Source of the DNA: an uncultured Prevotellaceae bacterium
Lineage (GTDB): Bacteria > Bacteroidota > Bacteroidia > Bacteroidales > Bacteroidaceae
Assembly: GCA_947169245.1 (NCBI GenBank)
Contig: CAMVPA010000006.1
Location: 27,440-91,439, forward strand
Direction of reading: 5' to 3'
Length of the DNA stretch: 64,000 nucleotides
Below the pieces are notes generated by a model, which worked only from the letters and a program-made list of their open reading frames with translations, did no database searches and had not been told where the DNA came from. How positions within the stretch are numbered: position 1 is the stretch's first letter; every line of letters starts with the position of its first letter. The translations under genes were made by a program, and so were the position numbers. Below are positions 1 to 64,000 of the stretch, piece after piece.

Positions 1-121
1 GGCGGGACTCGATAGAGCCACCACTATAGTCGCCTTTTTTAATCTCTGAGGTCTCGCACAAGTGATGCTCTATGTGTATCTGTAAGACATCTGTTACAGG
101 TGCAATATATATTTTCTTCAT
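1..121 (-). CDS. Small secondary protein, MKKIY family (partial, runs off window)
   Basis: The reverse strand from 121 opens with ATG and encodes MKKIYIAPVTDVLQIHIEHH followed by a Cys/Ser/Glu/Lys-rich stretch; it is still open at the window edge after about 40 codons. A GGAGGA ribosome-binding site lies about 6 bases before the ATG, which supports the start. It matches the N-terminus of the 56-residue protein at 2648-2818 (shared pattern MKKIYxxPxTxVLxI...HH...SE), so the two are paralogues. It follows directly after the stop of the secreted 786-aa protein, as the other copy follows the 939-aa protein. No function is known to me; there is no signal peptide or membrane segment in the visible part. 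Confidence 0.7.
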   Translation of the reverse strand, partial: MKKIYIAPVTDVLQIHIEHHLCETSEIKKGDYSGGSIESR

Positions 122-139
122 ATTGGTTCCTCCTCTTCT

Positions 140-2500
140 TTACTTCATGATTACCTTTTTACCATTCACAATATAGAGTCCCTTCGTGGGCTGGCTCACA
201 CGCTGACCCCTCAGGTTGTAACAATCGCCGGTCTGCAATCCGTCAATTTTTGAATTCTTCAATTCTTGAACGCCTGTCGTTTCGTCGTCGAAGGCAATGC
301 TCAAGCGGGCTCCTGTGGCCCCTGTTGCATCCAGATAAGCCTTGCCAGCATTGATGGTGACAGAGTGGTCAGCATCAAGCCAGTTCTTCAGGTTCTGGAA
401 CTCGGCGGTACCATCGTTATTCGACAGCACATAGAAGTTGGCGTAGTTCGCGGTCTCCTTCGTGAGGGTTGTGTTGCTTGTAACACCCACCAGCATGTTA
501 CCGGTGATAGCCTCGCCCGATGCTGCCACAGGAATGGTGATGGTAGCCGTAGGCGTACCCTTCAGCATGATGCCCTCACCAGCTTGTATTGCAGCATCCG
601 TTGTCGTCATCGTCACAGAGCTGCCGCCCACAGCAGAAGCATAGTAGGCTTTCACCTCACCTGTTGATGCTGTCATGCTCGACAGATCAAGAGCATAGGG
701 GCTTGCAAAGGTTGTCCAGCCAGTGGCTCCGATGATGGCAGATGAAGTTGGTTCAACAGGCTCATAATATATTACCTTCTTCAAAGCTCTGCTTTGTGGA
801 TTAGAGTAAGTTGTTGTTGCGTCTTGTACAACTGTAGTATAAGAAGAATTTTGGCAATGTGTATAAGCAGCTATAGAATTTATAACGGCATCGGGTATGT
901 CGCATTTAACAACATCTCCACTTCCTTTATCATTTGTACCAAATCCATAGCCAGCCAAGTATTTAAATTTATTACCTCTTGTAACAGAAAGCCAAGTGTC
1001 ATACGTAAAGTTACCATCTACAGTGGAATAGTGGTAATTGTCATCTGTATTGTCAGTATTGGCAGATAAATCGGCATTTTTTCCTGCTTTTTTTGTCCAA
1101 TTAGCCCATCTTGTCATGCCTTCAGCAATAGTCCAAGTAGCACCGCTAAATGTTGTTCCCAAAACGCTCAATGCTATTGTTCCGAAATCAGGGGATTCAT
1201 GCACTTTATTAAAAAGAGCGTACTCAACACCAAAACTTTTTTCGCTACTAGTGTATCCACTTGCTGTAGCGGTCACAATAAGTTCTCCTATCGTATTAGG
1301 AGTGAATGTACCACTACTAATATCCACTTCTTCGCCGTTATATGTTGCTGTGAGCGTAGCTGTTGGAGCACCCTCAAGAGCAGAGTTGTTGCAAGCAATT
1401 GTGTATTGTGGTGAATAGTAACTGCCATTAGCAACAACATTTGTGGCATTAATCGTAGGCTTTTCCAATGTTATTGCTCCTGCAGTCACAGCCTGAGAAG
1501 ATACGGAAGAACTCTTTGTCCCATTCTCATGCATCACATAGGCATAATAGGTTCCGCTTTCACTAAATGTCACAGATTTGCTTGTAAGGCTTGTTGATGT
1601 ATAGGCAGCATTGCCAACGGCAGGAGCCTCAGCAGCAGGCGAAATGGTATAATAAAGAGTTCCACTTCCGTAATTATTTGTTAAGGAATAAATGCGGTTG
1701 ACCCCATCTACACGGGTAAATGCAAACACAGGAGCTGGAATAGTGAAATCTTCGGCATCCACATAATCATATATGTCAAGATTGTCAAAATTCAGTTTAC
1801 TATTTGCACGTCCAAGCAAAGCCCAGATTCCCTTAATCGAAGGAAGCGCTGCTACGGTCTTTGAACCTGTTTTGACATCTTCTGTGGTAGAGTTATCTGT
1901 TATTGTATAATCGACAGAAGTAGATGTGAAGATAAGTTTTATGTGGTACCACTTACTTTCACTTAACGAAACTGTGGAACCAGTTGAGTTTAATGGATCA
2001 TTTACGTACCATTCTTCTTTCTTGGCCACATTTTGGCCTCTTTTTTGTGATAAAAAGAACACATAGTCACCACCCGTGTATTCACCGTTGTTGCTAATGG
2101 ATGCTGCGGATGTCGGAACAAAAAACTGATCTACAGAACCACTGGTTCCACTTGCATCACCAGTTGTCAACTGGCAGTCGAATTCAACTACATATCCAAG
2201 TGCCTCCTTAGTGGAAGTGGTATATCCCGTTCCAGCTGTGTAACCAAAAGAAACAGTTCTATAACAAGTTCTGTGTCCCGAACCTCCTCCTTGATAACAT
2301 TGTGAATATGTACCATAGATAGCATCACCCGTCTTTAATGTTTTTCCACCATTAGGGCTTGCCCAGTCTGTGCTTGTGGCGCTTTCGTAGTTTTGTGCAG
2401 TAAGTGTTCGTTTTATTCCATCCGCCCACGCAAAATTGCTTCCCCCAATTAGTAGGGTGGCGACGAGGAGGGTGTTTGTAAGTAGTTGTTTCACATTCAT
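140..2500 (-). CDS. Secreted 786-aa protein with T9SS-like C-terminal tail
   Basis: The N-terminus has a signal peptide (Lys-containing start, hydrophobic run, likely cleavage after AWA near residue 27). Residues about 50-245 look like a laminin-G/concanavalin-type beta-sandwich (inference). Residues about 250-345 resemble a chitobiase/beta-hexosaminidase C-terminal-like Ig module (GTLYYTISPAAEAP). A Ser/Thr-rich beta region follows. The last about 30 residues, ending GLYIVNGKKVIMK, match the short C-terminal sorting-like tail common in Prevotella cell-surface proteins. No catalytic motif was recognised. The same tail occurs on the 939-aa neighbour upstream, so the two are likely related surface proteins expressed together. 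The protein is probably exported to the outer surface; substrate and role are unknown. Confidence 0.85.
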   Translation of the reverse strand: MNVKQLLTNTLLVATLLIGGSNFAWADGIKRTLTAQNYESATSTDWASPNGGKTLKTGDAIYGTYSQCYQGGGSGHRTCYRTVSFGYTAGTGYTTSTKEALGYVVEFDCQLTTGDASGTSGSVDQFFVPTSAASISNNGEYTGGDYVFFLSQKRGQNVAKKEEWYVNDPLNSTGSTVSLSESKWYHIKLIFTSTSVDYTITDNSTTEDVKTGSKTVAALPSIKGIWALLGRANSKLNFDNLDIYDYVDAEDFTIPAPVFAFTRVDGVNRIYSLTNNYGSGTLYYTISPAAEAPAVGNAAYTSTSLTSKSVTFSESGTYYAYVMHENGTKSSSVSSQAVTAGAITLEKPTINATNVVANGSYYSPQYTIACNNSALEGAPTATLTATYNGEEVDISSGTFTPNTIGELIVTATASGYTSSEKSFGVEYALFNKVHESPDFGTIALSVLGTTFSGATWTIAEGMTRWANWTKKAGKNADLSANTDNTDDNYHYSTVDGNFTYDTWLSVTRGNKFKYLAGYGFGTNDKGSGDVVKCDIPDAVINSIAAYTHCQNSSYTTVVQDATTTYSNPQSRALKKVIYYEPVEPTSSAIIGATGWTTFASPYALDLSSMTASTGEVKAYYASAVGGSSVTMTTTDAAIQAGEGIMLKGTPTATITIPVAASGEAITGNMLVGVTSNTTLTKETANYANFYVLSNNDGTAEFQNLKNWLDADHSVTINAGKAYLDATGATGARLSIAFDDETTGVQELKNSKIDGLQTGDCYNLRGQRVSQPTKGLYIVNGKKVIMK

Positions 2501-2593
2501 GATATTTGTTTGCTAGTAAATAATTGATAAATAGGTTATTGAGTTGTTCCCTATTCGACTTCTATCGACTACAGAAGTACAGGGCAGAGAGAG

Positions 2594-2640
2594 GACAGCC
2601 GCGCCGCCATAAACCCCAAGGGCTATGCGGCGCAGCTGTC
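2594..2640 (-). terminator. GC-rich hairpin after the 56-aa gene
   Basis: An imperfect inverted repeat, GACAGCCGCGCCGCCATA against TATGCGGCGCAGCTGTC with a 12-base spacer, starts 8 bases after the stop of the 56-aa gene on the minus strand. There is no clean T run after it, so it may be a weak terminator, an mRNA stabiliser or a processing site within the 939aa-56aa-786aa transcript. Confidence 0.5.
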
Positions 2641-2647
2641 AGTATTA

Positions 2648-2818
2648 TTAATCGTCATAATCATCCTCGTCGTCCCAGACGGAATGGTGACGGCTCTCAG
2701 CTGTGGTGGCATCATCAACTGTCTCCTCACTAATAGGTAAAGTCTCTGAGCCAGCCATAATATGGTGCATTTCAATTTTCAGCACCGTTGTTATTGGATT
2801 CTGATATATTTTCTTCAT
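2648..2818 (-). CDS. Small 56-aa acidic-tailed protein, MKKIY family
   Basis: The ATG at 2818 is preceded by AGGAGG at good spacing; a longer reading from 2839 starts upstream of that site and is less likely. The protein starts MKKIYQNPITTVLKIEMHH, has a Ser/Glu/Thr-rich middle and ends in an acidic run (WDDEDDYDD). It has no signal peptide. It lies between two large secreted proteins and shares its N-terminal pattern with the partial gene at 1-121. Short proteins with this N-terminal pattern and an acidic tail are, as far as I recall, scattered in Prevotella and Bacteroides genomes without assigned function. Being one per cargo gene suggests a partner role (chaperone, antisense peptide or secreted peptide), which is inference. 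Confidence 0.75.
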   Translation of the reverse strand: MKKIYQNPITTVLKIEMHHIMAGSETLPISEETVDDATTAESRHHSVWDDEDDYDD

Positions 2819-2838
2819 AGTCTGTTTCCTCCTATACA

Positions 2839-5658
2839 TTATTTAATAATAACCTTTTTGCCATTCACGATATACAGACCCTTTGTGGGCTGGCTCACGC
2901 GTTGACCATTAAGGTTGTAGACATTGTCCTTTACTGATTCTCCATTGTCCGTTAGACGCGTAGCACCGCTAATGCCTGTTGTCTCGTCGTTGTTGTAGAC
3001 GAAACTCAACGAACGGGCACCGCTTGGAACATTGCTCTTCAGCAGATAGGCCTTGCCTGCGGGAATAGTACGAGCAGCCTCGGTAGCAGCACCACTAATC
3101 AGGGCAAACTTGCCACCCTTGAGGATATAGGCCTCGTCGTTCTGAACAATCGTAGGAGCAACGGCAGCACTCAGCAGGTTAGTACCAGCATAGGCTGCAT
3201 CGGCTTTCACAGGAATACTATAGGCTGCACCGGCTTCACCCTTCAGAATAACACCACTGTTGGCAGGCAGTTCATCAACGCTTGTCAGGGTAACAGCATC
3301 ATCCGTGGTCTTTGTCACCACAAAGGCATCTGTCAGCCCCGTAGCATTTGCGAAGTCAAGACCATAAGCAGAGGCAAGTGAAGAATAACCGCTTTGGGCG
3401 ATAGTGCCAGTAACAAGTTGTTCTGCTGATATTACTTCAAGCCATGCTTTTTCTACACCAAGTTCCAGCAGAATGTCTCCACTCGTGGCTGCATTATAGG
3501 CAAAGCTGTGTGAATATGTGTGATTAGCGCCTGTAGATGTTGCTGCCACAGAGAACATACCTGCGTTAGTGTAGTTGATGGTCATCTCTACAGATGCATC
3601 CTTCATATCTTCGAGGAAGTCGTCCCAATTTATAGCACCACCATCTTCTGTTATGCTGCGTGTGCTAACTGTTGATTCGCCATCGCCAATCACATAGTTG
3701 TCTGCACGTAATGTATGATCAACACCAGAGGTGCCGCTCAGACGCAATAACCAGTTGAACCAGTTAGAAACGCCATTACCATGATTGTTGAACACAAACT
3801 TCACCGTCTGTCCCATTGAGATGGTCATATCAGTATGATCACCCATAAAGCCTGTTGAGTAGTCATAAGCGCCAACAATATCATTGGTGGGAGTTCCATA
3901 GATGTATACATAGTCGATGAGTCTTGTATTACCACCACCTTGCATATAAATTGTAGTCGTACTTGTCAGAGTAAAAGATTCAGAAAAACTAACATTGTAT
4001 CCTTGTGGCGTTGTTGTAAAGAACAACTCGTCTCCTTTATAAAATTTGTGATTTTCATGACCAGAGCCGTTTCCACGATTTACTCCACAGAGGGTATAAC
4101 TGCCAGCAGGAAGTGTAAAGATTGCTGTTTTTTCTGATGCATATCCACCAGCTCCCATTGACAATCTCGTATCTGCGCTAACACCAGTTCCTTTTGTAAA
4201 AATGTCTTCTCCCTCTGCAAGGAACAATAAGTTTGTTATATTGCCTGCAGTATAGTTTTTCGTTACTTCTTTATTGTCAGAATCTAGCAAGAGTTTCGAT
4301 TTGTAGCCATTGCCATCTACACCTGTGTTATCTGTTGTTGTGGTATAAAGAGTTGTTCCTGATTGTAATACTTGAGGATAATGATAGTAAACAGTCTCAT
4401 TTTCGTAAGCGCTTTCTGACAGAATCGTCTGTCCGATAGAGGCTTTTATAGTGTAGTTGTATTTTGCTGCCTCAGCATAGATCAATTCTATGATGTTATC
4501 CTCGGCATTTGCTACCAACGTGATATTCTTATTGCCTGTAGAATATTTATACTTCACATCTTCAGACCAAATATATGTTGGCAGATTCTCACCGCTTGCA
4601 GTAACAACGTCCCCAGTATATGCGTTGCCCACATATGCTGTTTTGATAACATTTTGGTTCTCATCTAAATATTTGATGGTATATGTCGTTTCTTCAGTTG
4701 CTGCTTTGAATACGAGATTTATGACATTACTTGCAGCTGTTGTTGACAGAGTGATGGTCTCATTACCTGATTTGTATGTGTATTCTGTGTCATCTTTTGT
4801 AAAATTCGCCAACTGCTCAGCGGATGCAGTTGCTGATAGGCCAGCATAACTATTACACTCAACAGACTTCAGCAACACATCGTTTTCATCCTTATAATTA
4901 ATTGTATAAGTCGTTGCCGGTGAAGTTGAATAGAAGGCAACATTGTCATAAGTGTTTCCACCGCTTTGTCCAACACGAGGCAAATTAAAAGATTTCACGC
5001 TTTTAAGTGTAACCCCGTCTGGGACATTGACTGAGCCTGTAACCGTACTTAATTGACTAACTGTTCCACTGCTTCCCTTGGAGGCATAAGTTACAGTATA
5101 GTTTACTTTCTGGTTTTCCAAATCTATGGTGACATCAAAACCGTAAGCAACACTACGAGGAGTATACACATATGATGCTTTAATGTCTTGTCCAAAAATT
5201 CTAAGCACAATAGTTTCACCACTACCACTTGGCAGACTTGTTGGTGATTGTACTACAGCATAGTTATCAGTCGTTGCGCCACCTTCTTCTTTAACGCCAT
5301 AGATATTAAAAAATGTGTAGTTTCCTCCATTGAATTTTCCTACAGCTTTAAACGTGACTGTACCTACTGTTTGTGGCTGTCCAAAAGAATAACTCCTACC
5401 GTTAGGCTGATTGCCAGAAAGAACAGTACCAGTCATAACTAAAGTCATTGTGGAGAATTCTTGAGACGTGTAGTCTGTTGTGAAATCTGTCTGAACATCA
5501 ATGCCAGTCAGCACTTCGTTGTCATAAGTCGGAGTTCCGAACACCACATCGTAGCGATAACTGTCGTTCGTGTAGACATCTGCCCACGCCCCATTCACTC
5601 CTGCTAGCAGACCTGCTACTACGAGTAGCGTTTTTAGTAAAGAATTTTGTTTGTTCAT
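2839..5658 (-). CDS. Secreted 939-aa protein with MucBP-like repeats and T9SS-like tail
   Basis: A signal peptide (cleavage near AWA, residue 26) leads into a beta-rich region. Residues about 250-400 contain two to three MucBP-like repeats, each beginning with a YTIKYLDENQNVIK-type strand (also YTINYKDENDVLLKSVEC) and ending about 65 residues later in N(V/I)I(N/E)L(V/I). The middle resembles a carbohydrate-binding or Ig-like region. The C-terminus ends GLYIVNGKKVIIK, the same sorting-like tail as the 786-aa protein. No enzyme motif was seen. The likely role is surface adhesion or glycan binding. It heads a transcript with the 56-aa gene and the 786-aa gene; a TACCTTTG -7 box lies about 150 bases upstream. 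Confidence 0.85.
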   Translation of the reverse strand: MNKQNSLLKTLLVVAGLLAGVNGAWADVYTNDSYRYDVVFGTPTYDNEVLTGIDVQTDFTTDYTSQEFSTMTLVMTGTVLSGNQPNGRSYSFGQPQTVGTVTFKAVGKFNGGNYTFFNIYGVKEEGGATTDNYAVVQSPTSLPSGSGETIVLRIFGQDIKASYVYTPRSVAYGFDVTIDLENQKVNYTVTYASKGSSGTVSQLSTVTGSVNVPDGVTLKSVKSFNLPRVGQSGGNTYDNVAFYSTSPATTYTINYKDENDVLLKSVECNSYAGLSATASAEQLANFTKDDTEYTYKSGNETITLSTTAASNVINLVFKAATEETTYTIKYLDENQNVIKTAYVGNAYTGDVVTASGENLPTYIWSEDVKYKYSTGNKNITLVANAEDNIIELIYAEAAKYNYTIKASIGQTILSESAYENETVYYHYPQVLQSGTTLYTTTTDNTGVDGNGYKSKLLLDSDNKEVTKNYTAGNITNLLFLAEGEDIFTKGTGVSADTRLSMGAGGYASEKTAIFTLPAGSYTLCGVNRGNGSGHENHKFYKGDELFFTTTPQGYNVSFSESFTLTSTTTIYMQGGGNTRLIDYVYIYGTPTNDIVGAYDYSTGFMGDHTDMTISMGQTVKFVFNNHGNGVSNWFNWLLRLSGTSGVDHTLRADNYVIGDGESTVSTRSITEDGGAINWDDFLEDMKDASVEMTINYTNAGMFSVAATSTGANHTYSHSFAYNAATSGDILLELGVEKAWLEVISAEQLVTGTIAQSGYSSLASAYGLDFANATGLTDAFVVTKTTDDAVTLTSVDELPANSGVILKGEAGAAYSIPVKADAAYAGTNLLSAAVAPTIVQNDEAYILKGGKFALISGAATEAARTIPAGKAYLLKSNVPSGARSLSFVYNNDETTGISGATRLTDNGESVKDNVYNLNGQRVSQPTKGLYIVNGKKVIIK

Positions 5659-5801
5659 TGTTATATATTTTTAGGTTCTTATTTCTATACCCTGTCACCA
5701 ATGAAGGCTGTGCTTCAGAGTGGTTTTTAAGTAGTTTGTTTCTTGTAACCTGTTAATAGTTTGTAAGCGCTGTGCAAGCACAGGAGACGAATCTCGATTA
5801 C

Positions 5802-5809
5802 AAAGGTAC
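5802..5809 (-). promoter_or_regulatory. Predicted -7 box (TACCTTTG) for the 939-aa gene
   Basis: Read on the minus strand the sequence is TACCTTTG, a perfect match to the Bacteroidetes primary sigma factor -7 consensus TAnnTTTG, preceded by a T-rich stretch. It leaves a leader of about 140 bases before the ATG at 5658. Confidence 0.55.
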
Positions 5810-5880
5810 AAAAAAATTTTTCGTTGTAAGCAACGACGGGGCGTTTTTTTCGGTTTTTTAGCACAATTATCAGTTTTCAT

Positions 5881-6349
5881 AGGTGTTTAGCAAAAAAACG
5901 GGGGTACTCATTACGGCTAACAACATGTGAATTAGGACATAAACGGTAATGGGCGAAAATCTTCGCTTTCTGAGGTAAACAGGGAAAAGACACACACTGC
6001 GTAACATGTGACATGTGACATGAAGCGTTTTTCGGAAGTGTTAAAATCAACAATTTTTATACATTACACACTATCTATAATATATTATATATAATATATT
6101 ATAGATAACATATCGTCTGACTATTCCTGTCACATGTCACATGTCACATGTCACATTCTGCTTCCGCAGTAAAATCGAGAAAGTATAAAATATTAATACA
6201 CCAAAACGAAACGTCAACACGTGTTAAGTATGTTAACGCCCGCTCGGCGCTTTACATTTATTAACGCAATTTGCTGAGGGGGGCGATAGGGGGTTGCTGA
6301 CTGCCAAGCGCTGTTGCCAGTCAAAATGTGACAGGAAGCGAAAGGCGTG
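5881..6349. repeat. Gene-poor repeat region with TGTGACATG units and a 36-bp palindrome
   Basis: I see no convincing gene here. The unit GTAACATGTGACATGTGACA occurs at about 6001-6020 and again at about 6393-6412, each followed by a GAAGCG sequence. An inverted array of TGTCACATGTCACA units lies at about 6128-6156. Between them, 6072-6107 is a perfect 36-bp AT palindrome. CCGCAGTAAA appears at about 6164 and 6364. The short open frames here are low-complexity and overlap one another, so I treat the stretch as non-coding. Arrays like these could be protein-binding sites or remnants of an element. Confidence 0.6.
6072..6107. repeat. 36-bp perfect AT palindrome
   Basis: The half site TATCTATAATATATTATA is followed directly by its exact reverse complement with no spacer. 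It is flanked by inverted arrays of TGTGACATG repeats about 50 bases to the left and 20 to the right. It could extrude as a cruciform or bind a dimeric protein. Confidence 0.8.
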
Positions 6350-6390
6350 AAAAACGCCGCTTTCCGCAGTAAACACTGGGGAAAGCGGCG
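6350..6390 (-). terminator. Rho-independent terminator of the enzyme operon
   Basis: The perfect 11-bp stem CGCCGCTTTCC (6355-6365) pairs with GGAAAGCGGCG (6380-6390) across a 14-base loop. On the minus strand it is followed by TTTTT. It lies about 270 bases after the stop of the acetyl esterase gene and is the first good terminator for that operon. Confidence 0.65.
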
Positions 6391-6392
6391 AT

Positions 6393-6662
6393 TGTAACAT
6401 GTGACATGTGACACGAAGCGCGTTTGAACATTCTTGCGTCCCGTTCTTGCTCTGGCAAGCGAACAAGTTCTTGGACAAGCCAAGCGGCAAAGCCGAGCGC
6501 GAGCGGGTAGCAAGCGTCCTTCGGCCGAGCGGAACATGGAAGATTGAACATGGAACATTCAGAATGCGCACGCCATTCGTCAGAATGAGTTGGCGAAAAT
6601 TCCGAATGGGCTGCTCATACACTAGAGTCAAAAAACATAGTAGAATTTGCAAAAAGCCATAC
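6393..6662. repeat. Non-coding stretch with dispersed repeat pieces
   Basis: It holds the second ACATGTGACATGTGACA copy, a GCAAGCGTCCTTCGGCCGAG segment (about 6509-6532) that recurs almost exactly inside the GH115 gene near 11437, and paired GAACATGG motifs (about 6532-6558). No start-RBS-signal combination of a real gene was found. Confidence 0.5.
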
Positions 6663-8051
6663 TTACAGTCCCGCTTTCATCCACTCCAGGCACTTCTCCT
6701 GACTGGTGGGGAAGCGCCAATGACCGCTCGACGGAGTGATGTCCTTCTGTTTGGGAGCGGTGATGACGTTCCATGCAGCCCAGACAGAGGTGGGCGAACA
6801 GGTGTCGTCATTGTAGCCCCACGACATGAAGGTGGGCACCTTCAGCAGACGGGCGAAGTTGACCACGTCGAAGTACTGCAAGGTCTCGACGGCCTGCTGC
6901 TGAGGAATGTCGACCTGGCCGTCTTTATAGAAAGAGGTGAAGAACTTGGGCCAGCCGCCAGCACGATGGTGCAGGAAGCCAGTGAGGTCGCAGAGGGCCG
7001 GATAGAACGGTGCACAGAAGGTGACCTTCTCGTTGAGGGCTGCAGTGACAATTGTGAGCGCGCCGCCCTGCGAGCCTCCAGTGACAATGACGTTGCGTCC
7101 GTCCCACTCGGGCAACGAGCAGAGGAAGTCGACGGCACGGGCACAGCCCACATACACATCTTTATAATAATAGGTGTCCTTCGACTCCATGCCGCGACGC
7201 ATATAGCCGTCGCACTTCTTCTGGCGCATGGCGTTATACTCGTCGTCGGGAATACGCGGGTCGTTGTCGTGAATCTCAATCTTCAGATAGATGCAACCCT
7301 CACGGGGGAAGTAGTCGCTGGGGTAAGGCTTGGTGCTGCCAGCACCAGGAGGACATAGTACGACGGGAAAAGCCTCCCCAAGCCCCTCCGAAAGAGAGGA
7401 TGTTTGATTAGAATACGTTGAATTTGGCAACATGACGCTCCCTGCGGAGGTCGGCATCGTCAGATAGCCATAGATCCACTTGTCTTTTCCTACATGCAGG
7501 CGTACCAGCTTGGTTGTCATCTTGTCGTTGGTGGCATCGGGCACATCGAAGTATTCTGGCTCCAAGTCGATCTTGCGGGCTGCCTTCAGCGCTTTCTGCC
7601 AGAACTGCTCGAAGTCCTTGGGCATGGGCGTGAAGGTCTGGATTTGTTCGGGCGAAAAAGCAAGCTTCACCAGGTCTTTCTGCGTCTTGCCATCAGCAGT
7701 CTTGAACTCGTACTGGCAGGCCAGGAAACCGGGCTCTGTCATCGTGCCCATAGGGATGAGGGCCTCGCCGTCGGCAAACGTCACGGAGTCGCGCCCTGAG
7801 GGCAGGAACATTTCGGGCCCCACCTTATAATATACTTTTGTGCCGTTCAAAGGCACGCCACCCTCCTGGGCCACAATGCGCAACAGCGCCGTCTGCCCCA
7901 CAGCATAGTGACTGTCGGCATGGTTGGGCGTTGCCACCACCTGAGCAAAGGGTTTGCGCGGATTGCCAAACTCCTGTTGAAACTGCTGGGCCTGTGTACA
8001 TACTGCCATCAGACCTACCAACAGCAAAAGTAACTGTCTTTTCATCATCAT
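6663..8051 (-). CDS. Acetylxylan esterase-like hydrolase (CE7/AXE1 family)
   Basis: A signal peptide (ends CTQAQ) and an N-terminal Ig-like domain (about 25-130) precede an alpha/beta-hydrolase of the acetylxylan esterase/cephalosporin deacetylase type (about 140-462). The nucleophile elbow is GGSQGG near residue 327, with the acid in WGYNDDTCSP and the catalytic His in SSGHWRFPT near the C-terminus. The enzyme is expected to remove acetyl esters from xylan or pectin oligosaccharides in the periplasm. It is the last gene of the minus-strand operon with GH28, GH115 and GH2. An extra segment near residues 205-228 (SNQTSSLSEGLGEAFP) is encoded by a copy of the GC-rich palindromic repeat at about 7371-7400 and is probably a surface loop insertion. 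Confidence 0.88.
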   Translation of the reverse strand: MMMKRQLLLLLVGLMAVCTQAQQFQQEFGNPRKPFAQVVATPNHADSHYAVGQTALLRIVAQEGGVPLNGTKVYYKVGPEMFLPSGRDSVTFADGEALIPMGTMTEPGFLACQYEFKTADGKTQKDLVKLAFSPEQIQTFTPMPKDFEQFWQKALKAARKIDLEPEYFDVPDATNDKMTTKLVRLHVGKDKWIYGYLTMPTSAGSVMLPNSTYSNQTSSLSEGLGEAFPVVLCPPGAGSTKPYPSDYFPREGCIYLKIEIHDNDPRIPDDEYNAMRQKKCDGYMRRGMESKDTYYYKDVYVGCARAVDFLCSLPEWDGRNVIVTGGSQGGALTIVTAALNEKVTFCAPFYPALCDLTGFLHHRAGGWPKFFTSFYKDGQVDIPQQQAVETLQYFDVVNFARLLKVPTFMSWGYNDDTCSPTSVWAAWNVITAPKQKDITPSSGHWRFPTSQEKCLEWMKAGL

Positions 8052-8059
8052 TCCTTTTA

Positions 8060-8323
8060 TCAGTCTTTCTTGATTGCATCAGCAATGGTCTTGGCCCACG
8101 GGGCCCAGTCGTGCCCTTCGTTCTGCATGGACAGATGGCTGTAGCCACCACCTGGACAATCGACAACGGCACGTCCTGTAGGATGCTCGGGCAGATAGGC
8201 CGCAAGGGTGGCCTTTCCGTCGGGGGTCAGGTTGACGGTGAACTGGCGAGCGCCCGACTGAGCCAAGCTGACAAGGGAAAAGGGAAAAGCAAGAAGTGAT
8301 AAAGAGAGCAGCAATCGTTTCAT
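8060..8323 (-). pseudogene. Truncated alpha/beta-hydrolase esterase fragment (87 aa)
   Basis: A signal peptide (ending SLAQS) is followed by a beta-strand region and AVVDCPGGGYSHLSM, then EGHDWAPWAKTIAD and a stop. This is the start of a Bacteroidetes esterase/lipase family in which the GGGY motif forms the oxyanion hole and DWAP follows. Full members are about 280-300 residues and carry a GxSxG serine and an Asp/His pair, all absent here. The reading frame begins 1 base after the GH2 stop and ends 8 bases before the next gene. It appears to be a deletion remnant of an esterase that once belonged to the operon. A secreted short product is possible but should lack activity. Confidence 0.7.
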
Positions 8324-8324
8324 A

Positions 8325-11273
8325 TTACTCGGCAGATTTGATGTTGTTATACTTCAGGAGATAAGTGTCGTACTGGGTGGCAAAGGGATGGAAGGGAGCA
8401 GTCACGTCGTGCGGGGCGATAAAGAGCGAAGGCGTCTGGCCAGCCTCGACACGATAGATGCGGAACGAGGCACTGACGGGACCATCGCCAGGTTTCCAGC
8501 CATTGAAGGCGGTCTTGGCAAACTTCGGGCTTTGTCCGCTGACGGCGGCATTGACGGTGACGACAATGCCACGGTCGGTCTGTTCGAAGTTGAGATTCAA
8601 AGCCTCCCCCTGCCCCTCCGAAAGAGCCTCCCCCTGCCCCTCCGAAGGGAGGGGAGCTGTTATGAGGATGCCATTGCCGAGACTGTCGGTAAACTGGGCG
8701 GCATCGACACCCATGTGGTTGCCCTCGAAGTAGAGGTCGTCCATGTGCTTGGCCCAGATGCCGTAACGGCAGGCCTGATGACGGCCGGGATAGGAGGCGA
8801 AAGGCCCCTGTCCTATCCACTGCACACGGTCGATTGACGGGTCAAGCAGGTAGGCAAGTCCCAGCTCGGCACGGAACACGTTGGCGGTATCGGGAGTGAG
8901 CGTGAACGACACCTCTTCGCCGCCACTGACGGGCTTGCGCTGAATGTCGGCCTTCACCTGGTTGTTCTCCATCGGCAGCAGGTACTTCTGAGGCAATCGT
9001 CCTCTCTGTGTGATGCGCTCGGCCAACGTGGCTTTACGACCAGTGCGGACGGTGGTCTCCTGGATGAGATCGAGGTACGAGGTGGAAGCTGCAAGATGCG
9101 AAGATTGCGGGACAAGGTGCAAGAGTGCAGGTTTGTTTAGCACAAACGACTGATGGAGGAAGGTGTGACCGTCCTTGTCTTCTATGGTGAAGTGAAGGGT
9201 TTTAAGTGAAGAGTGAAGAGTGAAGAGTGAAGAATCGGCTTCGCCGGAAGGGTGAAGAGTGAAGAGTGAAGAATCGGCTTCGCCGGAAGGGTGAAGGGTG
9301 AAGGAAACGGAAGAGCGCGGTGCGCAGTCGGGGGAGAAAGCACCACGCTTCACGGTGTCGCGGTCGTTGGTCAGCGCCCAGTGGAAGGTGACGTTGTCCT
9401 TCAGATTGAGGAAGTCGTAGCGATTGGTGATGGTCATGTTTGTTGCGATGGTATCGCAACTTACGGAACTGACGAAGGCGCGGGCGTAGTTATGTTGCAG
9501 CTCGTAGTAGTTAGGCAGGGGCGTACGGTCGGCATAAACCAAGCCGTCGGTGCCAAAGTTACCTTTCATCTCGAAACCAAGACACCTTCCATCCCTCTTC
9601 AAAGAGAGGGGGCTATAGAGCACCCGTTCCTCGTAACCGTATACCTTTCCATTTCTCATTCCTCCTTTGACTTCCCCTTCGGCCGTCGACCGTTGGTTCT
9701 CATTTCTCATTCCAATTGGCATTCCTTGATCGGCCCATTCCCAGACGCTGCCGCCAGCGATGCCTGGGGTGCGCTCTATAATCTCCCACTGGCGGTCGTG
9801 ATCCTCAAAGGAGATGCCGAGGGTGTGACAGTACTCGGTGAAGATGAGGGGGCGGTCGAGCGTTTGATAGAAACTACCAATCTGACCGGTCGTGGGATAA
9901 TGGGGGGCATAGACGGGAGCGTTTGAGGGGAAGCCCTTGGGCTTTGCTCCCTCAAAGAACTTGCGGAAATAGCTGCCCACCTGTGGGAAGCAGTAGGGGC
10001 GCGAGGGGTCGAGCTGTCCAACGTAGTCGCCCACCTCAATACAGGTCTGCGGGAGCGGGTTCTCATTGCCCACACTCCAGACGATGACCGAGGGGTGGTT
10101 CTTGTCGCGCTGCACGGTGGCCTGAGCACGGGTCATCAGGATGTCCTGATAGCTGCGGTTCGACAAATGCTTGTCGCCAAAGCCGAAGGGCACCTCGTCG
10201 ACAAGATAGAAGCCCAGGGAGTCGGCCAGTTCGTAGAAGCGAGGCTCACGAGGATAGTGCGACAAGCGCATATAGTTGATCGAGGCCTCCTTCATCATGT
10301 GCATGTCCTTGAGGGTAAGCTCATCGGAAATGACCTTCACCGTCACCGGGTCAGTGCTGTGGGCGTTGACGCCACGCAGCTTGACGGGCTGTCCGTTCAG
10401 CTTCAGCACATTACCGTCGATGGAGATCTCGCGGATGCCAATCTTCTGCGTAAAGGTCTGGAGCGTCTTGCCCTTCTCGCGCACATATACCTTTAATATA
10501 TATAGGTATGGTGTCTCAGCTGTCCAAAGCTTCGGCTGCTCGATTTTGCCTCCGGTAGACACCACCATCCCGTAGGCATCCTGAATCTCAAAACTGGTAG
10601 TGGTCTGCTTAGTCGGATTAGCCACTTCGGTCTTGACCGTCACCTCGCCATTCATCTTGGTGGTCACCGTGAGGTCGGAGAGGTGAATCTTGGGCACAGC
10701 CATCAGTGTGACGTCACGGAAGATGCCCATCGTGGCCCAGTCGTCGAAACAGTCGAATTCGTAGCCCTTGAACTGCGAGTAGACTCGCATGGCCAACTGC
10801 TGCGGCTCACCCTTGAAGGCGTTCTTCGTGAGGTAGGGCGTCAGGTCGAAGAGGCAGGTGTTGTAGCCCGACTCCCATGTGCCCACCAGCTGGTTGTTGA
10901 GCCAAAGGTCGTAGCCACGCAGCACACCGTCGAGACGGATGACAATCTGCTGGCGACGCCACTCCTTGGGCAGGGTGAACGACGTGCGGTAGTAGCCCGT
11001 CAGCGAGTCGGGATAGTTGTATTTAGGTTTGCAAAAGCCATAAGCATCCCAACATCCCGGCACAGGAATGGTGCCCCAGGAGTCGTCTGCCACTGGCACC
11101 GTCTTATTGTCAGTAATACCCTTAACCACCTTCAGCTGCCAGTCGCCATTCAGCGACTTCATCACAGCGGGGTCTGTCACAGGCCAGAAGCCTTTGAAGG
11201 CACTTTCTTGGGCAATGCCAGATGAAAGATGGCAGATGACAAAGGATATAATTATCAGTAGTCGTTTCATCAT
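8325..11273 (-). CDS. Glycoside hydrolase family 2, LacZ-type beta-galactosidase
   Basis: A signal peptide (ends SSGIAQ) precedes the sugar-binding jelly roll (about 50-195), an Ig-like domain, and the TIM barrel starting at GVNAHSTDP. The acid/base glutamate is in SVGNENP near residue 404 and the nucleophile in FTEYCHTLG near 480, followed by GGSVWEWADQG. A DUF4981-like domain and a C-terminal small-chain domain complete a LacZ architecture of normal length (982 aa). It probably removes terminal beta-linked galactose or a related sugar from pectin or hemicellulose side chains in the periplasm. Several in-frame repeat insertions are visible: two copies of the 13-residue unit FTLHPSGEADSSL, an MRNENQRSTAEGEVKGGMRN segment, and SEGQGEAL repeats. 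All lie between conserved blocks and leave the catalytic motifs intact. Confidence 0.9.
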   Translation of the reverse strand: MMKRLLIIISFVICHLSSGIAQESAFKGFWPVTDPAVMKSLNGDWQLKVVKGITDNKTVPVADDSWGTIPVPGCWDAYGFCKPKYNYPDSLTGYYRTSFTLPKEWRRQQIVIRLDGVLRGYDLWLNNQLVGTWESGYNTCLFDLTPYLTKNAFKGEPQQLAMRVYSQFKGYEFDCFDDWATMGIFRDVTLMAVPKIHLSDLTVTTKMNGEVTVKTEVANPTKQTTTSFEIQDAYGMVVSTGGKIEQPKLWTAETPYLYILKVYVREKGKTLQTFTQKIGIREISIDGNVLKLNGQPVKLRGVNAHSTDPVTVKVISDELTLKDMHMMKEASINYMRLSHYPREPRFYELADSLGFYLVDEVPFGFGDKHLSNRSYQDILMTRAQATVQRDKNHPSVIVWSVGNENPLPQTCIEVGDYVGQLDPSRPYCFPQVGSYFRKFFEGAKPKGFPSNAPVYAPHYPTTGQIGSFYQTLDRPLIFTEYCHTLGISFEDHDRQWEIIERTPGIAGGSVWEWADQGMPIGMRNENQRSTAEGEVKGGMRNGKVYGYEERVLYSPLSLKRDGRCLGFEMKGNFGTDGLVYADRTPLPNYYELQHNYARAFVSSVSCDTIATNMTITNRYDFLNLKDNVTFHWALTNDRDTVKRGAFSPDCAPRSSVSFTLHPSGEADSSLFTLHPSGEADSSLFTLHSSLKTLHFTIEDKDGHTFLHQSFVLNKPALLHLVPQSSHLAASTSYLDLIQETTVRTGRKATLAERITQRGRLPQKYLLPMENNQVKADIQRKPVSGGEEVSFTLTPDTANVFRAELGLAYLLDPSIDRVQWIGQGPFASYPGRHQACRYGIWAKHMDDLYFEGNHMGVDAAQFTDSLGNGILITAPLPSEGQGEALSEGQGEALNLNFEQTDRGIVVTVNAAVSGQSPKFAKTAFNGWKPGDGPVSASFRIYRVEAGQTPSLFIAPHDVTAPFHPFATQYDTYLLKYNNIKSAE
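8600..8652. repeat. GC-rich palindromic repeat inside GH2 (two copies)
   Basis: CCTCCCCCTGCCCCTCCGAA occurs twice in tandem, the second ending in AGGGAGGGG so that it can fold back. In the gene it is read as SEGQGEALSEGQGEAL. The same family occurs at about 7371, 9583, 12483, 13327 and 15127. Confidence 0.8.
9206..9303. repeat. 39-bp tandem repeat inside GH2
   Basis: Two full 39-bp units containing GAGTGAAGAATCGGCTTCGC plus partial flanking GTGAAGAGTGAAGAG units are present. On the coding strand each gives the 13-residue peptide FTLHPSGEADSSL, so the frame is kept. A degenerate relative (AGTGAAGAGTTAAAAGTGAA) is at about 17499-17535 in the regulator gene. Confidence 0.85.
9650..9718. repeat. 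TTTCTCATTCC repeat pair inside GH2
   Basis: ATTTCTCATTCC at both ends brackets a CCCCTTCGGCCG-containing core. It is read in frame on the minus strand as MRNENQRSTAEGEVKGGMRN. The same simple repeat is intergenic at about 25120-25142 and 53305-53358. Confidence 0.7.
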
Positions 11274-11282
11274 TCATAACTT

Positions 11283-13916
11283 CTAATTCCTCACAGGGAT
11301 AACGTAGAACTTACGGCCGGGCTTGAAGTCGAGCATCCACTGGTCTATGATGATGTGGTCGTCAAGGGCTTTTATGCGCAGCGTGTGGCGACTCTTAAAG
11401 TTCCCCTCGCCAGTCGGAATGGGGTTCTTGCCTTGCAAGCGTCCTTCGTCCGAGCGAGGGGTGAGGCTCACTGGTGTCTGCTTCAATGCCTGACCGCGCA
11501 GCACACTCTCTTTCCAGAAGTCGGAGCGGAACTTCTCCTTCAAAGATATGACAACGGGGCCTTGGTTATCAATCTGCACTTGATAGCGCAGGTCGCCACG
11601 GTCGTTGGCTTGCGTGGGAATCATAGCGGTATAAAGGAGAGCCTCGCCCTGCTGCTCAGTCTCAAACTCATAGACGACCTCGCCGCCTTTGGGAATGGCA
11701 ACGGCGTTCATCGAGTGGCCGAGCATCTGGATGGTAGTCAACGCGCACGGCTCGCTGGACGAAGGGGTGTAGTACTGATAGTCGCAGGCGTTGCGGGCTA
11801 CGAAGTCTGATGATGCAGGGATAGCGGTAGAAACGTTATCTCTTTTTGCTATTCCTTTTTCACTTTCCTTTGGCAGATAGGGCAGCGTGGGGGGATTAAA
11901 CACCGGCAGGTCACGCGGCATCATGTTCATGATGCCTTTCCACTTGCCGCCGGCAAGCTCATTGTTGTAGTAGTCGGTGAGCCGCTGAATCTCACGATAG
12001 GCAGCCATCGAACGTGCCGAGGCTTGCAGCATATACTCCTCACGACCCTCCATAGCCTTGTCGGTCTGACCCTGATACTTAGAACGGGCCTTCTGGGCCT
12101 CGAGCATCTTCACCACCATGGCATTGGCGGCCAGCACGGGATACTTGATATGGGCAAAGAAGGCGTCTTGAAGTCGGGGACTGATGGTCTTCTCTACCTC
12201 TCGGACTGTCTGGCATACAGCGGCATAGTCGGCCAAGTAGCGCTCCAGTTCGTTACCGAACTCCGTCAGCGAAAACTCGGTATCGATGACATGCGAACGG
12301 CCACGGGGATAGGCTTTGCGGTCGGAGAGCTCCACCTGCGTCCAACCCATGAACTCAGGCTTGCGGATGGCGCAAAGACGGTAGAACTCCTTCATCGCCG
12401 AGAACAACTGCTTACCCGCCTTCTCACCAAACTGTGTACATAACCAGTTTTCAAGATGTTCTTCAAGGGTCATGGTCTGACCACTTCCCTCCCTCACAGG
12501 GAGGGGTGAGGGGGAGAGTCTGTTGATGTCCCACGCCATATCAAGGAAGAACTCCAGGTCGTAGGCGGCCACCTTGGGGTCGTGGACGTTGGCAATCCAC
12601 AGCTGTCGGCAGTTATGGTCGTAGGCAGCCTTCATCTCGGAGTAGATGAGTCCAGGCTGCGTGGTAGTGAGCCACAGGTAGTCGTGCGGACGTCCCCAAT
12701 ACGAGAGATGGTAGTAGACGCCTCCCCCACCCCGCCGTTTCTGCTGCTCGGCATCGCTGAGACGAGTCATGTAGCCATAGTTGTCGTCGCACCACATCAG
12801 CGTCACGTCGTCGGGCACGCGCAGACCACTCTCATATATCTCCAGCACCTCTTTATAAGGGATGAAGACCTGAGGCACATTCTCCACATCCTTACGGTAG
12901 TACTTGCGGATGAGTTCACGCTGGTCGTCGATGACCTGCTGCAGACCGTCGAGCTTCTCCTGCTTCGTCTTCACGCCCTCCATCGAACCGTCGTGGATGC
13001 CGCGCATGCCGAGTGTGAACATCACTTCGGAGCCCTTGACCTCCTTCAGTCGCTCTATCCAGTACTGCTGAACCTGCTCACGGTTGGTGATGTAGTTGTA
13101 TGGACCACGGGAAGCGTGGTCCCACTCTGCTACGTTGTTACGCAGCAGGGGCTCGCAATGGGAGGTGCCTACAAGGATGCCGCACGAGTCGGCCATCTCC
13201 TTGTTGCCTTTAATAGTAAAGAAGCCCGGCGTACCTGTATGCATACCAGGCCAGATGGCGTTGGCTCTCAAGCGTAGCAAAAGCTGAAAAATGGCCTTAT
13301 AAGTCTTGGGGCCCATACGACCAAAGACCCCTCCCGACCCCTCCGAAGGGGAGGAGTGGCTACCGCTTTCATCATCCGCCAGGCCCTCCCCTCCTTTGGA
13401 GGGGTTGGGGGAGGTCTCATAATGCTTCCAAGCCCAGTTGCGCAACGACCAGTCCTCATCGTTGATAAAGATGCCGCGATAGGCCACCGAGGGGGTATGC
13501 TCCATCTGGAACGTATCGTTGATAACTAGACGCTCACGGCGCTCTGGCACCACGTCGCCCCACCATACCCACGGTGAGACGCCAGCCATGCGCGACAGCT
13601 CCAGCAGGCCGTATGCAGCACCTCGTCCGTTATGTCCTTCGACGACAATCTGCCCGTTCTTTACACTCAGGCGAAAGCCGTCGTCGGAGCCCTTACCTTG
13701 CACGATGCGGATGGTGCCCTTTTTCGATATCACCGGCTTCATGCCGGTAACTTGTAGCATATCACTTTCGAACATCTGCAGGGCTATCTTGACCACAGGG
13801 TCGACCTTGCCCGCCACCTGATAAGTGACAGGATGCTGTCCGTCGAACCACACCACATCGGCAGCCGACACATGCATGCCGACAGTCAATAGGACAGAAG
13901 CTAATAATTTCTTCAT
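11283..13916 (-). CDS. Glycoside hydrolase family 115 (alpha-1,2-glucuronidase type)
   Basis: The ATG at 13916 gives a clean signal peptide (MKKLLASVLL...SA); a GTG six codons earlier is possible. The family landmarks are GAAYGLLELSRMAGVSPW, WVWWGDVVPERRE, YRGIFINDEDWSL and NAIWPGMHTGTPGF, the last replacing the usual AxHx(G/N) segment. The C-terminal part is beta-rich. GH115 enzymes release glucuronic acid or its 4-O-methyl form from xylan or related side chains. At 877 aa it is a normal length. Two in-frame insertions are encoded by GC-rich palindromes: SPNPSKGGEGLADDESGSHS near residue 160-190 (about 13327-13420) and LSPSPLPVREGSGQ (about 12483-12515). A third, SDEGRLQG, matches the intergenic repeat near 6509. 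It is co-transcribed with GH28 upstream and GH2 downstream. Confidence 0.88.
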   Translation of the reverse strand: MKKLLASVLLTVGMHVSAADVVWFDGQHPVTYQVAGKVDPVVKIALQMFESDMLQVTGMKPVISKKGTIRIVQGKGSDDGFRLSVKNGQIVVEGHNGRGAAYGLLELSRMAGVSPWVWWGDVVPERRERLVINDTFQMEHTPSVAYRGIFINDEDWSLRNWAWKHYETSPNPSKGGEGLADDESGSHSSPSEGSGGVFGRMGPKTYKAIFQLLLRLRANAIWPGMHTGTPGFFTIKGNKEMADSCGILVGTSHCEPLLRNNVAEWDHASRGPYNYITNREQVQQYWIERLKEVKGSEVMFTLGMRGIHDGSMEGVKTKQEKLDGLQQVIDDQRELIRKYYRKDVENVPQVFIPYKEVLEIYESGLRVPDDVTLMWCDDNYGYMTRLSDAEQQKRRGGGGVYYHLSYWGRPHDYLWLTTTQPGLIYSEMKAAYDHNCRQLWIANVHDPKVAAYDLEFFLDMAWDINRLSPSPLPVREGSGQTMTLEEHLENWLCTQFGEKAGKQLFSAMKEFYRLCAIRKPEFMGWTQVELSDRKAYPRGRSHVIDTEFSLTEFGNELERYLADYAAVCQTVREVEKTISPRLQDAFFAHIKYPVLAANAMVVKMLEAQKARSKYQGQTDKAMEGREEYMLQASARSMAAYREIQRLTDYYNNELAGGKWKGIMNMMPRDLPVFNPPTLPYLPKESEKGIAKRDNVSTAIPASSDFVARNACDYQYYTPSSSEPCALTTIQMLGHSMNAVAIPKGGEVVYEFETEQQGEALLYTAMIPTQANDRGDLRYQVQIDNQGPVVISLKEKFRSDFWKESVLRGQALKQTPVSLTPRSDEGRLQGKNPIPTGEGNFKSRHTLRIKALDDHIIIDQWMLDFKPGRKFYVIPVRN
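12483..12515. repeat. GC-rich palindromic repeat inside GH115
   Basis: CTTCCCTCCCTCACAGGGAG with GGGGTGAGGGGGAGAG folds back on itself and is translated in frame. Confidence 0.65.
13327..13420. repeat. Two inverted GC-rich palindromes inside GH115
   Basis: ACCCCTCCGAAGGGGAGG and CCCTCCCCTCCTTTGGAGGG lie about 45 bases apart; each is a small hairpin. The pair accounts for about 27 extra residues placed just before the conserved RMGPKTYKAIFQ block. Confidence 0.75.
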
Positions 13917-13952
13917 CTTTATCTTTTTGAACACGAATTACACGAATTCTGG

Positions 13953-15470
13953 TTATAATCGTACTATTTGGTCTACACCTGGCTCTGTGGGTGCATCGAT
14001 ATCCTTCAGAGTGACATCGCGCACATCGTCGAGCACCACGGCAGGACGGTAGTCGGGACGCTCGTAGCGGAAGGTGACATCATTGACATGAAGCCCCTCC
14101 ACATGACGGGCATAGAGACCATAGGCCGGCGTCCATCCGGCAAACTTCGGTTCAGGATAGTTGGTGCCCTGTTCACGATATTCCTTGTTCACAAGGTCAC
14201 GCGTACCACCACCCTTGAAGTAGAGACGGATATTCGAGAGCCACACATTGCGGATGGGCTCATCCTTCATACCCGTTACGATGATGGAGCAGAGCGAGTC
14301 GCAGTCATCGGCAATGACATTCGATATCTGGATGTCACGAGCGCTGGATGGTTGCGTCACCTCCTTCGGTCCACGATTACGGCAACCCGTGGTAATGTAG
14401 ATAGGATAATGGTGTACGTGACTCATGGTGATGTTAGACACCACGATATTCTCCATCCGACCCTGATCCACCTCTTCGAAAGCCAGGCCGCTGGAGTACA
14501 TAAAGGTACAGTTGGTCAGCGAGATATTACGATAGCCACCATTGCTCTCCGTACCCAACTTGAATCGTCCGCACACCCAGTTGACAGGTTCCGGCACGTA
14601 GGTGCCGTCTAAAAGCGAGCCGCACTTATACCCCGTGATGTTACAGTTCGAGATGGCGATATGCTCACAAACCACAGGTTTCTTCAAGGCATAGCTCGAC
14701 TTCAGCACCAAGGCATCATCGCTGGGGGTGTTGATCTTGCAGTTGGTGATGGTCATGTACTTACAGCAGTCGATGTCAAAGCCATCGCGGTTGGTGTCGA
14801 TGGTCACATTATCAATCGTCGAGAGGTCACATCCCGTCATGATGATGGCGAAGTGTCCGCCACGGTAGATGGTGATGTCGCGAATGGTGACTTGTCGGCA
14901 CAGCTTCAGGGCGATGGCCTTATCACCCGTACCGATGCTACCGCCCTGTATCTGACCAGAGACTTCCGTATCTTTCTTCGTGAGTCCCTTACCGTCAATC
15001 ATGCCGTGCCCAGTGATCGACACGTTGGTCTGCCCTTCGGCCCAAATCAGCGAATTGTGGAAATAAGTATGTCCGCCGTCCTGATATTCCGGGAAGCCTC
15101 CAAACGACTCTGATGGGTCATAAAGCCCCGAGCCCCCCTCTGGCTCCCCCCGAAGGAGGGAGGATTCCCCGAAGGAGGGAAACTTTTTAGGGTCAGCTGC
15201 CAGAATGGTACAGCCTGCGGAAAGGTGCAGATTGATGTTCGACTTCAGACGAATGCTGCCACTCAGATACGTGCCTGCTGGCAGCAGCACCTGTCCTCCA
15301 CCGTCCTTCACGGCCGCCTCAATGGCTGCATTGATGGCAGGCGAGTCCAGCGTCTTGCCGTCGCCCTTAGCACCGAAGTCACGCACATTGTACACACCCG
15401 TGGCAGAAGCGGAACCACTATATAGAAAGCAGAAAACTACTAACAAAACTTTTGTCATAAGAAAAACCAT
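13953..15470 (-). CDS. Glycoside hydrolase family 28-type pectinase
   Basis: After a signal peptide (ends SASATG) the N-terminus YNVRDFGAKGDGKTLDS and the right-handed beta-helix pattern are typical of GH28 and related pectinases. Likely catalytic carboxylates are in DTNRDGFDID (near 228) and SDDALVLKS (near 249). GRFKLGTESNGGY near 304 occupies the RIK position of classical polygalacturonases. The canonical GHG motif is absent, as in a Bacteroidetes GH28 subgroup that has G.S.YDGTY there (here GSLLDGTYV). Substrate is thus uncertain: galacturonan, rhamnogalacturonan or another uronic-acid glycan. A palindrome-encoded insert (SLLRGEPEGGSG) lies near residue 98-110. It is the first catalytic gene of the operon, 4 bases after the 102-aa gene. 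Confidence 0.85.
   Translation of the reverse strand: MVFLMTKVLLVVFCFLYSGSASATGVYNVRDFGAKGDGKTLDSPAINAAIEAAVKDGGGQVLLPAGTYLSGSIRLKSNINLHLSAGCTILAADPKKFPSFGESSLLRGEPEGGSGLYDPSESFGGFPEYQDGGHTYFHNSLIWAEGQTNVSITGHGMIDGKGLTKKDTEVSGQIQGGSIGTGDKAIALKLCRQVTIRDITIYRGGHFAIIMTGCDLSTIDNVTIDTNRDGFDIDCCKYMTITNCKINTPSDDALVLKSSYALKKPVVCEHIAISNCNITGYKCGSLLDGTYVPEPVNWVCGRFKLGTESNGGYRNISLTNCTFMYSSGLAFEEVDQGRMENIVVSNITMSHVHHYPIYITTGCRNRGPKEVTQPSSARDIQISNVIADDCDSLCSIIVTGMKDEPIRNVWLSNIRLYFKGGGTRDLVNKEYREQGTNYPEPKFAGWTPAYGLYARHVEGLHVNDVTFRYERPDYRPAVVLDDVRDVTLKDIDAPTEPGVDQIVRL
15127..15185. repeat. GC-rich repeat inside GH28
   Basis: CCCCCCGAAGGAGGGAGG and CCCCGAAGGAGGGAAAC are close copies of the palindrome family found in GH115, GH2 and the acetyl esterase. 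They are translated in frame as part of LLRGEPEGGSG. Confidence 0.65.
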
Positions 15471-15474
15471 TCAA

Positions 15475-15783
15475 CTATTTTAATGCTAATACACTGTTCC
15501 AGCCATCGAGAAAGCGGACGTACTGTTCATCGTTCTCGGAGAGGTCAGCCAGACTCTGTACGTGAAGCAGGATGCAGTAACATGTCATGATGTTTTTCTG
15601 CCTTTGAAAGTACAGTCGGCGATCATGTTCCTGTTCCAGTTCCTGAAGCTGTTTTTCTTCAGACAGGCCTGCTCTCAGTTCTTCAATCAGATGGAGCACC
15701 TTTGCATTGATAAGATGTGCATTCTCGGCATACCTCAGGAAAGGAACCGTCGTGCTTGGGGAAAAGTCGAACATTTGATTCAT
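15475..15783 (-). CDS. Hypothetical 102-aa helical protein leading the enzyme operon
   Basis: The protein starts MNQMFDFSPSTTVPFLRYAE and is predicted helical throughout, with a Glu/Gln-rich central stretch (LSEEKQLQELEQEHDRR) that could form a coiled coil. No signal peptide or membrane segment was seen, so it should be cytoplasmic, unlike all the genes that follow it. A strong TATCTTTG -7 box at 15822-15829 sits about 40 bases upstream, and GH28 starts only 4 bases after its stop. Both features argue that this is a real gene and the first in the operon. I do not recognise a family. Confidence 0.65.
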   Translation of the reverse strand: MNQMFDFSPSTTVPFLRYAENAHLINAKVLHLIEELRAGLSEEKQLQELEQEHDRRLYFQRQKNIMTCYCILLHVQSLADLSENDEQYVRFLDGWNSVLALK

Positions 15784-15821
15784 GTCTTTAGTTATTTACG
15801 GAGAGTTCATTTTCTCGTTTG

Positions 15822-15829
15822 CAAAGATA
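15822..15829 (-). promoter_or_regulatory. Predicted -7 box (TATCTTTG) of the enzyme operon
   Basis: Minus-strand TATCTTTG matches the Bacteroidetes TAnnTTTG consensus exactly. It is placed to drive the 102-aa gene, GH28, GH115, GH2 and the esterase. Confidence 0.65.
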
Positions 15830-15968
15830 CGTATTTTTATAGAAAAAAGCAGGAAGGATGCGTTCATTTAATCGGGTAACGGGTTCCGAATCGCAGGACT
15901 TTCCGTACAAAAAGAGACTTTTCGTACAAAAACACCCCAGAAAGCTTGCTTCTTTCATTCTTTTTCCC

Positions 15969-15976
15969 TATTTTTG
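15969..15976 (+). promoter_or_regulatory. Predicted -7 box (TATTTTTG) of the regulator gene
   Basis: TATTTTTG ends only 8 bases before the regulator ATG at 15985. With the usual spacing, transcription would begin within a few bases of the start codon, giving a very short or absent leader. No ribosome-binding site is visible. Confidence 0.55.
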
Positions 15977-15984
15977 CAACATAA

Positions 15985-18003
15985 ATGAAAAAAGGACTGG
16001 CCATCATACTCATGCTGATTGCACTTGCTGCAAAAGCACAGACACTGCACTTTCACCAGTTGACGGTGAAGGACGGTCTACCGCACAATAGCATTATCAC
16101 GCTGGCACAGGACGCCAAAGGCGACATCTGGGTGGCTACGCATGGTGGTCTGCTGAAATACGACGGTCGGCAGTTTTACAAATTACCTTTTGAAGAACTG
16201 CCCGACAAGCGCGTTGACCGCATTAACCGTACTCAGGACGGCACGATGTGGGTACAGTGCTTCGAACGTCACAAACTGGTGAGCCGTTACGACACGCAAT
16301 CACATCACTTTGTGACCTACAACGTCAGCGACCTCAGCGACTCCCTGCGGCAGCAGGTTGTACTACCTTTGAACCGCACGTTTGCCGACCCTCATTCATC
16401 ACGGGTGTGGACTATCGAGAAACGCCAGTTGTGGCAGATAGACACGCTACACTCAGACTCAAAGTTCGCCTATACAGAACAAACCGGACGAGAAGCCGGC
16501 TTGAAAGACGAAGTTTTCTACTCTATGGTCCTCGATGATGACGGCATACTCTGGGTTGGGTCTGCCAACAACGGGCTTTTCCATGCAGATACCCGCCAGA
16601 CCTATTACCACCGAATAGTATGCAAACCAGCCCCAACTGTACGTGCTACCTGTCTGGACAGCAAGGACAGACTTTGGATTGCTATCAGCGACCAGCAGTT
16701 GCTGATCAGAGACAAGGGCTCCAACGAAATTACACACATAGACTATCCCATGACAGACTCCGTTGAGGGACGCCGCATACGTGCAATCATCGAAGACAGC
16801 AAGAAACGGATATGGCTGGGAGCTCACGACGGTCTATATATAAAAGAGGTATCGGCAACAGCGTTCCGTCGCGTGACGTTAAGTACAAAACCTGTAGCAG
16901 TCTACAGCCTCTACAACGATAACGATAAACAGTTGTGGATTGGTACCAACTACGGACTCTACGGTCTGTCGCTGGAAGAGGAACAGCCGCAGGCACAGTT
17001 GGTGGACAGCACCGTCACCTCCATCAGCCATATCGCTACAGACAGGAAGGGGCTGTGGATGTCGACTGAGACGGGACTATACTTCAGGGCTGACGGAAAG
17101 ACGGCACAATGGAGCAAGAAGCCTACCCACGCTATCATCACCGATGCCAGAGGACAGACGTGGGCAGGAACTGATGACGGACTGGTGATGATAACAGGAC
17201 AGGGAGTGCAACCCGTCAGCACAGCTGCCGACGGACATACGGTGAAAGACCTGCTCTGCTGGCGTGACTTCCTATGGTGCAGCTATGAGCAGGGATTGTG
17301 TTGTGTGAACATCTACACGATGCAGTCCACTACCCTACACACGGAGCATAACGAATACTTGGACGGTTCGGCCTGTATCGACCTAACGACAGGCACCCTC
17401 TACTTTGGCGGTACAGAGGGTATTGACTGTTTCGCAGCCGACAGTCTGGAGGAGCATCTGCGCAACGGCCTGCCCCAACTGTGGCTGGAAGAAATCAGTG
17501 AAGAGTTAAAAGTGAAGAGCGAAGAATCCGGTTCGTCCAAATGGCCATTTGCCATCATACTGATTCTCTTTATCAGCGTAACACCCGCCTTCATCTATTT
17601 TTTAAGGAAGAAACATGAAAAGACTCCCACAGAAACGGAGCAACCGCTGCCGAAGGAGCCCATTCCCGCCGACGCGGCTACCCGTAGCCTTTCACCATTT
17701 ATCATGAAAGCGACAGCCATCGCCGAAGCCCACTTGGCCGACACTGACTTCACAGCCGAACAAATGGCACAGGAGCTGGCCATGAGCCGCACAAAACTCT
17801 TCATAATCATGAAGGACGAAACGGGCAAGGCGGTCATGGAGTTTGTGCGCGACATCCGTCTTGACCACGCCGCCCAGCTACTAAAAGATGACGTCCCAGT
17901 AGCCGACATCACCATAGCCTGCGGCTTCAGTGATCCCAGCAGCTTCCGCCGTGCTTTCGCAAAGAAATTCGGGGTCAATCCTTCACAGTATCGCAAGGGC
18001 TAA
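15985..18003 (+). CDS. Membrane-spanning propeller sensor with AraC DNA-binding domain
   Basis: A signal peptide or anchor (ends ALAAKAQ) is followed by a long periplasmic beta-propeller built of two-component-regulator repeats (GDIWVATHGGLLKYDG, DGILWVGSANNGLF, LWIGTNYGLYGL), about residues 25-490. One membrane helix (ILILFISVTPAFIYF) lies near 517-537. The C-terminal about 105 residues form an AraC-type helix-turn-helix ending SSFRRAFAKKFGVNPSQYRK. Classical hybrid two-component PUL regulators are about 1300 residues with Y_Y_Y, histidine kinase and receiver domains; all three are absent. It would have to signal by direct conformational coupling or be processed. It lies between the enzyme block and the SusCD block and probably controls one or both. 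Confidence 0.85.
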   Translation: MKKGLAIILMLIALAAKAQTLHFHQLTVKDGLPHNSIITLAQDAKGDIWVATHGGLLKYDGRQFYKLPFEELPDKRVDRINRTQDGTMWVQCFERHKLVSRYDTQSHHFVTYNVSDLSDSLRQQVVLPLNRTFADPHSSRVWTIEKRQLWQIDTLHSDSKFAYTEQTGREAGLKDEVFYSMVLDDDGILWVGSANNGLFHADTRQTYYHRIVCKPAPTVRATCLDSKDRLWIAISDQQLLIRDKGSNEITHIDYPMTDSVEGRRIRAIIEDSKKRIWLGAHDGLYIKEVSATAFRRVTLSTKPVAVYSLYNDNDKQLWIGTNYGLYGLSLEEEQPQAQLVDSTVTSISHIATDRKGLWMSTETGLYFRADGKTAQWSKKPTHAIITDARGQTWAGTDDGLVMITGQGVQPVSTAADGHTVKDLLCWRDFLWCSYEQGLCCVNIYTMQSTTLHTEHNEYLDGSACIDLTTGTLYFGGTEGIDCFAADSLEEHLRNGLPQLWLEEISEELKVKSEESGSSKWPFAIILILFISVTPAFIYFLRKKHEKTPTETEQPLPKEPIPADAATRSLSPFIMKATAIAEAHLADTDFTAEQMAQELAMSRTKLFIIMKDETGKAVMEFVRDIRLDHAAQLLKDDVPVADITIACGFSDPSSFRRAFAKKFGVNPSQYRKG

Positions 18004-18025
18004 GTACGCTGGCCATGATATAGAT

Positions 18026-18066
18026 TAAAAGGAGATAAAGGGCGTGAAGTCCTTTATCTCCTTTTA
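18026..18066. terminator. Bidirectional terminator between regulator and SusD
   Basis: A perfect 16-bp stem, TAAAAGGAGATAAAGG (18026-18041) with its complement at 18051-18066, has a 9-base loop and A/T runs at both ends. It sits between two converging genes. Confidence 0.85.
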
Positions 18067-18087
18067 GCATGCGGTCATCATGCCGTA

Positions 18088-19995
18088 TTACTTGAACGGC
18101 AGATACCAGTTATTCTTGTCGGAAAGATCCTTGACGGCGTTCTTGTAAGCCAGCTTACGGGCCAGCCACAAGCCACCACAGTTGGCACCATAGAGGGCAT
18201 CGCTGTTCTTATGGGTGGCCATACGCTTCAGATCGAACCAGCGGTTGCCCTCAAAGGCAGTCTCTAAGGCCAACTCATCGCAGATCAAGTCCTCGACGGC
18301 ATTGATAGTGTCGGCCTTGGCGGTGCCGACAGCAAAACCTTCGGCAGCCAGCTCAGCCAGTTTCAGGCCCACCATGCGGTCGTACTGATAGGGCGACTTA
18401 CCGGCATGGTAGGTCTGACCACCAGTCAGAGAACCGCCCGAGAAGTCGCTGGCAGCCTTGCCGGCGCCATGGTTATGGATGCCGTAGGCGCTGCCCTTGG
18501 GGAAGCGTTCACGGTTCTCCTCGGAAAGCAGCGGATAGGTGGTCTGCAGCTTCTGGCGCGACTCTTCGGTGATATAGGTCATGTAGTATGTGCCGTCGCC
18601 GTAGCGGTTGAGGACATTCTCGCTGATGCCGTCCTTCAGGATGGCGAAGGCCACATCGGGCATACCCAGACGGTTGAAGGCCTCGGCCAGACGGAGCCAG
18701 ATGGTGCTGTAGCGATAGAGCACGATGTTGGCATACTTATACTTGTCAATCCATTGCAGTACGGAGTCGCCGTCCTGCTCCAGATGGGTGATACTGCGCA
18801 GACGCATGTCACCGGCATAAGCAATACGTACGCTGTCGTACATATCGGTCTGGTTGGTATGATGAGCGTAGTAATAATACTCCGTCGAGTCTGACAGAGT
18901 GTTATAGGCATCGGAAGGCAGGAGCTGAATCTCATCCACATAGGGAGCACCGCTACGCTGCTTCTCCTCCGGCGTAGCGTAGTAGTCGAAACCGAAGTAG
19001 AGAGGCAGACTGGTTGTCTTGCCATTCTGTGACGTTGATGCCATAGGGATATAGCTGATGATGTCGTCCATCGAATTGCGGGCGAAGATGGAACTCCACG
19101 CCGTCGAAGTGACGGTAGCACTGATCTGACTACGGTCTGGCAGGCTGTTGTCCTGGTCATCACGGCCCTGACCAATGCTCTTAGAAGCCATCGGCGCCAG
19201 GAAGGCGCTACTAATGTCAGACGAACCAGCCACCTTGGTGAGGTAGGTGATGAAATGACGGGCAGCGCCATCGTAGTTGGCCGTCTCTAAATACATGTCG
19301 CCCAACACCACGTCGACAGGGATGAAGCAGAGGCTCGGCTTGAACTGCTTAGCCGTCGACTCCCAGTTGGGTGAGCCGATGCCCACCTGACTGGAGGGAT
19401 AGCCCAGCGTAGGTACCTTCGAGCCGGTGTACTGCTCGAGGTCAGGGGCCAGCTGACCGACAATCTCCGTCAGCGTCAGCTCGGGATAGCCGGCGTCGAT
19501 CTGCGAAATCTGCGTCAAAGGCTCCGTGAAGAACGGCACGCGCTCGTAGTTACGTCCCAACTGCAAGTAAGCCCAGGCGCGGATGGCCTTGGCGGCCACA
19601 TACTTGTCGATGATGACATTGGTAGAGCCATTGTAGAGGTTGGTGTCGCAGTGGGCGATGTAGTAGTTGCAGTTGTTGATGACACGGTAGTAGACGTAGG
19701 CCGAGTCGTACTTGTTGGCCGTGGTAGCCGAGAAATCGGCCAACTGACGGAGGTTGTTGTCAGTATAATAGGTGGTCTTCACGAGGTCACCACGCATCTC
19801 ACCCTGCATCACGTACTGGTCGGCCAGCTCCTGCATGGCCTGCAGGATGCCATAGGCATAGAACACGGAGTCGGTCTTCTCGCCAATCGTTGGGTCAATG
19901 TTCTGACGTGTACTCTCCGTCTCGAGCATATCGGAGCAAGACACCAAGCCACAAATTACGCAGATTGCACATATAAAACCATATAACTTTTTCAT
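18088..19995 (-). CDS. SusD/RagB family outer-membrane lipoprotein
   Basis: The ATG at 19995 gives MKKLYGFICAICVICG with lipobox LVSC near residue 18; two further ATGs lie just upstream. The TPR-type helical SusD fold is seen in AIRAWAYLQLGRNYERVPFF and in the C-terminal LICDELALETAFEGNRWFDL block, which is the RagB/SusD hallmark (E..FEG.RW.DL). SusD proteins sit on the outer surface as the lid of the partner SusC channel and bind oligosaccharides. This one follows its SusC gene by 6-15 bases and is the last gene of the seven-gene SusCD/FAS1 block. Confidence 0.92.
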   Translation of the reverse strand: MKKLYGFICAICVICGLVSCSDMLETESTRQNIDPTIGEKTDSVFYAYGILQAMQELADQYVMQGEMRGDLVKTTYYTDNNLRQLADFSATTANKYDSAYVYYRVINNCNYYIAHCDTNLYNGSTNVIIDKYVAAKAIRAWAYLQLGRNYERVPFFTEPLTQISQIDAGYPELTLTEIVGQLAPDLEQYTGSKVPTLGYPSSQVGIGSPNWESTAKQFKPSLCFIPVDVVLGDMYLETANYDGAARHFITYLTKVAGSSDISSAFLAPMASKSIGQGRDDQDNSLPDRSQISATVTSTAWSSIFARNSMDDIISYIPMASTSQNGKTTSLPLYFGFDYYATPEEKQRSGAPYVDEIQLLPSDAYNTLSDSTEYYYYAHHTNQTDMYDSVRIAYAGDMRLRSITHLEQDGDSVLQWIDKYKYANIVLYRYSTIWLRLAEAFNRLGMPDVAFAILKDGISENVLNRYGDGTYYMTYITEESRQKLQTTYPLLSEENRERFPKGSAYGIHNHGAGKAASDFSGGSLTGGQTYHAGKSPYQYDRMVGLKLAELAAEGFAVGTAKADTINAVEDLICDELALETAFEGNRWFDLKRMATHKNSDALYGANCGGLWLARKLAYKNAVKDLSDKNNWYLPFK

Positions 19996-20010
19996 AATCA
20001 TCATATTCTT

Positions 20011-23000
20011 TTAGAGGTTAATCTTGATGCCAGCAAGGAACGCACGGCTCTGGGCGATATTGCCGCAGTCGATACCCTGATAGAGCACACCGCTACCGAT
20101 AGAGAATTCGGGGTCGCTACCCAGATAGCGCGAGAAGGTCAGCAGGTTCTGAGCCTCTGCCCATACGGAGAGACCCTGCAGCCACTCCGTCCAAGAGTTG
20201 GGCACCGGGATGTTATAGCTCAGATGCACGGTCTTCAGACGCAGATAGGAGCCGTCCTCAATCCAGCGGTCGCTAAAGCGGTTGTTACCCATGGGGTCGC
20301 CATAGACGGCCTTGGGGAGCTCGGCCTGCTGTCCCTCGTAGCGCCAGCGTCCCGTCTCTGCCACCTGCTGGTTGTGGAGGGTGCTGCCGCTGTTGAGTAT
20401 CGAACGCTGATAGTTGTACACGTCGTTGCCCAGCGAGTAGTTGAAGCCCAACGAGAGGGTCAGGTTCTTCCAACTGACGTTGGCAAAGATATTACCGTAG
20501 ATGTCGGGATTGGGGTCGCCGATGACGGTCTTGTCGCTCTCGGTAATCTTGCCGTCGCCGTCAAGGTCGAGGAAATGGACGTCGCCCGCCACGAAGTTGT
20601 GGGCATTACCAGCATTGTCCTCCATATAGAGATAGGTACCGTTGCCGGCAGCCTTCGCCTCGGCATCGTCGGCAAAGACACCCAGGGTCTTATAGCCATA
20701 GAACAGTGCCACGGGGTTATTCTCCGATGTGAGGATGTTGTTGTCGCCATAGATAGAAGAGGTATAGCTACCGTCGGGCAGTGTCTTCACCTTATTCTTA
20801 TAGTGGCCTACCGAAGCGCCCACCTCGACGTTCCAGTCCTTGCAGACAACAGGCTTGAAGGTGACCGTGGTCTCGAAGCCCTGGTTCTGCAGTTCGCCGC
20901 CGTTGCTCCAATAGCGGTTGATACCACCGATGGGGTTGGAGAAGGCTTTCAGCGTCAGCAGGTTGTCGGTATTGTGGATGAAATAGTCGAACTTAACTCC
21001 CAGACGGTTGTTGAGCAGGTAGCTCTCCAGTCCGAGGTTCATCTTCTTGGTCGACTCCCACTGAATCTTGTCGTTACCGACATTCGTCAGCTGGGTACCG
21101 ATGGCCGTCGCATTATAGCGGACGGTGGTGTAGCTGGTGCGGGCGGCGTAGTTGGAGATGCCGTCGTTGCCGCTGATGTCGAAGCCGGCATTCACACGCA
21201 GGTAATTGATGGCGGCACGCTTCGGGAACCACGACTCGTTGGTCAGCACCCAGCCTAACTGCAGACTGGGGAAGAGGGCCCACTGCGTACCGAAGAGCTT
21301 CAGACCGTCGGCATTGGCACCGAAACGGCTGTTGGCCTCAGCCAGCAGCGACACGGTGGCGAAGTAGCGGTTCATGTAGTTATAGTCCACGTTGCCATAC
21401 CACTGAATCTGTGTCCACTCGTCGTTGGCACCCTGGATGTTGCGGAAGCCCGACCAGCCCACCGACGGGTTCTTGTCGCTCGTCTCACCAGTGGCCTGCA
21501 CGCTGACATCGTTGCTGTCGAAGGTGAAGGCGTTGTAACGGGCACCGGCAAAGGCTGCCAGACCGTGCTTGCCATACTGGTGAGCCCAGTCGAGCTGCAG
21601 CTTGCCGACGAAGTTATTCTCCTTCGAGAACATCGACTGCGCCTTGGCATAGACACGGCCCACACCGGCAATATTGAAGGAGGGCACACCGGTATAGGGA
21701 CGGAAATAGCGCTGAGCGTTACGGTCGAGCGTGTAGCTGAACAAGCCCGTCAGCTTCAGGTCCTCCGTCAACGTGTATACCGGCTCCACATGGACGTTGA
21801 AATAGGTGTTCTCAGCACGGTTCTTGTTGTTGCCCTCACCATACTCGAGGATAGCCAGAGGGTTGGCCAGCGAGTAGGCGTTGCTCAGCTGTGAGAAGAT
21901 GTCGTCATAGCCCGAGAGCAGCGAGGAATAACCGCCGGCACCGTTGTTCAGCAGCTTATTGTACTGATAGGGCGACACCAGCGGCGACTTCAGCAGTGCC
22001 AGAGCCGTCGGCGACACGACAGTGCCGGCTCCAAAGTCCTGAGGCATGCCGTTGTCGAACACATCGCTTGAGGTACGTGCGATAGAGATGTCGAACTTCG
22101 TATCAAGATTGTAGAGGATATTGATGTCAGTATTGAAACGGACGTTCATACGACTGAAGCCATTCTTCTCAGCAGCATAGTTGGCATCGACGTAGCCTAC
22201 CGACAGGTTATACATACCCACATCGTCGCCACCCTGGACATTGATGCTGTAGTTCTGAGTCATGGCACTGTTGTAGACCTCCTTCGTCCAGTCCGAGTTG
22301 TTGTGGTACATGTGGTAATAGTAGCCGTTAGGATCATCGTTGAGGAAGTTGAAGGTCAGCTTCTTGTCGGTGATACCGTCAACCGTACCCAACAGCTCGG
22401 TGGCATAGTTACGGTACTGTGTGGCATTCATCATCGTGGGCAGCTGGGGCACCAGCGTCACACCGGCCGAGATATTGGCATCGATACGCGTGGCCATCGA
22501 ACGGCCACGCTTGGTCTCGATGAGCACCACGCCATTGGCACCACGGGCACCATAGAGGGCGGTGGCATTCTTCAGCACCGTCACCTTCTCAATATCGTCG
22601 GGCGCAATGTTGGCCAGCATGTTGTTATACTGTCCGGCATGCAGCGAGTACCTGTCGCGCTGCATGTCCTGTTCGATGCCGTCGACAACGATGAGCGGCT
22701 GGGCATCGGAGGTGATGCTGTTCAGACCACGAATGAACATCGAGGCGCCACCGTCGAGGGCTGCAGAGCGCATCACACTACGCATATCGGCGCCGAGTTT
22801 CGACGTGATCTCATTGTCGACCGTCACACCGAAACGGTTGATTTCGGCCTCTCCCTTGGCGGTATAGGATGTCACCTTGCCGTACATCGGCTGGAACTTG
22901 TCGGCCAGCATGCCGATGGCAATCTGCTGGGTAGAGTCGCCGGCAATGACGGGCACCTGCAGCGAGGCATAGCCCTGAGAGTGGACATACAACGACGTGA

Positions 23001-23328
23001 CGAACTCAGGCACACGGATGGCAAAGCGTCCGTCGGCCTCGGTCATGGCCGTATAACGGATATGCCCCAGAGCCTGCAGCTGGATACCAGCCAAGGGCTG
23101 GCCCGTAGCCTGGTCGGTGACAACGCCACGAAGCGTCACTAACGGATAGTTTTCCTTGACAGCCTTACGCTGGGGCTGCTTGATGGCGGTTTCCACTTCC
23201 TCTTCCTCTTCTTCATCCTCTACCTGAGCCGCTGCGGGGAGGGCGCAGATGCAGGATGCCAGTGCGCAGAACAGCAGTCGCCGACTGGCTGTCTGCCAAA
23301 GATTAAATATGGTGGTCTTCATCTTCAT
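20011..23328 (-). CDS. SusC/RagA family TonB-linked outer-membrane transporter
   Basis: The signal peptide ends ALPAAAQ and is followed by an unusual acidic run (VEDEEEEEEVETAI) before a carboxypeptidase regulatory-like domain (TLRGVVTDQATGQPLAGIQL). The plug is clear (SMFIRGLNSITSDAQPLIVV, then LYGARGANGVVLIETKRG), and a 22-strand beta-barrel ends AFLAGIKINL. SusC proteins import glycans of oligosaccharide size with energy from TonB. It overlaps the stop of the upstream FAS1 gene by 4 bases (ATGA), so translation is probably coupled. It is paired with the 635-aa SusD downstream. Confidence 0.93.
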   Translation of the reverse strand: MKMKTTIFNLWQTASRRLLFCALASCICALPAAAQVEDEEEEEEVETAIKQPQRKAVKENYPLVTLRGVVTDQATGQPLAGIQLQALGHIRYTAMTEADGRFAIRVPEFVTSLYVHSQGYASLQVPVIAGDSTQQIAIGMLADKFQPMYGKVTSYTAKGEAEINRFGVTVDNEITSKLGADMRSVMRSAALDGGASMFIRGLNSITSDAQPLIVVDGIEQDMQRDRYSLHAGQYNNMLANIAPDDIEKVTVLKNATALYGARGANGVVLIETKRGRSMATRIDANISAGVTLVPQLPTMMNATQYRNYATELLGTVDGITDKKLTFNFLNDDPNGYYYHMYHNNSDWTKEVYNSAMTQNYSINVQGGDDVGMYNLSVGYVDANYAAEKNGFSRMNVRFNTDINILYNLDTKFDISIARTSSDVFDNGMPQDFGAGTVVSPTALALLKSPLVSPYQYNKLLNNGAGGYSSLLSGYDDIFSQLSNAYSLANPLAILEYGEGNNKNRAENTYFNVHVEPVYTLTEDLKLTGLFSYTLDRNAQRYFRPYTGVPSFNIAGVGRVYAKAQSMFSKENNFVGKLQLDWAHQYGKHGLAAFAGARYNAFTFDSNDVSVQATGETSDKNPSVGWSGFRNIQGANDEWTQIQWYGNVDYNYMNRYFATVSLLAEANSRFGANADGLKLFGTQWALFPSLQLGWVLTNESWFPKRAAINYLRVNAGFDISGNDGISNYAARTSYTTVRYNATAIGTQLTNVGNDKIQWESTKKMNLGLESYLLNNRLGVKFDYFIHNTDNLLTLKAFSNPIGGINRYWSNGGELQNQGFETTVTFKPVVCKDWNVEVGASVGHYKNKVKTLPDGSYTSSIYGDNNILTSENNPVALFYGYKTLGVFADDAEAKAAGNGTYLYMEDNAGNAHNFVAGDVHFLDLDGDGKITESDKTVIGDPNPDIYGNIFANVSWKNLTLSLGFNYSLGNDVYNYQRSILNSGSTLHNQQVAETGRWRYEGQQAELPKAVYGDPMGNNRFSDRWIEDGSYLRLKTVHLSYNIPVPNSWTEWLQGLSVWAEAQNLLTFSRYLGSDPEFSIGSGVLYQGIDCGNIAQSRAFLAGIKINL

Positions 23329-25112
23329 TTGTTTTTTGCTTCAAATTCTTCCAGTTCCACGGGGCGCAGCAGGATGGCTGCAATACGGATGTCTCGGGAG
23401 TAGGTCTCTAACTGTGTCTTGTTGAACACGTTGATGGGTGACGAGATGCGGATGCTGGGATAATAGTCCTCACCCAGTCCCCGGTAGTTCACGGGGAAGG
23501 TGAACCGGCCAATGAATATGGTGTCGGTCTTCGTCGGGTCGTTCAGGAATGCCGTCGAGGCATCGACCTTGGTGGCCAACTTCGGTAGCGGGCCGCCAGT
23601 CAGCAGGCTGTCAGCGTAAGCCTTGTTGAAGTTATACACCTGTGTGGCTCCCTTGGCATCACAGTAGTTCAGCTGGTAGTTCAGCCAGTTGGGGCGCGAG
23701 TCGCCAGCGATGCTGGGACGTGCCGACGGCATATAGACCACATAGAAGTTGTAGGTGGTCGACATGACGTTGGGAAGCTTGATGAACATGACGGGTAATG
23801 TGCGGTCGCCTCCGGGCGAAACCCATCCGTAGCGATACTCCGTCAGTGTCGTCTCGGGGCCGAAGATACCCGTAAGATAGGAACCGTTGGCACCAACCAC
23901 CGTCTTAACAGTCATCTGAGCAGCGTCAGGGAAGAGTTTTGCCATATATCTGATGGGTTCGAACACCAGCTCCGGGCAATAGGTCTCCCAAGGATAGAAA
24001 GCCAGACTATCCATCAGTCTGACATAGCCGTTACTGGCCTCGATGGGCTCGCCGATGGTGGGAGCCAGAAGTTCACGGGGGTTAGAGAACTTGTGGCGCG
24101 TCGTCGAGCGCAGGGTGTCAGTGTACTCGCCTGCGTTGACAAGCCACTTGTTGTAAGCGTCGTTGTTACTGTAGACGAGGTTGTTCATAATCGTGCGGCG
24201 AACCAGCGAGTCGTTCATGTAGGCGGCGTCGATGGCCGGTGCTGTCTTGACATTCGTTGCCGAAGCACTCTCGTAGTTCTCGACATCGTGCATCTTCGTA
24301 CCCGAGATGAAGTTGTAATAGGGCTTTACCCGGTTATACATCTCCGTGAACGCCTTGTCGGTAGGCATCAGGAACGTGTACGAGCTGTCCTCGTTGGCAA
24401 TACGCGCATTCAACTGCGACAGCATCGAGTTGTCGGTGACCATCACCGAGTCAATGTAGGTCTGTATACCGTTGATCATCGGGCCCTTGACACTTGCGTT
24501 AGGATCCAGCTCGGTCGTTTCATAGCGCATGAAGTGCTCGCGCAGTTGGTCGATGCCCTCGCCCGACTTGATGTACTCGTACAGGTTGGGATAGAACTTG
24601 GCAGCACCGTTCATGAGGTGCATCAGACCATTGGTGCTGGGCACGTTGGCCTCACTGACAGGCAGCTCGCCAAACGTATAGCTACCATCGCCAGCAAAGG
24701 TAAACGACTTGTTGTTTAGCATGTGAATGCGTTCGTCGACCTTGCCGGTAGCCGCATGGCTGTATTCGGCAATGTGACCCTTGACAAACTGTGTGAGCAG
24801 ATCCTCACTGCTCAGGCCCTGATAGTCCGACGGGCTGAAAGAGCCGTTGACCGGAGCCCAGACCGTCAGCGAACGGGGCGTGTTGAGCACGGCGTCGAAG
24901 CCCGACTTCTGGACGAGTGCCGCAAAGTCGGTGAGCTGCGGGTTCTGCGAAATGTTCTCCCACAGCGTCTGGCTGGCCGCGCTGTTCTGCTCAGCAGGCA
25001 CCTCGTTATAGTCGCTGAAATCGGTGCATGATGCCAAGGCGATGGCTGTGGCGACACCGCAGCACAGAGAACACGCCTTCATCATCTTACCTATATTAAT
25101 ATATGTCTTCAT
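23325..25112 (-). CDS. FAS1 (fasciclin) domain lipoprotein, 595 aa
   Basis: The ATG at 25112 gives a lipoprotein signal (lipobox ALASC); an ATG at 25124 adds MRND from a repeat sequence and is less likely. Residues about 35-180 form a FAS1 domain (SQTLWENISQNPQLTDFAAL, TVWAPVNGSFSP, HMLNNKSFTFAGDGSYTFGE, NGLMHLMN). A second FAS1-like region follows (SSYTFLMPTDKAFTEMYNRV). The C-terminal part is a beta-rich domain of unknown type. FAS1 domains mediate adhesion to proteins or glycans. Here, in a SusC operon, it stands where SGBP-type binding lipoproteins normally lie, so a glycan-binding or cell-wall-binding role is inferred. Confidence 0.85.
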   Translation of the reverse strand: MKTYINIGKMMKACSLCCGVATAIALASCTDFSDYNEVPAEQNSAASQTLWENISQNPQLTDFAALVQKSGFDAVLNTPRSLTVWAPVNGSFSPSDYQGLSSEDLLTQFVKGHIAEYSHAATGKVDERIHMLNNKSFTFAGDGSYTFGELPVSEANVPSTNGLMHLMNGAAKFYPNLYEYIKSGEGIDQLREHFMRYETTELDPNASVKGPMINGIQTYIDSVMVTDNSMLSQLNARIANEDSSYTFLMPTDKAFTEMYNRVKPYYNFISGTKMHDVENYESASATNVKTAPAIDAAYMNDSLVRRTIMNNLVYSNNDAYNKWLVNAGEYTDTLRSTTRHKFSNPRELLAPTIGEPIEASNGYVRLMDSLAFYPWETYCPELVFEPIRYMAKLFPDAAQMTVKTVVGANGSYLTGIFGPETTLTEYRYGWVSPGGDRTLPVMFIKLPNVMSTTYNFYVVYMPSARPSIAGDSRPNWLNYQLNYCDAKGATQVYNFNKAYADSLLTGGPLPKLATKVDASTAFLNDPTKTDTIFIGRFTFPVNYRGLGEDYYPSIRISSPINVFNKTQLETYSRDIRIAAILLRPVELEEFEAKNK

Positions 25113-25141
25113 ATCATTTCTCATTACTCATTTCTCATTTC

Positions 25142-27250
25142 TTAATACCAGTCCTCTGAATAGGTATCGTTGTCAACGACGTCGAGAGGAACGAACTCAA
25201 TATAGTCGAACTGCCACTTCAGGTCGGTCTCGTCAGAGATGACGTTCTTGATGCGGAACCAGTGCTCGTCGCTCTGACGCAGCTGCATACGTCCCATAAT
25301 CTTGCGCAGCGAGGCATTACGCAGGTCGGAGCGCATGTTGTGGTCGGTAGAGTTGCCGTCGCCGTATTCGGGATGGTCCACATAGCTGAACAGGCCGCGC
25401 ATGTAGCCACGGTTACGCAGGGCGGCGTCGGTAGCCACACCAAGGTCATCCTCCTCGTAGAAGTGTGTCGAACCGATACGCGGGTCGTCAATGGGGATAC
25501 GCACATCGAGCGGGATGTCAAGTGCCATCATCGACTGCAGACTGCTCGAGCTGCCCATGTAGAACTGCATCATGCCACCATGCTGCATCGGGGTGTAGAA
25601 CACACGGAACTCGTAGGTGTTCGTGGGTACCGGCGGCAGCTTGATGGCCAAGTCGTAGTCGCCCCATCCCTGGAAGGTGTCGCTCTGCCAGGCATTGTAG
25701 GCGCCTTTCACATTATAGCGGAAACGGTTCTTCGACGTGTAGCTCACCACATTGTCGAAATAGTTCAGGGGGAAGGCCACACGGGCGCCGCTGCCGCCAC
25801 CGTTCAGTGCCTTCATCTCGGGATTCGACGACATACGGATGCCGTTGTTGATGAACTCCACGAGGAAGGTGGTGGAATCGAAGCGCAGACGCTCATGGAG
25901 CACGCCCTTCGGCACCTGCTCGTCGTAGACCAGCATGCCCTGCAGCGAGTGGATATAACCGTTGTAGGTCTGCACATTCCAGTTCTGAACGCCTCTGGCT
26001 CTGTCGCTGGAGCGGTTGATCTTCACACCCTCGCTCACCACGGGGTGCAGGGCGGCACTGCCCATCGTACCCAGCTCGTCGGTCAGCGTGTTGAAGGCCA
26101 CATAGCGGTTGATATACAGCGACTTCTTCGAGGCCATCGGCTCCGGCTGCCAGATTTTCAGGATGGTGTTAGGCAGCATCGTCTCGTAATAGTCAAACGG
26201 CTGAGCATCGTTGACGTAGTTCCATGTCTGGTTCTGCATCCACTTGCTGCTACGCTCGTAGACCATCTCGTCCTCAGGCATGCCGGCATACAGTATATGG
26301 TAGGCGACAAACATGTTCAGCGCATTGAAGCGGTTGGTGTAGTCATCGCCAGTGCTCACGCTGTTGCCGGTCTCGCCGAGGTAGTCATACCATGAGGCGG
26401 CATTGCCATAGACACGGTTGGCGTAGGCTATCAGGTCGTTGATGTCGTTGATACCGTTCAGACGCATGATGGAGTCGGGCTCGGCAAAGAGGGTGTACAT
26501 AATCTTGCACTCCTCGGGATGATAGAGCTCTTCGCCGCCAGTGTCCTTGGTGTCGCTGATGGTGTAGGTCACGTTCTTCTTGGTCTTGGTGATAGAGTCA
26601 GCGAGCCCCGTCATCTGCAGTGCCTGGGTGAAGATGCTGAACTCAGACAGGCGTTCCAGCTCCTCCGATACCAGACGGGTGTTACGCGGTATGACGTGGT
26701 CGATGACATGTATGACACCGTTGGTCACCACACTGTCTTTCTCGATGATGGTAGCCACCTTGTTCAACACAATCTTGCCGCTTGTTCCGTCGGTAGAGAA
26801 GGGGATACGGAGCATGGTCGAGATAGAGCCACTGCCACCGCCAATGTCGATAGTCGTCATGACCGTCGAAGAGAGGTGATAGCGGGCGATGTCGTTGCAG
26901 AGGCTGTCGGTCAGTCCTTCGAGCGAGTTGGCTGTCATACCGTTATGTGGCAGCCGGGCACTACTGTCATTATACAGGCTGTCGATATAGGCCGTCACCG
27001 CATCGTTGGTCGGCACGAAGCAGGTGTATTCACCCCATGCCGAGAGGTTACGGTTCAGACCGACACGTGTCAGGATATAGTTGAACGACGTCAGCTCCGC
27101 CTTGCGGCCGATGTAGTCGGCAGCCGTCTCGCCGGTAGCTGTGTACAGGTCCGACTCGTCGGGCTCGGGATTACAGCCCGTGAGGGCCATCAGCCCCACG
27201 AGACTCATCAACCCCATCCTGACTACTGTTTTCTTCAGGTTCTTCTTCAT
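25142..27250 (-). CDS. FAS1 (fasciclin) domain lipoprotein, 702 aa
   Basis: The ATG at 27250 has GGAGG at 8-base spacing, better than the ATG two codons upstream. The lipobox is ALTGC. A FAS1 domain at about 40-205 shows LTSFNYILTRVGLNRNLSAW, YTCFVPTNDAVTAYIDSLY and VTNGVIHVIDHVI, all canonical fasciclin signatures. A second, more divergent FAS1 region (SEFSIFTQALQMTGLADSIT) covers about 210-370. The C-terminal half is beta-rich and has the same layout as the next gene (VPTNTYEFRVFYTP against STTYNFYVVYMP), so the two are tandem paralogues. It probably sits on the outer surface with the SusC/SusD pair. Confidence 0.85.
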   Translation of the reverse strand: MKKNLKKTVVRMGLMSLVGLMALTGCNPEPDESDLYTATGETAADYIGRKAELTSFNYILTRVGLNRNLSAWGEYTCFVPTNDAVTAYIDSLYNDSSARLPHNGMTANSLEGLTDSLCNDIARYHLSSTVMTTIDIGGGSGSISTMLRIPFSTDGTSGKIVLNKVATIIEKDSVVTNGVIHVIDHVIPRNTRLVSEELERLSEFSIFTQALQMTGLADSITKTKKNVTYTISDTKDTGGEELYHPEECKIMYTLFAEPDSIMRLNGINDINDLIAYANRVYGNAASWYDYLGETGNSVSTGDDYTNRFNALNMFVAYHILYAGMPEDEMVYERSSKWMQNQTWNYVNDAQPFDYYETMLPNTILKIWQPEPMASKKSLYINRYVAFNTLTDELGTMGSAALHPVVSEGVKINRSSDRARGVQNWNVQTYNGYIHSLQGMLVYDEQVPKGVLHERLRFDSTTFLVEFINNGIRMSSNPEMKALNGGGSGARVAFPLNYFDNVVSYTSKNRFRYNVKGAYNAWQSDTFQGWGDYDLAIKLPPVPTNTYEFRVFYTPMQHGGMMQFYMGSSSSLQSMMALDIPLDVRIPIDDPRIGSTHFYEEDDLGVATDAALRNRGYMRGLFSYVDHPEYGDGNSTDHNMRSDLRNASLRKIMGRMQLRQSDEHWFRIKNVISDETDLKWQFDYIEFVPLDVVDNDTYSEDWY

Positions 27251-27268
27251 TGTCATTCCTCCTTTGCT

Positions 27269-29026
27269 TTAGTATGTTTTTTCGTATTCGTTACTATCCG
27301 AGTATGCCGGGTTCTGACGCAGCAGCGGACACATGATAATGTCGGTGTTGGGTATCGGCATGTAGAGATAGGCCTCGTTGGCCATCTTCGTCTGTACGCC
27401 ACTGGCCTCGACGCCGCGCTGACGGGTCATCAGAGTCAGCATGTCCTTGCTGTTGGCAGGAAGCGCCTGGCCACCATCCATGATCTGCGCCATCGTGCGG
27501 TCGTAGCTGACGCCGTCGACGTGGCGGTAGTTGTAGCGCATCAGGTCATACCAGCGACGGCCCTCGAAGCAGAACTCACGCAGACGCTCCTGCAGGATGA
27601 GCAGCTCAAACTGTTCCTTCGACATGTCCTTGAACGTGTTCCACTTGAGTGAGTCGCTCTGGTTATCGGGATTCAAGGCGCGTGTATTGACGGCCTGCAC
27701 AAGGTTGAACGACTGACGCAGCAAATCCTGCTGAGCCGTCATCTCCTGTGTGGTGTCCACCTGCTGTACCAGCGCCTCGGCCTTCATCAGCATGACGTCG
27801 GTGAGACGGTAGATGCTGTAGTTACGGTCCATACCGCCATAATTATAAGGTTCGCGCGCGGTCGTCATCGTCTTGTTGCGTACAGGAGTCTGGGAGATCA
27901 TCTTACGGATGCTGTACGACTCCTCATTCTTGCTGGGCAGGTAGCAGGCAGCGTAGTAGCGCAGGTCGTTCTCCGAGTAAAGGGTGACATTGCTGACACT
28001 CGTCGTCAGATTATAGGTCGAGGAAGTGCCGCCGAAGAGCGGTGTGGCACGTACCCAGCCCTCGCCACCATTGTTGCTGGCACTCTCGTACTTATAGTAA
28101 TATTGGCACACGGCGCTGTTGCTGCGCATCTGCAACTCAAAGATACTCTCCTCAGCATTCTGCGATACGAACAGTTCCTCGTACATCTTGACGGCTTCGG
28201 CCAGCGGATAGTCCTTCTCCGTCACCTCGTTACGGCCACGGATGTGCTGTGCCTTCTTCGACGCGATGACCTTGTCGCAATAGGCCACACACTGCTGGTA
28301 GTCAGCCTGACTATGGGTGACCGAAGCGCGCCAGAGGTAGATGTCGGCCAGCAGGGCGTTAATGCCGTCGTTGGTCATCCAGCCCACACGCTGCCACTCT
28401 GTCTTACTGTAGCCACGGGCGTCAATGGCGGTCTGTGCGGCCTCTTGCAGGTCGTTGATGCAGTTCTGCAGCACGGTAGCGGGAGCCGACTGTGGCACCT
28501 GCATATTCTGGCTGCTGTTCATATATGACTCTGAGACATAGGGCACATCACGGAAGTTACGCACCAGATAGAAGTAACACAGGGCGCGCAGCGCCAGCAT
28601 CTGCGAACGGTCTACCTGGTAGTCGCCCAAGGTGTAGTTGGGGTCTTCCTGCATCACAGCCTCGGCACGGTCGAGCACGATGTTACAACGGTTGATGACG
28701 TTGTAGAGCGAAGCCCACTGTCCATACTGGTTCGTCGTCTGCATGTTCACGGCCGAAATCTCATTGAGAGCCTGCGTGGTACTGCTCACCTTGACATTCG
28801 TCGAGGGCGGAAGCATTTCATCACCACGGTAGTCACCCCAGATGATGAGGTTTCCGACGACATCATTCGACGCCATAGCAGCGTAGGCAGCGTTTACCAT
28901 CGACGACACATGCTGCTTGGTCTTCCAGAAGTCCTCGTCGACAGTCTTGTCGTCGGGCAGTATGATGGTGTCGAGACAGGACACGAGCATCATGCTGGAA
29001 ACAATCAATAATATATATTTCTTCAT
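27269..29026 (-). CDS. SusD/RagB family outer-membrane lipoprotein
   Basis: The ATG at 29026 is preceded by AAAGGA and starts MKKYILLIVSSMMLVSC with Cys 17 as the lipid anchor. The N-terminal SusD-like region has MVNAAYAAMASNDVVGN, and ALRALCYFYLVRNFRDVPYV is the conserved TPR helix. ERLREFCFEGRRWYDLMRYN is the C-terminal RagB/SusD signature. The length, 585 aa, is typical. It follows the 1129-aa SusC and forms the first SusCD pair of the block; 18 bases after its stop comes the 702-aa FAS1 gene, consistent with one long transcript. Confidence 0.92.
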   Translation of the reverse strand: MKKYILLIVSSMMLVSCLDTIILPDDKTVDEDFWKTKQHVSSMVNAAYAAMASNDVVGNLIIWGDYRGDEMLPPSTNVKVSSTTQALNEISAVNMQTTNQYGQWASLYNVINRCNIVLDRAEAVMQEDPNYTLGDYQVDRSQMLALRALCYFYLVRNFRDVPYVSESYMNSSQNMQVPQSAPATVLQNCINDLQEAAQTAIDARGYSKTEWQRVGWMTNDGINALLADIYLWRASVTHSQADYQQCVAYCDKVIASKKAQHIRGRNEVTEKDYPLAEAVKMYEELFVSQNAEESIFELQMRSNSAVCQYYYKYESASNNGGEGWVRATPLFGGTSSTYNLTTSVSNVTLYSENDLRYYAACYLPSKNEESYSIRKMISQTPVRNKTMTTAREPYNYGGMDRNYSIYRLTDVMLMKAEALVQQVDTTQEMTAQQDLLRQSFNLVQAVNTRALNPDNQSDSLKWNTFKDMSKEQFELLILQERLREFCFEGRRWYDLMRYNYRHVDGVSYDRTMAQIMDGGQALPANSKDMLTLMTRQRGVEASGVQTKMANEAYLYMPIPNTDIIMCPLLRQNPAYSDSNEYEKTY

Positions 29027-29042
29027 ATCGGTAGTCCTTTCT

Positions 29043-32000
29043 TTAGAATCCAAAATTAAGTGTCAGGGTAAACTGCTTCGAGCGGGGCGTTCTCGACGAG
29101 TCGATGGCGGGGTTATAGCCACGCTGCGACACCTCGGGGTCGACACCGCTGTACTTGGTCCATACACAGAGGTTGTTCAGTGAGGCGTAGGCCTGAAGCT
29201 GGTTCAGTCCCCACTGCTTGATCATCTTCGTGTCGAAGCGGTAGCCCACCTGCAGGTTCTGGAAGCGGACGAAACCGCCATCCTCGACATAACGGTCGGA
29301 GTTGATGTAGTTGGGAGCCTTGTTATACATGGCACGCGGCATGGGGGTCACGTCGCCGTCCTTGCGCCAGCGGTAGTTCACCGTCGCACTCTGGTTGTTC
29401 GTGCCGTACATATCCTCCAGTGCCATACGGGCAGCGTTCACCACCTTGTTACCGAAACGATAGTTGAAACGTCCCTTGACAAACCACCGTCCGTAGTTCA
29501 GCGACAGGTTGAAACCGCCGTTCACCTTCGGCATGGAGTTGCCTAAGTAGACCATGTCGAGGGCGTTGATCTGACCGTCATGGTTGATGTCCTCAAACTT
29601 GGCGTCACCACCCTGGAAGTCATACTCATAGTTCGTGGTATAGGCATATTTCATGCGCTTCGGCTGACCGGTGTTCTCCATGATGACCTTACCGTCGCTG
29701 CCCACGGCAACAGGTGCCGTCTTACCACTGGCCAGGAAACTGTTGATCCAGGCCTCATACTCGGCCGTCGACAGATCGTTCTCCTTGGCGTAGTTTTTCA
29801 GGTAGTCGTAGGTGTACTGGTAGACGCCCTGGTAGCGGAAACCGTAGATGGAGCCGAGCGAGTTGTTCAGCTGCACACGCACGGGATAGGACTCCAGCAC
29901 ACCGGCATTCCACGTCGTACCGTTGATGCCCTGCAGCACGCTCTCGTCCATCTCCTTCAACAGGTTCGAGTTCTGGGCGATGTTCAGGCCGAAGTCTGCC
30001 GAGAACTTGCCTATCTGGATGAATTTCTTCGCGTTGAAGTTCAGTTCCCAACCGTCGTTCGTCATGCGGCCGACATTGGAATAGGCGATGGAAGCATAAC
30101 CGGTGAACGAAGGAATCTTCACATTCGGCATCAGCAGGTCGCGGGTGTCCTTATGGTAGAAGTCGAAGTCAATCTCGATGCGGTCGTTCAGGAAGCCCAG
30201 GTTGAAGCCCAGGTTGTAGCTGGTGGTCTTCTCCCAGCGCAGGTCGTCGAGCTTCAGACCGTCAAGGGTGGTGTAGGTGGCCAGGTTGGTGTTGCCCTTA
30301 CCATAGCTGCCGGCCGACTCCTTGTAGGTATTATAGAAGAGGTAATCGCTGTCGGGAGCCTTACCGACGATACCCCACGAGGCACGCAGGCCAATCATGG
30401 AGAACACCTTCTTGACGCTCTTCATAAACGGCTCGTCGATGATGTTGTAACGCAGCGAAGCGCTGGGGAAGTAAGCCCACTTGTTCTTCGGACCAAACTT
30501 CGAGTCGCCGTCGGCACGCAGCGAGACACCCAGCGAATAACGGCCGTCGAGATAGCTCAAGTGTCCGTTGTACAGGATGTTCTGCGAGTTCGAACGTCCG
30601 TTGCCGCTGGAGGGGGTGCCCATGGCACCGTCGACAGTCGACGAGGTGATGCCGTTAGGCAGGTGGTTCATGACCACCGTCTGATTGTTGGTGTTCTGCG
30701 TCGACATCTCGTAGCGCAGCAGCATGGTCGATGACCAGTCTTTGTTCTTGAAATACGGTGTGAACACAAACTCGGCGCGGCCGCCAATCTTCATGCGGTT
30801 GAACTCGTAGTTAGAGGTGTAGTTGTACTCCCCACCCGTCCAGAGCGAGTTGGCCAGCGAGGCGGGATAGTACGAGGGTTTCGACTCAGCAAAGATGTCG
30901 AAGTCGACACGGCCGTTGAACGTCAGACGGTGACTCTCGGCCTCGGTACCCAGGATTTCGTACTTGATGGTGAAGTCGGGCGTCAGACGGTAGGTCTTAT
31001 CCTTGACCCAAGCCATGTTGCCGATGGCCACGGGGTTGCCCAGCTTGTAGATGCCCGACAGGTCATAGCTCGAATAGAAGCCGTCGTAGGGCGTCGTGTT
31101 GCGGTTGGGTGCCGTGGGGTACATCAGGAAGTACTCATTGGTATCGTTGCCATCGCCGTCCTGACGGTAGATGGCCATGTTTGGAGCCTGCTTCTGGGCG
31201 ATGGCCAGCAGGTCCTTGTAGTTCTTGTCGTTGTTCGTGTAGGTCAGCGCGAAGTTCGTGATGAAACGGATGCGGTCCGACACGTTGTAGTCCAGCGCCA
31301 TGCGGTTGGTGAACTGCTGGAACTTTTGGCCGATGATGGTACCGTCCTGGTGCTTGTAGCCGGCCGAGATACGGAAGGTGGCCTTCTGACCGCCACCCGT
31401 CAGGTTGACGTTCAGGTCGTGCATACCGCCGAACTTCGTCACGGCGTCCACCCAGTCGGTGTTGTTGTTCCAGTTTTCCCAGTCAGCATAGCCTTTGTCG
31501 TAGTTCAACTCGGCCATCGACGTGGTGGCGTCGCTCTGCTGGGTGGGGTTGTAGAACTCCTCCTTCAGCAGCATGGTGTAGTCGTCACCATTCAGCAGCT
31601 TGTAGCCCTTAGGCTGCCAGGTGCCCGTAAACTTATAGGAGAAGTTGATACGGGGTTTGCCACGGGCACCGCGCTTGGTGACAATCTGGATGACACCGTT
31701 GGCACCTTTCGAGCCCCATACGGCCGTGGCGGCAGCGTCCTTGAGGACGGTGATGGAGGCGATGTCCTCGACGTTCACCGACAACAGCGACGAATACTGC
31801 TCTTCGTCGGCATTGGCATAGTCGAAGTCTTCGTCAGGGTTATCGAAGATCTTGTCGTCGACGACAATCAGCGGGTTGGCGTTGGCCGAGAGGGTGGTGA
31901 CACCACGCAGACGCATCTGTGTGCCGGAACCCAGGTTACCCGAGTTGGCCACAATGTCAAGACCGGCAATCTGACCCTGCAGTGCCTCGTCGGCCGAGGT

Positions 32001-32432
32001 GAAGGCCAGACCTTCCACCTCCTGCATGTTCATGGTCTGCTGCGACACGGCAATCTCCTTCTTTTGGAGCATCAGACCGCCCGACGAACCTCGGCGACCT
32101 TTGACAGTCACTTCCTTAAGCTGGGTGTTGGCAGGATCGAGCTTCACCTTAAAGACGGTCTGGCTACCGATGGCCATCACCTTGTCCTTATCGCCAACGT
32201 ATGAGAACTTCAGTTTGTTTTTGGTACTCTTCACCGTCATGGAGAAGTTACCATTGAAGTCGGTCTGTACGGCCGACACGATACGGTTGTTGGCATCAAC
32301 CTCGACGACATTACCCATCATGATGGGACCATCCTGGTCGGTCAACGTACCTGATATGCGCACGCCCTGGGCTGATGCCAACTGGCAGACGAGCCCTAAT
32401 AGCGCTGTAAGTATGACTTTTCTGATATTCAT
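29043..32432 (-). CDS. SusC/RagA family TonB-linked outer-membrane transporter
   Basis: The signal peptide ends QLASAQG. The regulatory-like domain (VRISGTLTDQDGPIMMGN) precedes a linker with QLKEVTVKGRRG and the plug (MRLRGVTTLSANANPLIVVD, then VWGSKGANGVIQIVTKRG). The barrel closes with FTLTLNFGF. The 1129-aa length and plug motifs are those of glycan-importing SusC proteins. It is flanked by the 949-aa FAS1 lipoprotein upstream and the 585-aa SusD downstream, and is distinct in sequence from the second SusC at 20011-23328, so two different ligands or two sizes of ligand may be imported. Confidence 0.93.
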   Translation of the reverse strand: MNIRKVILTALLGLVCQLASAQGVRISGTLTDQDGPIMMGNVVEVDANNRIVSAVQTDFNGNFSMTVKSTKNKLKFSYVGDKDKVMAIGSQTVFKVKLDPANTQLKEVTVKGRRGSSGGLMLQKKEIAVSQQTMNMQEVEGLAFTSADEALQGQIAGLDIVANSGNLGSGTQMRLRGVTTLSANANPLIVVDDKIFDNPDEDFDYANADEEQYSSLLSVNVEDIASITVLKDAAATAVWGSKGANGVIQIVTKRGARGKPRINFSYKFTGTWQPKGYKLLNGDDYTMLLKEEFYNPTQQSDATTSMAELNYDKGYADWENWNNNTDWVDAVTKFGGMHDLNVNLTGGGQKATFRISAGYKHQDGTIIGQKFQQFTNRMALDYNVSDRIRFITNFALTYTNNDKNYKDLLAIAQKQAPNMAIYRQDGDGNDTNEYFLMYPTAPNRNTTPYDGFYSSYDLSGIYKLGNPVAIGNMAWVKDKTYRLTPDFTIKYEILGTEAESHRLTFNGRVDFDIFAESKPSYYPASLANSLWTGGEYNYTSNYEFNRMKIGGRAEFVFTPYFKNKDWSSTMLLRYEMSTQNTNNQTVVMNHLPNGITSSTVDGAMGTPSSGNGRSNSQNILYNGHLSYLDGRYSLGVSLRADGDSKFGPKNKWAYFPSASLRYNIIDEPFMKSVKKVFSMIGLRASWGIVGKAPDSDYLFYNTYKESAGSYGKGNTNLATYTTLDGLKLDDLRWEKTTSYNLGFNLGFLNDRIEIDFDFYHKDTRDLLMPNVKIPSFTGYASIAYSNVGRMTNDGWELNFNAKKFIQIGKFSADFGLNIAQNSNLLKEMDESVLQGINGTTWNAGVLESYPVRVQLNNSLGSIYGFRYQGVYQYTYDYLKNYAKENDLSTAEYEAWINSFLASGKTAPVAVGSDGKVIMENTGQPKRMKYAYTTNYEYDFQGGDAKFEDINHDGQINALDMVYLGNSMPKVNGGFNLSLNYGRWFVKGRFNYRFGNKVVNAARMALEDMYGTNNQSATVNYRWRKDGDVTPMPRAMYNKAPNYINSDRYVEDGGFVRFQNLQVGYRFDTKMIKQWGLNQLQAYASLNNLCVWTKYSGVDPEVSQRGYNPAIDSSRTPRSKQFTLTLNFGF

Positions 32433-32456
32433 TGTTTTAGCCTTTAGAGTTCGTGG

Positions 32457-35306
32457 TTATTCGTTGAATTTTCCCGAGGCATTACCATAGAGGGGTTCCG
32501 AAATCTGGTGGACGGCACAGAACGACGAGGTAATAATCGACGTGGCGCTGGTCTTCGGAGCATTGAACCAGTAGTCACGCGTCATTCTGTTCACAACACG
32601 CTGGTTGTCAGCGGCATTGACCGTCACCGAGTGACCCGACTTCAGGTCGCTGACCGTCAGCTGACCGCTGCCGCCAGAGAGCACCACCTCCTTCGACACA
32701 CCCGTGGCGTCGGAGCAGAGCGTCTGGTAACGACCGCCCTCAATGACGTTGTCGGCATAGACCGAATTGGTCACGAAGTGGTAGCGCACGAAGTCGCGAA
32801 TCTGGGTAATCATCTTCTTCGCACGGTTCATGTCGGCCTGCTCGGCGGCCGTGATGTCATGAGCCTCGTCCTGCGGATACTTCTCAAACAGTGCCAGCAC
32901 GTCGCTCCAGCGGGGCAGACCGTCGGCGTAGGCTTTCTCCATAGCGCCATTGTCTGGTGCAAAGAGGGTGTAGTTATAGGTATTGAACATCTTCACGTTC
33001 ATGTCGAGACAGGTGTTGGGCACGGCCTTGATGTCGTTACCCTCACCCTGGGTCACCAGCATCGTGCTGTTGGTGAAGATGGTATAGGCGTCCTGCTGCG
33101 ACTTGCCGGCCACACGTTTGTCGGAGATGCCGGCCCATGCCAGCAACTCGGTGGCCTCAAAGCCCGTGCAGGCCTCTAAGAACTCAGTAAACTGCGCGTT
33201 CTCCTTCAGTACGGCATAGACACTCTTATGCGGCGGCTGGATGAGACGGTCCAAGCGGAAGGCGTCGCCGTTCTTCTGATGGTGTATGGCCTTGATGCGC
33301 GGTGCGGGCAGCAGGTCGGGGTTCTCAATCTGCGAACCCGACATGATGCGGGAGCCCTGAGCACTGCCGTCAACATAGATTTCGCCACCATGCTTGGTCT
33401 TGTAGTAGTGGTTCTGACCAATGGTCTCACCGCTCTTCAGCACCAGCGTGTGGAAGTTCAGGATATCCTGCATCTGCGTCTTCACCGAGGCAATGGAAGC
33501 CTCACGCGGTGTCGAGGTGTCCACCTCGCCAGTAGCGGGATCATAGTAGTAGCGGACACACTTCACGTAGGGCTGCTTGGTGGCTAACGAGTCGAAGTAG
33601 AAATGGAGTACGTCGGCACGCGGAACATCGTTAGGACCGACATGTCCCAGCGAGGCGGGGTCAACATAATAATAATCGAAGGCTTTGTCCTCAGGAATGA
33701 AAAAGCCGTAGTTGGCACTCATGGCCATCAGGTAGTACTTGAAGTCGAGACCCAGGTAGTCACCGTTGGCATGACCGTCCTGAATGGCCCAGTTCATCAC
33801 ACGCATGTCAGGATACTCCGTCGCGGGAGCCATCACCGAACGGTACTCGTCGGGCACGATCATCTCGTTAATCAGATACACCACACCGTTGTTGGCAATC
33901 GTGATGTCATACTTGCCGTCGGCCTTGCGGTCAAGAAGATCCACTGTCAGCCCCATGTTCTCGCCGGCATCGTTGGTCACGTTGGGGAACATCGAAGGCG
34001 TGGTCTCATTGAAGTGGGGCTTCAGGAGGTTCTTGGTGAACGATGCCAGCACCTCGGGCTTTTTGGCATGCAGCGAGTCAAGGTTCTCCATCAGGTGAGC
34101 CTCGTCGTTCACGACGGCACCCTCACGTGTGCTTCCATATATATCAATAAGGTGGGAGCCGCCACCGCCCGGCAGGAAATAGGTTTTCACAGCATCGTCA
34201 TCAGGCACGAAGAAGGCACCGATGTCACGGATGCTGTTGTCGATATTGTCACTCTGACGACTATAAGCAGGATAATACTGGTTCCACCCCGGATCGTAGT
34301 TCAGGATATAGGTCGATGACTTCTCTGAACCGTTGGGGTCGCGCGTCAGTGCATTACCGCCCTGTGAGCGGGTGCTCAGATAACGCAGCTGGAAGATGGA
34401 GTCCTTCTGCGGCTGACCATTGGCCTTGGCCCAGTCGTTATACTGGCGCGTGGTGTTCTCGTCGTAGTAAGGCACGGCATAGTGGTCGAGAATACGGTTA
34501 TAAAGTGTCGTACGGTTGTGACGACGCAGTACCTGGGCCATGTTGCCCGGCGGCACCAGCACATCCTCCATCTGGTGGACGTAACCGTTCTGACAGGTCA
34601 CGTCACCGTGGATGACACGGTTATTGAAGATGTAGGCGGTACCCTCGGAATAAGGTGTGCCGGTGATGATGGCGAAGTCGCTCTCGTCGCCCAGCGTCGT
34701 GATGTTGTAAGTCAGCATGTACTCACGGGTCAGGTGAACCATCATCGGCTTCGTGGCGTCGGTCACAATGTCGATGCCACTGGTAGCATACTTATCCCAG
34801 TAGCGGTTGCCCTTGGGCATGTCGGCCGCTGTCATGTGCTGGATGGTGTCAATGACACTCACGTTCGTCGCATGCTTAATGGCCTCACCCTTCTTCGGCT
34901 CGGCAGAGCCGTTGCTCGCGTTCGGCAGAAGACCGAGCAGCAGGGCGTTGTCGAGCATCGACGAGTAGAGCAAGAGTTTCTTCTGAGACTCGCTCAGCTC
35001 CTCATAGCTACCGACGCCCCAATCGTTACTACTGAAGAACCGCTGAAAGGCTTCGTCGTTGGCGGGGAACACGGTTTTCGAACCCGTGCGGTTGAGCACC
35101 TCGTCGTAGCCGAGGTCGTCGACCAACCGCAGGTAGGTCTTAAAGGTTCCCGTCAACACATCCTGATTCGGATTCTTCAGTTCTGAATAGATGCTTCCGC
35201 CGAGCCACGAGGGCTTCGAGTCGGCATCCACCTCTTCGTACTTGTCTATACAAGAGGTCATCAGTCCCGCCAATGCGAGAGAGAAACAGAATAAGAACTT
35301 CTTCAT
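32457..35306 (-). CDS. Multi-FAS1 domain lipoprotein, 949 aa
   Basis: The lipobox is LMTSC, Cys 19. Several fasciclin domains can be followed: LRLVDDLGYDEVLNRTGSKT with TVFPANDEAFQRFF (about 55-235), RDIGAFFVPDDDAVKTYF (about 340-470), NYGFFIPEDKAFDYYYVD (about 500-640), and VLKENAQFTEFLEACTGFEA with TLFAPDNGAMEKAYADG (about 690-930). Many have the closing NG.V...D element (NGYVHQMEDVLVPPGN). It is the first gene of the SusCD/FAS1 transcript. FAS1 chains are known as adhesion modules; a tandem array on a lipoprotein beside SusC suggests a surface binder of the plant cell-wall target, which is inference. Confidence 0.85.
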   Translation of the reverse strand: MKKFLFCFSLALAGLMTSCIDKYEEVDADSKPSWLGGSIYSELKNPNQDVLTGTFKTYLRLVDDLGYDEVLNRTGSKTVFPANDEAFQRFFSSNDWGVGSYEELSESQKKLLLYSSMLDNALLLGLLPNASNGSAEPKKGEAIKHATNVSVIDTIQHMTAADMPKGNRYWDKYATSGIDIVTDATKPMMVHLTREYMLTYNITTLGDESDFAIITGTPYSEGTAYIFNNRVIHGDVTCQNGYVHQMEDVLVPPGNMAQVLRRHNRTTLYNRILDHYAVPYYDENTTRQYNDWAKANGQPQKDSIFQLRYLSTRSQGGNALTRDPNGSEKSSTYILNYDPGWNQYYPAYSRQSDNIDNSIRDIGAFFVPDDDAVKTYFLPGGGGSHLIDIYGSTREGAVVNDEAHLMENLDSLHAKKPEVLASFTKNLLKPHFNETTPSMFPNVTNDAGENMGLTVDLLDRKADGKYDITIANNGVVYLINEMIVPDEYRSVMAPATEYPDMRVMNWAIQDGHANGDYLGLDFKYYLMAMSANYGFFIPEDKAFDYYYVDPASLGHVGPNDVPRADVLHFYFDSLATKQPYVKCVRYYYDPATGEVDTSTPREASIASVKTQMQDILNFHTLVLKSGETIGQNHYYKTKHGGEIYVDGSAQGSRIMSGSQIENPDLLPAPRIKAIHHQKNGDAFRLDRLIQPPHKSVYAVLKENAQFTEFLEACTGFEATELLAWAGISDKRVAGKSQQDAYTIFTNSTMLVTQGEGNDIKAVPNTCLDMNVKMFNTYNYTLFAPDNGAMEKAYADGLPRWSDVLALFEKYPQDEAHDITAAEQADMNRAKKMITQIRDFVRYHFVTNSVYADNVIEGGRYQTLCSDATGVSKEVVLSGGSGQLTVSDLKSGHSVTVNAADNQRVVNRMTRDYWFNAPKTSATSIITSSFCAVHQISEPLYGNASGKFNE

Positions 35307-35378
35307 AGAACTTGTTATTAGCTAATATTTATTTGTTCGTTTAGTCACCAGTAGGGAAGTAGACTTGTTTTCAAGGTG

Positions 35379-35386
35379 CAAAATAA
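35379..35386 (-). promoter_or_regulatory. Predicted -7 box (TTATTTTG) of the FAS1/SusCD block
   Basis: It matches TAnnTTTG at seven of eight positions and is preceded by a T-rich tract. It would give a leader of about 65 bases to the 949-aa FAS1 gene. Confidence 0.4.
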
Positions 35387-35519
35387 CTAAAAAAAAACGA
35401 AACGGCCAAACAAAGCGCACCGCAATTATTGACTTTCTCCTACACTATTTGCACCTACGACCCCTGCAAGGCCTGCAAGCCCCAGGGGCAAAACCGCCGG
35501 GCACTCGAGAAGCGCGCAA

Positions 35520-35555
35520 AAAATTCGGGGACGCCGCGCGGCGTCCCCGAATTTT
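35520..35555. terminator. 36-bp perfect palindromic terminator
   Basis: The arm AAAATTCGGGGACGCCGC is followed directly by its exact complement. On the minus strand the stem is followed by a run of six T. It lies about 95 bases after the stop of the 996-aa gene and before the promoter of the SusCD block. Confidence 0.85.
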
Positions 35556-35569
35556 GATATTGAGTATAG

Positions 35570-35668
35570 CTGTGCTTACTTAATCACAAACTTGAGCTGC
35601 GCTCGATTTTGTTCACGTTCGACAGAACTTGAGCAAGCTCAGTTCTGTGCTTACTTAATCACAAACTT
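35570..35668. repeat. 24-bp direct repeat at the end of the 996-aa gene
   Basis: CTGTGCTTACTTAATCACAA plus ACTT occurs at about 35570-35594 and again at about 35644-35668, the latter covering the last codons and stop of the 996-aa gene. The 51 bases between them include the fold-back TGAGCAAGCTCA. Confidence 0.75.
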
Positions 35669-38641
35669 CTTACCGTTCTGGATGTAGAGACCCTTGGCAG
35701 GAGCTGCGTTGAGGCGCTGACCGCTGATGGTGTAGATGGCACCGTCGGCAACCTTGGTCTCGATGTTCTTCACACCGTTCTCGACCTCGCCCTCAGCCTG
35801 AGAAGCATACTTGATGGCCTTCAGGTTGTCGAACCAAGAACGACGGCCAACATAGTTACCGGCGTTGTTCGAACCGTAGTTACTGCGGAGCACGAACTTA
35901 GCCACCTTAGTGTCCTCGATAGAGGTCTCGTCGTCGATGTAGGTCTGCAGCGGCATGGGCTTACCTGTGCAGGTACCCTTCGAAGAAACCATGATACCCT
36001 GGACAGCCTTGGCCTTGTAGTCGATGAGCAGTGAGAAGGAGTTCTTGTTGCCGTCAACATGAGAGGCGACGTCACCGGCCTTGTTGTTGGTAGCATAGCC
36101 GGCCAGGTCAAGACCCTCGTTAGCCTCGTTGTTGAAGCTATTGTAGTTCAGGTCTGCGGGAGGATTACCGTATGCGCAGTAGCCGAAGCCGGCCAGACGC
36201 TGATCCTCAGCATTCAGAAGGTCGATATTAATCGTACCAGCACTCAGCTGTACGAACCATACATCAAACTCGAAGCGGACGACATCGTTATCACCAATCT
36301 CAACACCCTCGGGGATGTTGACGGTAGCCGTACCATTACCGACACGGAGCACGTCGAGCAGTTCCTCGCCGTAACCCAGGGCAAAGCTCATCGAAGCACC
36401 ACGACCCTTCTCGTCGGGAGCACCGGTATTGTCCTCAACGTTCACAGAACCAGTGGAGAACTCCATCTGACCCTTGGCACCCTTGATCATGTAGTTGCCT
36501 GTGCCGACGCCGTCTTCCATGATCTCCTCGAAGTTGTTCGAGAAGTCGATGTCGATGAACGGCTCGATGACAGCACTCTGCTCGAAGGCCTCAACGGCGG
36601 CAGCCAGTACAGTGAGGGCCTCAGCCAGGGTAGCCTCGTCGGCCTCACGGGTCTCATCGGTAGTAGCAGCGAGCACCTCGTCGAGCTTGGCAGCAGCAGC
36701 GTCGATGGCAGCCTGGAAGGTCTTCTTATCGCCCATCACGTTCTTACCGTCGTCGCGAACAGCCTCAGCGTCGGCAATCTTCTGACGATAGGTTGCAATT
36801 GGCTTGTTGATATTGCTGAATGCGTTGCGAGCGCTGTTCATAGCCTTCACAGAGTTCAGGAGGCTGTCGCTGTAGAGAATGCCGGCACCGGTGACGGCAT
36901 CGTCCATGCACTGCAGGATGTACTCCCGGTTCTTCACGTTACCATCAGCATCGATCACCTCCAACGAAGCCTCGTAGACGGGCTGGTACGCGTCGATAGC
37001 CTCCTGCAGGGCAGCCTTACCCCAAGGATAACCATCCTGGGCAGTCTTCTGCAGGTCTTCCTTAGCCAGGTCGAGACGCTCCTTCAGCGGACCCTGCTGG
37101 GCAATGATCTTAGCCACCTCGTTCTGATAGTCAATGATAGCCTGAGTCACACCAATCAGACGAATCTGCGGGTTGGCGATATTCACGTTAGAACCCATTT
37201 TTGTAGGCGTACGATCGGGATCCAGGATATAGCTGATACCGAAGGTAATAGGTGTCTGAGCATCGACCATCTCCTGGGATACCTCGTAGAAGACAACAAA
37301 CTTCTGGGGATTGTTCTTGGCATTGGGGTTATTAATCAGACCGCAGTCAATCTTCTGACCCTCCTGCTCGTTGTTCATGGCAGCATTGGCCTCAGCGTCT
37401 GTACCCATGATATCCTTACCTGCGTACATTGTCACACCACGGAAATCACGGTTCCAGTCAGAGACATAATTATCAGCAGTACCCAGCCAATAGGTTACCA
37501 CGTTATTCTTACCACCAGTCATATAGTGACCGACAATATCTGCGGAGAACATATAAGTGCCAGGATTGGCAGGCGTAATCTTGTAGTAAAGAGAAGCATT
37601 GCCTTCTACACCACCCTGGAAGCGGTGGCCAATCTCGTCGCCGTCGTTGGTAATCTCGTTACTGCCGCCGTTGTTCTTGTGGAACCAACGGTCACCAGTG
37701 CCATCCCAGTTACCGAAATCTTTCTCAGCAAAAGCCTTACGGGTATCGGTGTAGGCACTCCATTTCTTCTCATCCTTCAGAATGTCACCGGCATTGACGT
37801 CGAGCCAAGCCAGCAGTTCGGTCTCGTAAGCCTCCATCAGAGCCTCCACGTTAGAGGGATCGTCCAGCTCAGCGGTGCCAAGCATACCACGCATGGTGCC
37901 AACGACATTTTCGATAAAGCCGTTGTCAGTGTCGAGCAGGAACTTACCTGTAGCCACCAGACGGTCGACGTAGGCCAGCTTGCTCTGCAGGATACGGTCG
38001 TCATAGACCACTTGTGCACGGTAGATGCGAACATTGGTAAACTTAACCTGTGAAGCAAGCTTCTCAAAATGCATCACCAGCTTCTGACCGTCGTCAGCCG
38101 TAAAGACGTAGGAATTGGTCTTCCACTCGTCCTTGTAACCGTCAACACCGGCAACCATTGTGAAACCTTCGTCCCATACGTTAACATCCTTATTGTTAGC
38201 ATCCTTCTCTGTATGGTAGGTCATGTTCAGAGACTCACCAGAAGTCAGAAAGAATGTTGCACAGCTGGCATTACCACAAATAGTTCCTGTAGTTCCGTAT
38301 GACTCACCCTTGATATCATACATTACCACGTAAGTACCCGGCTCCAACGTCCATGCACGGCACAGGGCAGCCTCATCGGTGCTGCCGTTGATGCTCATAA
38401 TGACATTCTCGCCGTTAGGACCGGCACCCTCTTCCATCGACCAGACGTCGGCACTGATGCCTTCGCCAGCGGCATTGGTCCAACCCTCCAGACCGGCAGA
38501 GAAATTGCCGTTCTGAACAAGGTTCTCACTTAAAACCTTGACTCTCTGCGTGGCCGTGTAGGCATATTCGCCAATCTCGTAGGCGAACGATGTAGCTACG
38601 CTCAGCATGGCAAGAGCCGCGATAAGTAGTCTTTTCTTCAT
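35651..38641 (-). CDS. Secreted 996-aa protein with carbohydrate-binding-like and FIVAR-like regions
   Basis: The signal peptide ends TSFAYE. Residues about 40-210 (NLVQNGNFSAGLEGWTNAA) have the look of a CBM4/9-type carbohydrate-binding jelly roll. Residues about 300-500 form another such domain. The region about 510-710 is helical and Ala-rich (QAAIDAAAAKLDEVLAAT) like FIVAR modules. A third beta-sandwich (IDIDFSNNFEEIMEDG) precedes the tail KGLYIQNGKKFVIK, a T9SS-like sorting end. No catalytic residues were recognised. It lies downstream of the PL11-repeat protein on the same strand with its own TACCTTTG box, so it is probably a secreted binding or scaffold protein for pectin. Confidence 0.8.
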   Translation of the reverse strand: MKKRLLIAALAMLSVATSFAYEIGEYAYTATQRVKVLSENLVQNGNFSAGLEGWTNAAGEGISADVWSMEEGAGPNGENVIMSINGSTDEAALCRAWTLEPGTYVVMYDIKGESYGTTGTICGNASCATFFLTSGESLNMTYHTEKDANNKDVNVWDEGFTMVAGVDGYKDEWKTNSYVFTADDGQKLVMHFEKLASQVKFTNVRIYRAQVVYDDRILQSKLAYVDRLVATGKFLLDTDNGFIENVVGTMRGMLGTAELDDPSNVEALMEAYETELLAWLDVNAGDILKDEKKWSAYTDTRKAFAEKDFGNWDGTGDRWFHKNNGGSNEITNDGDEIGHRFQGGVEGNASLYYKITPANPGTYMFSADIVGHYMTGGKNNVVTYWLGTADNYVSDWNRDFRGVTMYAGKDIMGTDAEANAAMNNEQEGQKIDCGLINNPNAKNNPQKFVVFYEVSQEMVDAQTPITFGISYILDPDRTPTKMGSNVNIANPQIRLIGVTQAIIDYQNEVAKIIAQQGPLKERLDLAKEDLQKTAQDGYPWGKAALQEAIDAYQPVYEASLEVIDADGNVKNREYILQCMDDAVTGAGILYSDSLLNSVKAMNSARNAFSNINKPIATYRQKIADAEAVRDDGKNVMGDKKTFQAAIDAAAAKLDEVLAATTDETREADEATLAEALTVLAAAVEAFEQSAVIEPFIDIDFSNNFEEIMEDGVGTGNYMIKGAKGQMEFSTGSVNVEDNTGAPDEKGRGASMSFALGYGEELLDVLRVGNGTATVNIPEGVEIGDNDVVRFEFDVWFVQLSAGTINIDLLNAEDQRLAGFGYCAYGNPPADLNYNSFNNEANEGLDLAGYATNNKAGDVASHVDGNKNSFSLLIDYKAKAVQGIMVSSKGTCTGKPMPLQTYIDDETSIEDTKVAKFVLRSNYGSNNAGNYVGRRSWFDNLKAIKYASQAEGEVENGVKNIETKVADGAIYTISGQRLNAAPAKGLYIQNGKKFVIK

Positions 38642-38706
38642 AATTGTATTACTTTAGTTATTAATAAATAGGTATTATCTTGGCGTAAGAGTATCGTAGT
38701 CGGGCG

Positions 38707-38714
38707 CAAAGGTA
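38707..38714 (-). promoter_or_regulatory. Predicted -7 box (TACCTTTG) of the 996-aa gene
   Basis: Perfect match to TAnnTTTG on the minus strand, about 65 bases before the ATG at 38641. It lies after the stop of the upstream lyase, so the gene can be transcribed on its own. Confidence 0.6.
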
Positions 38715-38789
38715 GTGATTTTCCTGACACGAAGCAAGAAAACCACACCTTAATTTTTGCACTTTCTACTATACTTTTTGCCTACAGCC

Positions 38790-41700
38790 CTATCGCACCA
38801 CCACCTTACGACCGTAACGGATGTAGATGCCAGCAGGCAGATTCTCCGTTCCTGTCTGGCGGCCGCGCAGGTCGAAGACTTTATCATTAATCATTTTTCC
38901 ATTATCATTTAGACGCGCAGCGTCGCCGAAGCCCGTAGCGACGCCAACGACCTTCAGGATGCCCTCGCTGATGCGGCTGGTGTCCCAGACATAGCTGTCG
39001 GGCAAGTCAAACGTGGGCGTACCGCTGTAATAGCCGCTGACCGTCCACAGCGTCAGCTCCTCGCCGACCTCCAACTGGCGGTCTTCGACGAACGTCACCT
39101 TCACCGTACCCTTCATGGTGAGGTCCTTGGTGTTGATGGTGGAGTTCTTCTTGGCGCCGATGAGGAAGTTCACCACAGCACCGCTGTTGACGGTGATGGC
39201 GTTGTTACACTTGATGGTGCCCGGCGTCGTCTCGTTCAGCACAGAGGCACAGGGGATGAGCTCCGTGCCGCTCTGCATCGTCAGCGCATTGAGCAAGCCC
39301 TGTCCCACCAGGCGGCCACTGCCCTTGAGGGTCGTGGTCTTGGCGCCATGCAGGAGTGTGGAGAGCGCCGCGTTATTGAAGGTCACGGTACCCGACTCCA
39401 CGGACAGCGCGCCGGCCACCTTACCAATGTTCAGCGTCAGCTTACCGGTGCCAATCCAGGCCACCGGCGACTCGATGGTGGTGTTGAGGGTCATGTTACC
39501 GTCCAGACCGTTGATGCGCCACGTGCCGTCGCCAATCAGTTTGCCGGTACCGGTAATCTTACCCACGGGAAAGTTCTTGCCGTCGTTGCTCACGGTGACC
39601 TCGGCCTTGACATTCAGCGTGGCCTTGGGCAGACCGTAGGTGTTGTTGAAGTCGAACACGGGATCGTAGGTCTTCTTGTTCTGACGGTTCTCCTTGCCAC
39701 AGCTGACGGTACCGGTAAAGCCGCTCCAGTTACCGTTCCAGTAGCAGCGCACACCGCCGGTATAGACATTGAACGTGCCCTCGCCCGTCAGGACGCCGGT
39801 ATAGGTACCACGGAACGAGCCGTAGAACGTGCCGGTCTTGCCGCTGGGCACGATGAAGTTGGAGTTATTGCTCACACCCGAACCGCCTTCCATGTTGGCC
39901 CCCCACAGGGTACCGCCCTGGAACTCCACGGTCTTCGGCAGCATGTCGGCATTACTCGACGAGTAGTTAGATCTCATGGTACCGCCCTTGACAATCAGCT
40001 TGCTGTAGGTATTGGTCACGGTACCCGTCTCCATAGAGCCGGCGCCGGTCTTGATGACGGTGGCACCGCTGCCCTTGATGGCCTTGTTGAAGATGACGCT
40101 CTTGCTCGACGGCACGTCGATGGTCACATCGCCGCTGACATTCAGTACCTGGTCGGTGATGATGGTGCCATTGGTGCGCAGCGTGGCCCCGTCGTTGAGG
40201 GTGATGGTCTGCTTCGAACTGCCCAGTGAGCCCCAGTCCTGTCCGGCATTGTTGGCCAGTGCCGTCACCACGAGCATGCCGCCGTTGACGGTAGTGTTAC
40301 CGATATGGTTCCAGTTGTTGAGGGTCACCGTAGCCTTGCCGTTCTTGGTGAGTGTACCACCGCCGACGATGCTGTCGCCATTGACGGTATATGACTTCGT
40401 CTCGTTGTTGAACGTCACCGACTTGGGACTGACAGCGCCCTTGATAGTGACCGTCGTGACGGAGGCATCGTCGTTGAAGATGATGTCGTCGCCCTCGGCA
40501 GAGCAGTCCTCTACCCCACCGGCCAGGAAATTCATGGACACGGCCTGCTGCCATGTGGCGTTGCCCGAGGCTCCGTTCCAGACCACCTCGCCCGGCTGGC
40601 GCATGGTCTCAATGACGAGCACCAGCTTGCCGTCCTCATGCTTCAGCGATGACTTCACGCTGGTGGGCAGGCCCTCAATATTGATATTGGCCACAGTGCC
40701 TGTAATCTCGGCGATAGTTCCCAGGACATAAGTGCCGGCAGGCAGCTCACCCGTATAATTGAAGGTAATGACGGGAGCCTTGTAGCGCGGACCGTAGTTA
40801 ATCCAGGCGGCAGTCGTCTTGCTCTCGATGGTCATCTTGTCAGCGTTCACCTGGTCGAACACACCGTTGGCACCGTCAAGCACGATGCGTGAGCCGAAAC
40901 CGAGTTCGAGCGTCGAGGCTGTGATGCTGCCCACCTTGTCACGACCACCGGGATAGATGGTGGCGTTGTAGTCGGCCTTCAAGCCGCCCTTGAACTTGCC
41001 ACCGTCGCTGACGAGCGTCGTGTGGCGGTTCAGCCAGACGGGGCTCGACTCCATGGTTCCGTCGAACTGGAGCGTGCCCTGCCAGACGTCAGTGGCACCG
41101 GTGTGCTTCTCGGTGACGTTGGGCAGCACGAGCACGCCCTCACCCTGCTTCACCAGACGGGTGGTACCGCTGAAGGCGCCGCCGGCGAGCGTCGTGGTAT
41201 AGGTCTCCACGGTCTGTGCGGGCTGCTTCGGCGTCGAGCTAGTGGCCTGCTGGGCACCGCTGCCCTTCACCCATGCCGGAGCATTGACGGTTAATATATA
41301 AGGTGAGGCACCGTCGGCGACAGTGATGGTCTTGTTCTCATAGCCCGAGACGAGCAGATGGTCGTCGGTGGTCTGTATGGTACCGCCGTTCTGCACCTCG
41401 GTACGTCCCTCGAGTGTCACGGCGGGCGGACAGTTGGTGATGCCCTCCAGTTCGCCGAGGAAGAAGCTGGTGTGCGGTGGCTGGTTGTAGCCTACCGACT
41501 GCCAGGTCATGGCGTTGCGATATTCGTGGTCGTACCACAGGGAGGTGATGCCCCACGGCGAGGGGTAGCTGCTGATCTGGATGATGAGCTTGTCGGCAGT
41601 ACGGGTGACAATTTCCTCGCGCCAGTCGCCGAGGATGTCGCCGAGGAAGCAGGGGTTGTTCTTCGACGAGTTGTTCAGGTTGCCCTGTCCCATCCAGCAA

Positions 41701-43337
41701 CGGCCATTGGCGTAAGAGCGGCCAGTCCCGACCTCTGTTCCGTATTTATAGACGCAAGGACTCTTTTCCGTGCCCGGCGAGTCCATGAACTCGTCAAGCA
41801 GGTCGCCGTCCCAGTAGACACGCATGTTGACGTGGTCGTCGCTAAAGGAACCGAGTTCAGGAAGAGCCTTGTCGGCCACCAGACTGACGGCGCTTCCGGA
41901 GATGCCAATAGCTCCGGGATAGGTGCCCTGGAAGTTGCCGGCCATGCAGCGGCCATTGTCGGAACCGCCACCAGTGGTGTAACGCAGTGTTGAAGTGGTG
42001 GCGTCGGTATAGGCGATGCCCGGCACCGTAGCACTTTCCAGACAGACAAACTGCTCCAAGCCCCAGCGGTAGGGGTCGAGGTCACCGCAGTGCTGTGCGT
42101 CACCATGGCCAAAGCCGGTGGTAGAGAGGCCGTAACCCGTGTCATCAATCATCATCGAGCCGAAGACAATTTCGTCGCGTCCGTCCATGTCGACGTCGGC
42201 GATGGCGAAGTTATGGAAACCATTGCCAAACCAGGACGACTTGCTATCATAGCAGTTCCAGCGCCAGCGCTGTGTCAGCTCATGAGTGGCAGGATTCACG
42301 TCGAGGGCGCAGAACTTGTGACGGGTGTAGCAGCCACGACCCAAGAAGATGCTGGGGTTGCGACCGTCGAGATAGGGAGCACCGAAATAGTGCTTACAGG
42401 CACGGTGGCCCGTGTCGTTGGTGCCCCAGACGGTGGCGTAGTTGCTCTCGCCACTCTCAAAGCGCGGTAGCGGATAGGCTGCAGGGGTCCAGTTATCGGA
42501 ACCGTCCCAGCCATAAGGCTCGCCGGTCTCGCCGTTCATGTAAAGCAGGTATTCCGCTCCCTCACGGGTGTATTCGTCACGGGGAGCATAGTAGTTCATG
42601 TTACCGATTTTGATGGTCTTGCCTGTAGCGGTGTGGATAATCATGTTGTCGGCACCACGCATCAGAGCCTCGGCCTTGCCGTCCTGATCCCAGTCATAGA
42701 GGATGAGGTCGAACTGTTCGTCGGGACCGGCCATGAGGTTCGGGCCCATGTCAATCCACCACAGGCGCGTACCATCCATCTTATAGCACTCGTGCAGGTT
42801 GAAGTCTGTGGTATTACCCTCGGTGCGAAGGTTGCCTGAGTCATTACGGCGCTTCACGACAAACTCCATCTGACCATCGCCGTCGACGTCGGCCACCGAA
42901 CAGTCGTTCAGTGTGTAGCCACTGAGGGTGACACCGTTACGGTTCACCACCGACATGACGGGAATCTCCCAGTACTGGTGATTCCACGGTTTACACTCTG
43001 CCGCCAAGTCCTGGCGTTCCGTCCCGCGGATGACGGGCACCACCTTGTAGGTGGCTGTCTTGGAGCCGCTGTTGTCCTGATAGTTCGACACCGTCAGGTC
43101 GCTGGCTATCTTCGTCGCGCCACGATAGACGTTGTACTTCGTGTCGTAATACTCGCCCGGCAGAATACGCCAGGAAACGAATATGCCCGAGCCCGACACG
43201 CCGTAGCGGGAGTCCTGGCCGGTCTTGTCGCCTTGTGGTATGGCCACGAGGCCACGGTTCAACTTATCAGTGTAGCGCTGTGCGCCGGCACCGACAGCCA
43301 TCAGCCCAACGAGGGCCATAAGTAACAGTCTTTTCAT
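38790..43337 (-). CDS. Rhamnogalacturonan lyase (PL11) fused to beta-strand repeats and T9SS-like tail
   Basis: The signal peptide ends VGAGAQ. Residues about 20-620 are a PL11 lyase: KLNRGLVAIPQGDKTG at the start, a fibronectin-like piece, and the eight-bladed propeller with Ca-binding DVDGDGQMEF, DWDQDGKAEALMRG, DVDMDGRDEIVFG and ILGDWREEIVTRT. PL11 cleaves the rhamnogalacturonan-I backbone by beta-elimination. Residues about 690-1440 are repeated beta segments of the autotransporter-associated type (GTLTKNGKATVTLNNWNHIG, TTVNGGMLVVTA). The C-terminus, FDLRGRQTGTENLPAGIYIR, is sorting-like. Typical PL11 enzymes are about 600-750 residues, so more than half of this 1515-aa protein is extra. 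It is divergent to a second PL11 gene, with consensus promoters in between. Confidence 0.88.
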   Translation of the reverse strand: MKRLLLMALVGLMAVGAGAQRYTDKLNRGLVAIPQGDKTGQDSRYGVSGSGIFVSWRILPGEYYDTKYNVYRGATKIASDLTVSNYQDNSGSKTATYKVVPVIRGTERQDLAAECKPWNHQYWEIPVMSVVNRNGVTLSGYTLNDCSVADVDGDGQMEFVVKRRNDSGNLRTEGNTTDFNLHECYKMDGTRLWWIDMGPNLMAGPDEQFDLILYDWDQDGKAEALMRGADNMIIHTATGKTIKIGNMNYYAPRDEYTREGAEYLLYMNGETGEPYGWDGSDNWTPAAYPLPRFESGESNYATVWGTNDTGHRACKHYFGAPYLDGRNPSIFLGRGCYTRHKFCALDVNPATHELTQRWRWNCYDSKSSWFGNGFHNFAIADVDMDGRDEIVFGSMMIDDTGYGLSTTGFGHGDAQHCGDLDPYRWGLEQFVCLESATVPGIAYTDATTSTLRYTTGGGSDNGRCMAGNFQGTYPGAIGISGSAVSLVADKALPELGSFSDDHVNMRVYWDGDLLDEFMDSPGTEKSPCVYKYGTEVGTGRSYANGRCWMGQGNLNNSSKNNPCFLGDILGDWREEIVTRTADKLIIQISSYPSPWGITSLWYDHEYRNAMTWQSVGYNQPPHTSFFLGELEGITNCPPAVTLEGRTEVQNGGTIQTTDDHLLVSGYENKTITVADGASPYILTVNAPAWVKGSGAQQATSSTPKQPAQTVETYTTTLAGGAFSGTTRLVKQGEGVLVLPNVTEKHTGATDVWQGTLQFDGTMESSPVWLNRHTTLVSDGGKFKGGLKADYNATIYPGGRDKVGSITASTLELGFGSRIVLDGANGVFDQVNADKMTIESKTTAAWINYGPRYKAPVITFNYTGELPAGTYVLGTIAEITGTVANINIEGLPTSVKSSLKHEDGKLVLVIETMRQPGEVVWNGASGNATWQQAVSMNFLAGGVEDCSAEGDDIIFNDDASVTTVTIKGAVSPKSVTFNNETKSYTVNGDSIVGGGTLTKNGKATVTLNNWNHIGNTTVNGGMLVVTALANNAGQDWGSLGSSKQTITLNDGATLRTNGTIITDQVLNVSGDVTIDVPSSKSVIFNKAIKGSGATVIKTGAGSMETGTVTNTYSKLIVKGGTMRSNYSSSNADMLPKTVEFQGGTLWGANMEGGSGVSNNSNFIVPSGKTGTFYGSFRGTYTGVLTGEGTFNVYTGGVRCYWNGNWSGFTGTVSCGKENRQNKKTYDPVFDFNNTYGLPKATLNVKAEVTVSNDGKNFPVGKITGTGKLIGDGTWRINGLDGNMTLNTTIESPVAWIGTGKLTLNIGKVAGALSVESGTVTFNNAALSTLLHGAKTTTLKGSGRLVGQGLLNALTMQSGTELIPCASVLNETTPGTIKCNNAITVNSGAVVNFLIGAKKNSTINTKDLTMKGTVKVTFVEDRQLEVGEELTLWTVSGYYSGTPTFDLPDSYVWDTSRISEGILKVVGVATGFGDAARLNDNGKMINDKVFDLRGRQTGTENLPAGIYIRYGRKVVVR

Positions 43338-43368
43338 TTGTTTCAGTCGTTAGTTATCAATCGCGGTG

Positions 43369-43376
43369 CAAAGATA
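43369..43376 (-). promoter_or_regulatory. Predicted -7 box (TATCTTTG) of the 1515-aa lyase
   Basis: Minus-strand TATCTTTG, about 35 bases before the ATG, in the divergent region between the two PL11 genes. Confidence 0.65.
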
Positions 43377-43462
43377 CGGACTTTTTCGGCCACATCACCT
43401 TGAATCCGCGATTTTCTTCCTACATTTTTTGGCAAAGGGTGTCAACTTTATCTTTAATTATG

Positions 43463-43470
43463 TACCTTTG
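43463..43470 (+). promoter_or_regulatory. Predicted -7 box (TACCTTTG) of the second PL11 gene
   Basis: Plus-strand TACCTTTG, 31 bases before the chosen ATG at 43502. It shows that the open frame upstream of 43502 is leader, not coding sequence. Confidence 0.65.
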
Positions 43471-43501
43471 CAGCAAGAAACTAACTACAAATCAGAACAC
43501 G

Positions 43502-45976
43502 ATGAAACAATTGCTACTTACCATCCTGACTGCAGCGGCTACCATGACAGCCACAGCACAGAACACCCCAGTAAGCCAAATGGAGAAGCTGGACCGCGGA
43601 CTGGTCGTCATACCCTCGGGCAGCAGCCGCATCCTGAGCTGGCGCCTGCTGGGCACCGACGACGAGGACAGGACAACCTTCAACATCCTCCGCGACGGCC
43701 AGGAGGTGGTCACCAACAGGTATGCCACCTACTACAAGGACAACTACACAGGCAAGAGCTACCAGGTGGTGACGCTGGTCGACGGCGTGGCTGTCGACAC
43801 CACCGAGGCAGTGGCACCCTGGAGCAAGAGCTATCTGGAGGTGAAACTCCAGCGGCCAGCGGCCGGCAAGACAAAGCCTTACACGACAACCATCGACAAG
43901 GAGACGGTCTCCTACCCCAACGGTCAGGACTACGACTACTCACCCAACGACTGCTCGGTGGGCGACGTGGACGGTGACGGACAGTATGAGATATTTGTGA
44001 AGTGGGACCCGTCGAACTCGAAGGACAACTCACAGAACGGCGTCACCGGCAACGTCTACATCGACTGTTACAAGATAGTCCCGGGCGAAATCGTAAATGG
44101 TCAATTGTCAAATAGTCAATTGCTCTGGCGTGTTGACTTAGGCAAGAACATCCGTGCCGGCGCCCACTACACGCAGTTCCAAGTCTACGACTACGACGGC
44201 GACGGCCGCGCCGAGCTGATGTGCAAGACGGCACCGGGCTCCATCGACGGACAGGGCAACTATGTAAACCAGGCCGCCACCGATGCCAAGATCAAAGCAG
44301 CCTCGAACACCAAGGACTGGGTGAGCGAAGGTGCTGGCCGCATCAACGGCGGACAGGAGTACCTGACGGTGTTCAACGGCGAGACGGGTGCCGCCATCCA
44401 CACCATCGCCTACTGTCCCAACCGCAACGGCAAGAATGAGCTGAGCGATGCCGCCGGCACCTACAACTGGGGCGAGCCCAACGGCAAGAGCGACAACGGC
44501 AGCTACGGCAACCGTGGCGAGCGCTACCTCGCCGCCACGGCCTTCCTCGACGGCCCCGACGCACGCCCCAGCGGCATCTTCTGTCGCGGCTACTACAGCT
44601 ACGCCTACGTATGGGCTGTCGATTTCGACGGCCAGCAGCTGCATCCGCGCTGGCTCCACGCCTCGACGTCATCGTCAGCTTACAGCGTGACGACCTGGAA
44701 TGCCAACGGCAATGTCGTCACCAAAAACTACAGCGGCTGCAAGGCCACCAACGGCAGCGGCAGCGGTACGATGATGTTCAATGGCAACCATAACCTGAGC
44801 CTCGCCGATGTTGACGGCGACGGCTGCGACGAAATCATCTGGGGAGCCGCCGGCTGCGACAACGACGGCCGCCTGCTCTACGGCACGGGCTTCGGCCACG
44901 GCGACGCCATCCACTTAGGCGACCTCATCCCCGACCGGCCGGGACTGGAGCTCTTCGACGTACACGAGGAGAAAGGTACCTACGCCTGGGACATCCATGA
45001 TGCCGCTACAGGCGAGATCATCTGGAAGGGTGGACAGAGCGGACAGGACAACGGACGCGGCTGCGCCGCCGACATTGTGGCCGGCAGCCGTGGTTATGAG
45101 TTCTGGTCTTCGTACGGCGGCTTCGACAGCGCCTCACGCAACCAGAACCCCTTCAACGCCGTGACGGGCAAGGAGGCCGGCACGAAGAAACCGTCGATGA
45201 ACTTCCGTGTCTACTGGGACGGCGACCTGCAGGACGAACTGCTCGACGGCACCACCATCTCGAAATACGGCGGTTCGACACTCGGCGTCAACGGCACGGC
45301 CATCGGCAGCCTCGGCTCGCCGGCCTCGTGCAACGGCACCAAGGCTACGCCCTGTCTGTCGGCCGACATCTTCGGCGACTGGCGCGAGGAGGTGATACTC
45401 TGGAGCACCACCGACAAGGCCACCCTGAACATCTACTCGACGACGACCAGCACCAGCTACCGCATGCCGACGCTCATGCACGACCACACCTACCGCATGG
45501 CCGTCTGCTGGCAGAACACGGCCTACAACCAGCCGCCGCACCTGGGCTACTACCTGCCCGACGCCATGCTGCCGCGACTGTTAGAGAAAGAGCTGACGGT
45601 GAACGTGGGCGAGACCATAGAATACGTCTTCAAGGGGCGCTACACCAAGAATTATACGATTAAGACAAGCGAACTGCCCGAGGGAATCACCCGTCAGGTG
45701 GACTATATAAAAGGTACCGTGACCCTTATGGGCGCCATCGCCACAGCCGGCGACTACCAGCTCTCCGTAACGCTGACAGGAATGAGCGGTGAGAAAACCA
45801 CCGACACATTCACCATCCACGCCGTCAACACGACGGGCATCGAGGAGATGGCGGTGACAGCGACGCAGCACGACCAGCAGGTGTACGACCTGCAGGGCCG
45901 ACAGTTAGGCGGCTTGAGACACGGGCTGAACATCGTCCGCGAGGGCGGCAGAACCCGAAAAATCCTTTCGAGATAA
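43502..45976 (+). CDS. Rhamnogalacturonan lyase (PL11), 824 aa
   Basis: The ATG at 43502 gives a signal peptide (MKQLLLTILTAAATMTATAQ) and lies after the promoter, so the in-frame ATG at 43400 is rejected. The PL11 core begins MEKLDRGLVVIPSGSSRILS and continues with Ca-binding DVDGDGQYEIFVKW, DYDGDGRAELMCKT, DVDGDGCDEIIWGA and IFGDWREEVILW. It ends with a beta-domain and a short sorting-like tail (VYDLQGRQLGGLRHGLNIVR). The protein should be secreted and cleave rhamnogalacturonan I endolytically. It has higher GC content than the neighbouring fimbrial genes. It shares the PL11 fold with the divergent 1515-aa gene but lacks its repeat region. Confidence 0.9.
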   Translation: MKQLLLTILTAAATMTATAQNTPVSQMEKLDRGLVVIPSGSSRILSWRLLGTDDEDRTTFNILRDGQEVVTNRYATYYKDNYTGKSYQVVTLVDGVAVDTTEAVAPWSKSYLEVKLQRPAAGKTKPYTTTIDKETVSYPNGQDYDYSPNDCSVGDVDGDGQYEIFVKWDPSNSKDNSQNGVTGNVYIDCYKIVPGEIVNGQLSNSQLLWRVDLGKNIRAGAHYTQFQVYDYDGDGRAELMCKTAPGSIDGQGNYVNQAATDAKIKAASNTKDWVSEGAGRINGGQEYLTVFNGETGAAIHTIAYCPNRNGKNELSDAAGTYNWGEPNGKSDNGSYGNRGERYLAATAFLDGPDARPSGIFCRGYYSYAYVWAVDFDGQQLHPRWLHASTSSSAYSVTTWNANGNVVTKNYSGCKATNGSGSGTMMFNGNHNLSLADVDGDGCDEIIWGAAGCDNDGRLLYGTGFGHGDAIHLGDLIPDRPGLELFDVHEEKGTYAWDIHDAATGEIIWKGGQSGQDNGRGCAADIVAGSRGYEFWSSYGGFDSASRNQNPFNAVTGKEAGTKKPSMNFRVYWDGDLQDELLDGTTISKYGGSTLGVNGTAIGSLGSPASCNGTKATPCLSADIFGDWREEVILWSTTDKATLNIYSTTTSTSYRMPTLMHDHTYRMAVCWQNTAYNQPPHLGYYLPDAMLPRLLEKELTVNVGETIEYVFKGRYTKNYTIKTSELPEGITRQVDYIKGTVTLMGAIATAGDYQLSVTLTGMSGEKTTDTFTIHAVNTTGIEEMAVTATQHDQQVYDLQGRQLGGLRHGLNIVREGGRTRKILSR

Positions 45977-46022
45977 CGACATTTCGAAATAACGAGATTT
46001 CGACATGCCGAGATTTCAACGC
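45970..46022. repeat. CGAAATAACGACATTTCG-type repeat between converging genes
   Basis: CGAGATAACGACATTTCGAA and AATAACGAGATTTCGACATG are short degenerate repeats filling the whole space between the stops of the PL11 gene and the MG2 gene. A similar cluster is at 51611-51664. Confidence 0.6.
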
Positions 46023-46023
46023 T

Positions 46024-48918
46024 CTACTTCGAGAACAACAGGCGGCCGTCGGGGGTGACTCCGGCGGCGCTTATTTTAATGCGCGTCTCCTTGCCGTTGT
46101 TATAGAAAGTGGTGATGAAACGGCCGTTCTCGTCGGTACGGGCGTTGGGGTTCCAGTAGAGCGTACGACGGTAGTCCTCGGGACGTTCGCCGACAGGACG
46201 GCGGCTGTAGTCGGGCTGGTAGAAGTCGGCAGCCTCGTTCATGCCGTGGAAGTAGATGTGGCGGTCGCGGAAGACCACCTGCTTGCCGCCGTCGGCAATG
46301 GGTACCATGTCGACCGTCATATCGGCGATATACTTACCCTCGACAATCGTGGAGTCCTCCTTACGCGGTTCGTAGTCGCTATAGATGCGCACGTCCTGCA
46401 GACGAGCCAGCAGCAGGTTGTCATAAAGGGCCTGTGGCGAGCGTTTCCTGTCGAACTCCTTTATCTCTGCGGCTATATCTGCCGACGCATTCGTCATACT
46501 GCCCGTATTGTCGTAGTTACGCCAGTAGACCTGGCCGTCCATGCGTCCGTCGATATTGATCTTCGTGTGACGTCCCATATTGCCATAGAGGAAGATGGCC
46601 ACCTGCTGCGGGAACATGCGCATGTCATACCTGCCATACGACAGGCCGTAGTCCGTCAAGTCGTTATACAGGTCGTAGGCATCGCGCACGAAGGCGGGCT
46701 TCGTCCAGTCGGTGGCGCGACGACCGCGGCGACGGCCCTTCACGTCGACGTTGCGCAGCTGGTGGACGTCGTTCTCCATTGACAGCAACGACAGCGTATC
46801 GACCTCTTCCATCGACGGGTCCCAGTCGGGGGCATGGTTCTGGTAGAAGTTATATTCCTCGGTGAAGACGGGATAATGCATGTCACGCTTCACGTAGTAA
46901 TCGGCGAAGGCCTCCTCGCGGAACACCTCCTTGTCGCCGCGTGCCGTCATGGCCTTGCGCAGGGAGTCTTTCTCTTTGTAGGCCTTGAGGTTCAGATAGG
47001 TGGTGCCATAGAACGGCGGTATCTCAAAGACGAAGCGTCCGCCGTCGTGGGTCTTCTGGACTGCCGCCACCATGCCGTCCTCGGTGTAGACCTCGGCCTC
47101 GACCATCACCTCACGGCGCATGCCGCGGTGGTTGATGCCGATGACTGACCCTACATCCTCGGTCAGCGAACCTATGTCGGTGATGTCCGTCGTCCCACTG
47201 TCGGAGCCGTAGTCTTCCGACGTCTCCGTGTCACTCTCCTCGGTCAGACCTGTATCCACCATAGACCTGCTCTTGAACGCATTTGTGCCACCTGTGAAGC
47301 GACCCGACGCCCACTCGCCAACCTCAGCAATTCCCATAGGTTCCTCGATAGGCATGTCGCCGACTGGTACAAGACTGAGCATCTTATAGACGGCGCCACT
47401 GACGGTCATCGTCGTCTCGGGCTGGAACTGGGGCACGAAGGCGGTGTCGGCCAGCTCCTTCCACTTATACTTGCGCCAGCCCTGCACCATCATCAGAATG
47501 TCGAGATTACGGCGGTGCTCCTCGTCACGGCTCTCGAAGTAGTAGGCGGGACGGGCAATGAAGCCGCGCAGTTCACTGCTCAGCAGCATCGACGTCATGA
47601 TGTTGCCGTCGTCGTAGGTCGGCTCGTCGGTGCGCGTATCGCGGACGGCCAGTGAGAAGGTGGTCTCAGGCGTCGGCAGCTGCAGACCGATGGTAATGGA
47701 GTCATAGGGGGAATAGGTGGTGGTAGCCTTAAGGGCATTGATGCCCTCAATGGGAACAATATTGGCCCCATTAGTCCCATTAGTCCCATTAGCCCCATTA
47801 GTCCCATCAACGAAGAACAGTCTGTCGGCCAGTATCTGGCCCTCGCTGTCGAAAAGTGTTACGTCGTTGACACCTGCGGGCAGGCTCTCGAAGGGCAGGG
47901 TGATAGTGAGTGGTGAGTAGGGAGTGGTGAGAGAGGAAAGGGGAACCTCTTCGAAATGCTTCAAGGCACCACGACAGAGCACGGAGACAGCATACTGCCG
48001 GTCCTGAGGCAGATTGCGGCCCACGATATTGAGGCGATTGCCGCTTAGGGTCATGACGGCGCCGCTCTTCTCGGCGTTCGGCAGGTTGAAGCTATAGTTC
48101 TTGCCACGCCACAGGAAACGGGCTTCCAAACGGTGGCTTCCAGGGGTCACGTCAAACTGGCCGCGCCCCATATAAACCGTGCTGATATCGGCAACCTTAC
48201 TGTTGCCGTCCCACACTTCGCCACGGATATTGACCACCTCACCGTTCTGGTCGACAGCCTCGAAGGCCACACGGCTCTGCAGGCCCTCGACCATCGTGCC
48301 GCCTTCTGGATAGAAGGTGACAAACAGCTCTTCCTTCTTAGGCTTCGGCAGGCGGGTCTTCGGACGCTGGTAGATGCGGCGCAGGTCGTAATCGCCGGGA
48401 GCGTCAGGCTTGCTGTAGACAGGCAGCACACGCGAGTAGAGCCCATCCCACAGACGGTAGTAGTCCTCAGCCATCTTACGGTTGTAGAAGGCCCAGCTGT
48501 CGTCTCGGCTGAAGCGGTGCTCGCGCTGGTTGAAGTTGAGGTTCCAGCGCGTGTAGGCACGCAGCTCGTAGTAGCCGGAGTAGAGGGAGTCACGCAGTGC
48601 AAACTGTCCGCAAGTATAGCCGTCGGGCGACACGATGATGTTCTGTCTTTCCACAAGCAGTCCGTCGGGCGACAGCAGCTCGACATAGAGGATGCGGCTC
48701 ATGTCGGTGGGCTTCAGGTTGTCGGCACGTACGACATAGGCTTTGTACCAGAGGGTGTCGCCAATAAAATAACACGTATTGTCGGTATGGATATAGACCT
48801 TCTCCTGCACTTGTGTGACGGACGACTGCTCCAGGGCTTGGCGAAGATCTACGAGGGAGCCGGCACTGCCTATGACAGTGGCCAGAAGGAATATCAGCGA
48901 AAAGAGGGTACGGTTCAT
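46024..48918 (-). CDS. MG2-domain surface protein with plug-like region, 964 aa
   Basis: The ATG at 48918 gives MNRTLFSLIFLLATVIGSAG, a signal peptide; a longer frame upstream runs into the dnaA terminator hairpin and is rejected. Residues about 35-130 (VYIHTDNTCYFIGDTLWYKA) form the macroglobulin-type MG2 domain of Bacteroidetes surface proteins. A beta-rich region follows, then a TonB plug-like stretch in the last 250 residues (NMGRHTKINIDGRMDGQVYW). A run of NGTNGTNGAN-type repeats near residue 370-385 is encoded by the 9-nt repeat at 47764-47808. The function is unknown; it could be a periplasmic or outer-membrane partner of TonB systems. It lies directly after dnaA but is separated from it by a hairpin. 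Confidence 0.75.
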   Translation of the reverse strand: MNRTLFSLIFLLATVIGSAGSLVDLRQALEQSSVTQVQEKVYIHTDNTCYFIGDTLWYKAYVVRADNLKPTDMSRILYVELLSPDGLLVERQNIIVSPDGYTCGQFALRDSLYSGYYELRAYTRWNLNFNQREHRFSRDDSWAFYNRKMAEDYYRLWDGLYSRVLPVYSKPDAPGDYDLRRIYQRPKTRLPKPKKEELFVTFYPEGGTMVEGLQSRVAFEAVDQNGEVVNIRGEVWDGNSKVADISTVYMGRGQFDVTPGSHRLEARFLWRGKNYSFNLPNAEKSGAVMTLSGNRLNIVGRNLPQDRQYAVSVLCRGALKHFEEVPLSSLTTPYSPLTITLPFESLPAGVNDVTLFDSEGQILADRLFFVDGTNGANGTNGTNGANIVPIEGINALKATTTYSPYDSITIGLQLPTPETTFSLAVRDTRTDEPTYDDGNIMTSMLLSSELRGFIARPAYYFESRDEEHRRNLDILMMVQGWRKYKWKELADTAFVPQFQPETTMTVSGAVYKMLSLVPVGDMPIEEPMGIAEVGEWASGRFTGGTNAFKSRSMVDTGLTEESDTETSEDYGSDSGTTDITDIGSLTEDVGSVIGINHRGMRREVMVEAEVYTEDGMVAAVQKTHDGGRFVFEIPPFYGTTYLNLKAYKEKDSLRKAMTARGDKEVFREEAFADYYVKRDMHYPVFTEEYNFYQNHAPDWDPSMEEVDTLSLLSMENDVHQLRNVDVKGRRRGRRATDWTKPAFVRDAYDLYNDLTDYGLSYGRYDMRMFPQQVAIFLYGNMGRHTKINIDGRMDGQVYWRNYDNTGSMTNASADIAAEIKEFDRKRSPQALYDNLLLARLQDVRIYSDYEPRKEDSTIVEGKYIADMTVDMVPIADGGKQVVFRDRHIYFHGMNEAADFYQPDYSRRPVGERPEDYRRTLYWNPNARTDENGRFITTFYNNGKETRIKISAAGVTPDGRLLFSK
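47764..47808. repeat. 9-nt minisatellite (AATGGGACT family) in the MG2 gene
   Basis: Five units of CCCATTAGT or CCCCATTAG on the plus strand, read on the minus strand as GTNGANGTNGTNGAN. Same family as at 51968, 57780, 58222 and 58345. Confidence 0.9.
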
Positions 48919-48965
48919 CGTTACAGTTTTTGTATATGACGAACAAAGGGCAGGAAGGTTTAATC

Positions 48966-48990
48966 TATGCTGCGATAATATCGCAGCATA
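48966..48990 (-). terminator. Hairpin after dnaA
   Basis: TATGCTGCGATA, one base, then its exact complement TATCGCAGCATA; the first arm starts 8 bases after the dnaA stop. There is no long T run, so it may be a stabilising or weak terminator. Confidence 0.6.
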
Positions 48991-48998
48991 CAGGGACA

Positions 48999-50408
48999 CT
49001 ACTTCTTCAGCTTGAAGGCATTCTCGATGCTGGTGAGCTCGTCGGAGAAGGCCTTGTCCACCTTCAGACGCTGCTCCACGGTAGAGCAACTGTGAATGAC
49101 GGTGGAATGGTCGCGGTTGCCAATGAGCTGTCCGATGCGCGAGGCGGGCATCTTCGTGTATTTCTGGGCGAAGTACATCGAAATCTGACGTACCTGAACA
49201 AGGTCGTGCTTACGGCTACGGCCGAAGACGTGCTGCGGACTGACATTGAAGTGGCTGCACACCGTCTCCAGAATATCGTCAATGGTGAGTGGCTTGTTGT
49301 CGACCTTCACGGCACGCTTGATGACACGCTCGGCCAACCTCATGTCGACAGCAGAGTTATAGACAATCGAGTAGGCCAGCAACTGGTTCACCACACCCTC
49401 GAGGTCGCGGACGCTGCCGTTGGCGGTTTCGGCGATGAAATCAATGACGTTGGCGGGAATCTTCAGACCGTCGCGGCGGCACTTGGCGTTGAGAATGTCG
49501 ATACAGAGCTTCGGATTGGGCTTCTCCAACTCGGCAATGAGTCCGCAGGAGAAACGGGTCAGCAGACGGTCTTTCACGCCCTCGAGGTCGACAGGCGGCC
49601 GGTCGGAGGCCAGAATAATCTGCTTGCCAATACGGAACAGGTGATCGAAGATGAAGAAGAACGTGTCGAGGGTCTTCGGCGACGTGGCCCACTCCTGGAT
49701 GTCATCGACGATAAGCACATCAATGCTCTGGTAGAAGTTGATGAAGTCGTTGGTCGTGTTATGACGCACGGCATCGGTGAACTGCACCTGGAAGAGTCGG
49801 GCACTCACGTACAACACGCGCTTGTGCGGGTACATTTCCTTACACTTCAGGCCAATGGCGTTGATGAGGTGGGTCTTTCCACAACCCGACGGTCCGTAGA
49901 GGAAGAAGGGATTGAATGTCGACTTGCCCGGATGCTCGGCTATGGAGAGGCCGACGGTACGGGGCAGCTTGTTGGAGTCGCCCTCAATAAACGAGTTGAA
50001 CGACTTATGCACATCGAGCTGCGGGTCGAGGTCGCTGGGAGCAGCATCAAGCATCGTCGGAGCCTTATTGCCACGAGTCGTGGGCTGCAGCGTATTAATG
50101 AACGTAGGGCCATCACTACCCAACTGCGTTGTCAGGTTATGCTCCTTGTCGGTGACGACACGGTAGCGCAGGCAGATGTTGGCCTTGAAGCTGTTGGTCA
50201 GGGCCCAGTACATCAGGCGCACATAGTGTTGCTCCAGATACTCACAGAAGTAAGCACTCGGCACCTGCACGAGGAGAGTGGCATCGGCCTCCGAGAACGA
50301 CTCGAAGACGATGGGCTCGAACCACGTTTTGTATTGCTGCTCCGAAACGTTCTGCCTGATGAGTTGAAGACAGTAATCCCAGAGCGCCTGATGTTGTTTG
50401 CTTACCAT
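48999..50408 (-). CDS. dnaA: Chromosomal replication initiator protein DnaA
   Basis: The ATG at 50408 starts MVSKQHQALWDYCLQLIRQN, the usual DnaA N-terminus; an earlier TTG start is unlikely. Domain I (about 1-75) contains TWFEPI. The AAA+ domain (about 120-330) has Walker A GPSGCGKTHLINA and Walker B VLIVDDIQEW. The C-terminal domain IV ends with the DNA-binding signature GNRDHSTVIHS. DnaA binds 9-mer boxes at oriC and opens the duplex with ATP. At 469 aa it is a normal length. The region upstream, 50409-50685, has a weak GAACTTTG -7 box but no visible cluster of TTATNCACA boxes, so no origin is called. Confidence 0.97.
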   Translation of the reverse strand: MVSKQHQALWDYCLQLIRQNVSEQQYKTWFEPIVFESFSEADATLLVQVPSAYFCEYLEQHYVRLMYWALTNSFKANICLRYRVVTDKEHNLTTQLGSDGPTFINTLQPTTRGNKAPTMLDAAPSDLDPQLDVHKSFNSFIEGDSNKLPRTVGLSIAEHPGKSTFNPFFLYGPSGCGKTHLINAIGLKCKEMYPHKRVLYVSARLFQVQFTDAVRHNTTNDFINFYQSIDVLIVDDIQEWATSPKTLDTFFFIFDHLFRIGKQIILASDRPPVDLEGVKDRLLTRFSCGLIAELEKPNPKLCIDILNAKCRRDGLKIPANVIDFIAETANGSVRDLEGVVNQLLAYSIVYNSAVDMRLAERVIKRAVKVDNKPLTIDDILETVCSHFNVSPQHVFGRSRKHDLVQVRQISMYFAQKYTKMPASRIGQLIGNRDHSTVIHSCSTVEQRLKVDKAFSDELTSIENAFKLKK

Positions 50409-50460
50409 ATGAGTTAACAATCGCTTAGGTTACAAGTTATGACTTCCTAATTTGCGAGTG

Positions 50461-50468
50461 CAAAGTTC
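50461..50468 (-). promoter_or_regulatory. Possible -7 box (GAACTTTG) of dnaA
   Basis: Minus-strand GAACTTTG differs from TAnnTTTG by the first base; an ATTGAAAAAAAA tract lies upstream. It would give a leader of about 45 bases. Confidence 0.35.
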
Positions 50469-50685
50469 GCACTTTTTTTTCAATCCTGCAAATCCAAGGA
50501 AATTGAACAGCAAGATGGTTTCGCACGTAACTGACTATCTGACGGGCTTTTAGAATGTTTCACGAAAAAGCATACTCCTACCGCCGCTTGCAAAATCCGA
50601 AACACCTGACTATCAGTCGCTTGTACCAACATTCGCACGTCTCTTTTGCAGGAAATACGCGCGCTTCTATTTAGACAAAATAAAA

Positions 50686-51585
50686 TTACTTATCTTTTTT
50701 GCCAAACAGTGAGAAGTGCACATAACGCTTCGGATGCCCCTTCAGATCGATGATGAGTGAGTCGGCATGGCTCATGGTCGACGACAGATGATGGTACAGC
50801 TGCTGATCACGCATGAGGAGTCCCAGCGTACCGTCGTTACTGTTCAGTTTGGCGGTCAGCTGCTCGACATTATAAAGAGTGGTATTGACGCTGGCCATGG
50901 TGGCAGCTATGTCGAGGTCGCTCAGGTTCTTCGTCAACGTTCCCGTATTAGCCAGCACACCATCAGCCTTCTGCATCAAGTTGGGCACCTGATGGTTCAG
51001 ACTGGACGTCAGCTGATGCAACTCGGCGGTGGTAGTGGTCAGTCCTGCCGTAATCTGCTCTACGTTGTGGAGCGAATGGCTGATTGTGGGATCGGCGAGC
51101 AGCGCATTGACGCTGGCCAGAATGGAGTCGAGCTTAGGCAGCATGCCCTCTATCTGGGGAATCATCTCTGCGGCCTTGCCCAAGGCGCCTAACTCCAGAC
51201 CGCCATTGATGGTGTCGCCGGGAGCCAGCCGGGCCGACGTGGCACCAAGGCGCAACTCCAGCTTGACATTGCCGAGCAGGTCGCTGCTGATCTCTGCCGT
51301 CGTGCCCTCGGGCAACCACATATCCTTATGAATGCCTATCACTGCAATGATGTCATTAGGCTGATCATAGTCGTAGTTGATACCCTCGACAACGCCCACC
51401 TTATAGCCATTGGCATAGACTGGGCTGTTGGCCGACAGTCCACTGACATTGCCAAAGCGCACGCAGTAGCTGTTATTGGACGAGAATATGGACAGTCCCT
51501 TCAGGAACTGCATGCCGAAGAACAACACTACGATGGCTATAACGGCCACCAGACCTATCTGGACTTCTTTGGTAAAGTATTTCAT
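50686..51585 (-). CDS. MCE/MlaD family lipid-transport protein
   Basis: The ATG at 51585 gives MKYFTKEVQIGLVAVIAIVV with an N-terminal membrane anchor (about 9-28). Residues about 35-120 form the MCE domain (VRFGNVSGLSANSPVYANGY, KVGVVEGINYD, LLGNVKLELRLG). The remainder is helical with predicted coiled-coil segments (LLADPTISHSLHNVEQITAG). MlaD-type proteins form rings that move phospholipid between inner and outer membranes. The gene follows the amidase on the same strand, an arrangement I associate with Bacteroidales; the ABC partners (MlaE/F) are not next to it in this window. Confidence 0.88.
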   Translation of the reverse strand: MKYFTKEVQIGLVAVIAIVVLFFGMQFLKGLSIFSSNNSYCVRFGNVSGLSANSPVYANGYKVGVVEGINYDYDQPNDIIAVIGIHKDMWLPEGTTAEISSDLLGNVKLELRLGATSARLAPGDTINGGLELGALGKAAEMIPQIEGMLPKLDSILASVNALLADPTISHSLHNVEQITAGLTTTTAELHQLTSSLNHQVPNLMQKADGVLANTGTLTKNLSDLDIAATMASVNTTLYNVEQLTAKLNSNDGTLGLLMRDQQLYHHLSSTMSHADSLIIDLKGHPKRYVHFSLFGKKDK

Positions 51586-51610
51586 CTCTTGTTGTCTTTT
51601 TCTTTTCGTT

Positions 51611-51664
51611 ATGTCAGAATCTCGCAATGTCGGAATGTCGAAATGTCGTTATCTCGAAATCCCG
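51611..51664. repeat. CGAAATGTCGTTATC-type repeat between amidase and MCE genes
   Basis: AATCTCGCAATGTCGGAATG and TCGAAATGTCGTTATCTCGA form a run of degenerate 8-9 base units. It matches, in inverted orientation, the cluster at 45970-46022. Confidence 0.6.
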
Positions 51665-51666
51665 AC

Positions 51667-52935
51667 TTATCGTTTCCTTTTTCGCCATTCTGCGATGGCG
51701 GCATTGACATCCATCTTCTCGCTGCCACGGAAGGCAATGACGAAGGCACCTGGGAACTTACTGGCAAGCTCGCGGCGAAGGCGCAGAATCTCATTATAGT
51801 CGGTAGTGGCGCCGACGGTGTACTTATAGAGACCGCCCTCCTTGTAGAAGTCGGCGTCTTTCTGGCCTTTCAGCTGCGGGTTGCCGGCCTTCAGCTGGCG
51901 GTCGCTGGCCAAAATCTGTACCTTGAAGACCGGGGCGTCCGTAGCCGCCGGCGTCTCCAGAGGCCGGGCCCCATTGGGCTCATTAGCCCCATTAGTCCCA
52001 TTGGGCTCATTAGCCCCATTAGTCCCATTGGGCTCATTAGTCCCATTGGTCCCATTGGTCCCATTGGCCCCATTAGTCCCATTGGCCCCATTAGTCCCAT
52101 TAATCCCATTGGCCTTTTCCGCCTCCGGCGTTGTCTCAGGCTTATACGGCACCTTTATTATACTGTTCAGCTTGCCGCGATAGGCCATGAAGGCGTTGAA
52201 GATGCCACGGGCATAGGCATATTCGGCCTCGTTAGAGTTCAGGTAACGCTCCTCGTCGGGTGTCGAGATGAAACCCAGCTCCAGCAGACAGGCTGGCATC
52301 GACGTCAGGCGCAGCACGGCGAGATTGTCCTGATGGACACCCTGGTCCTGGCGGCCAGTGGCCTGACAGACATACTTCTGCATCATCTTGGCCAGCTGGA
52401 CGCTGTTCTCCATATTCTTGTCCTGCATCAGCTCGAAGAGGATGTTGCTCTCAGGCGAGTTGGGGTCAAAGCCCTCGTAGTGCTGTTGATAGTCCTTCTC
52501 ATAGAGGATGACGGCATTCTCGCGCTTGGCCACCTCGAGGTTCTCGATATAGCCCTTGCGGTTGCCGTCGCGACGACTGCGGCCCAGCGTGTAGGTCTGG
52601 TAGCCGCGGGCAATCTTCTTACCCGGCAGGGAATTGATATGGATGGAGATGAAAAGGTCGGCCTTGGCTTTGTTGGCCACCTCAGCACGCTGCCACAACT
52701 CCAGGAACCTGTCGGTGGTACGCGTGTAGACAACCTTCACGTCGGGACACTTCTGCTCAACGAGCTTGCCAAAGGCCAAGGCGTGTTTCAGCGTCAGGTT
52801 CTTCTCCTTCGACATCGTGCCTACGCAACCCGGGTCATTGCCTCCATGTCCGGCGTCAATGACCAGCGTAAAGGTCTTGGCGGCACTCACAGGCACCACC
52901 AGCCCCAACATCAATATAATCAATATCCTTCTCAC
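51667..52935 (-). CDS. N-acetylmuramoyl-L-alanine amidase with SPOR-like domain
   Basis: A GTG at 52935, one base after the folB stop, gives a clean signal peptide (RRILIILMLGLVVPVSAA); an in-frame ATG at 52965 overlaps folB and is the alternative. The Amidase_3 domain (about 15-250) starts FTLVIDAGHGGNDPGCVG with the first Zn-binding His and Glu region, and DLFISIHINSLPG carries another Zn-binding His; LTSMPACLLELGFIS holds the catalytic Glu. After a linker of about 50 residues of NGT/NGA/NEP units, the C-terminus (FKVQILASDRQLKAGNPQLK) resembles a SPOR peptidoglycan-binding domain. It cleaves the stem peptide from MurNAc, in cell separation or turnover. Confidence 0.92.
   Translation of the reverse strand: MRRILIILMLGLVVPVSAAKTFTLVIDAGHGGNDPGCVGTMSKEKNLTLKHALAFGKLVEQKCPDVKVVYTRTTDRFLELWQRAEVANKAKADLFISIHINSLPGKKIARGYQTYTLGRSRRDGNRKGYIENLEVAKRENAVILYEKDYQQHYEGFDPNSPESNILFELMQDKNMENSVQLAKMMQKYVCQATGRQDQGVHQDNLAVLRLTSMPACLLELGFISTPDEERYLNSNEAEYAYARGIFNAFMAYRGKLNSIIKVPYKPETTPEAEKANGINGTNGANGTNGANGTNGTNGTNEPNGTNGANEPNGTNGANEPNGARPLETPAATDAPVFKVQILASDRQLKAGNPQLKGQKDADFYKEGGLYKYTVGATTDYNEILRLRRELASKFPGAFVIAFRGSEKMDVNAAIAEWRKRKR
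51968..52112. repeat. 9-nt minisatellite in the amidase linker
   Basis: About sixteen 9-nt units (CCCATTAGT, CCCATTGGT, CCCATTGGG and CTCATTAGC) are arranged in higher-order 27-nt blocks. On the coding strand they give NGTNGANEP-type repeats that link the amidase and SPOR-like domains. Confidence 0.92.
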
Positions 52936-52936
52936 T

Positions 52937-53287
52937 TCACTTTTTATGTAGTTCCACCGTGGCACCGCTACATTCGGCTCCCATCGGCGGGTTTTCCTTC
53001 GTCACCCACAGGTCGATGCTGGTAATGTCGGGGTGTTGTGTCTTGACGGCTGTGGCGATGCGACCGGCCACATGTTCGAGCAGTTGCGAGGGAATGGCCA
53101 TCTCGCGGCCAATCACTTGATAGAGCTCGGCGTAGTTCAAGGTGTCTTCCACCCGATCGGTCTTGGCAGCGCGGCTCCAGTCGTAGCCCACACGCAGAGT
53201 GACACGGTACCAGCCCCCCACCCTACGCTCCTGCGGCAGCACGCCGTGATAGGCATAGAAGCGCACCTCCTTTAACTCAATATACAT
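52937..53287 (-). CDS. folB: Dihydroneopterin aldolase FolB
   Basis: The ATG at 53287 gives MYIELKEVRFYAYHGVLPQE, the standard FolB start; a frame from 53305 adds MGAGAE and is unlikely. The family landmarks are the YAYHGVLPQE segment with the catalytic Glu, DTLNYAELYQVI and LLEHVAGRIA with the substrate-binding Glu, and a final VTKENPPM followed by the usual short strand. At 116 aa it is a typical length for the octameric enzyme. FolB converts dihydroneopterin to 6-hydroxymethyl-dihydropterin and glycolaldehyde in folate synthesis. The stop is one base before the probable amidase start, so the genes are coupled. Confidence 0.93.
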   Translation of the reverse strand: MYIELKEVRFYAYHGVLPQERRVGGWYRVTLRVGYDWSRAAKTDRVEDTLNYAELYQVIGREMAIPSQLLEHVAGRIATAVKTQHPDITSIDLWVTKENPPMGAECSGATVELHKK

Positions 53288-53304
53288 CTCGGCACCAGCC
53301 CCCA

Positions 53305-53358
53305 TTTCTCACTTCTCATTCCTCACTTCTCATTCCTCATTCCTCATTTCTCATTTCC
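53305..53358. repeat. TTTCTCATTCC simple repeat between folB and the RNR-like gene
   Basis: Degenerate 10-12 base units of CTCACTTCTCATTCCTCATT fill the gap and run into the last codons of the RNR-like gene. Confidence 0.7.
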
Positions 53359-53952
53359 CTCCGTGTCCTCGGACTCGGAATCGTGTGCTCCCGGCACGTA
53401 CTTCTTCAGAGCACGCTCCACACCGGTCTTCCACGTGTTGATGCTCTCGTCTTTCAGCGACAGCGAGGCCACCAGCTTGATGACGTGCTCGATGGGCATG
53501 CGATAGCGCAACACACCCGAGATGAGTTTGGCATAGTTCCAGTACTCGGGGTTGAACTTCTCCGATAGGCCCTCGACGGTGGTCTTGTAGCCGCGTTTGT
53601 TCTCGAACTGGAAGTCGTAGCGCTTCGTACCGTCGGGATTCACCTGCTTCAGTATTTTTCCTTTTGTCACCGTCTTGGGCAACAGGATGCCTTCCTCGTC
53701 GTCCTGCAAGCCAGTGAAAATCTCATAGGGATAGCCGTCGAGCAGTCCGACGAGCGCCACCCACTTCTCCTTATTATTCTGAAAACGCACAACGTCGCAC
53801 TCCAGCACCTGCGGACGCACCTCAGTAACGTCGGGCCGCTTGATGGGCATCAGAGCCTGCTGTCCCAACGCTTGCAGACGGCCAAAGACATCGGCGTCCA
53901 CCTGACCACGACAACTCTCCAACAATGCGCGAATCTCATCCTCAGTCATCAT
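53344..53952 (-). CDS. Stand-alone protein resembling the C-terminal region of B12-dependent ribonucleotide reductase
   Basis: From about residue 45 to 190 the protein follows the C-terminal region of class II ribonucleotide reductase (NrdJ) as I know it in Bacteroidetes: VVRFQNNKEKWVALVGLLDG, YEIFTGLQDDEEGILLPKTV, KRYDFQFENKRGYKTTVEGL, YAKLISGVLRYRMPIEHVIK and DESINTWKTGVERALKKYVP. The catalytic barrel and the final Cys-rich tail of NrdJ are absent. The first 45 residues are acidic and helical (MTEDEIRALLESCRGQVDAD). A perfect TAATTTTG box at 53982-53989 supports independent expression. It may be a regulatory or repair paralogue, or half of a split enzyme; the gene lacks any frameshift that would mark decay. 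Confidence 0.7.
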   Translation of the reverse strand: MMTEDEIRALLESCRGQVDADVFGRLQALGQQALMPIKRPDVTEVRPQVLECDVVRFQNNKEKWVALVGLLDGYPYEIFTGLQDDEEGILLPKTVTKGKILKQVNPDGTKRYDFQFENKRGYKTTVEGLSEKFNPEYWNYAKLISGVLRYRMPIEHVIKLVASLSLKDESINTWKTGVERALKKYVPGAHDSESEDTEGNEK

Positions 53953-53981
53953 AATTCCTCTGTTTAACGATTATTTGGCCG

Positions 53982-53989
53982 CAAAATTA
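53982..53989 (-). promoter_or_regulatory. Predicted -7 box (TAATTTTG) of the RNR-like gene
   Basis: Exact match to TAnnTTTG on the minus strand, about 30 bases before the ATG; T-rich sequence precedes it. Confidence 0.6.
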
Positions 53990-54021
53990 CAAAAAAACGT
54001 GCGAAAAACCAAAAAAAACAC

Positions 54022-54029
54022 TACCTTTG
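54022..54029 (+). promoter_or_regulatory. Predicted -7 box (TACCTTTG) of the nitroreductase gene
   Basis: Exact match to TAnnTTTG, 23 bases before the ATG at 54053, after an A-rich tract. Confidence 0.65.
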
Positions 54030-54052
54030 TGCCCAAAATCAAGAAGTGAAAG

Positions 54053-54820
54053 ATGAAAAACCTGCTAACACGCCGTTCCATACGCCGCTACGCCGACCGT
54101 GATGTCGACGAGCAGCTACTGAATCGCCTCATGACAGAGGCCAGTCGTACACAGACCATGGGCAACCTACAGCTCTACTCGGTCGTCGTCACCCGTTCGC
54201 CGGAGATGAAACAGAAACTGGCCCCGGCTCACTTCAACCAGCCGATGGTGACACAGGCACCCGTCGTCCTCACCGTCCTGGCTGACTTCAACCGCACCAG
54301 CACGTGGGCACGCTGCCGCAACGCCGAGCCCGGCTACGACAACTTCCTGTCGTTCATCAACGCCGCTACCGACGCACTGCTCTACACACAGACGCTCTGC
54401 AACCTCATGGATGAGGAAGGGTTGGGCTACTGCTACTTAGGCACCACCGTCTACCAGCCACAGCAGATCATCGAGCTGCTGCACCTGCCCAAGCTGACGT
54501 TCCCCGTAGCCACACTCACCGTCGGCTGGCCCGACGAGGAGCCAGCACTCAGCGACCGTCTGCCCCTTGAGGCCTTCGTCCATCAGGAGCGTTACGACGA
54601 CTATCTGGCCCTTGACATCGACCGCTACTACAGCGCCAAGGAAGAGTTGGAGGAGAACCGCAACTTCGTGCATATCAACCACAAAGAGACACTGGCACAG
54701 GTCTTCACCGACATCCGCTACACCCGCAAGGACAACGAAGCCATGTCAAAAAACCTCCTCGCCGCTCTCCGCCACCAAGGCTTCCTCCCCTATATCCTCC
54801 ACGAGACACCTCAGTTCTAA
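54053..54820 (+). CDS. Nitroreductase-family FMN oxidoreductase
   Basis: LLTRRSIRRYADRDVDEQLL is the nitroreductase N-terminal FMN phosphate-binding motif, followed by EASRTQTMGNLQLYSVVV. The middle DALLYTQTLCNLMDEEGLGY and the VATLTVGWPDEEPALSDRLP loop are typical of NfsA-like members, which are flavin- or nitro-compound reductases using NADPH. No signal peptide is present, so it is cytoplasmic. The length of 255 aa is normal. It lies 11 bases before the TPR-AraC regulator on the same strand and may share its transcript, though a metabolic link is not evident. Confidence 0.9.
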   Translation: MKNLLTRRSIRRYADRDVDEQLLNRLMTEASRTQTMGNLQLYSVVVTRSPEMKQKLAPAHFNQPMVTQAPVVLTVLADFNRTSTWARCRNAEPGYDNFLSFINAATDALLYTQTLCNLMDEEGLGYCYLGTTVYQPQQIIELLHLPKLTFPVATLTVGWPDEEPALSDRLPLEAFVHQERYDDYLALDIDRYYSAKEELEENRNFVHINHKETLAQVFTDIRYTRKDNEAMSKNLLAALRHQGFLPYILHETPQF

Positions 54821-54831
54821 CACCTTGCATC

Positions 54832-56535
54832 ATGCGAAGATTGTTCATCGTCATATGCCTGTTGTCGGCAACCCTCCTATGCAACGCGACCATCACGCTG
54901 CCCGACTCGATGCTTACCATCAAGAGTGCTTACAATGTAACCAATAGCGACACTTCGCTGGCCATCATCCAGACCATGCGCCAACGGCAGCTGGCCGAGA
55001 AGTGGCAGCTCGACATGGCCGAGGCCGACTACTGCTATGCCACGATGGACTACACCAAGGCGGTACGGCTCTATCAGGCTGTGTACGATAGCGGTGAGGC
55101 CAAGAGCGACGCCACCATCTATCTGGCGCTGCTCGCCCGACTGATGCAGACCCACGACATCATGTACGATGAGAACGAACTCGTCACCTATATGGTCGAG
55201 CTCAAGGACGCAGCCAGGCGCTACAAGAACGACGCCTATCTGGCGATGGCCGACTTCACCCTGGGCAAGCGCAAGCATTACCACCGCAAGAAGCAGGAAG
55301 GTCTGGAGATGTGCGCCAAGGCCGTCGAGGTCATGAAGGCCAGCGACTACTTCCGCAAATACAACGAGCTGTGCAGCAACTACACCGACCTGCTACAGAT
55401 GTACGCGGAGGACGGGCGCTACGACGACGCCATGCGCATGTCGCTGTTGCAGGAAGAGGCGGCACTCCGCATCAAAGGCGTAAGCGCCAACAACAAGGAG
55501 ACGCTACGCTACGTCTACGGCATGCGTGCCAGTCTGCTGGCCAAGGCCGGCCGCAAGGAAGAAGCCGACCGCGCCTACGACGAGTGGAAGAAGCAGGACG
55601 GCGGCAACGCTGTCGTCGACAGGCCCATCCTCGACTACCTTATTATATATAAGCACTACGAGCAGGCACGCGACATCATCCACGACTACTGCAACTTGCT
55701 CAGGAATCAGAAGGACAACTATTCCTACCGCATGATCACCATGCTCACGACGGCGGCGCAGGTGGAGACGGCACTGGGCGACACCAGTGCGGTAGCACGA
55801 CACAGCCGTGAGATCAAGGCCATTGCCGACAGCCTGCACATCGACAAGTCGTACAGCATGATGCAAAAGTCGTGGGACCTGATACGGACGGAGAAGGACG
55901 TGAAGCTGAAGAACTCCCTGGTGAGCATTTTAGGCTTGCTTTTGCTCTTCAGTACCGCTATCGGACTGATCATTCTATACTACAGCCGCCGCTTACGCCG
56001 CCGCAACGAGAAGCTGGTTAAGGCGCTCAACAGCGTCGAAGCCTACCGCAACATGGCGATGGGAGCCATGGAGTCCAGTTCTGAAGAACCGACAAACGTG
56101 GAGACAACGGGCAGCCCAGAGAGCGCCAAGGAGACAGCAGAAGCCAGCGAGACGATAGTCGACGAGAACGAGCGTCTCTTCGTGAAGCTCGACGGCCAGA
56201 TAACCCGCAACCGCCTGTTCCTCAATCCGAACTTCGGACGCGACGACATGGCCCGCCTCATCGGCGTCGACAAGAACCGCATCGGCCACATCATGTCAAG
56301 ATATTCCGACGCATCGAACGCCTCGGTCTACATCAACACCAAGCGTGTGGAGTATGGAGCGAAGCTTCTTTTGGAGCATCCTGAGTACACCATCGCCGCC
56401 ATCGCCAACGAATGTGGCATGACAAACACCGTCACTTTCAACCGCACGTTCAAGGAAGTTTACGGCATGACGCCCTCAGAATACCGCACCAAACCTCAAA
56501 AAAACCAAAAAGGCCTAAAATGGTGTGGGGAGTAA
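54832..56535 (+). CDS. Membrane-anchored TPR sensor with AraC-type DNA-binding domain
   Basis: A signal peptide (ends LLCNATI) is followed by a periplasmic helical repeat region of TPR type (about 25-350; YTKAVRLYQAVYDSGEAKSD and LLAKAGRKEEADRAYDEWKK are examples). A membrane helix (LGLLLLFSTAIGLIILYY) lies near 363-383, with a basic RRLRRR stop. An acidic linker precedes the C-terminal AraC helix-turn-helix (about 450-560; DDMARLIGVDKNRIGHIMSR and VTFNRTFKEVYGMTPSEYR). No kinase or receiver domain is present. It is the first gene before the DUF3575/fimbrillin cluster and is likely its regulator, sensing an envelope signal. The FimX or PilR type name cannot be assigned from sequence alone. 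Confidence 0.82.
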   Translation: MRRLFIVICLLSATLLCNATITLPDSMLTIKSAYNVTNSDTSLAIIQTMRQRQLAEKWQLDMAEADYCYATMDYTKAVRLYQAVYDSGEAKSDATIYLALLARLMQTHDIMYDENELVTYMVELKDAARRYKNDAYLAMADFTLGKRKHYHRKKQEGLEMCAKAVEVMKASDYFRKYNELCSNYTDLLQMYAEDGRYDDAMRMSLLQEEAALRIKGVSANNKETLRYVYGMRASLLAKAGRKEEADRAYDEWKKQDGGNAVVDRPILDYLIIYKHYEQARDIIHDYCNLLRNQKDNYSYRMITMLTTAAQVETALGDTSAVARHSREIKAIADSLHIDKSYSMMQKSWDLIRTEKDVKLKNSLVSILGLLLLFSTAIGLIILYYSRRLRRRNEKLVKALNSVEAYRNMAMGAMESSSEEPTNVETTGSPESAKETAEASETIVDENERLFVKLDGQITRNRLFLNPNFGRDDMARLIGVDKNRIGHIMSRYSDASNASVYINTKRVEYGAKLLLEHPEYTIAAIANECGMTNTVTFNRTFKEVYGMTPSEYRTKPQKNQKGLKWCGE

Positions 56536-56657
56536 AACCTTGACTACCAGACAGTTTGGACAAATTGTTTCATCTCGTGCGTATAAATTGTTCTAACAAT
56601 TAGACAATTTATTGACACATTTTCGCCCTTGCGCGTATTATTATTAAAGAAAATTCG

Positions 56658-56665
56658 TATCTTTG
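56658..56665 (+). promoter_or_regulatory. Predicted -7 box (TATCTTTG) of the fimbria-like operon
   Basis: Exact TAnnTTTG match, 34 bases before the DUF3575 gene, after an AT-rich stretch with ACAATTAGACAATTT repeats. Confidence 0.65.
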
Positions 56666-56699
56666 CGTTTTAAAAGAGATTAAAAACGGCAAAGAAGCG

Positions 56700-58334
56700 A
56701 TGAAAAAAGGCAGATTCATAGGGAAGATACTTGCAATCGGGGCAATACTTACATTGCTCTGCGGCACTGTTGGCGCCCAGCCTGCCTTGTCGGTCGACAC
56801 TTCCTTCTACAACAAATATCCCTACATCCGTTTCGTCTCGGAGGGTGACGCCACGAAAATGAGCGACGACGAGTTCTACGCCGTCGCCGCCAGAGTAGGT
56901 TTCGCCGTCAACCAGACAGAGCCGCCCGTTGGCGACCAGTTCCTGACAGAGCTGAAGAGCAGTGTTCTGCCACGCATCAATGCCGACAGTCTGGAGCTGG
57001 CCTATATGGTGGTGCGTGGCGCAGCCTCGCCCGACGGCCCTTATGAGAACAACAAGCGGCTGGGCGAGAAGCGTGCGGGCTGGCTCTTCGACTTCATCCG
57101 CCAACAGCTGCGGTTCCCGGTGAACGAGAGCAAGTTCTGCCTCGACAGCGAGGCCGAGGACTACCGTTCGCTCTGTCTCCTCATGCAGCGTGCCGGCGAT
57201 CAGGACCACGTCTTCGTGAAGCAGCTGTGCGACACCTATTTGCCTGAAGGCAATATTGCCCAACTGAAGACCGCCCTGCAGCAAGCACAGAGCGGCCTGC
57301 TATGGAAGCGGCTGAACAAGACCTACTTCCACCATCTGCGCACCGCCCGCGTCGTTCTCTACTTCAAGAAGTATGAAGGCGAGAAGCTTGAGATTGGTAA
57401 GATAGAGCAAGCGCCGGTGATAGAGACGCCGCCCGCGGTAGCACCGGCGATAGAGCCAGTGGTGGAGATGCCGACTATAGAGGTGGAGACACCGGTAGTG
57501 GAGACGATGCCTGTGGCAGAACCACCGGTCGCACAGGAGTGGCTGGCGCGCCGCGAGGTGCTGGCGCTGAAGACCAACCTGCTGTTCTACGGTGTCTACA
57601 TGCCGGGCTACAACCGCTGGTGCCCCATCCCCAACGTGGCGGTGGAGTACTTCCCCAAGAAGGGACACATGACCTTCGGCGCCTCGTTCGACATGCCCTG
57701 GTGGCAGGACTACGATGCCCATAAGTACTTCCAGCTCAGGAACTATCAGGTGGAGGCACGCTACTACCTGAAGACCCATGAGGCCAATAGGGCCAATGAG
57801 CCCTATAAGGCCAATGGGGCCTATGGGCCGCTATTTAGCGGCTTCTACCTCCAGGCCTACGCCAATGGCGGCGTGTTCGGCATCTGCTTCGATGCCGATC
57901 GCGGCTGGGTGGGCGAAGGGTTCGGCGTTGGTGTCGGTGCCGGCTACGTCATGCCACTGTCACGCAATGGGCACTGGCGACTGGAGCTGGGACTCCAGGC
58001 TGGCTACTTCCGCTGCAAGTACGACCCCTACCAGTATGAGAACCCCGTGGATCCGAGCTACAAGGACAACCTGTACTACTACAAGTGGAAGTCTGACCCG
58101 GACTTGTTCAAGAAGCGCCAGTACCGCTGGAATTGGATTGGGCCCACCCGCGTCGGTGTCACCCTGTCGTACGACCTGCTCTACAGAAGAATCCACAAGA
58201 AGGGCGTGAGCTTCAAGGACTATGAGACCAATGGGGCCTATGGGACCTATGGGGCCAATGGGGCCTATAAGGCCAATGAGACCAATGAGGCTAATGGGAC
58301 TAACAGGGCCCCAGAAAGGAGGGATCATGAGTAA
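56700..58334 (+). CDS. DUF3575 domain outer-membrane protein with OmpA-like N-terminal region
   Basis: The signal peptide ends GTVGAQ. Residues about 35-230 resemble an OmpA-like peptidoglycan-binding fold (VVRGAASPDGPYENNKRLGE with KRAGW). A Pro/Val/Glu-rich linker (PVIETPPAVAPAIEPVVEMP) leads to the DUF3575 beta-barrel (about 285-520; LALKTNLLFYGVYMPGYNRW). DUF3575 proteins occur next to fimbrillins in Bacteroidales and may anchor or assemble the fibre. Two in-frame 9-nt repeat tracts are present: ANRANEPYKANGAYG near residue 360-378, in a surface loop, and a C-terminal tail of about 30 residues (NGAYGTYGANGAYKANETNE). The stop overlaps the start of the next gene by 8 bases. Confidence 0.82.
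   Translation: MKKGRFIGKILAIGAILTLLCGTVGAQPALSVDTSFYNKYPYIRFVSEGDATKMSDDEFYAVAARVGFAVNQTEPPVGDQFLTELKSSVLPRINADSLELAYMVVRGAASPDGPYENNKRLGEKRAGWLFDFIRQQLRFPVNESKFCLDSEAEDYRSLCLLMQRAGDQDHVFVKQLCDTYLPEGNIAQLKTALQQAQSGLLWKRLNKTYFHHLRTARVVLYFKKYEGEKLEIGKIEQAPVIETPPAVAPAIEPVVEMPTIEVETPVVETMPVAEPPVAQEWLARREVLALKTNLLFYGVYMPGYNRWCPIPNVAVEYFPKKGHMTFGASFDMPWWQDYDAHKYFQLRNYQVEARYYLKTHEANRANEPYKANGAYGPLFSGFYLQAYANGGVFGICFDADRGWVGEGFGVGVGAGYVMPLSRNGHWRLELGLQAGYFRCKYDPYQYENPVDPSYKDNLYYYKWKSDPDLFKKRQYRWNWIGPTRVGVTLSYDLLYRRIHKKGVSFKDYETNGAYGTYGANGAYKANETNEANGTNRAPERRDHE
57780..57830. repeat. 9-nt minisatellite in the DUF3575 barrel
   Basis: GAGGCCAATAGGGCCAATGA and following units are read as EANRANEPYKANGAYGP. 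Same family as the repeat at the gene end. Confidence 0.85.
58222..58312. repeat. 9-nt minisatellite at the end of the DUF3575 gene
   Basis: About ten units (AATGGGGCC, TATGGGACC, AATGAGACC, AATGGGACT) add a low-complexity tail of about 30 residues. Its right end pairs with the reversed copy at 58345-58380 (see findings). Confidence 0.9.
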
Positions 58335-59514
58335 GCTGAGGAAGCTCATTAGCCTCATAGGCCTCATGGGCCTCATGGGCTGTAAGCCCGAGCCGCCGCT
58401 TCACCTCTACGACGGTGGCGACATCGATGTCACGCTGCCCACGGTGAAGCTCGACCTCGAGGCATACTGGGACTACGAGACCATCTACGGCATCTACAAC
58501 TGGCGCGCCGACTGGTACTATGGTTGGGACGAGGCCGACCAGGCACTGTTCGGCAACATCGGTTACACGGAGCCCGATGTGTTCATGATTCGCCGCTACT
58601 ACACCGGTTCGGAGGCCTACGTGCCACATACCAATGTCTACGCCGCCACCATCGTGGGCAACACCTTCCACGGCAAGTACAACTGGGGCTTCTGGGACAT
58701 CCTGGTGTGGAACGACGTGACGACGCCCGACGGTGTGCAGAGTCTGAACTTCGACGAGCAGACGTCGCTCGACTACGTGACGGCCTACACCAACCAGTCG
58801 ATGAGCCCTGCCCGCTACCAGGCTCCCCGCTACACCCGCGCCTTCTACCAGCCCGAGGAGCTCTTCTCTGCCTACGAACAGGGCATCGAGATCAACCGCG
58901 ACCTCTCGGGCTTCGTCTACGACCCAATAAATAATGTATATATAAAAAAATTGAACATGGTGCTCGAGCCCATCACCTACATATACCTGACGGAGGTCAT
59001 CCTGCATAACAACAATGGACGCATCACCGCCGTCGACGGTAACGCCAACCTCTCAGGCATGGCGCGCACGGCTGTAGTCAACACCGGTACTGCCGGCAAC
59101 GACCCCATCACCGTCTACTATCATGTGAAGTTCAAGAAGGACTGTGTCATCGTACCCTTCGGTACCCCTGCCGACGACCCCATACGCCTCACAGCCGAGC
59201 ATGTAGACATCGTCGGCGGCCGTCTGACCACCTTCGGCATGTGCGGACAGACGCCCCGTAACATCCACCATGCCAGCGAGGTGACCGACAACATCAATCA
59301 CTATATGGACGTGACGATGCAGTTCAACAACGGCATGGACTCCACCTTCGTGTTCAACGTGACCGACCAGGTTCGCGAGCACTGGAAGGGCGGCGTCATC
59401 CGCGTAGAGCTCGACTTAGACACCATCCCCATTCCCAGCCGTCAGGGCGGCAGCGGCTTCGATGCCGTGGTCAAGGATGTGGAGGACGGTGGAACATATG
59501 AATTTGACATGTAA
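58327..59514 (+). CDS. DUF5119-type lipoprotein of the fimbria-like operon
   Basis: The ATG at 58327 is preceded by AAAGGAGGG and overlaps the end of the DUF3575 gene, so translation is probably coupled. The signal peptide LRKLISLIGLMGLMGC ends in a lipobox with Cys 19. The mature part has DVTLPTVKLDLEAYWDYETI and FKKDCVIVPFGTPADDPIRL, and is a two-domain beta protein of about 375 residues, like DUF5119 proteins found beside Bacteroidales fimbrial genes (family call from memory). The hydrophobic core of the signal is encoded by reversed 9-nt repeat units (58345-58380). It is likely an outer-surface accessory or anchor subunit of the fimbria. Confidence 0.75.
   Translation: MSKLRKLISLIGLMGLMGCKPEPPLHLYDGGDIDVTLPTVKLDLEAYWDYETIYGIYNWRADWYYGWDEADQALFGNIGYTEPDVFMIRRYYTGSEAYVPHTNVYAATIVGNTFHGKYNWGFWDILVWNDVTTPDGVQSLNFDEQTSLDYVTAYTNQSMSPARYQAPRYTRAFYQPEELFSAYEQGIEINRDLSGFVYDPINNVYIKKLNMVLEPITYIYLTEVILHNNNGRITAVDGNANLSGMARTAVVNTGTAGNDPITVYYHVKFKKDCVIVPFGTPADDPIRLTAEHVDIVGGRLTTFGMCGQTPRNIHHASEVTDNINHYMDVTMQFNNGMDSTFVFNVTDQVREHWKGGVIRVELDLDTIPIPSRQGGSGFDAVVKDVEDGGTYEFDM
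58345..58380. repeat. Reversed 9-nt minisatellite encoding a signal peptide
   Basis: CTCATTAGCCTCATAGGCCT and CATGGGCCTCATGGGC are complements of the AATGAGGCT/AATGAGGCC units. They encode LISLIGLMGLMG, the hydrophobic core of the lipoprotein signal. Confidence 0.85.
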
Positions 59515-59545
59515 ATATAGTATTAACCTTCAAAAAAGTACAGTT

Positions 59546-61453
59546 ATGAGAAAGATTAACTATTTCCTCGCAGCCCTTGGTGCTATCGTGATGACAAGCT
59601 GCACCAATGAAGAGTACGTAGGCGAGAGCCCGGGAACAACCCAGGTAAAGAAAAACGAGGCCATTGTATTCAGCGGAGGAGCATCATCGCTCACCCGTGC
59701 AGACCTCTATGGCAGTGCTGCAGCTGAGAAGCTGGGCGGCAAGTTCGTGGTTTATGGAACAAAACATGAAAGCGCAGAAGACAAAACAGCCACCAACGAC
59801 GCAGTCGTCTTCAACAACTTCCAGGTTGCGTGGACGGCTTCTACCGCTGGCACCACTGAGTCCAACTCCAGCGACTGGGAGTACGTAGGCTTGCAGGCAT
59901 ACGATGCCAAGCCCACCACTCAGGCCGTCAAGTATTGGGACTATAGCGCCAGTAATGGACATACGTTCTATGCTTTCTCAAGTACGGACATCTCATTCCC
60001 CAAAAATGAAACATCAGATAAGGTTCAAGTAACCAAAGTTACGGAAGACGCCAGCTCTCTCTACAACAAGGGTTACTCGGTGCTTGTCAAGCCCGGAGCC
60101 ACGCTCAACAATCTGTACTTCTCAGACCGTGTACCTGTAGCTGAGGCAAACTATGACAACACCGTCAGCTTCACCTTCCGCAACATCGGCGCCAAGGTAC
60201 GTGTCGGTTTCTACGAGACCATTCCTGGCTACACTGTCAAAATAGACAAGTTCTATATCGACGATGACGCATCTGCTGCAGTAACCTCTTTTGCAGAAAT
60301 GAAGAATCCTCAGACTGATGGTTTCTATGCGTCTTTACAGAATGTGAAGTCTTCAGTTGACCAGACACTGAATGTCACCTATTATGATAATAATGATGCT
60401 ACGATAGAGAATCGTCCAAAATTGACGAATCCCACTGCAGGATATAATTATAGTTTAAAGCTGGGTGATGGTACCGGCATTATTGGTAAGACATTAGCAA
60501 CGGATGCTGCCTCTCCTACATGGGTAGCAGGCAATACCGTAGATAATTTTTACATTCCCGTCTTCCCCTTCGAGGACAACAGCAACCCCATGTTGCTGAA
60601 GCTCGACTTCACGCTGACCGCTGAAGATGGTTCTCCCGATGTGATTAAAGTCCGTGGTGCCCGTGCCATCGTGCCTACCGAGTTTGTGAAGTGGAAGAGC
60701 AACTTCGCCTACACTTACCTCTTCAAGATCTCTGACAAGACCAATGGTACCACTGGTGAAGTCGACGCAAATGGCGATCCTACCGATCCTACGGGTCTGA
60801 AGGCCATCACCTTCGATGCCATCGTCGTTGACGTGACCGAGGAACTGCAGCAGACCATTACTTCGGTTTCTACCAGAAGCATCACCACATACGCTGAAGG
60901 CGCTATTGCTAACGAATATAAAGCTGGAAAGCCCATCTACACCGCTATTACCACAAAGACAACGGGTGGTGTCATCACTCCAACTGCTATTGGTAATGCA
61001 GCAAAGAATGCCCAGATCTATAAACTCAGCAAAGCTGCTTCAGAGGCTGAGGTATTAGCATGCCTTACAGGCTCACCTATTCAGGGGCTTACGTTGACAG
61101 CCACCACAGGAGATGAGGTTGCTACTATCGGTAATACCGTTCCTCTTGTTGACGGAACCAATCCTGCCATTAAGAATGTGAAGTTCACGCCATCGGCAGC
61201 AGGAACATACGCATACGTCTATACGACAACAGCATACGTGGCAACGACATATAAAGCAGCAAGTGGAGCTTACGATAGTGGAACAACTTATTATCTGAGA
61301 AGTGGTGACGGATCTGCTGAACACCCATACGTTTATTATGCAGTTTCCGTCCCCAATGCAGACGCATATACAGAAAATATTGACAAGCTCTTTGTCGTAG
61401 AAACAGCTGGCACACCTGGCGACTACGACGTCAAGGTCATCAAGGTACAATAA
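59546..61453 (+). CDS. Fimbrillin-like lipoprotein, 635 aa (first copy)
   Basis: The ATG at 59546 gives MRKINYFLAALGAIVMTSC with the lipid-bearing Cys 19; a frame from 59462 overlaps the upstream gene and is rejected. The FimA/Mfa1-type layout shows an N-terminal domain with KYWDYSASNGHTFYAFSSTD, a conserved middle (FRNIGAKVRVGFYETIPGYT) and a second domain (KWKSNFAYTYLFKISDKTNG). Fimbrillins of Bacteroidales are lipoproteins cut by an Arg-gingipain-like protease before polymerising; an RADLYGS site near residue 53 is a possible cut. It is the closest paralogue of the next gene, with long shared blocks. A hairpin lies after the stop. Confidence 0.8.
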   Translation: MRKINYFLAALGAIVMTSCTNEEYVGESPGTTQVKKNEAIVFSGGASSLTRADLYGSAAAEKLGGKFVVYGTKHESAEDKTATNDAVVFNNFQVAWTASTAGTTESNSSDWEYVGLQAYDAKPTTQAVKYWDYSASNGHTFYAFSSTDISFPKNETSDKVQVTKVTEDASSLYNKGYSVLVKPGATLNNLYFSDRVPVAEANYDNTVSFTFRNIGAKVRVGFYETIPGYTVKIDKFYIDDDASAAVTSFAEMKNPQTDGFYASLQNVKSSVDQTLNVTYYDNNDATIENRPKLTNPTAGYNYSLKLGDGTGIIGKTLATDAASPTWVAGNTVDNFYIPVFPFEDNSNPMLLKLDFTLTAEDGSPDVIKVRGARAIVPTEFVKWKSNFAYTYLFKISDKTNGTTGEVDANGDPTDPTGLKAITFDAIVVDVTEELQQTITSVSTRSITTYAEGAIANEYKAGKPIYTAITTKTTGGVITPTAIGNAAKNAQIYKLSKAASEAEVLACLTGSPIQGLTLTATTGDEVATIGNTVPLVDGTNPAIKNVKFTPSAAGTYAYVYTTTAYVATTYKAASGAYDSGTTYYLRSGDGSAEHPYVYYAVSVPNADAYTENIDKLFVVETAGTPGDYDVKVIKVQ

Positions 61454-61467
61454 TCACCCTATCAACT

Positions 61468-61490
61468 CATCGGGGTTCGACTCCCCGATG
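61468..61490 (+). terminator. Hairpin between the two fimbrillin genes
   Basis: CATCGGGG (61468-61475), loop of 7, CCCCGATG (61483-61490). It lacks a T run, so it may attenuate or stabilise rather than stop transcription into the second copy. A GAGGCCGGGCCTC fold-back follows at 61523-61535. Confidence 0.55.
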
Positions 61491-61589
61491 GGTTACCCGA
61501 AAAGAAACGAACAATTGTAAAGAGGCCGGGCCTCGCACAACAAACTGAGAACAAAAAACAATATTAATAACAACTAAAATGTAACGATT

Positions 61590-63530
61590 ATGAAAAAGAA
61601 TCTATTCCTTGCAGCCGTGGCTATCGTCGCGTTAGCCAGCTGCTCCGACGACACCTTCGTGGGGGACACCAGCCCCACTAACCCTGATGACTATGGTATT
61701 GCAGCGATTTCTTTCGGCTTCGACATGCAAAATGTCACTCGTGGCGATCAGGTCGGCAAAGACGCTGCAACTACGTTGCAAAACCAGTTCATCGTCTTTG
61801 GTACAAAGCATACTTCAGATGAGACAGCTGCTGCCACCAACGATGTAAATGTATTCACAAACTATGTCGTTGAATACGGAGACAATACTGCTGGTACTGC
61901 CGCTTCCAACACTCACAACTGGGAGTATGTTGGTAAAACGCCATATATCGAAACAAAGGTATCCCCTGCAGTCACTACTACTCAGGGTATCAAGTATTGG
62001 GACTATAGCGCAGCGAAAGGCTATACCTTCTATGGCATTGCTTCAAAAGCTGATATAGCCGCTGGTCATGTAAAAGTTACAAAAACCACTGCTGTTACTG
62101 AAGAAGGAGCAACGGTTTATGATAAAGGTTATAGCGTAGTTTTGGACAAGGATGCCACTTTAAATAATTTGTATGTTGCAGACCGCAAGCCTGTTGCTAA
62201 AGAAGATTACAACAAGCCTGTAACGTTGACCTTCCGTAACTTCGGTGCTCGTGTCCGCGTCGGTTTCTATGAGACAATTCCCGGCTATAAGGTAAAAATC
62301 GACAAGTTCTATGTTGATGGTGACGCAACTGCTGCTGTGACCACATTTAGTGCTATGGACGTAGCAAACACAACCAATTTTGCTGCTTCTCTGCAGAACA
62401 TCAAGACGAATCCAACGACTAACAACACCATCACAGTTTCATACTACAATGGCACAAATGGTCCACAGAACCAAGTTAAGTTGGCTGCCTCTACCGTTGA
62501 GTACAACTATTCATTAGTTCTTGGCGAAGGTGTTGTAAGTGCTACGGAATTGGCAACCTCTTCTGCAACTCCGACATGGGATAATAGCGGTAATTATACA
62601 CCAGTATATCCCCTTGAGGCCAATAGCAACCCAATGCTGGTGAAGGTTGACTACACATTGACTGCTGAAGACGGTGGTGGCGAGACTATTAAGGTTATAG
62701 GCGCTAATGTGGTTATTCCCACTCAATACGTACAATGGAAGAGTAACTTTGCCTACACTTATCTCTTTAAGATAAGCAACAACACTAATGGTACTACCGA
62801 TGGTACAACACAAGGTCTTTATCCTATCACCTTCGACGCTGTTGTCGTAAATGTTGCTGATGACAAAACACAGGAAACCATTACGACCTTTGAGGATTAT
62901 TCCATTACCACCTATGCTAATGGTTCTAAGGTCACGGAAAACAACGAATACAAGTCTGGCGAAACCATCTATATCGTAAAGACCAACAATTCTACTGGTG
63001 CAGTAGTCGATCCTACTGCTATTGGTGCAGCAGTTGGCGAGGGTGCAGCAGCTGGCAATGCACAAGTCTTTAAAGCTACGACTACCGGTGATGCCATTTC
63101 TGAGGCCACTGTCTTAGCTAGACTTACAGGCTCTCCCAATGGTATTACATTAACAGCGACAACTGAAGGTGAAGCTGCAAGTCTCGTAGCTGATGGAAAA
63201 GTTCCCGCTGCAGATGGAACAAATTACAACTTTGGAACCAATGGCGCAGTGAAGTTCACTCCTTCATCAGATAATGCTACTTATGTCTATGTATTTACTC
63301 GTACACCCTATATCGCTCCGACATATACTGCTGTTGGTAATGCTGCATGGGCATCAGGAACTTACTATTTCAAGAATACTGTAAGTGGTGTTGACTATTA
63401 TTATCCTGCAGAAGGTATCAATGCGGATAACTTCGCAACATACAAGGCCACTCTCTATACAAAGACAGCAGCTGGCACAGCAGGTGCATATGACATCAAG
63501 GTTATCAAGGTTAAGATTCCTACTACCTAA
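61590..63530 (+). CDS. Fimbrillin-like lipoprotein, 646 aa (second copy)
   Basis: MKKNLFLAAVAIVALASC carries the lipobox with Cys 18. The architecture repeats that of the first copy: KYWDYSAAKGYTFYGIASKA, FRNFGARVRVGFYETIPGYK, NPMLVKVDYTLTAEDGGGET and QWKSNFAYTYLFKISNNTNG. A conserved NVTRGD site near residue 50 could be the protease cut point. The last 120 residues differ from the first copy (PTYTAVGNAAWASGTYYF), and the gene is more AT-rich with different codon use, which suggests either faster drift or separate origin. It probably forms the shaft or an alternative subunit of the same surface fibre. Confidence 0.8.
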   Translation: MKKNLFLAAVAIVALASCSDDTFVGDTSPTNPDDYGIAAISFGFDMQNVTRGDQVGKDAATTLQNQFIVFGTKHTSDETAAATNDVNVFTNYVVEYGDNTAGTAASNTHNWEYVGKTPYIETKVSPAVTTTQGIKYWDYSAAKGYTFYGIASKADIAAGHVKVTKTTAVTEEGATVYDKGYSVVLDKDATLNNLYVADRKPVAKEDYNKPVTLTFRNFGARVRVGFYETIPGYKVKIDKFYVDGDATAAVTTFSAMDVANTTNFAASLQNIKTNPTTNNTITVSYYNGTNGPQNQVKLAASTVEYNYSLVLGEGVVSATELATSSATPTWDNSGNYTPVYPLEANSNPMLVKVDYTLTAEDGGGETIKVIGANVVIPTQYVQWKSNFAYTYLFKISNNTNGTTDGTTQGLYPITFDAVVVNVADDKTQETITTFEDYSITTYANGSKVTENNEYKSGETIYIVKTNNSTGAVVDPTAIGAAVGEGAAAGNAQVFKATTTGDAISEATVLARLTGSPNGITLTATTEGEAASLVADGKVPAADGTNYNFGTNGAVKFTPSSDNATYVYVFTRTPYIAPTYTAVGNAAWASGTYYFKNTVSGVDYYYPAEGINADNFATYKATLYTKTAAGTAGAYDIKVIKVKIPTT

Positions 63531-63854
63531 CCCCAGACCCTCTCAACTCTCGCCGGAGGCATCTCCTCCGACGGGCAACTAAATAAAGTAACTAACATTA
63601 TTAATAAAGGCCCGAAGAAGGGGACCGAAGAGTTCTTTGACATCGTTGATACAAAGTCTTATAACTATCGGGACAGACAGATAGCAGAGGGGGGGATGGT
63701 CTTTGTCAACAACCGAAACATAAATACTCCGAAAAGGCGAAAACTACCCGCACGTCCCACACCTGGCGCTTAAGTCGCTGATTATCAATAGGGCTCAACC
63801 GCGTCAGTCGCACTTTAGGTCACACTTTAGGTCGCACGTGATGGTGGAGGGTGG
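63531..63854. other. Gene-poor region after the second fimbrillin
   Basis: No clear gene. A CGGAGGcatctCCTCCG hairpin (63554-63570) follows the fimbrillin stop and may end the operon. A short direct repeat, TCGCACTTTAGGTCACACTT followed by TAGGTCGCACG, lies near 63806-63838. Confidence 0.45.
63554..63570 (+). terminator. Weak hairpin after the second fimbrillin
   Basis: Six-base-pair stem CGGAGG/CCTCCG with a 5-base loop; no T run. Confidence 0.35.
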
Positions 63855-63888
63855 ATGCATTTTTGTTCCAGGCCGTGGAACAATTCTG

Positions 63889-64000
63889 CGGCAGCCCCCC
63901 AGACTCCTGCGGCGGCCCCTCAGACTCCAGCGGCGGCCCCGGAGAATCCTGCGGCGGCCCCGGAGAATCCTGCGGCGGCCCCGGAGAATCCTGCGGCGGC
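63889..64000. repeat. 21-bp GC-rich tandem repeat at the window edge
   Basis: The unit CCCCGGAGAATCCTGCGGCG plus G repeats about three times exactly and is preceded by two variant copies (CAGACTCCTGCGGCGG, CAGACTCCAGCGGCGG). One plus frame, open from an ATG at 63855, reads AAAPQTPAAAPENP; the minus strand is also open and reads PPQDSPG. The next gene may extend beyond the window. Confidence 0.8.

Follow-up and report, generated by a model that had tools for sequence, protein, structure and literature searches.

Why does one 9-bp unit appear in frame in several unrelated genes of a single bacterium, and is its spelling set by the proteins that carry it or by the DNA itself? The window, a stretch of 64,000 nt from the draft genome of an uncultured Prevotellaceae bacterium (G000; 2.93 Mb in 85 contigs, 75% complete), was described in a first-pass annotation as carrying a minisatellite at five places in four genes (MG2, amidase, DUF3575 twice and DUF5119). 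All five are real, both by pattern counts and by TRF, which recovers the same window arrays as our two-unit pattern and gives higher-order periods of 18 and 27 bp in them. The window has 8 exact copies of the unit AATGGGACT (shuffles: mean 0.49, maximum 4). With up to three mismatches allowed, the two-unit pattern gives 45 matches (shuffles: mean 3.66, maximum 10), of which 38 lie within 47764-58377 and 7 in the rest of the window. The material throughout consists of draft assemblies, with ORFs called by length alone.

Two of the host genes lie on the minus strand and two on the plus strand. The MG2 array (47763-47807, minus strand) has 5 units, read DGTNGANGTNGTNGA, in the gene of an MG2-domain protein (46024-49089, minus strand) whose MG2 score is under the Pfam cut-off. 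The amidase linker array (51966-52118, minus strand) has 17 units, read NGT/NGA/NEP, in an Amidase_3 protein gene identified by domain match (51667-52965, minus strand). The DUF3575 protein gene (56700-58334, plus strand, domain match) carries a loop array of 6 units (57778-57831, plus strand), read HEANRANEPYKANGAYGP, and a C-terminal tail array of 10 units (58222-58311, plus strand). Finally, in the DUF5119 lipoprotein gene (58327-59514, plus strand, domain match), 3-4 degenerate units at 58341-58376 (plus strand) form the hydrophobic core of the signal peptide, MSKLRKLISLIGLMGLMGC. The exact units that the annotation had placed in this signal peptide do not occur there; it holds their degenerate relatives ATAGGCCTC and ATGGGCCTC instead.

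Over all copies, the unit is best given as A-T-R-R-G-N-C-Y-N (AT-RRGNCYN), a self-complementary class. Both strands read alike because the class with Y at position 9 equals its own reverse complement. The annotation took NGT/NGA/NEP linkers from one strand and the hydrophobic LIGLMG from the other. LIGLMG is also a shifted frame of the same strand, and it is readable from both strands because of the self-complementarity of the class. Among 206 units from G000, A1, T2, G5 and C7 are conserved at 96.6-99.5%, percentages inflated by the admission of units with at most one mismatch and biased upward by array detection relying mostly on the grammar itself. Positions R3, R4 and Y8 vary via transitions, position 6 accepts all bases, and just 8 of the 206 units have G at position 9, self-complementary arrays having been entered on both strands.

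The repeat extends far beyond the window. A three-unit pattern, with overlapping matches counted, gives 97 forward and 114 reverse matches in G000 and 0 for a mirrored control; the further copies across the genome that the annotation expected are thus present, and since its units follow one another head to tail with a constant period at numerous loci, the repeat is a minisatellite. Single units are near chance, both in G000 (128; mirror 116, shuffled 159) and in nine stretches from non-carriers (132; mirror 131, shuffled 141). Runs of at least two AT-RRGNCYN units occurred in carriers' stretches only, among those sampled, the G000 stretches having been picked for arrays and one genome taken as a non-carrier (G034) having one match elsewhere.

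Distribution among relatives is patchy. In the genus, the three-unit pattern is found in 78 of 299 genomes including the window's, with 1 to 1381 matches each, and is missing from the other 221; for high-quality congeners the figures are 26/130 with a match and 104/130 without. In the order, 7 of 295 genomes (again including the window's) carry it, and besides G000 only G545 and G591 exceed one match. In the phylum, counts from the matches listed give 19 of 198 genomes including the window's, the other 18 carriers all falling within the 43 genomes of one family; none of the 48 other genomes of that family's class has the pattern. We take this family to be green sulfur bacteria because the FMO protein was found in 8/8 of its genomes tested (0/3 others, 0/14 controls). 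Two congeners, G096 and G121 (stretches L133-L144), have more than 1000 three-unit matches each, and an intergenic gap at L137 19223-19359 holds 15 mostly near-identical units.

The window repeat is one of at least three tandem, self-complementary 9-bp families that differ between lineages. The mirrored control pattern proved to be a genuine second family in other congeners, mainly TCNGARTAN as read in six genomes picked for having mirrored matches; it has at least one match in 62 of 299 genus genomes. A third family, TARRGNCYY, was found in 18 of 100 genus genomes. The class ATYYGNCRR occurs in 2 of 100 congeners, with 3 matches in total, and its mirror in none of the 100; ATYYCNGRR gave only stray matches in the genus genomes scanned. 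Since ATYYGNCRR is nearly absent, not every self-complementary class is in use. On a DnaA tree of 34 genomes, the 8 carriers (at least 6 matches each) need at least three changes against the genomes of the second family, and therefore neither the carriers nor the second-family group forms one clade.

One answer to the opening question is that the peptides are under selection and that the NGT linkers, like the LIGLMG signal peptides, converge at the protein level. In its favor, amidase linkers elsewhere show other 3-residue periods and signal-peptide arrays are retained in an orthologous operon. Against it stands the choice of codons. To avoid circularity, triplets were defined by the peptide rule [NYHD][GEKR][TAPS] alone, with at least three in succession, which gave 62 triplets across seven host genes. 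In 61 of the 62 the first codon has T as its last base, and in 61 of the 62 the third has C or T there. Gly is spelled GGG in 34/34 cases as against 5% elsewhere in the same genes, and Asn AAT in 36/37 as against 30%. For arrays defined at the DNA level in 12 host genes, signal peptides included, the Ile codon ATC is used 1 time in 23 (65% elsewhere) and the Leu codon CTG 2 times in 31 (54% elsewhere). Array codons are thus unlike the preference of the very genes that contain them, and the DNA rule is identical across reading frames, on both strands and in gaps between genes. The spelling is set at the DNA level and not at the protein level. We consequently rejected a peptide-level origin on codon usage and gap arrays, and the green sulfur bacteria, with their arrays that lie outside ORFs, largely refute it; we regard convergence of peptides as highly improbable. 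In other species, amidase linkers (P0006-P0100) have periods such as PEK, QEP and MSQ, which are perhaps further grammars.

We then asked where the arrays sit, using 23 arrays from the window and from ten stretches picked for having arrays. Eighteen lie mainly within ORFs, in linkers, loops, tails and signal peptides, ORFs being defined by length alone and that of L044 being possibly an antisense artefact. Three are entirely in gaps, two of them flanking ftsZ (one in the ftsA-ftsZ gap) and one before butyrate kinase, and a fourth array ends on the gcvPB start codon. Within proteins, arrays fall between matched parts of a MurF-Alr fusion (residues 620-650), between the Y_Y_Y and HisKA domains of a hybrid sensor kinase (residues 814-826), and between the membrane and ATPase domains of an ABC transporter (residues 317-336). 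Signal peptides built from the repeat are found in DUF5119 and in an adhesin-like operon of two species, and the signal peptide in L071 is built from the second family. The host genes are unrelated, and the units sit in frame in them, in several reading frames. The earlier description of the repeat as "tolerated as protein" is supported, the arrays sitting where proteins can absorb steps of three residues; proteins absorb the inserts because a 9-bp unit spans three codons and, under the rule, four of the six frames stay open or almost open. In the green sulfur bacteria, by comparison, 19 of 22 arrays, from 20 stretches picked for arrays, are outside ORFs, and 10 of these are between convergent ORFs. 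In the adhesin-like operon (L046 3834-12000, and the orthologous L188 of the relative G022), two consecutive genes have repeat-built signal peptides of about 45 residues.

Comparison of single sites indicates how the arrays change. At the MG2 site, G000 has 5 units and G022 has 5 differing units, while 5 other relatives have no array and a protein shorter by 12 residues; among these, G023 has the AT-RRGNCYN family elsewhere. G022 lacks the DUF3575 tail array, and its DUF5119 orthologue also has the signal-peptide array. At the DUF3575 loop, at least two rule-fitting triplets (range 2-11) were found in 14 of the 39 homologues examined, of 120 listed, on the basis of peptides only. Copy number varies among near-identical proteins at the two loci for which one database protein each was compared, at the peptide level: the amidase linker has 16 N-G/E-x triplets in the window and 12 in P0001 (97% identical), with a 27-bp block occurring once more in the window than in the compared array, and the DUF3575 tail has 10 units against 9 in P0121 (98% identical). 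The first-pass annotation had named two outcomes as fatal to its reading, a lack of copies elsewhere and a fixed copy number; copies exist elsewhere, and copy number is not fixed among near-identical database proteins. From the MG2, DUF3575 and amidase sites, it follows that arrays are long-lived at some sites and that their length changes by whole units.

Conserved sites raise the possibility that the arrays are selected by the host, as multivalent sites for a dimeric DNA-binding protein acting in chromosome organisation or regulation, with the fixed bases under purifying selection. When orthologous arrays from two species are set side by side, A1, T2, G5 and C7 differ in 3 of 72 comparisons and the free positions in 42 of 90. 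This covers 18 units at three sites of equal length (a fourth, unequal pair was left out), and the requirement that a unit match the rule at 8 of its 9 positions favors such a result. The dyad symmetry of the rule, the near-fixation of four bases beside much varied free positions, and the retention of some sites over deep divergence all agree with host selection. Note that this between-species retention fits host selection equally well as the explanation that we prefer, and counts against the latter to that extent. On the other side are the patchiness among related species (no three-unit match in most high-quality congeners), the copy-number differences between near-identical proteins, the placement in tolerant parts of genes and the lack of excess of single sites. 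On balance, we consider host-selected arrays rather unlikely.

Do the arrays move? On contigs C1-C11 of G000, 15 of the 23 listed arrays lie within 2.5 kb of another, compared to a mean of 2.3 and a maximum of 12 in 5000 random placements, for which the lengths of three contigs were guessed. Neighboring arrays share longer strings (reached by 13 of 5000 shuffles, and by 21 of 5000 after length correction) and are alike in composition (48 of 5000). Over all pairs of arrays, long shared strings show no clear excess (5 pairs with at least 20 bases; 3.1 and 5.2 in two kinds of shuffle), so that the evidence for copying is local only, and whole-array copying between distant loci was rejected on this near-shuffle count. 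The annotation had seen a mobile or template-copied repeat: clustering and neighbor likeness suggest local copying, while genome-wide template copying is unsupported, given the lack of a clear excess of long strings and the retention of some sites. Each genome also has its own dialect over unrelated loci. Among 109 loci of 15 genomes, a typed subset of the matches listed, 52% of the variance lies between genomes (permuted mean 13%, 0/2000 permutations reaching it).

In G000 (distances 2.28 within and 2.72 between arrays) and in G022 (2.85 and 2.88), units of one array differ nearly as much as units taken from separate arrays, and in G096 and G121 the units of an array are much alike (1.48 and 2.48). 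Identical neighboring units number 11 of 125 in G000, with 2.8 expected from shuffling the pool, and neighbors differ in 114/125 cases in G000 and in 32/32 in G022. The identical neighbors in G000 and the alike units in G096 and G121 indicate that plain duplication is also at work. A combination of short-range spread with a rule that preserves certain bases fits these data best; duplication within arrays happens, and block copying across the genome was not seen.

Would plain slippage suffice, acting on hairpin-forming repeats that began as chance seeds and without any trans-acting factor? It would accord with the self-complementary class, the copy-number differences, the 18- and 27-bp higher-order periods and the closer likeness of units within arrays in G096 and G121. 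Yet in four array sets no excess of Watson-Crick pairs was found about either the N dyad or the AT dyad, and hairpin pairing as a driver is unsupported by this lack of covariation. Moreover, separate lineages reach the same degenerate motif while a different self-complementary class hardly occurs, and 221 of the 299 genus genomes lack any three-unit AT-RRGNCYN match. Plain slippage as the whole account is therefore improbable in our estimation.

Insertion sequences would offer another route, in which repeated insertion and excision duplicates a preferred 9-bp dyad target. The targets of Tn10 and Tn5 are 9-bp odd dyads in which degenerate R/Y positions surround a central N, and the repeat has the same period of 9, odd dyad, central N and degenerate flanks; the excess of identical neighboring units in G000 agrees as well. 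Against such footprints, no PF01609 transposase is present in G000, G153 or G320, draft assemblies being prone to lose such elements; most neighboring units differ; and the two amidase arrays are four units apart in length, a 27-bp block occurring once more in the window. We hold this origin to be very doubtful. More broadly, PF01609 matches are absent in these 3 of 11 carriers and number 1-4 in the other 8, compared to 3 to 39 in near-complete non-carriers. An IS4-type transposase was set aside as a driver since it shows no association with carriers. C5 methylases were likewise set aside, being no commoner in carriers: among green sulfur bacteria they occur in 3/8 carriers and 7/16 non-carriers, and in the genus in 7/9 carriers and 5/6 non-carriers. 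The annotation had called for a protein that binds or copies the repeat, and none was found among the two families searched, PF01609 transposases and C5 methylases.

The explanation that we favor, and to which we give about an even chance, is that these are in-frame and gap 9-bp families that likely spread over short range, with a spelling held by a putative sequence-specific factor and not by selection on peptides. Arrays would lengthen and shorten as whole units or unit blocks slip, and new ones would be seeded mostly near existing ones. The putative factor may recognise the dyad, namely the G-N-C core, the flanking R and Y and the AT spacer, and may favor rule-obeying copies through biased repair or biased duplication. 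A wider form of this, which we put forward tentatively, is that some Prevotella and some green sulfur bacteria have a sequence-specific activity on DNA that generates a dyad 9-bp tandem grammar and keeps it up, that lineages switch grammars (AT-RRGNCYY, TA-RRGNCYY, TA-YTCNGAR), and that in-frame inserts, even new signal peptides, may be by-products of a DNA drive.

Among known systems, the STRR heptamer repeats of cyanobacteria are likewise short tandem units at many loci; their 7-bp unit breaks the frame whereas 9 bp keep it, and they are not known to follow a dyad rule. Rickettsia palindromic elements are palindromic, lie in frame in unrelated genes and are tolerated as extra peptide (PMC10969869). 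The window repeat resembles them in its in-frame placement within genes of unrelated kinds, and it does so in several frames. Unlike these ~150-bp elements, it is a 9-bp tandem unit that follows a degenerate rule, no element ends were seen, and the lack of clear excess of long strings between arrays gives no sign of a discrete shared element of ~150 bp. HIP1 and the alternate HIPs of cyanobacteria are short palindromes, others taking their place in some genomes, and methylation-dependent mismatch repair has been proposed as their maker and keeper (PMC4390886); for a change of palindromes from lineage to lineage they come closest as a precedent. They differ in being frequent single sites, whereas in the present case lone units are near chance and tandem runs alone stand out; nor do C5 methylases follow the 9-bp arrays. 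The BrickBuilt MITE of Porphyromonas gingivalis is also a tandem minisatellite repeated over a Bacteroidales genome, with a 23-bp unit, an always intergenic location and leader and tail ends (PMC4596501). The present family, by contrast, has a 9-bp unit and is often inside genes, and no such ends were seen. No description of these 9-bp families appeared among the literature hits listed.

The repeat gives a clear bacterial case of a DNA-level rule overriding codon preference inside genes, at places that include conserved enzymes (MurF-Alr, ABC transporter), signal peptides and the ftsA-ftsZ gap, and such families are a natural source of in-frame protein variation. Since congeners have other grammars and green sulfur bacteria share this one, looking for the driver becomes tractable by comparison.

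Other short repeats were observed along the way. The window has 7-bp tandem micro-repeats of TGTCACA, AGTGAAG and CATTTCT (6128-6156, 9205-9304 and 53303-53357), and similar 7- and 8-mers are common in stretches of related genomes. Tandem arrays of 22 bp, whose unit resembles a palindrome with a short variable spacer and differs in sequence per species, lie at L042 63-145 and 7166-7262, L130 3908-4015 and 12380-12482, L126 1428-1514 and L132 14065-14136. On viral contigs, searched with a narrower pattern, the regularly repeated matches among those listed may be collagen-like coding repeats. Finally, a 21-bp tandem repeat occupies 63882-64000, at the end of both the window and contig C6. Read on the opposite strand it would give SGAAAGF, which is also the peptide repeat at the start of contig C3 (L046 1-289), so the two contigs may be neighbors.
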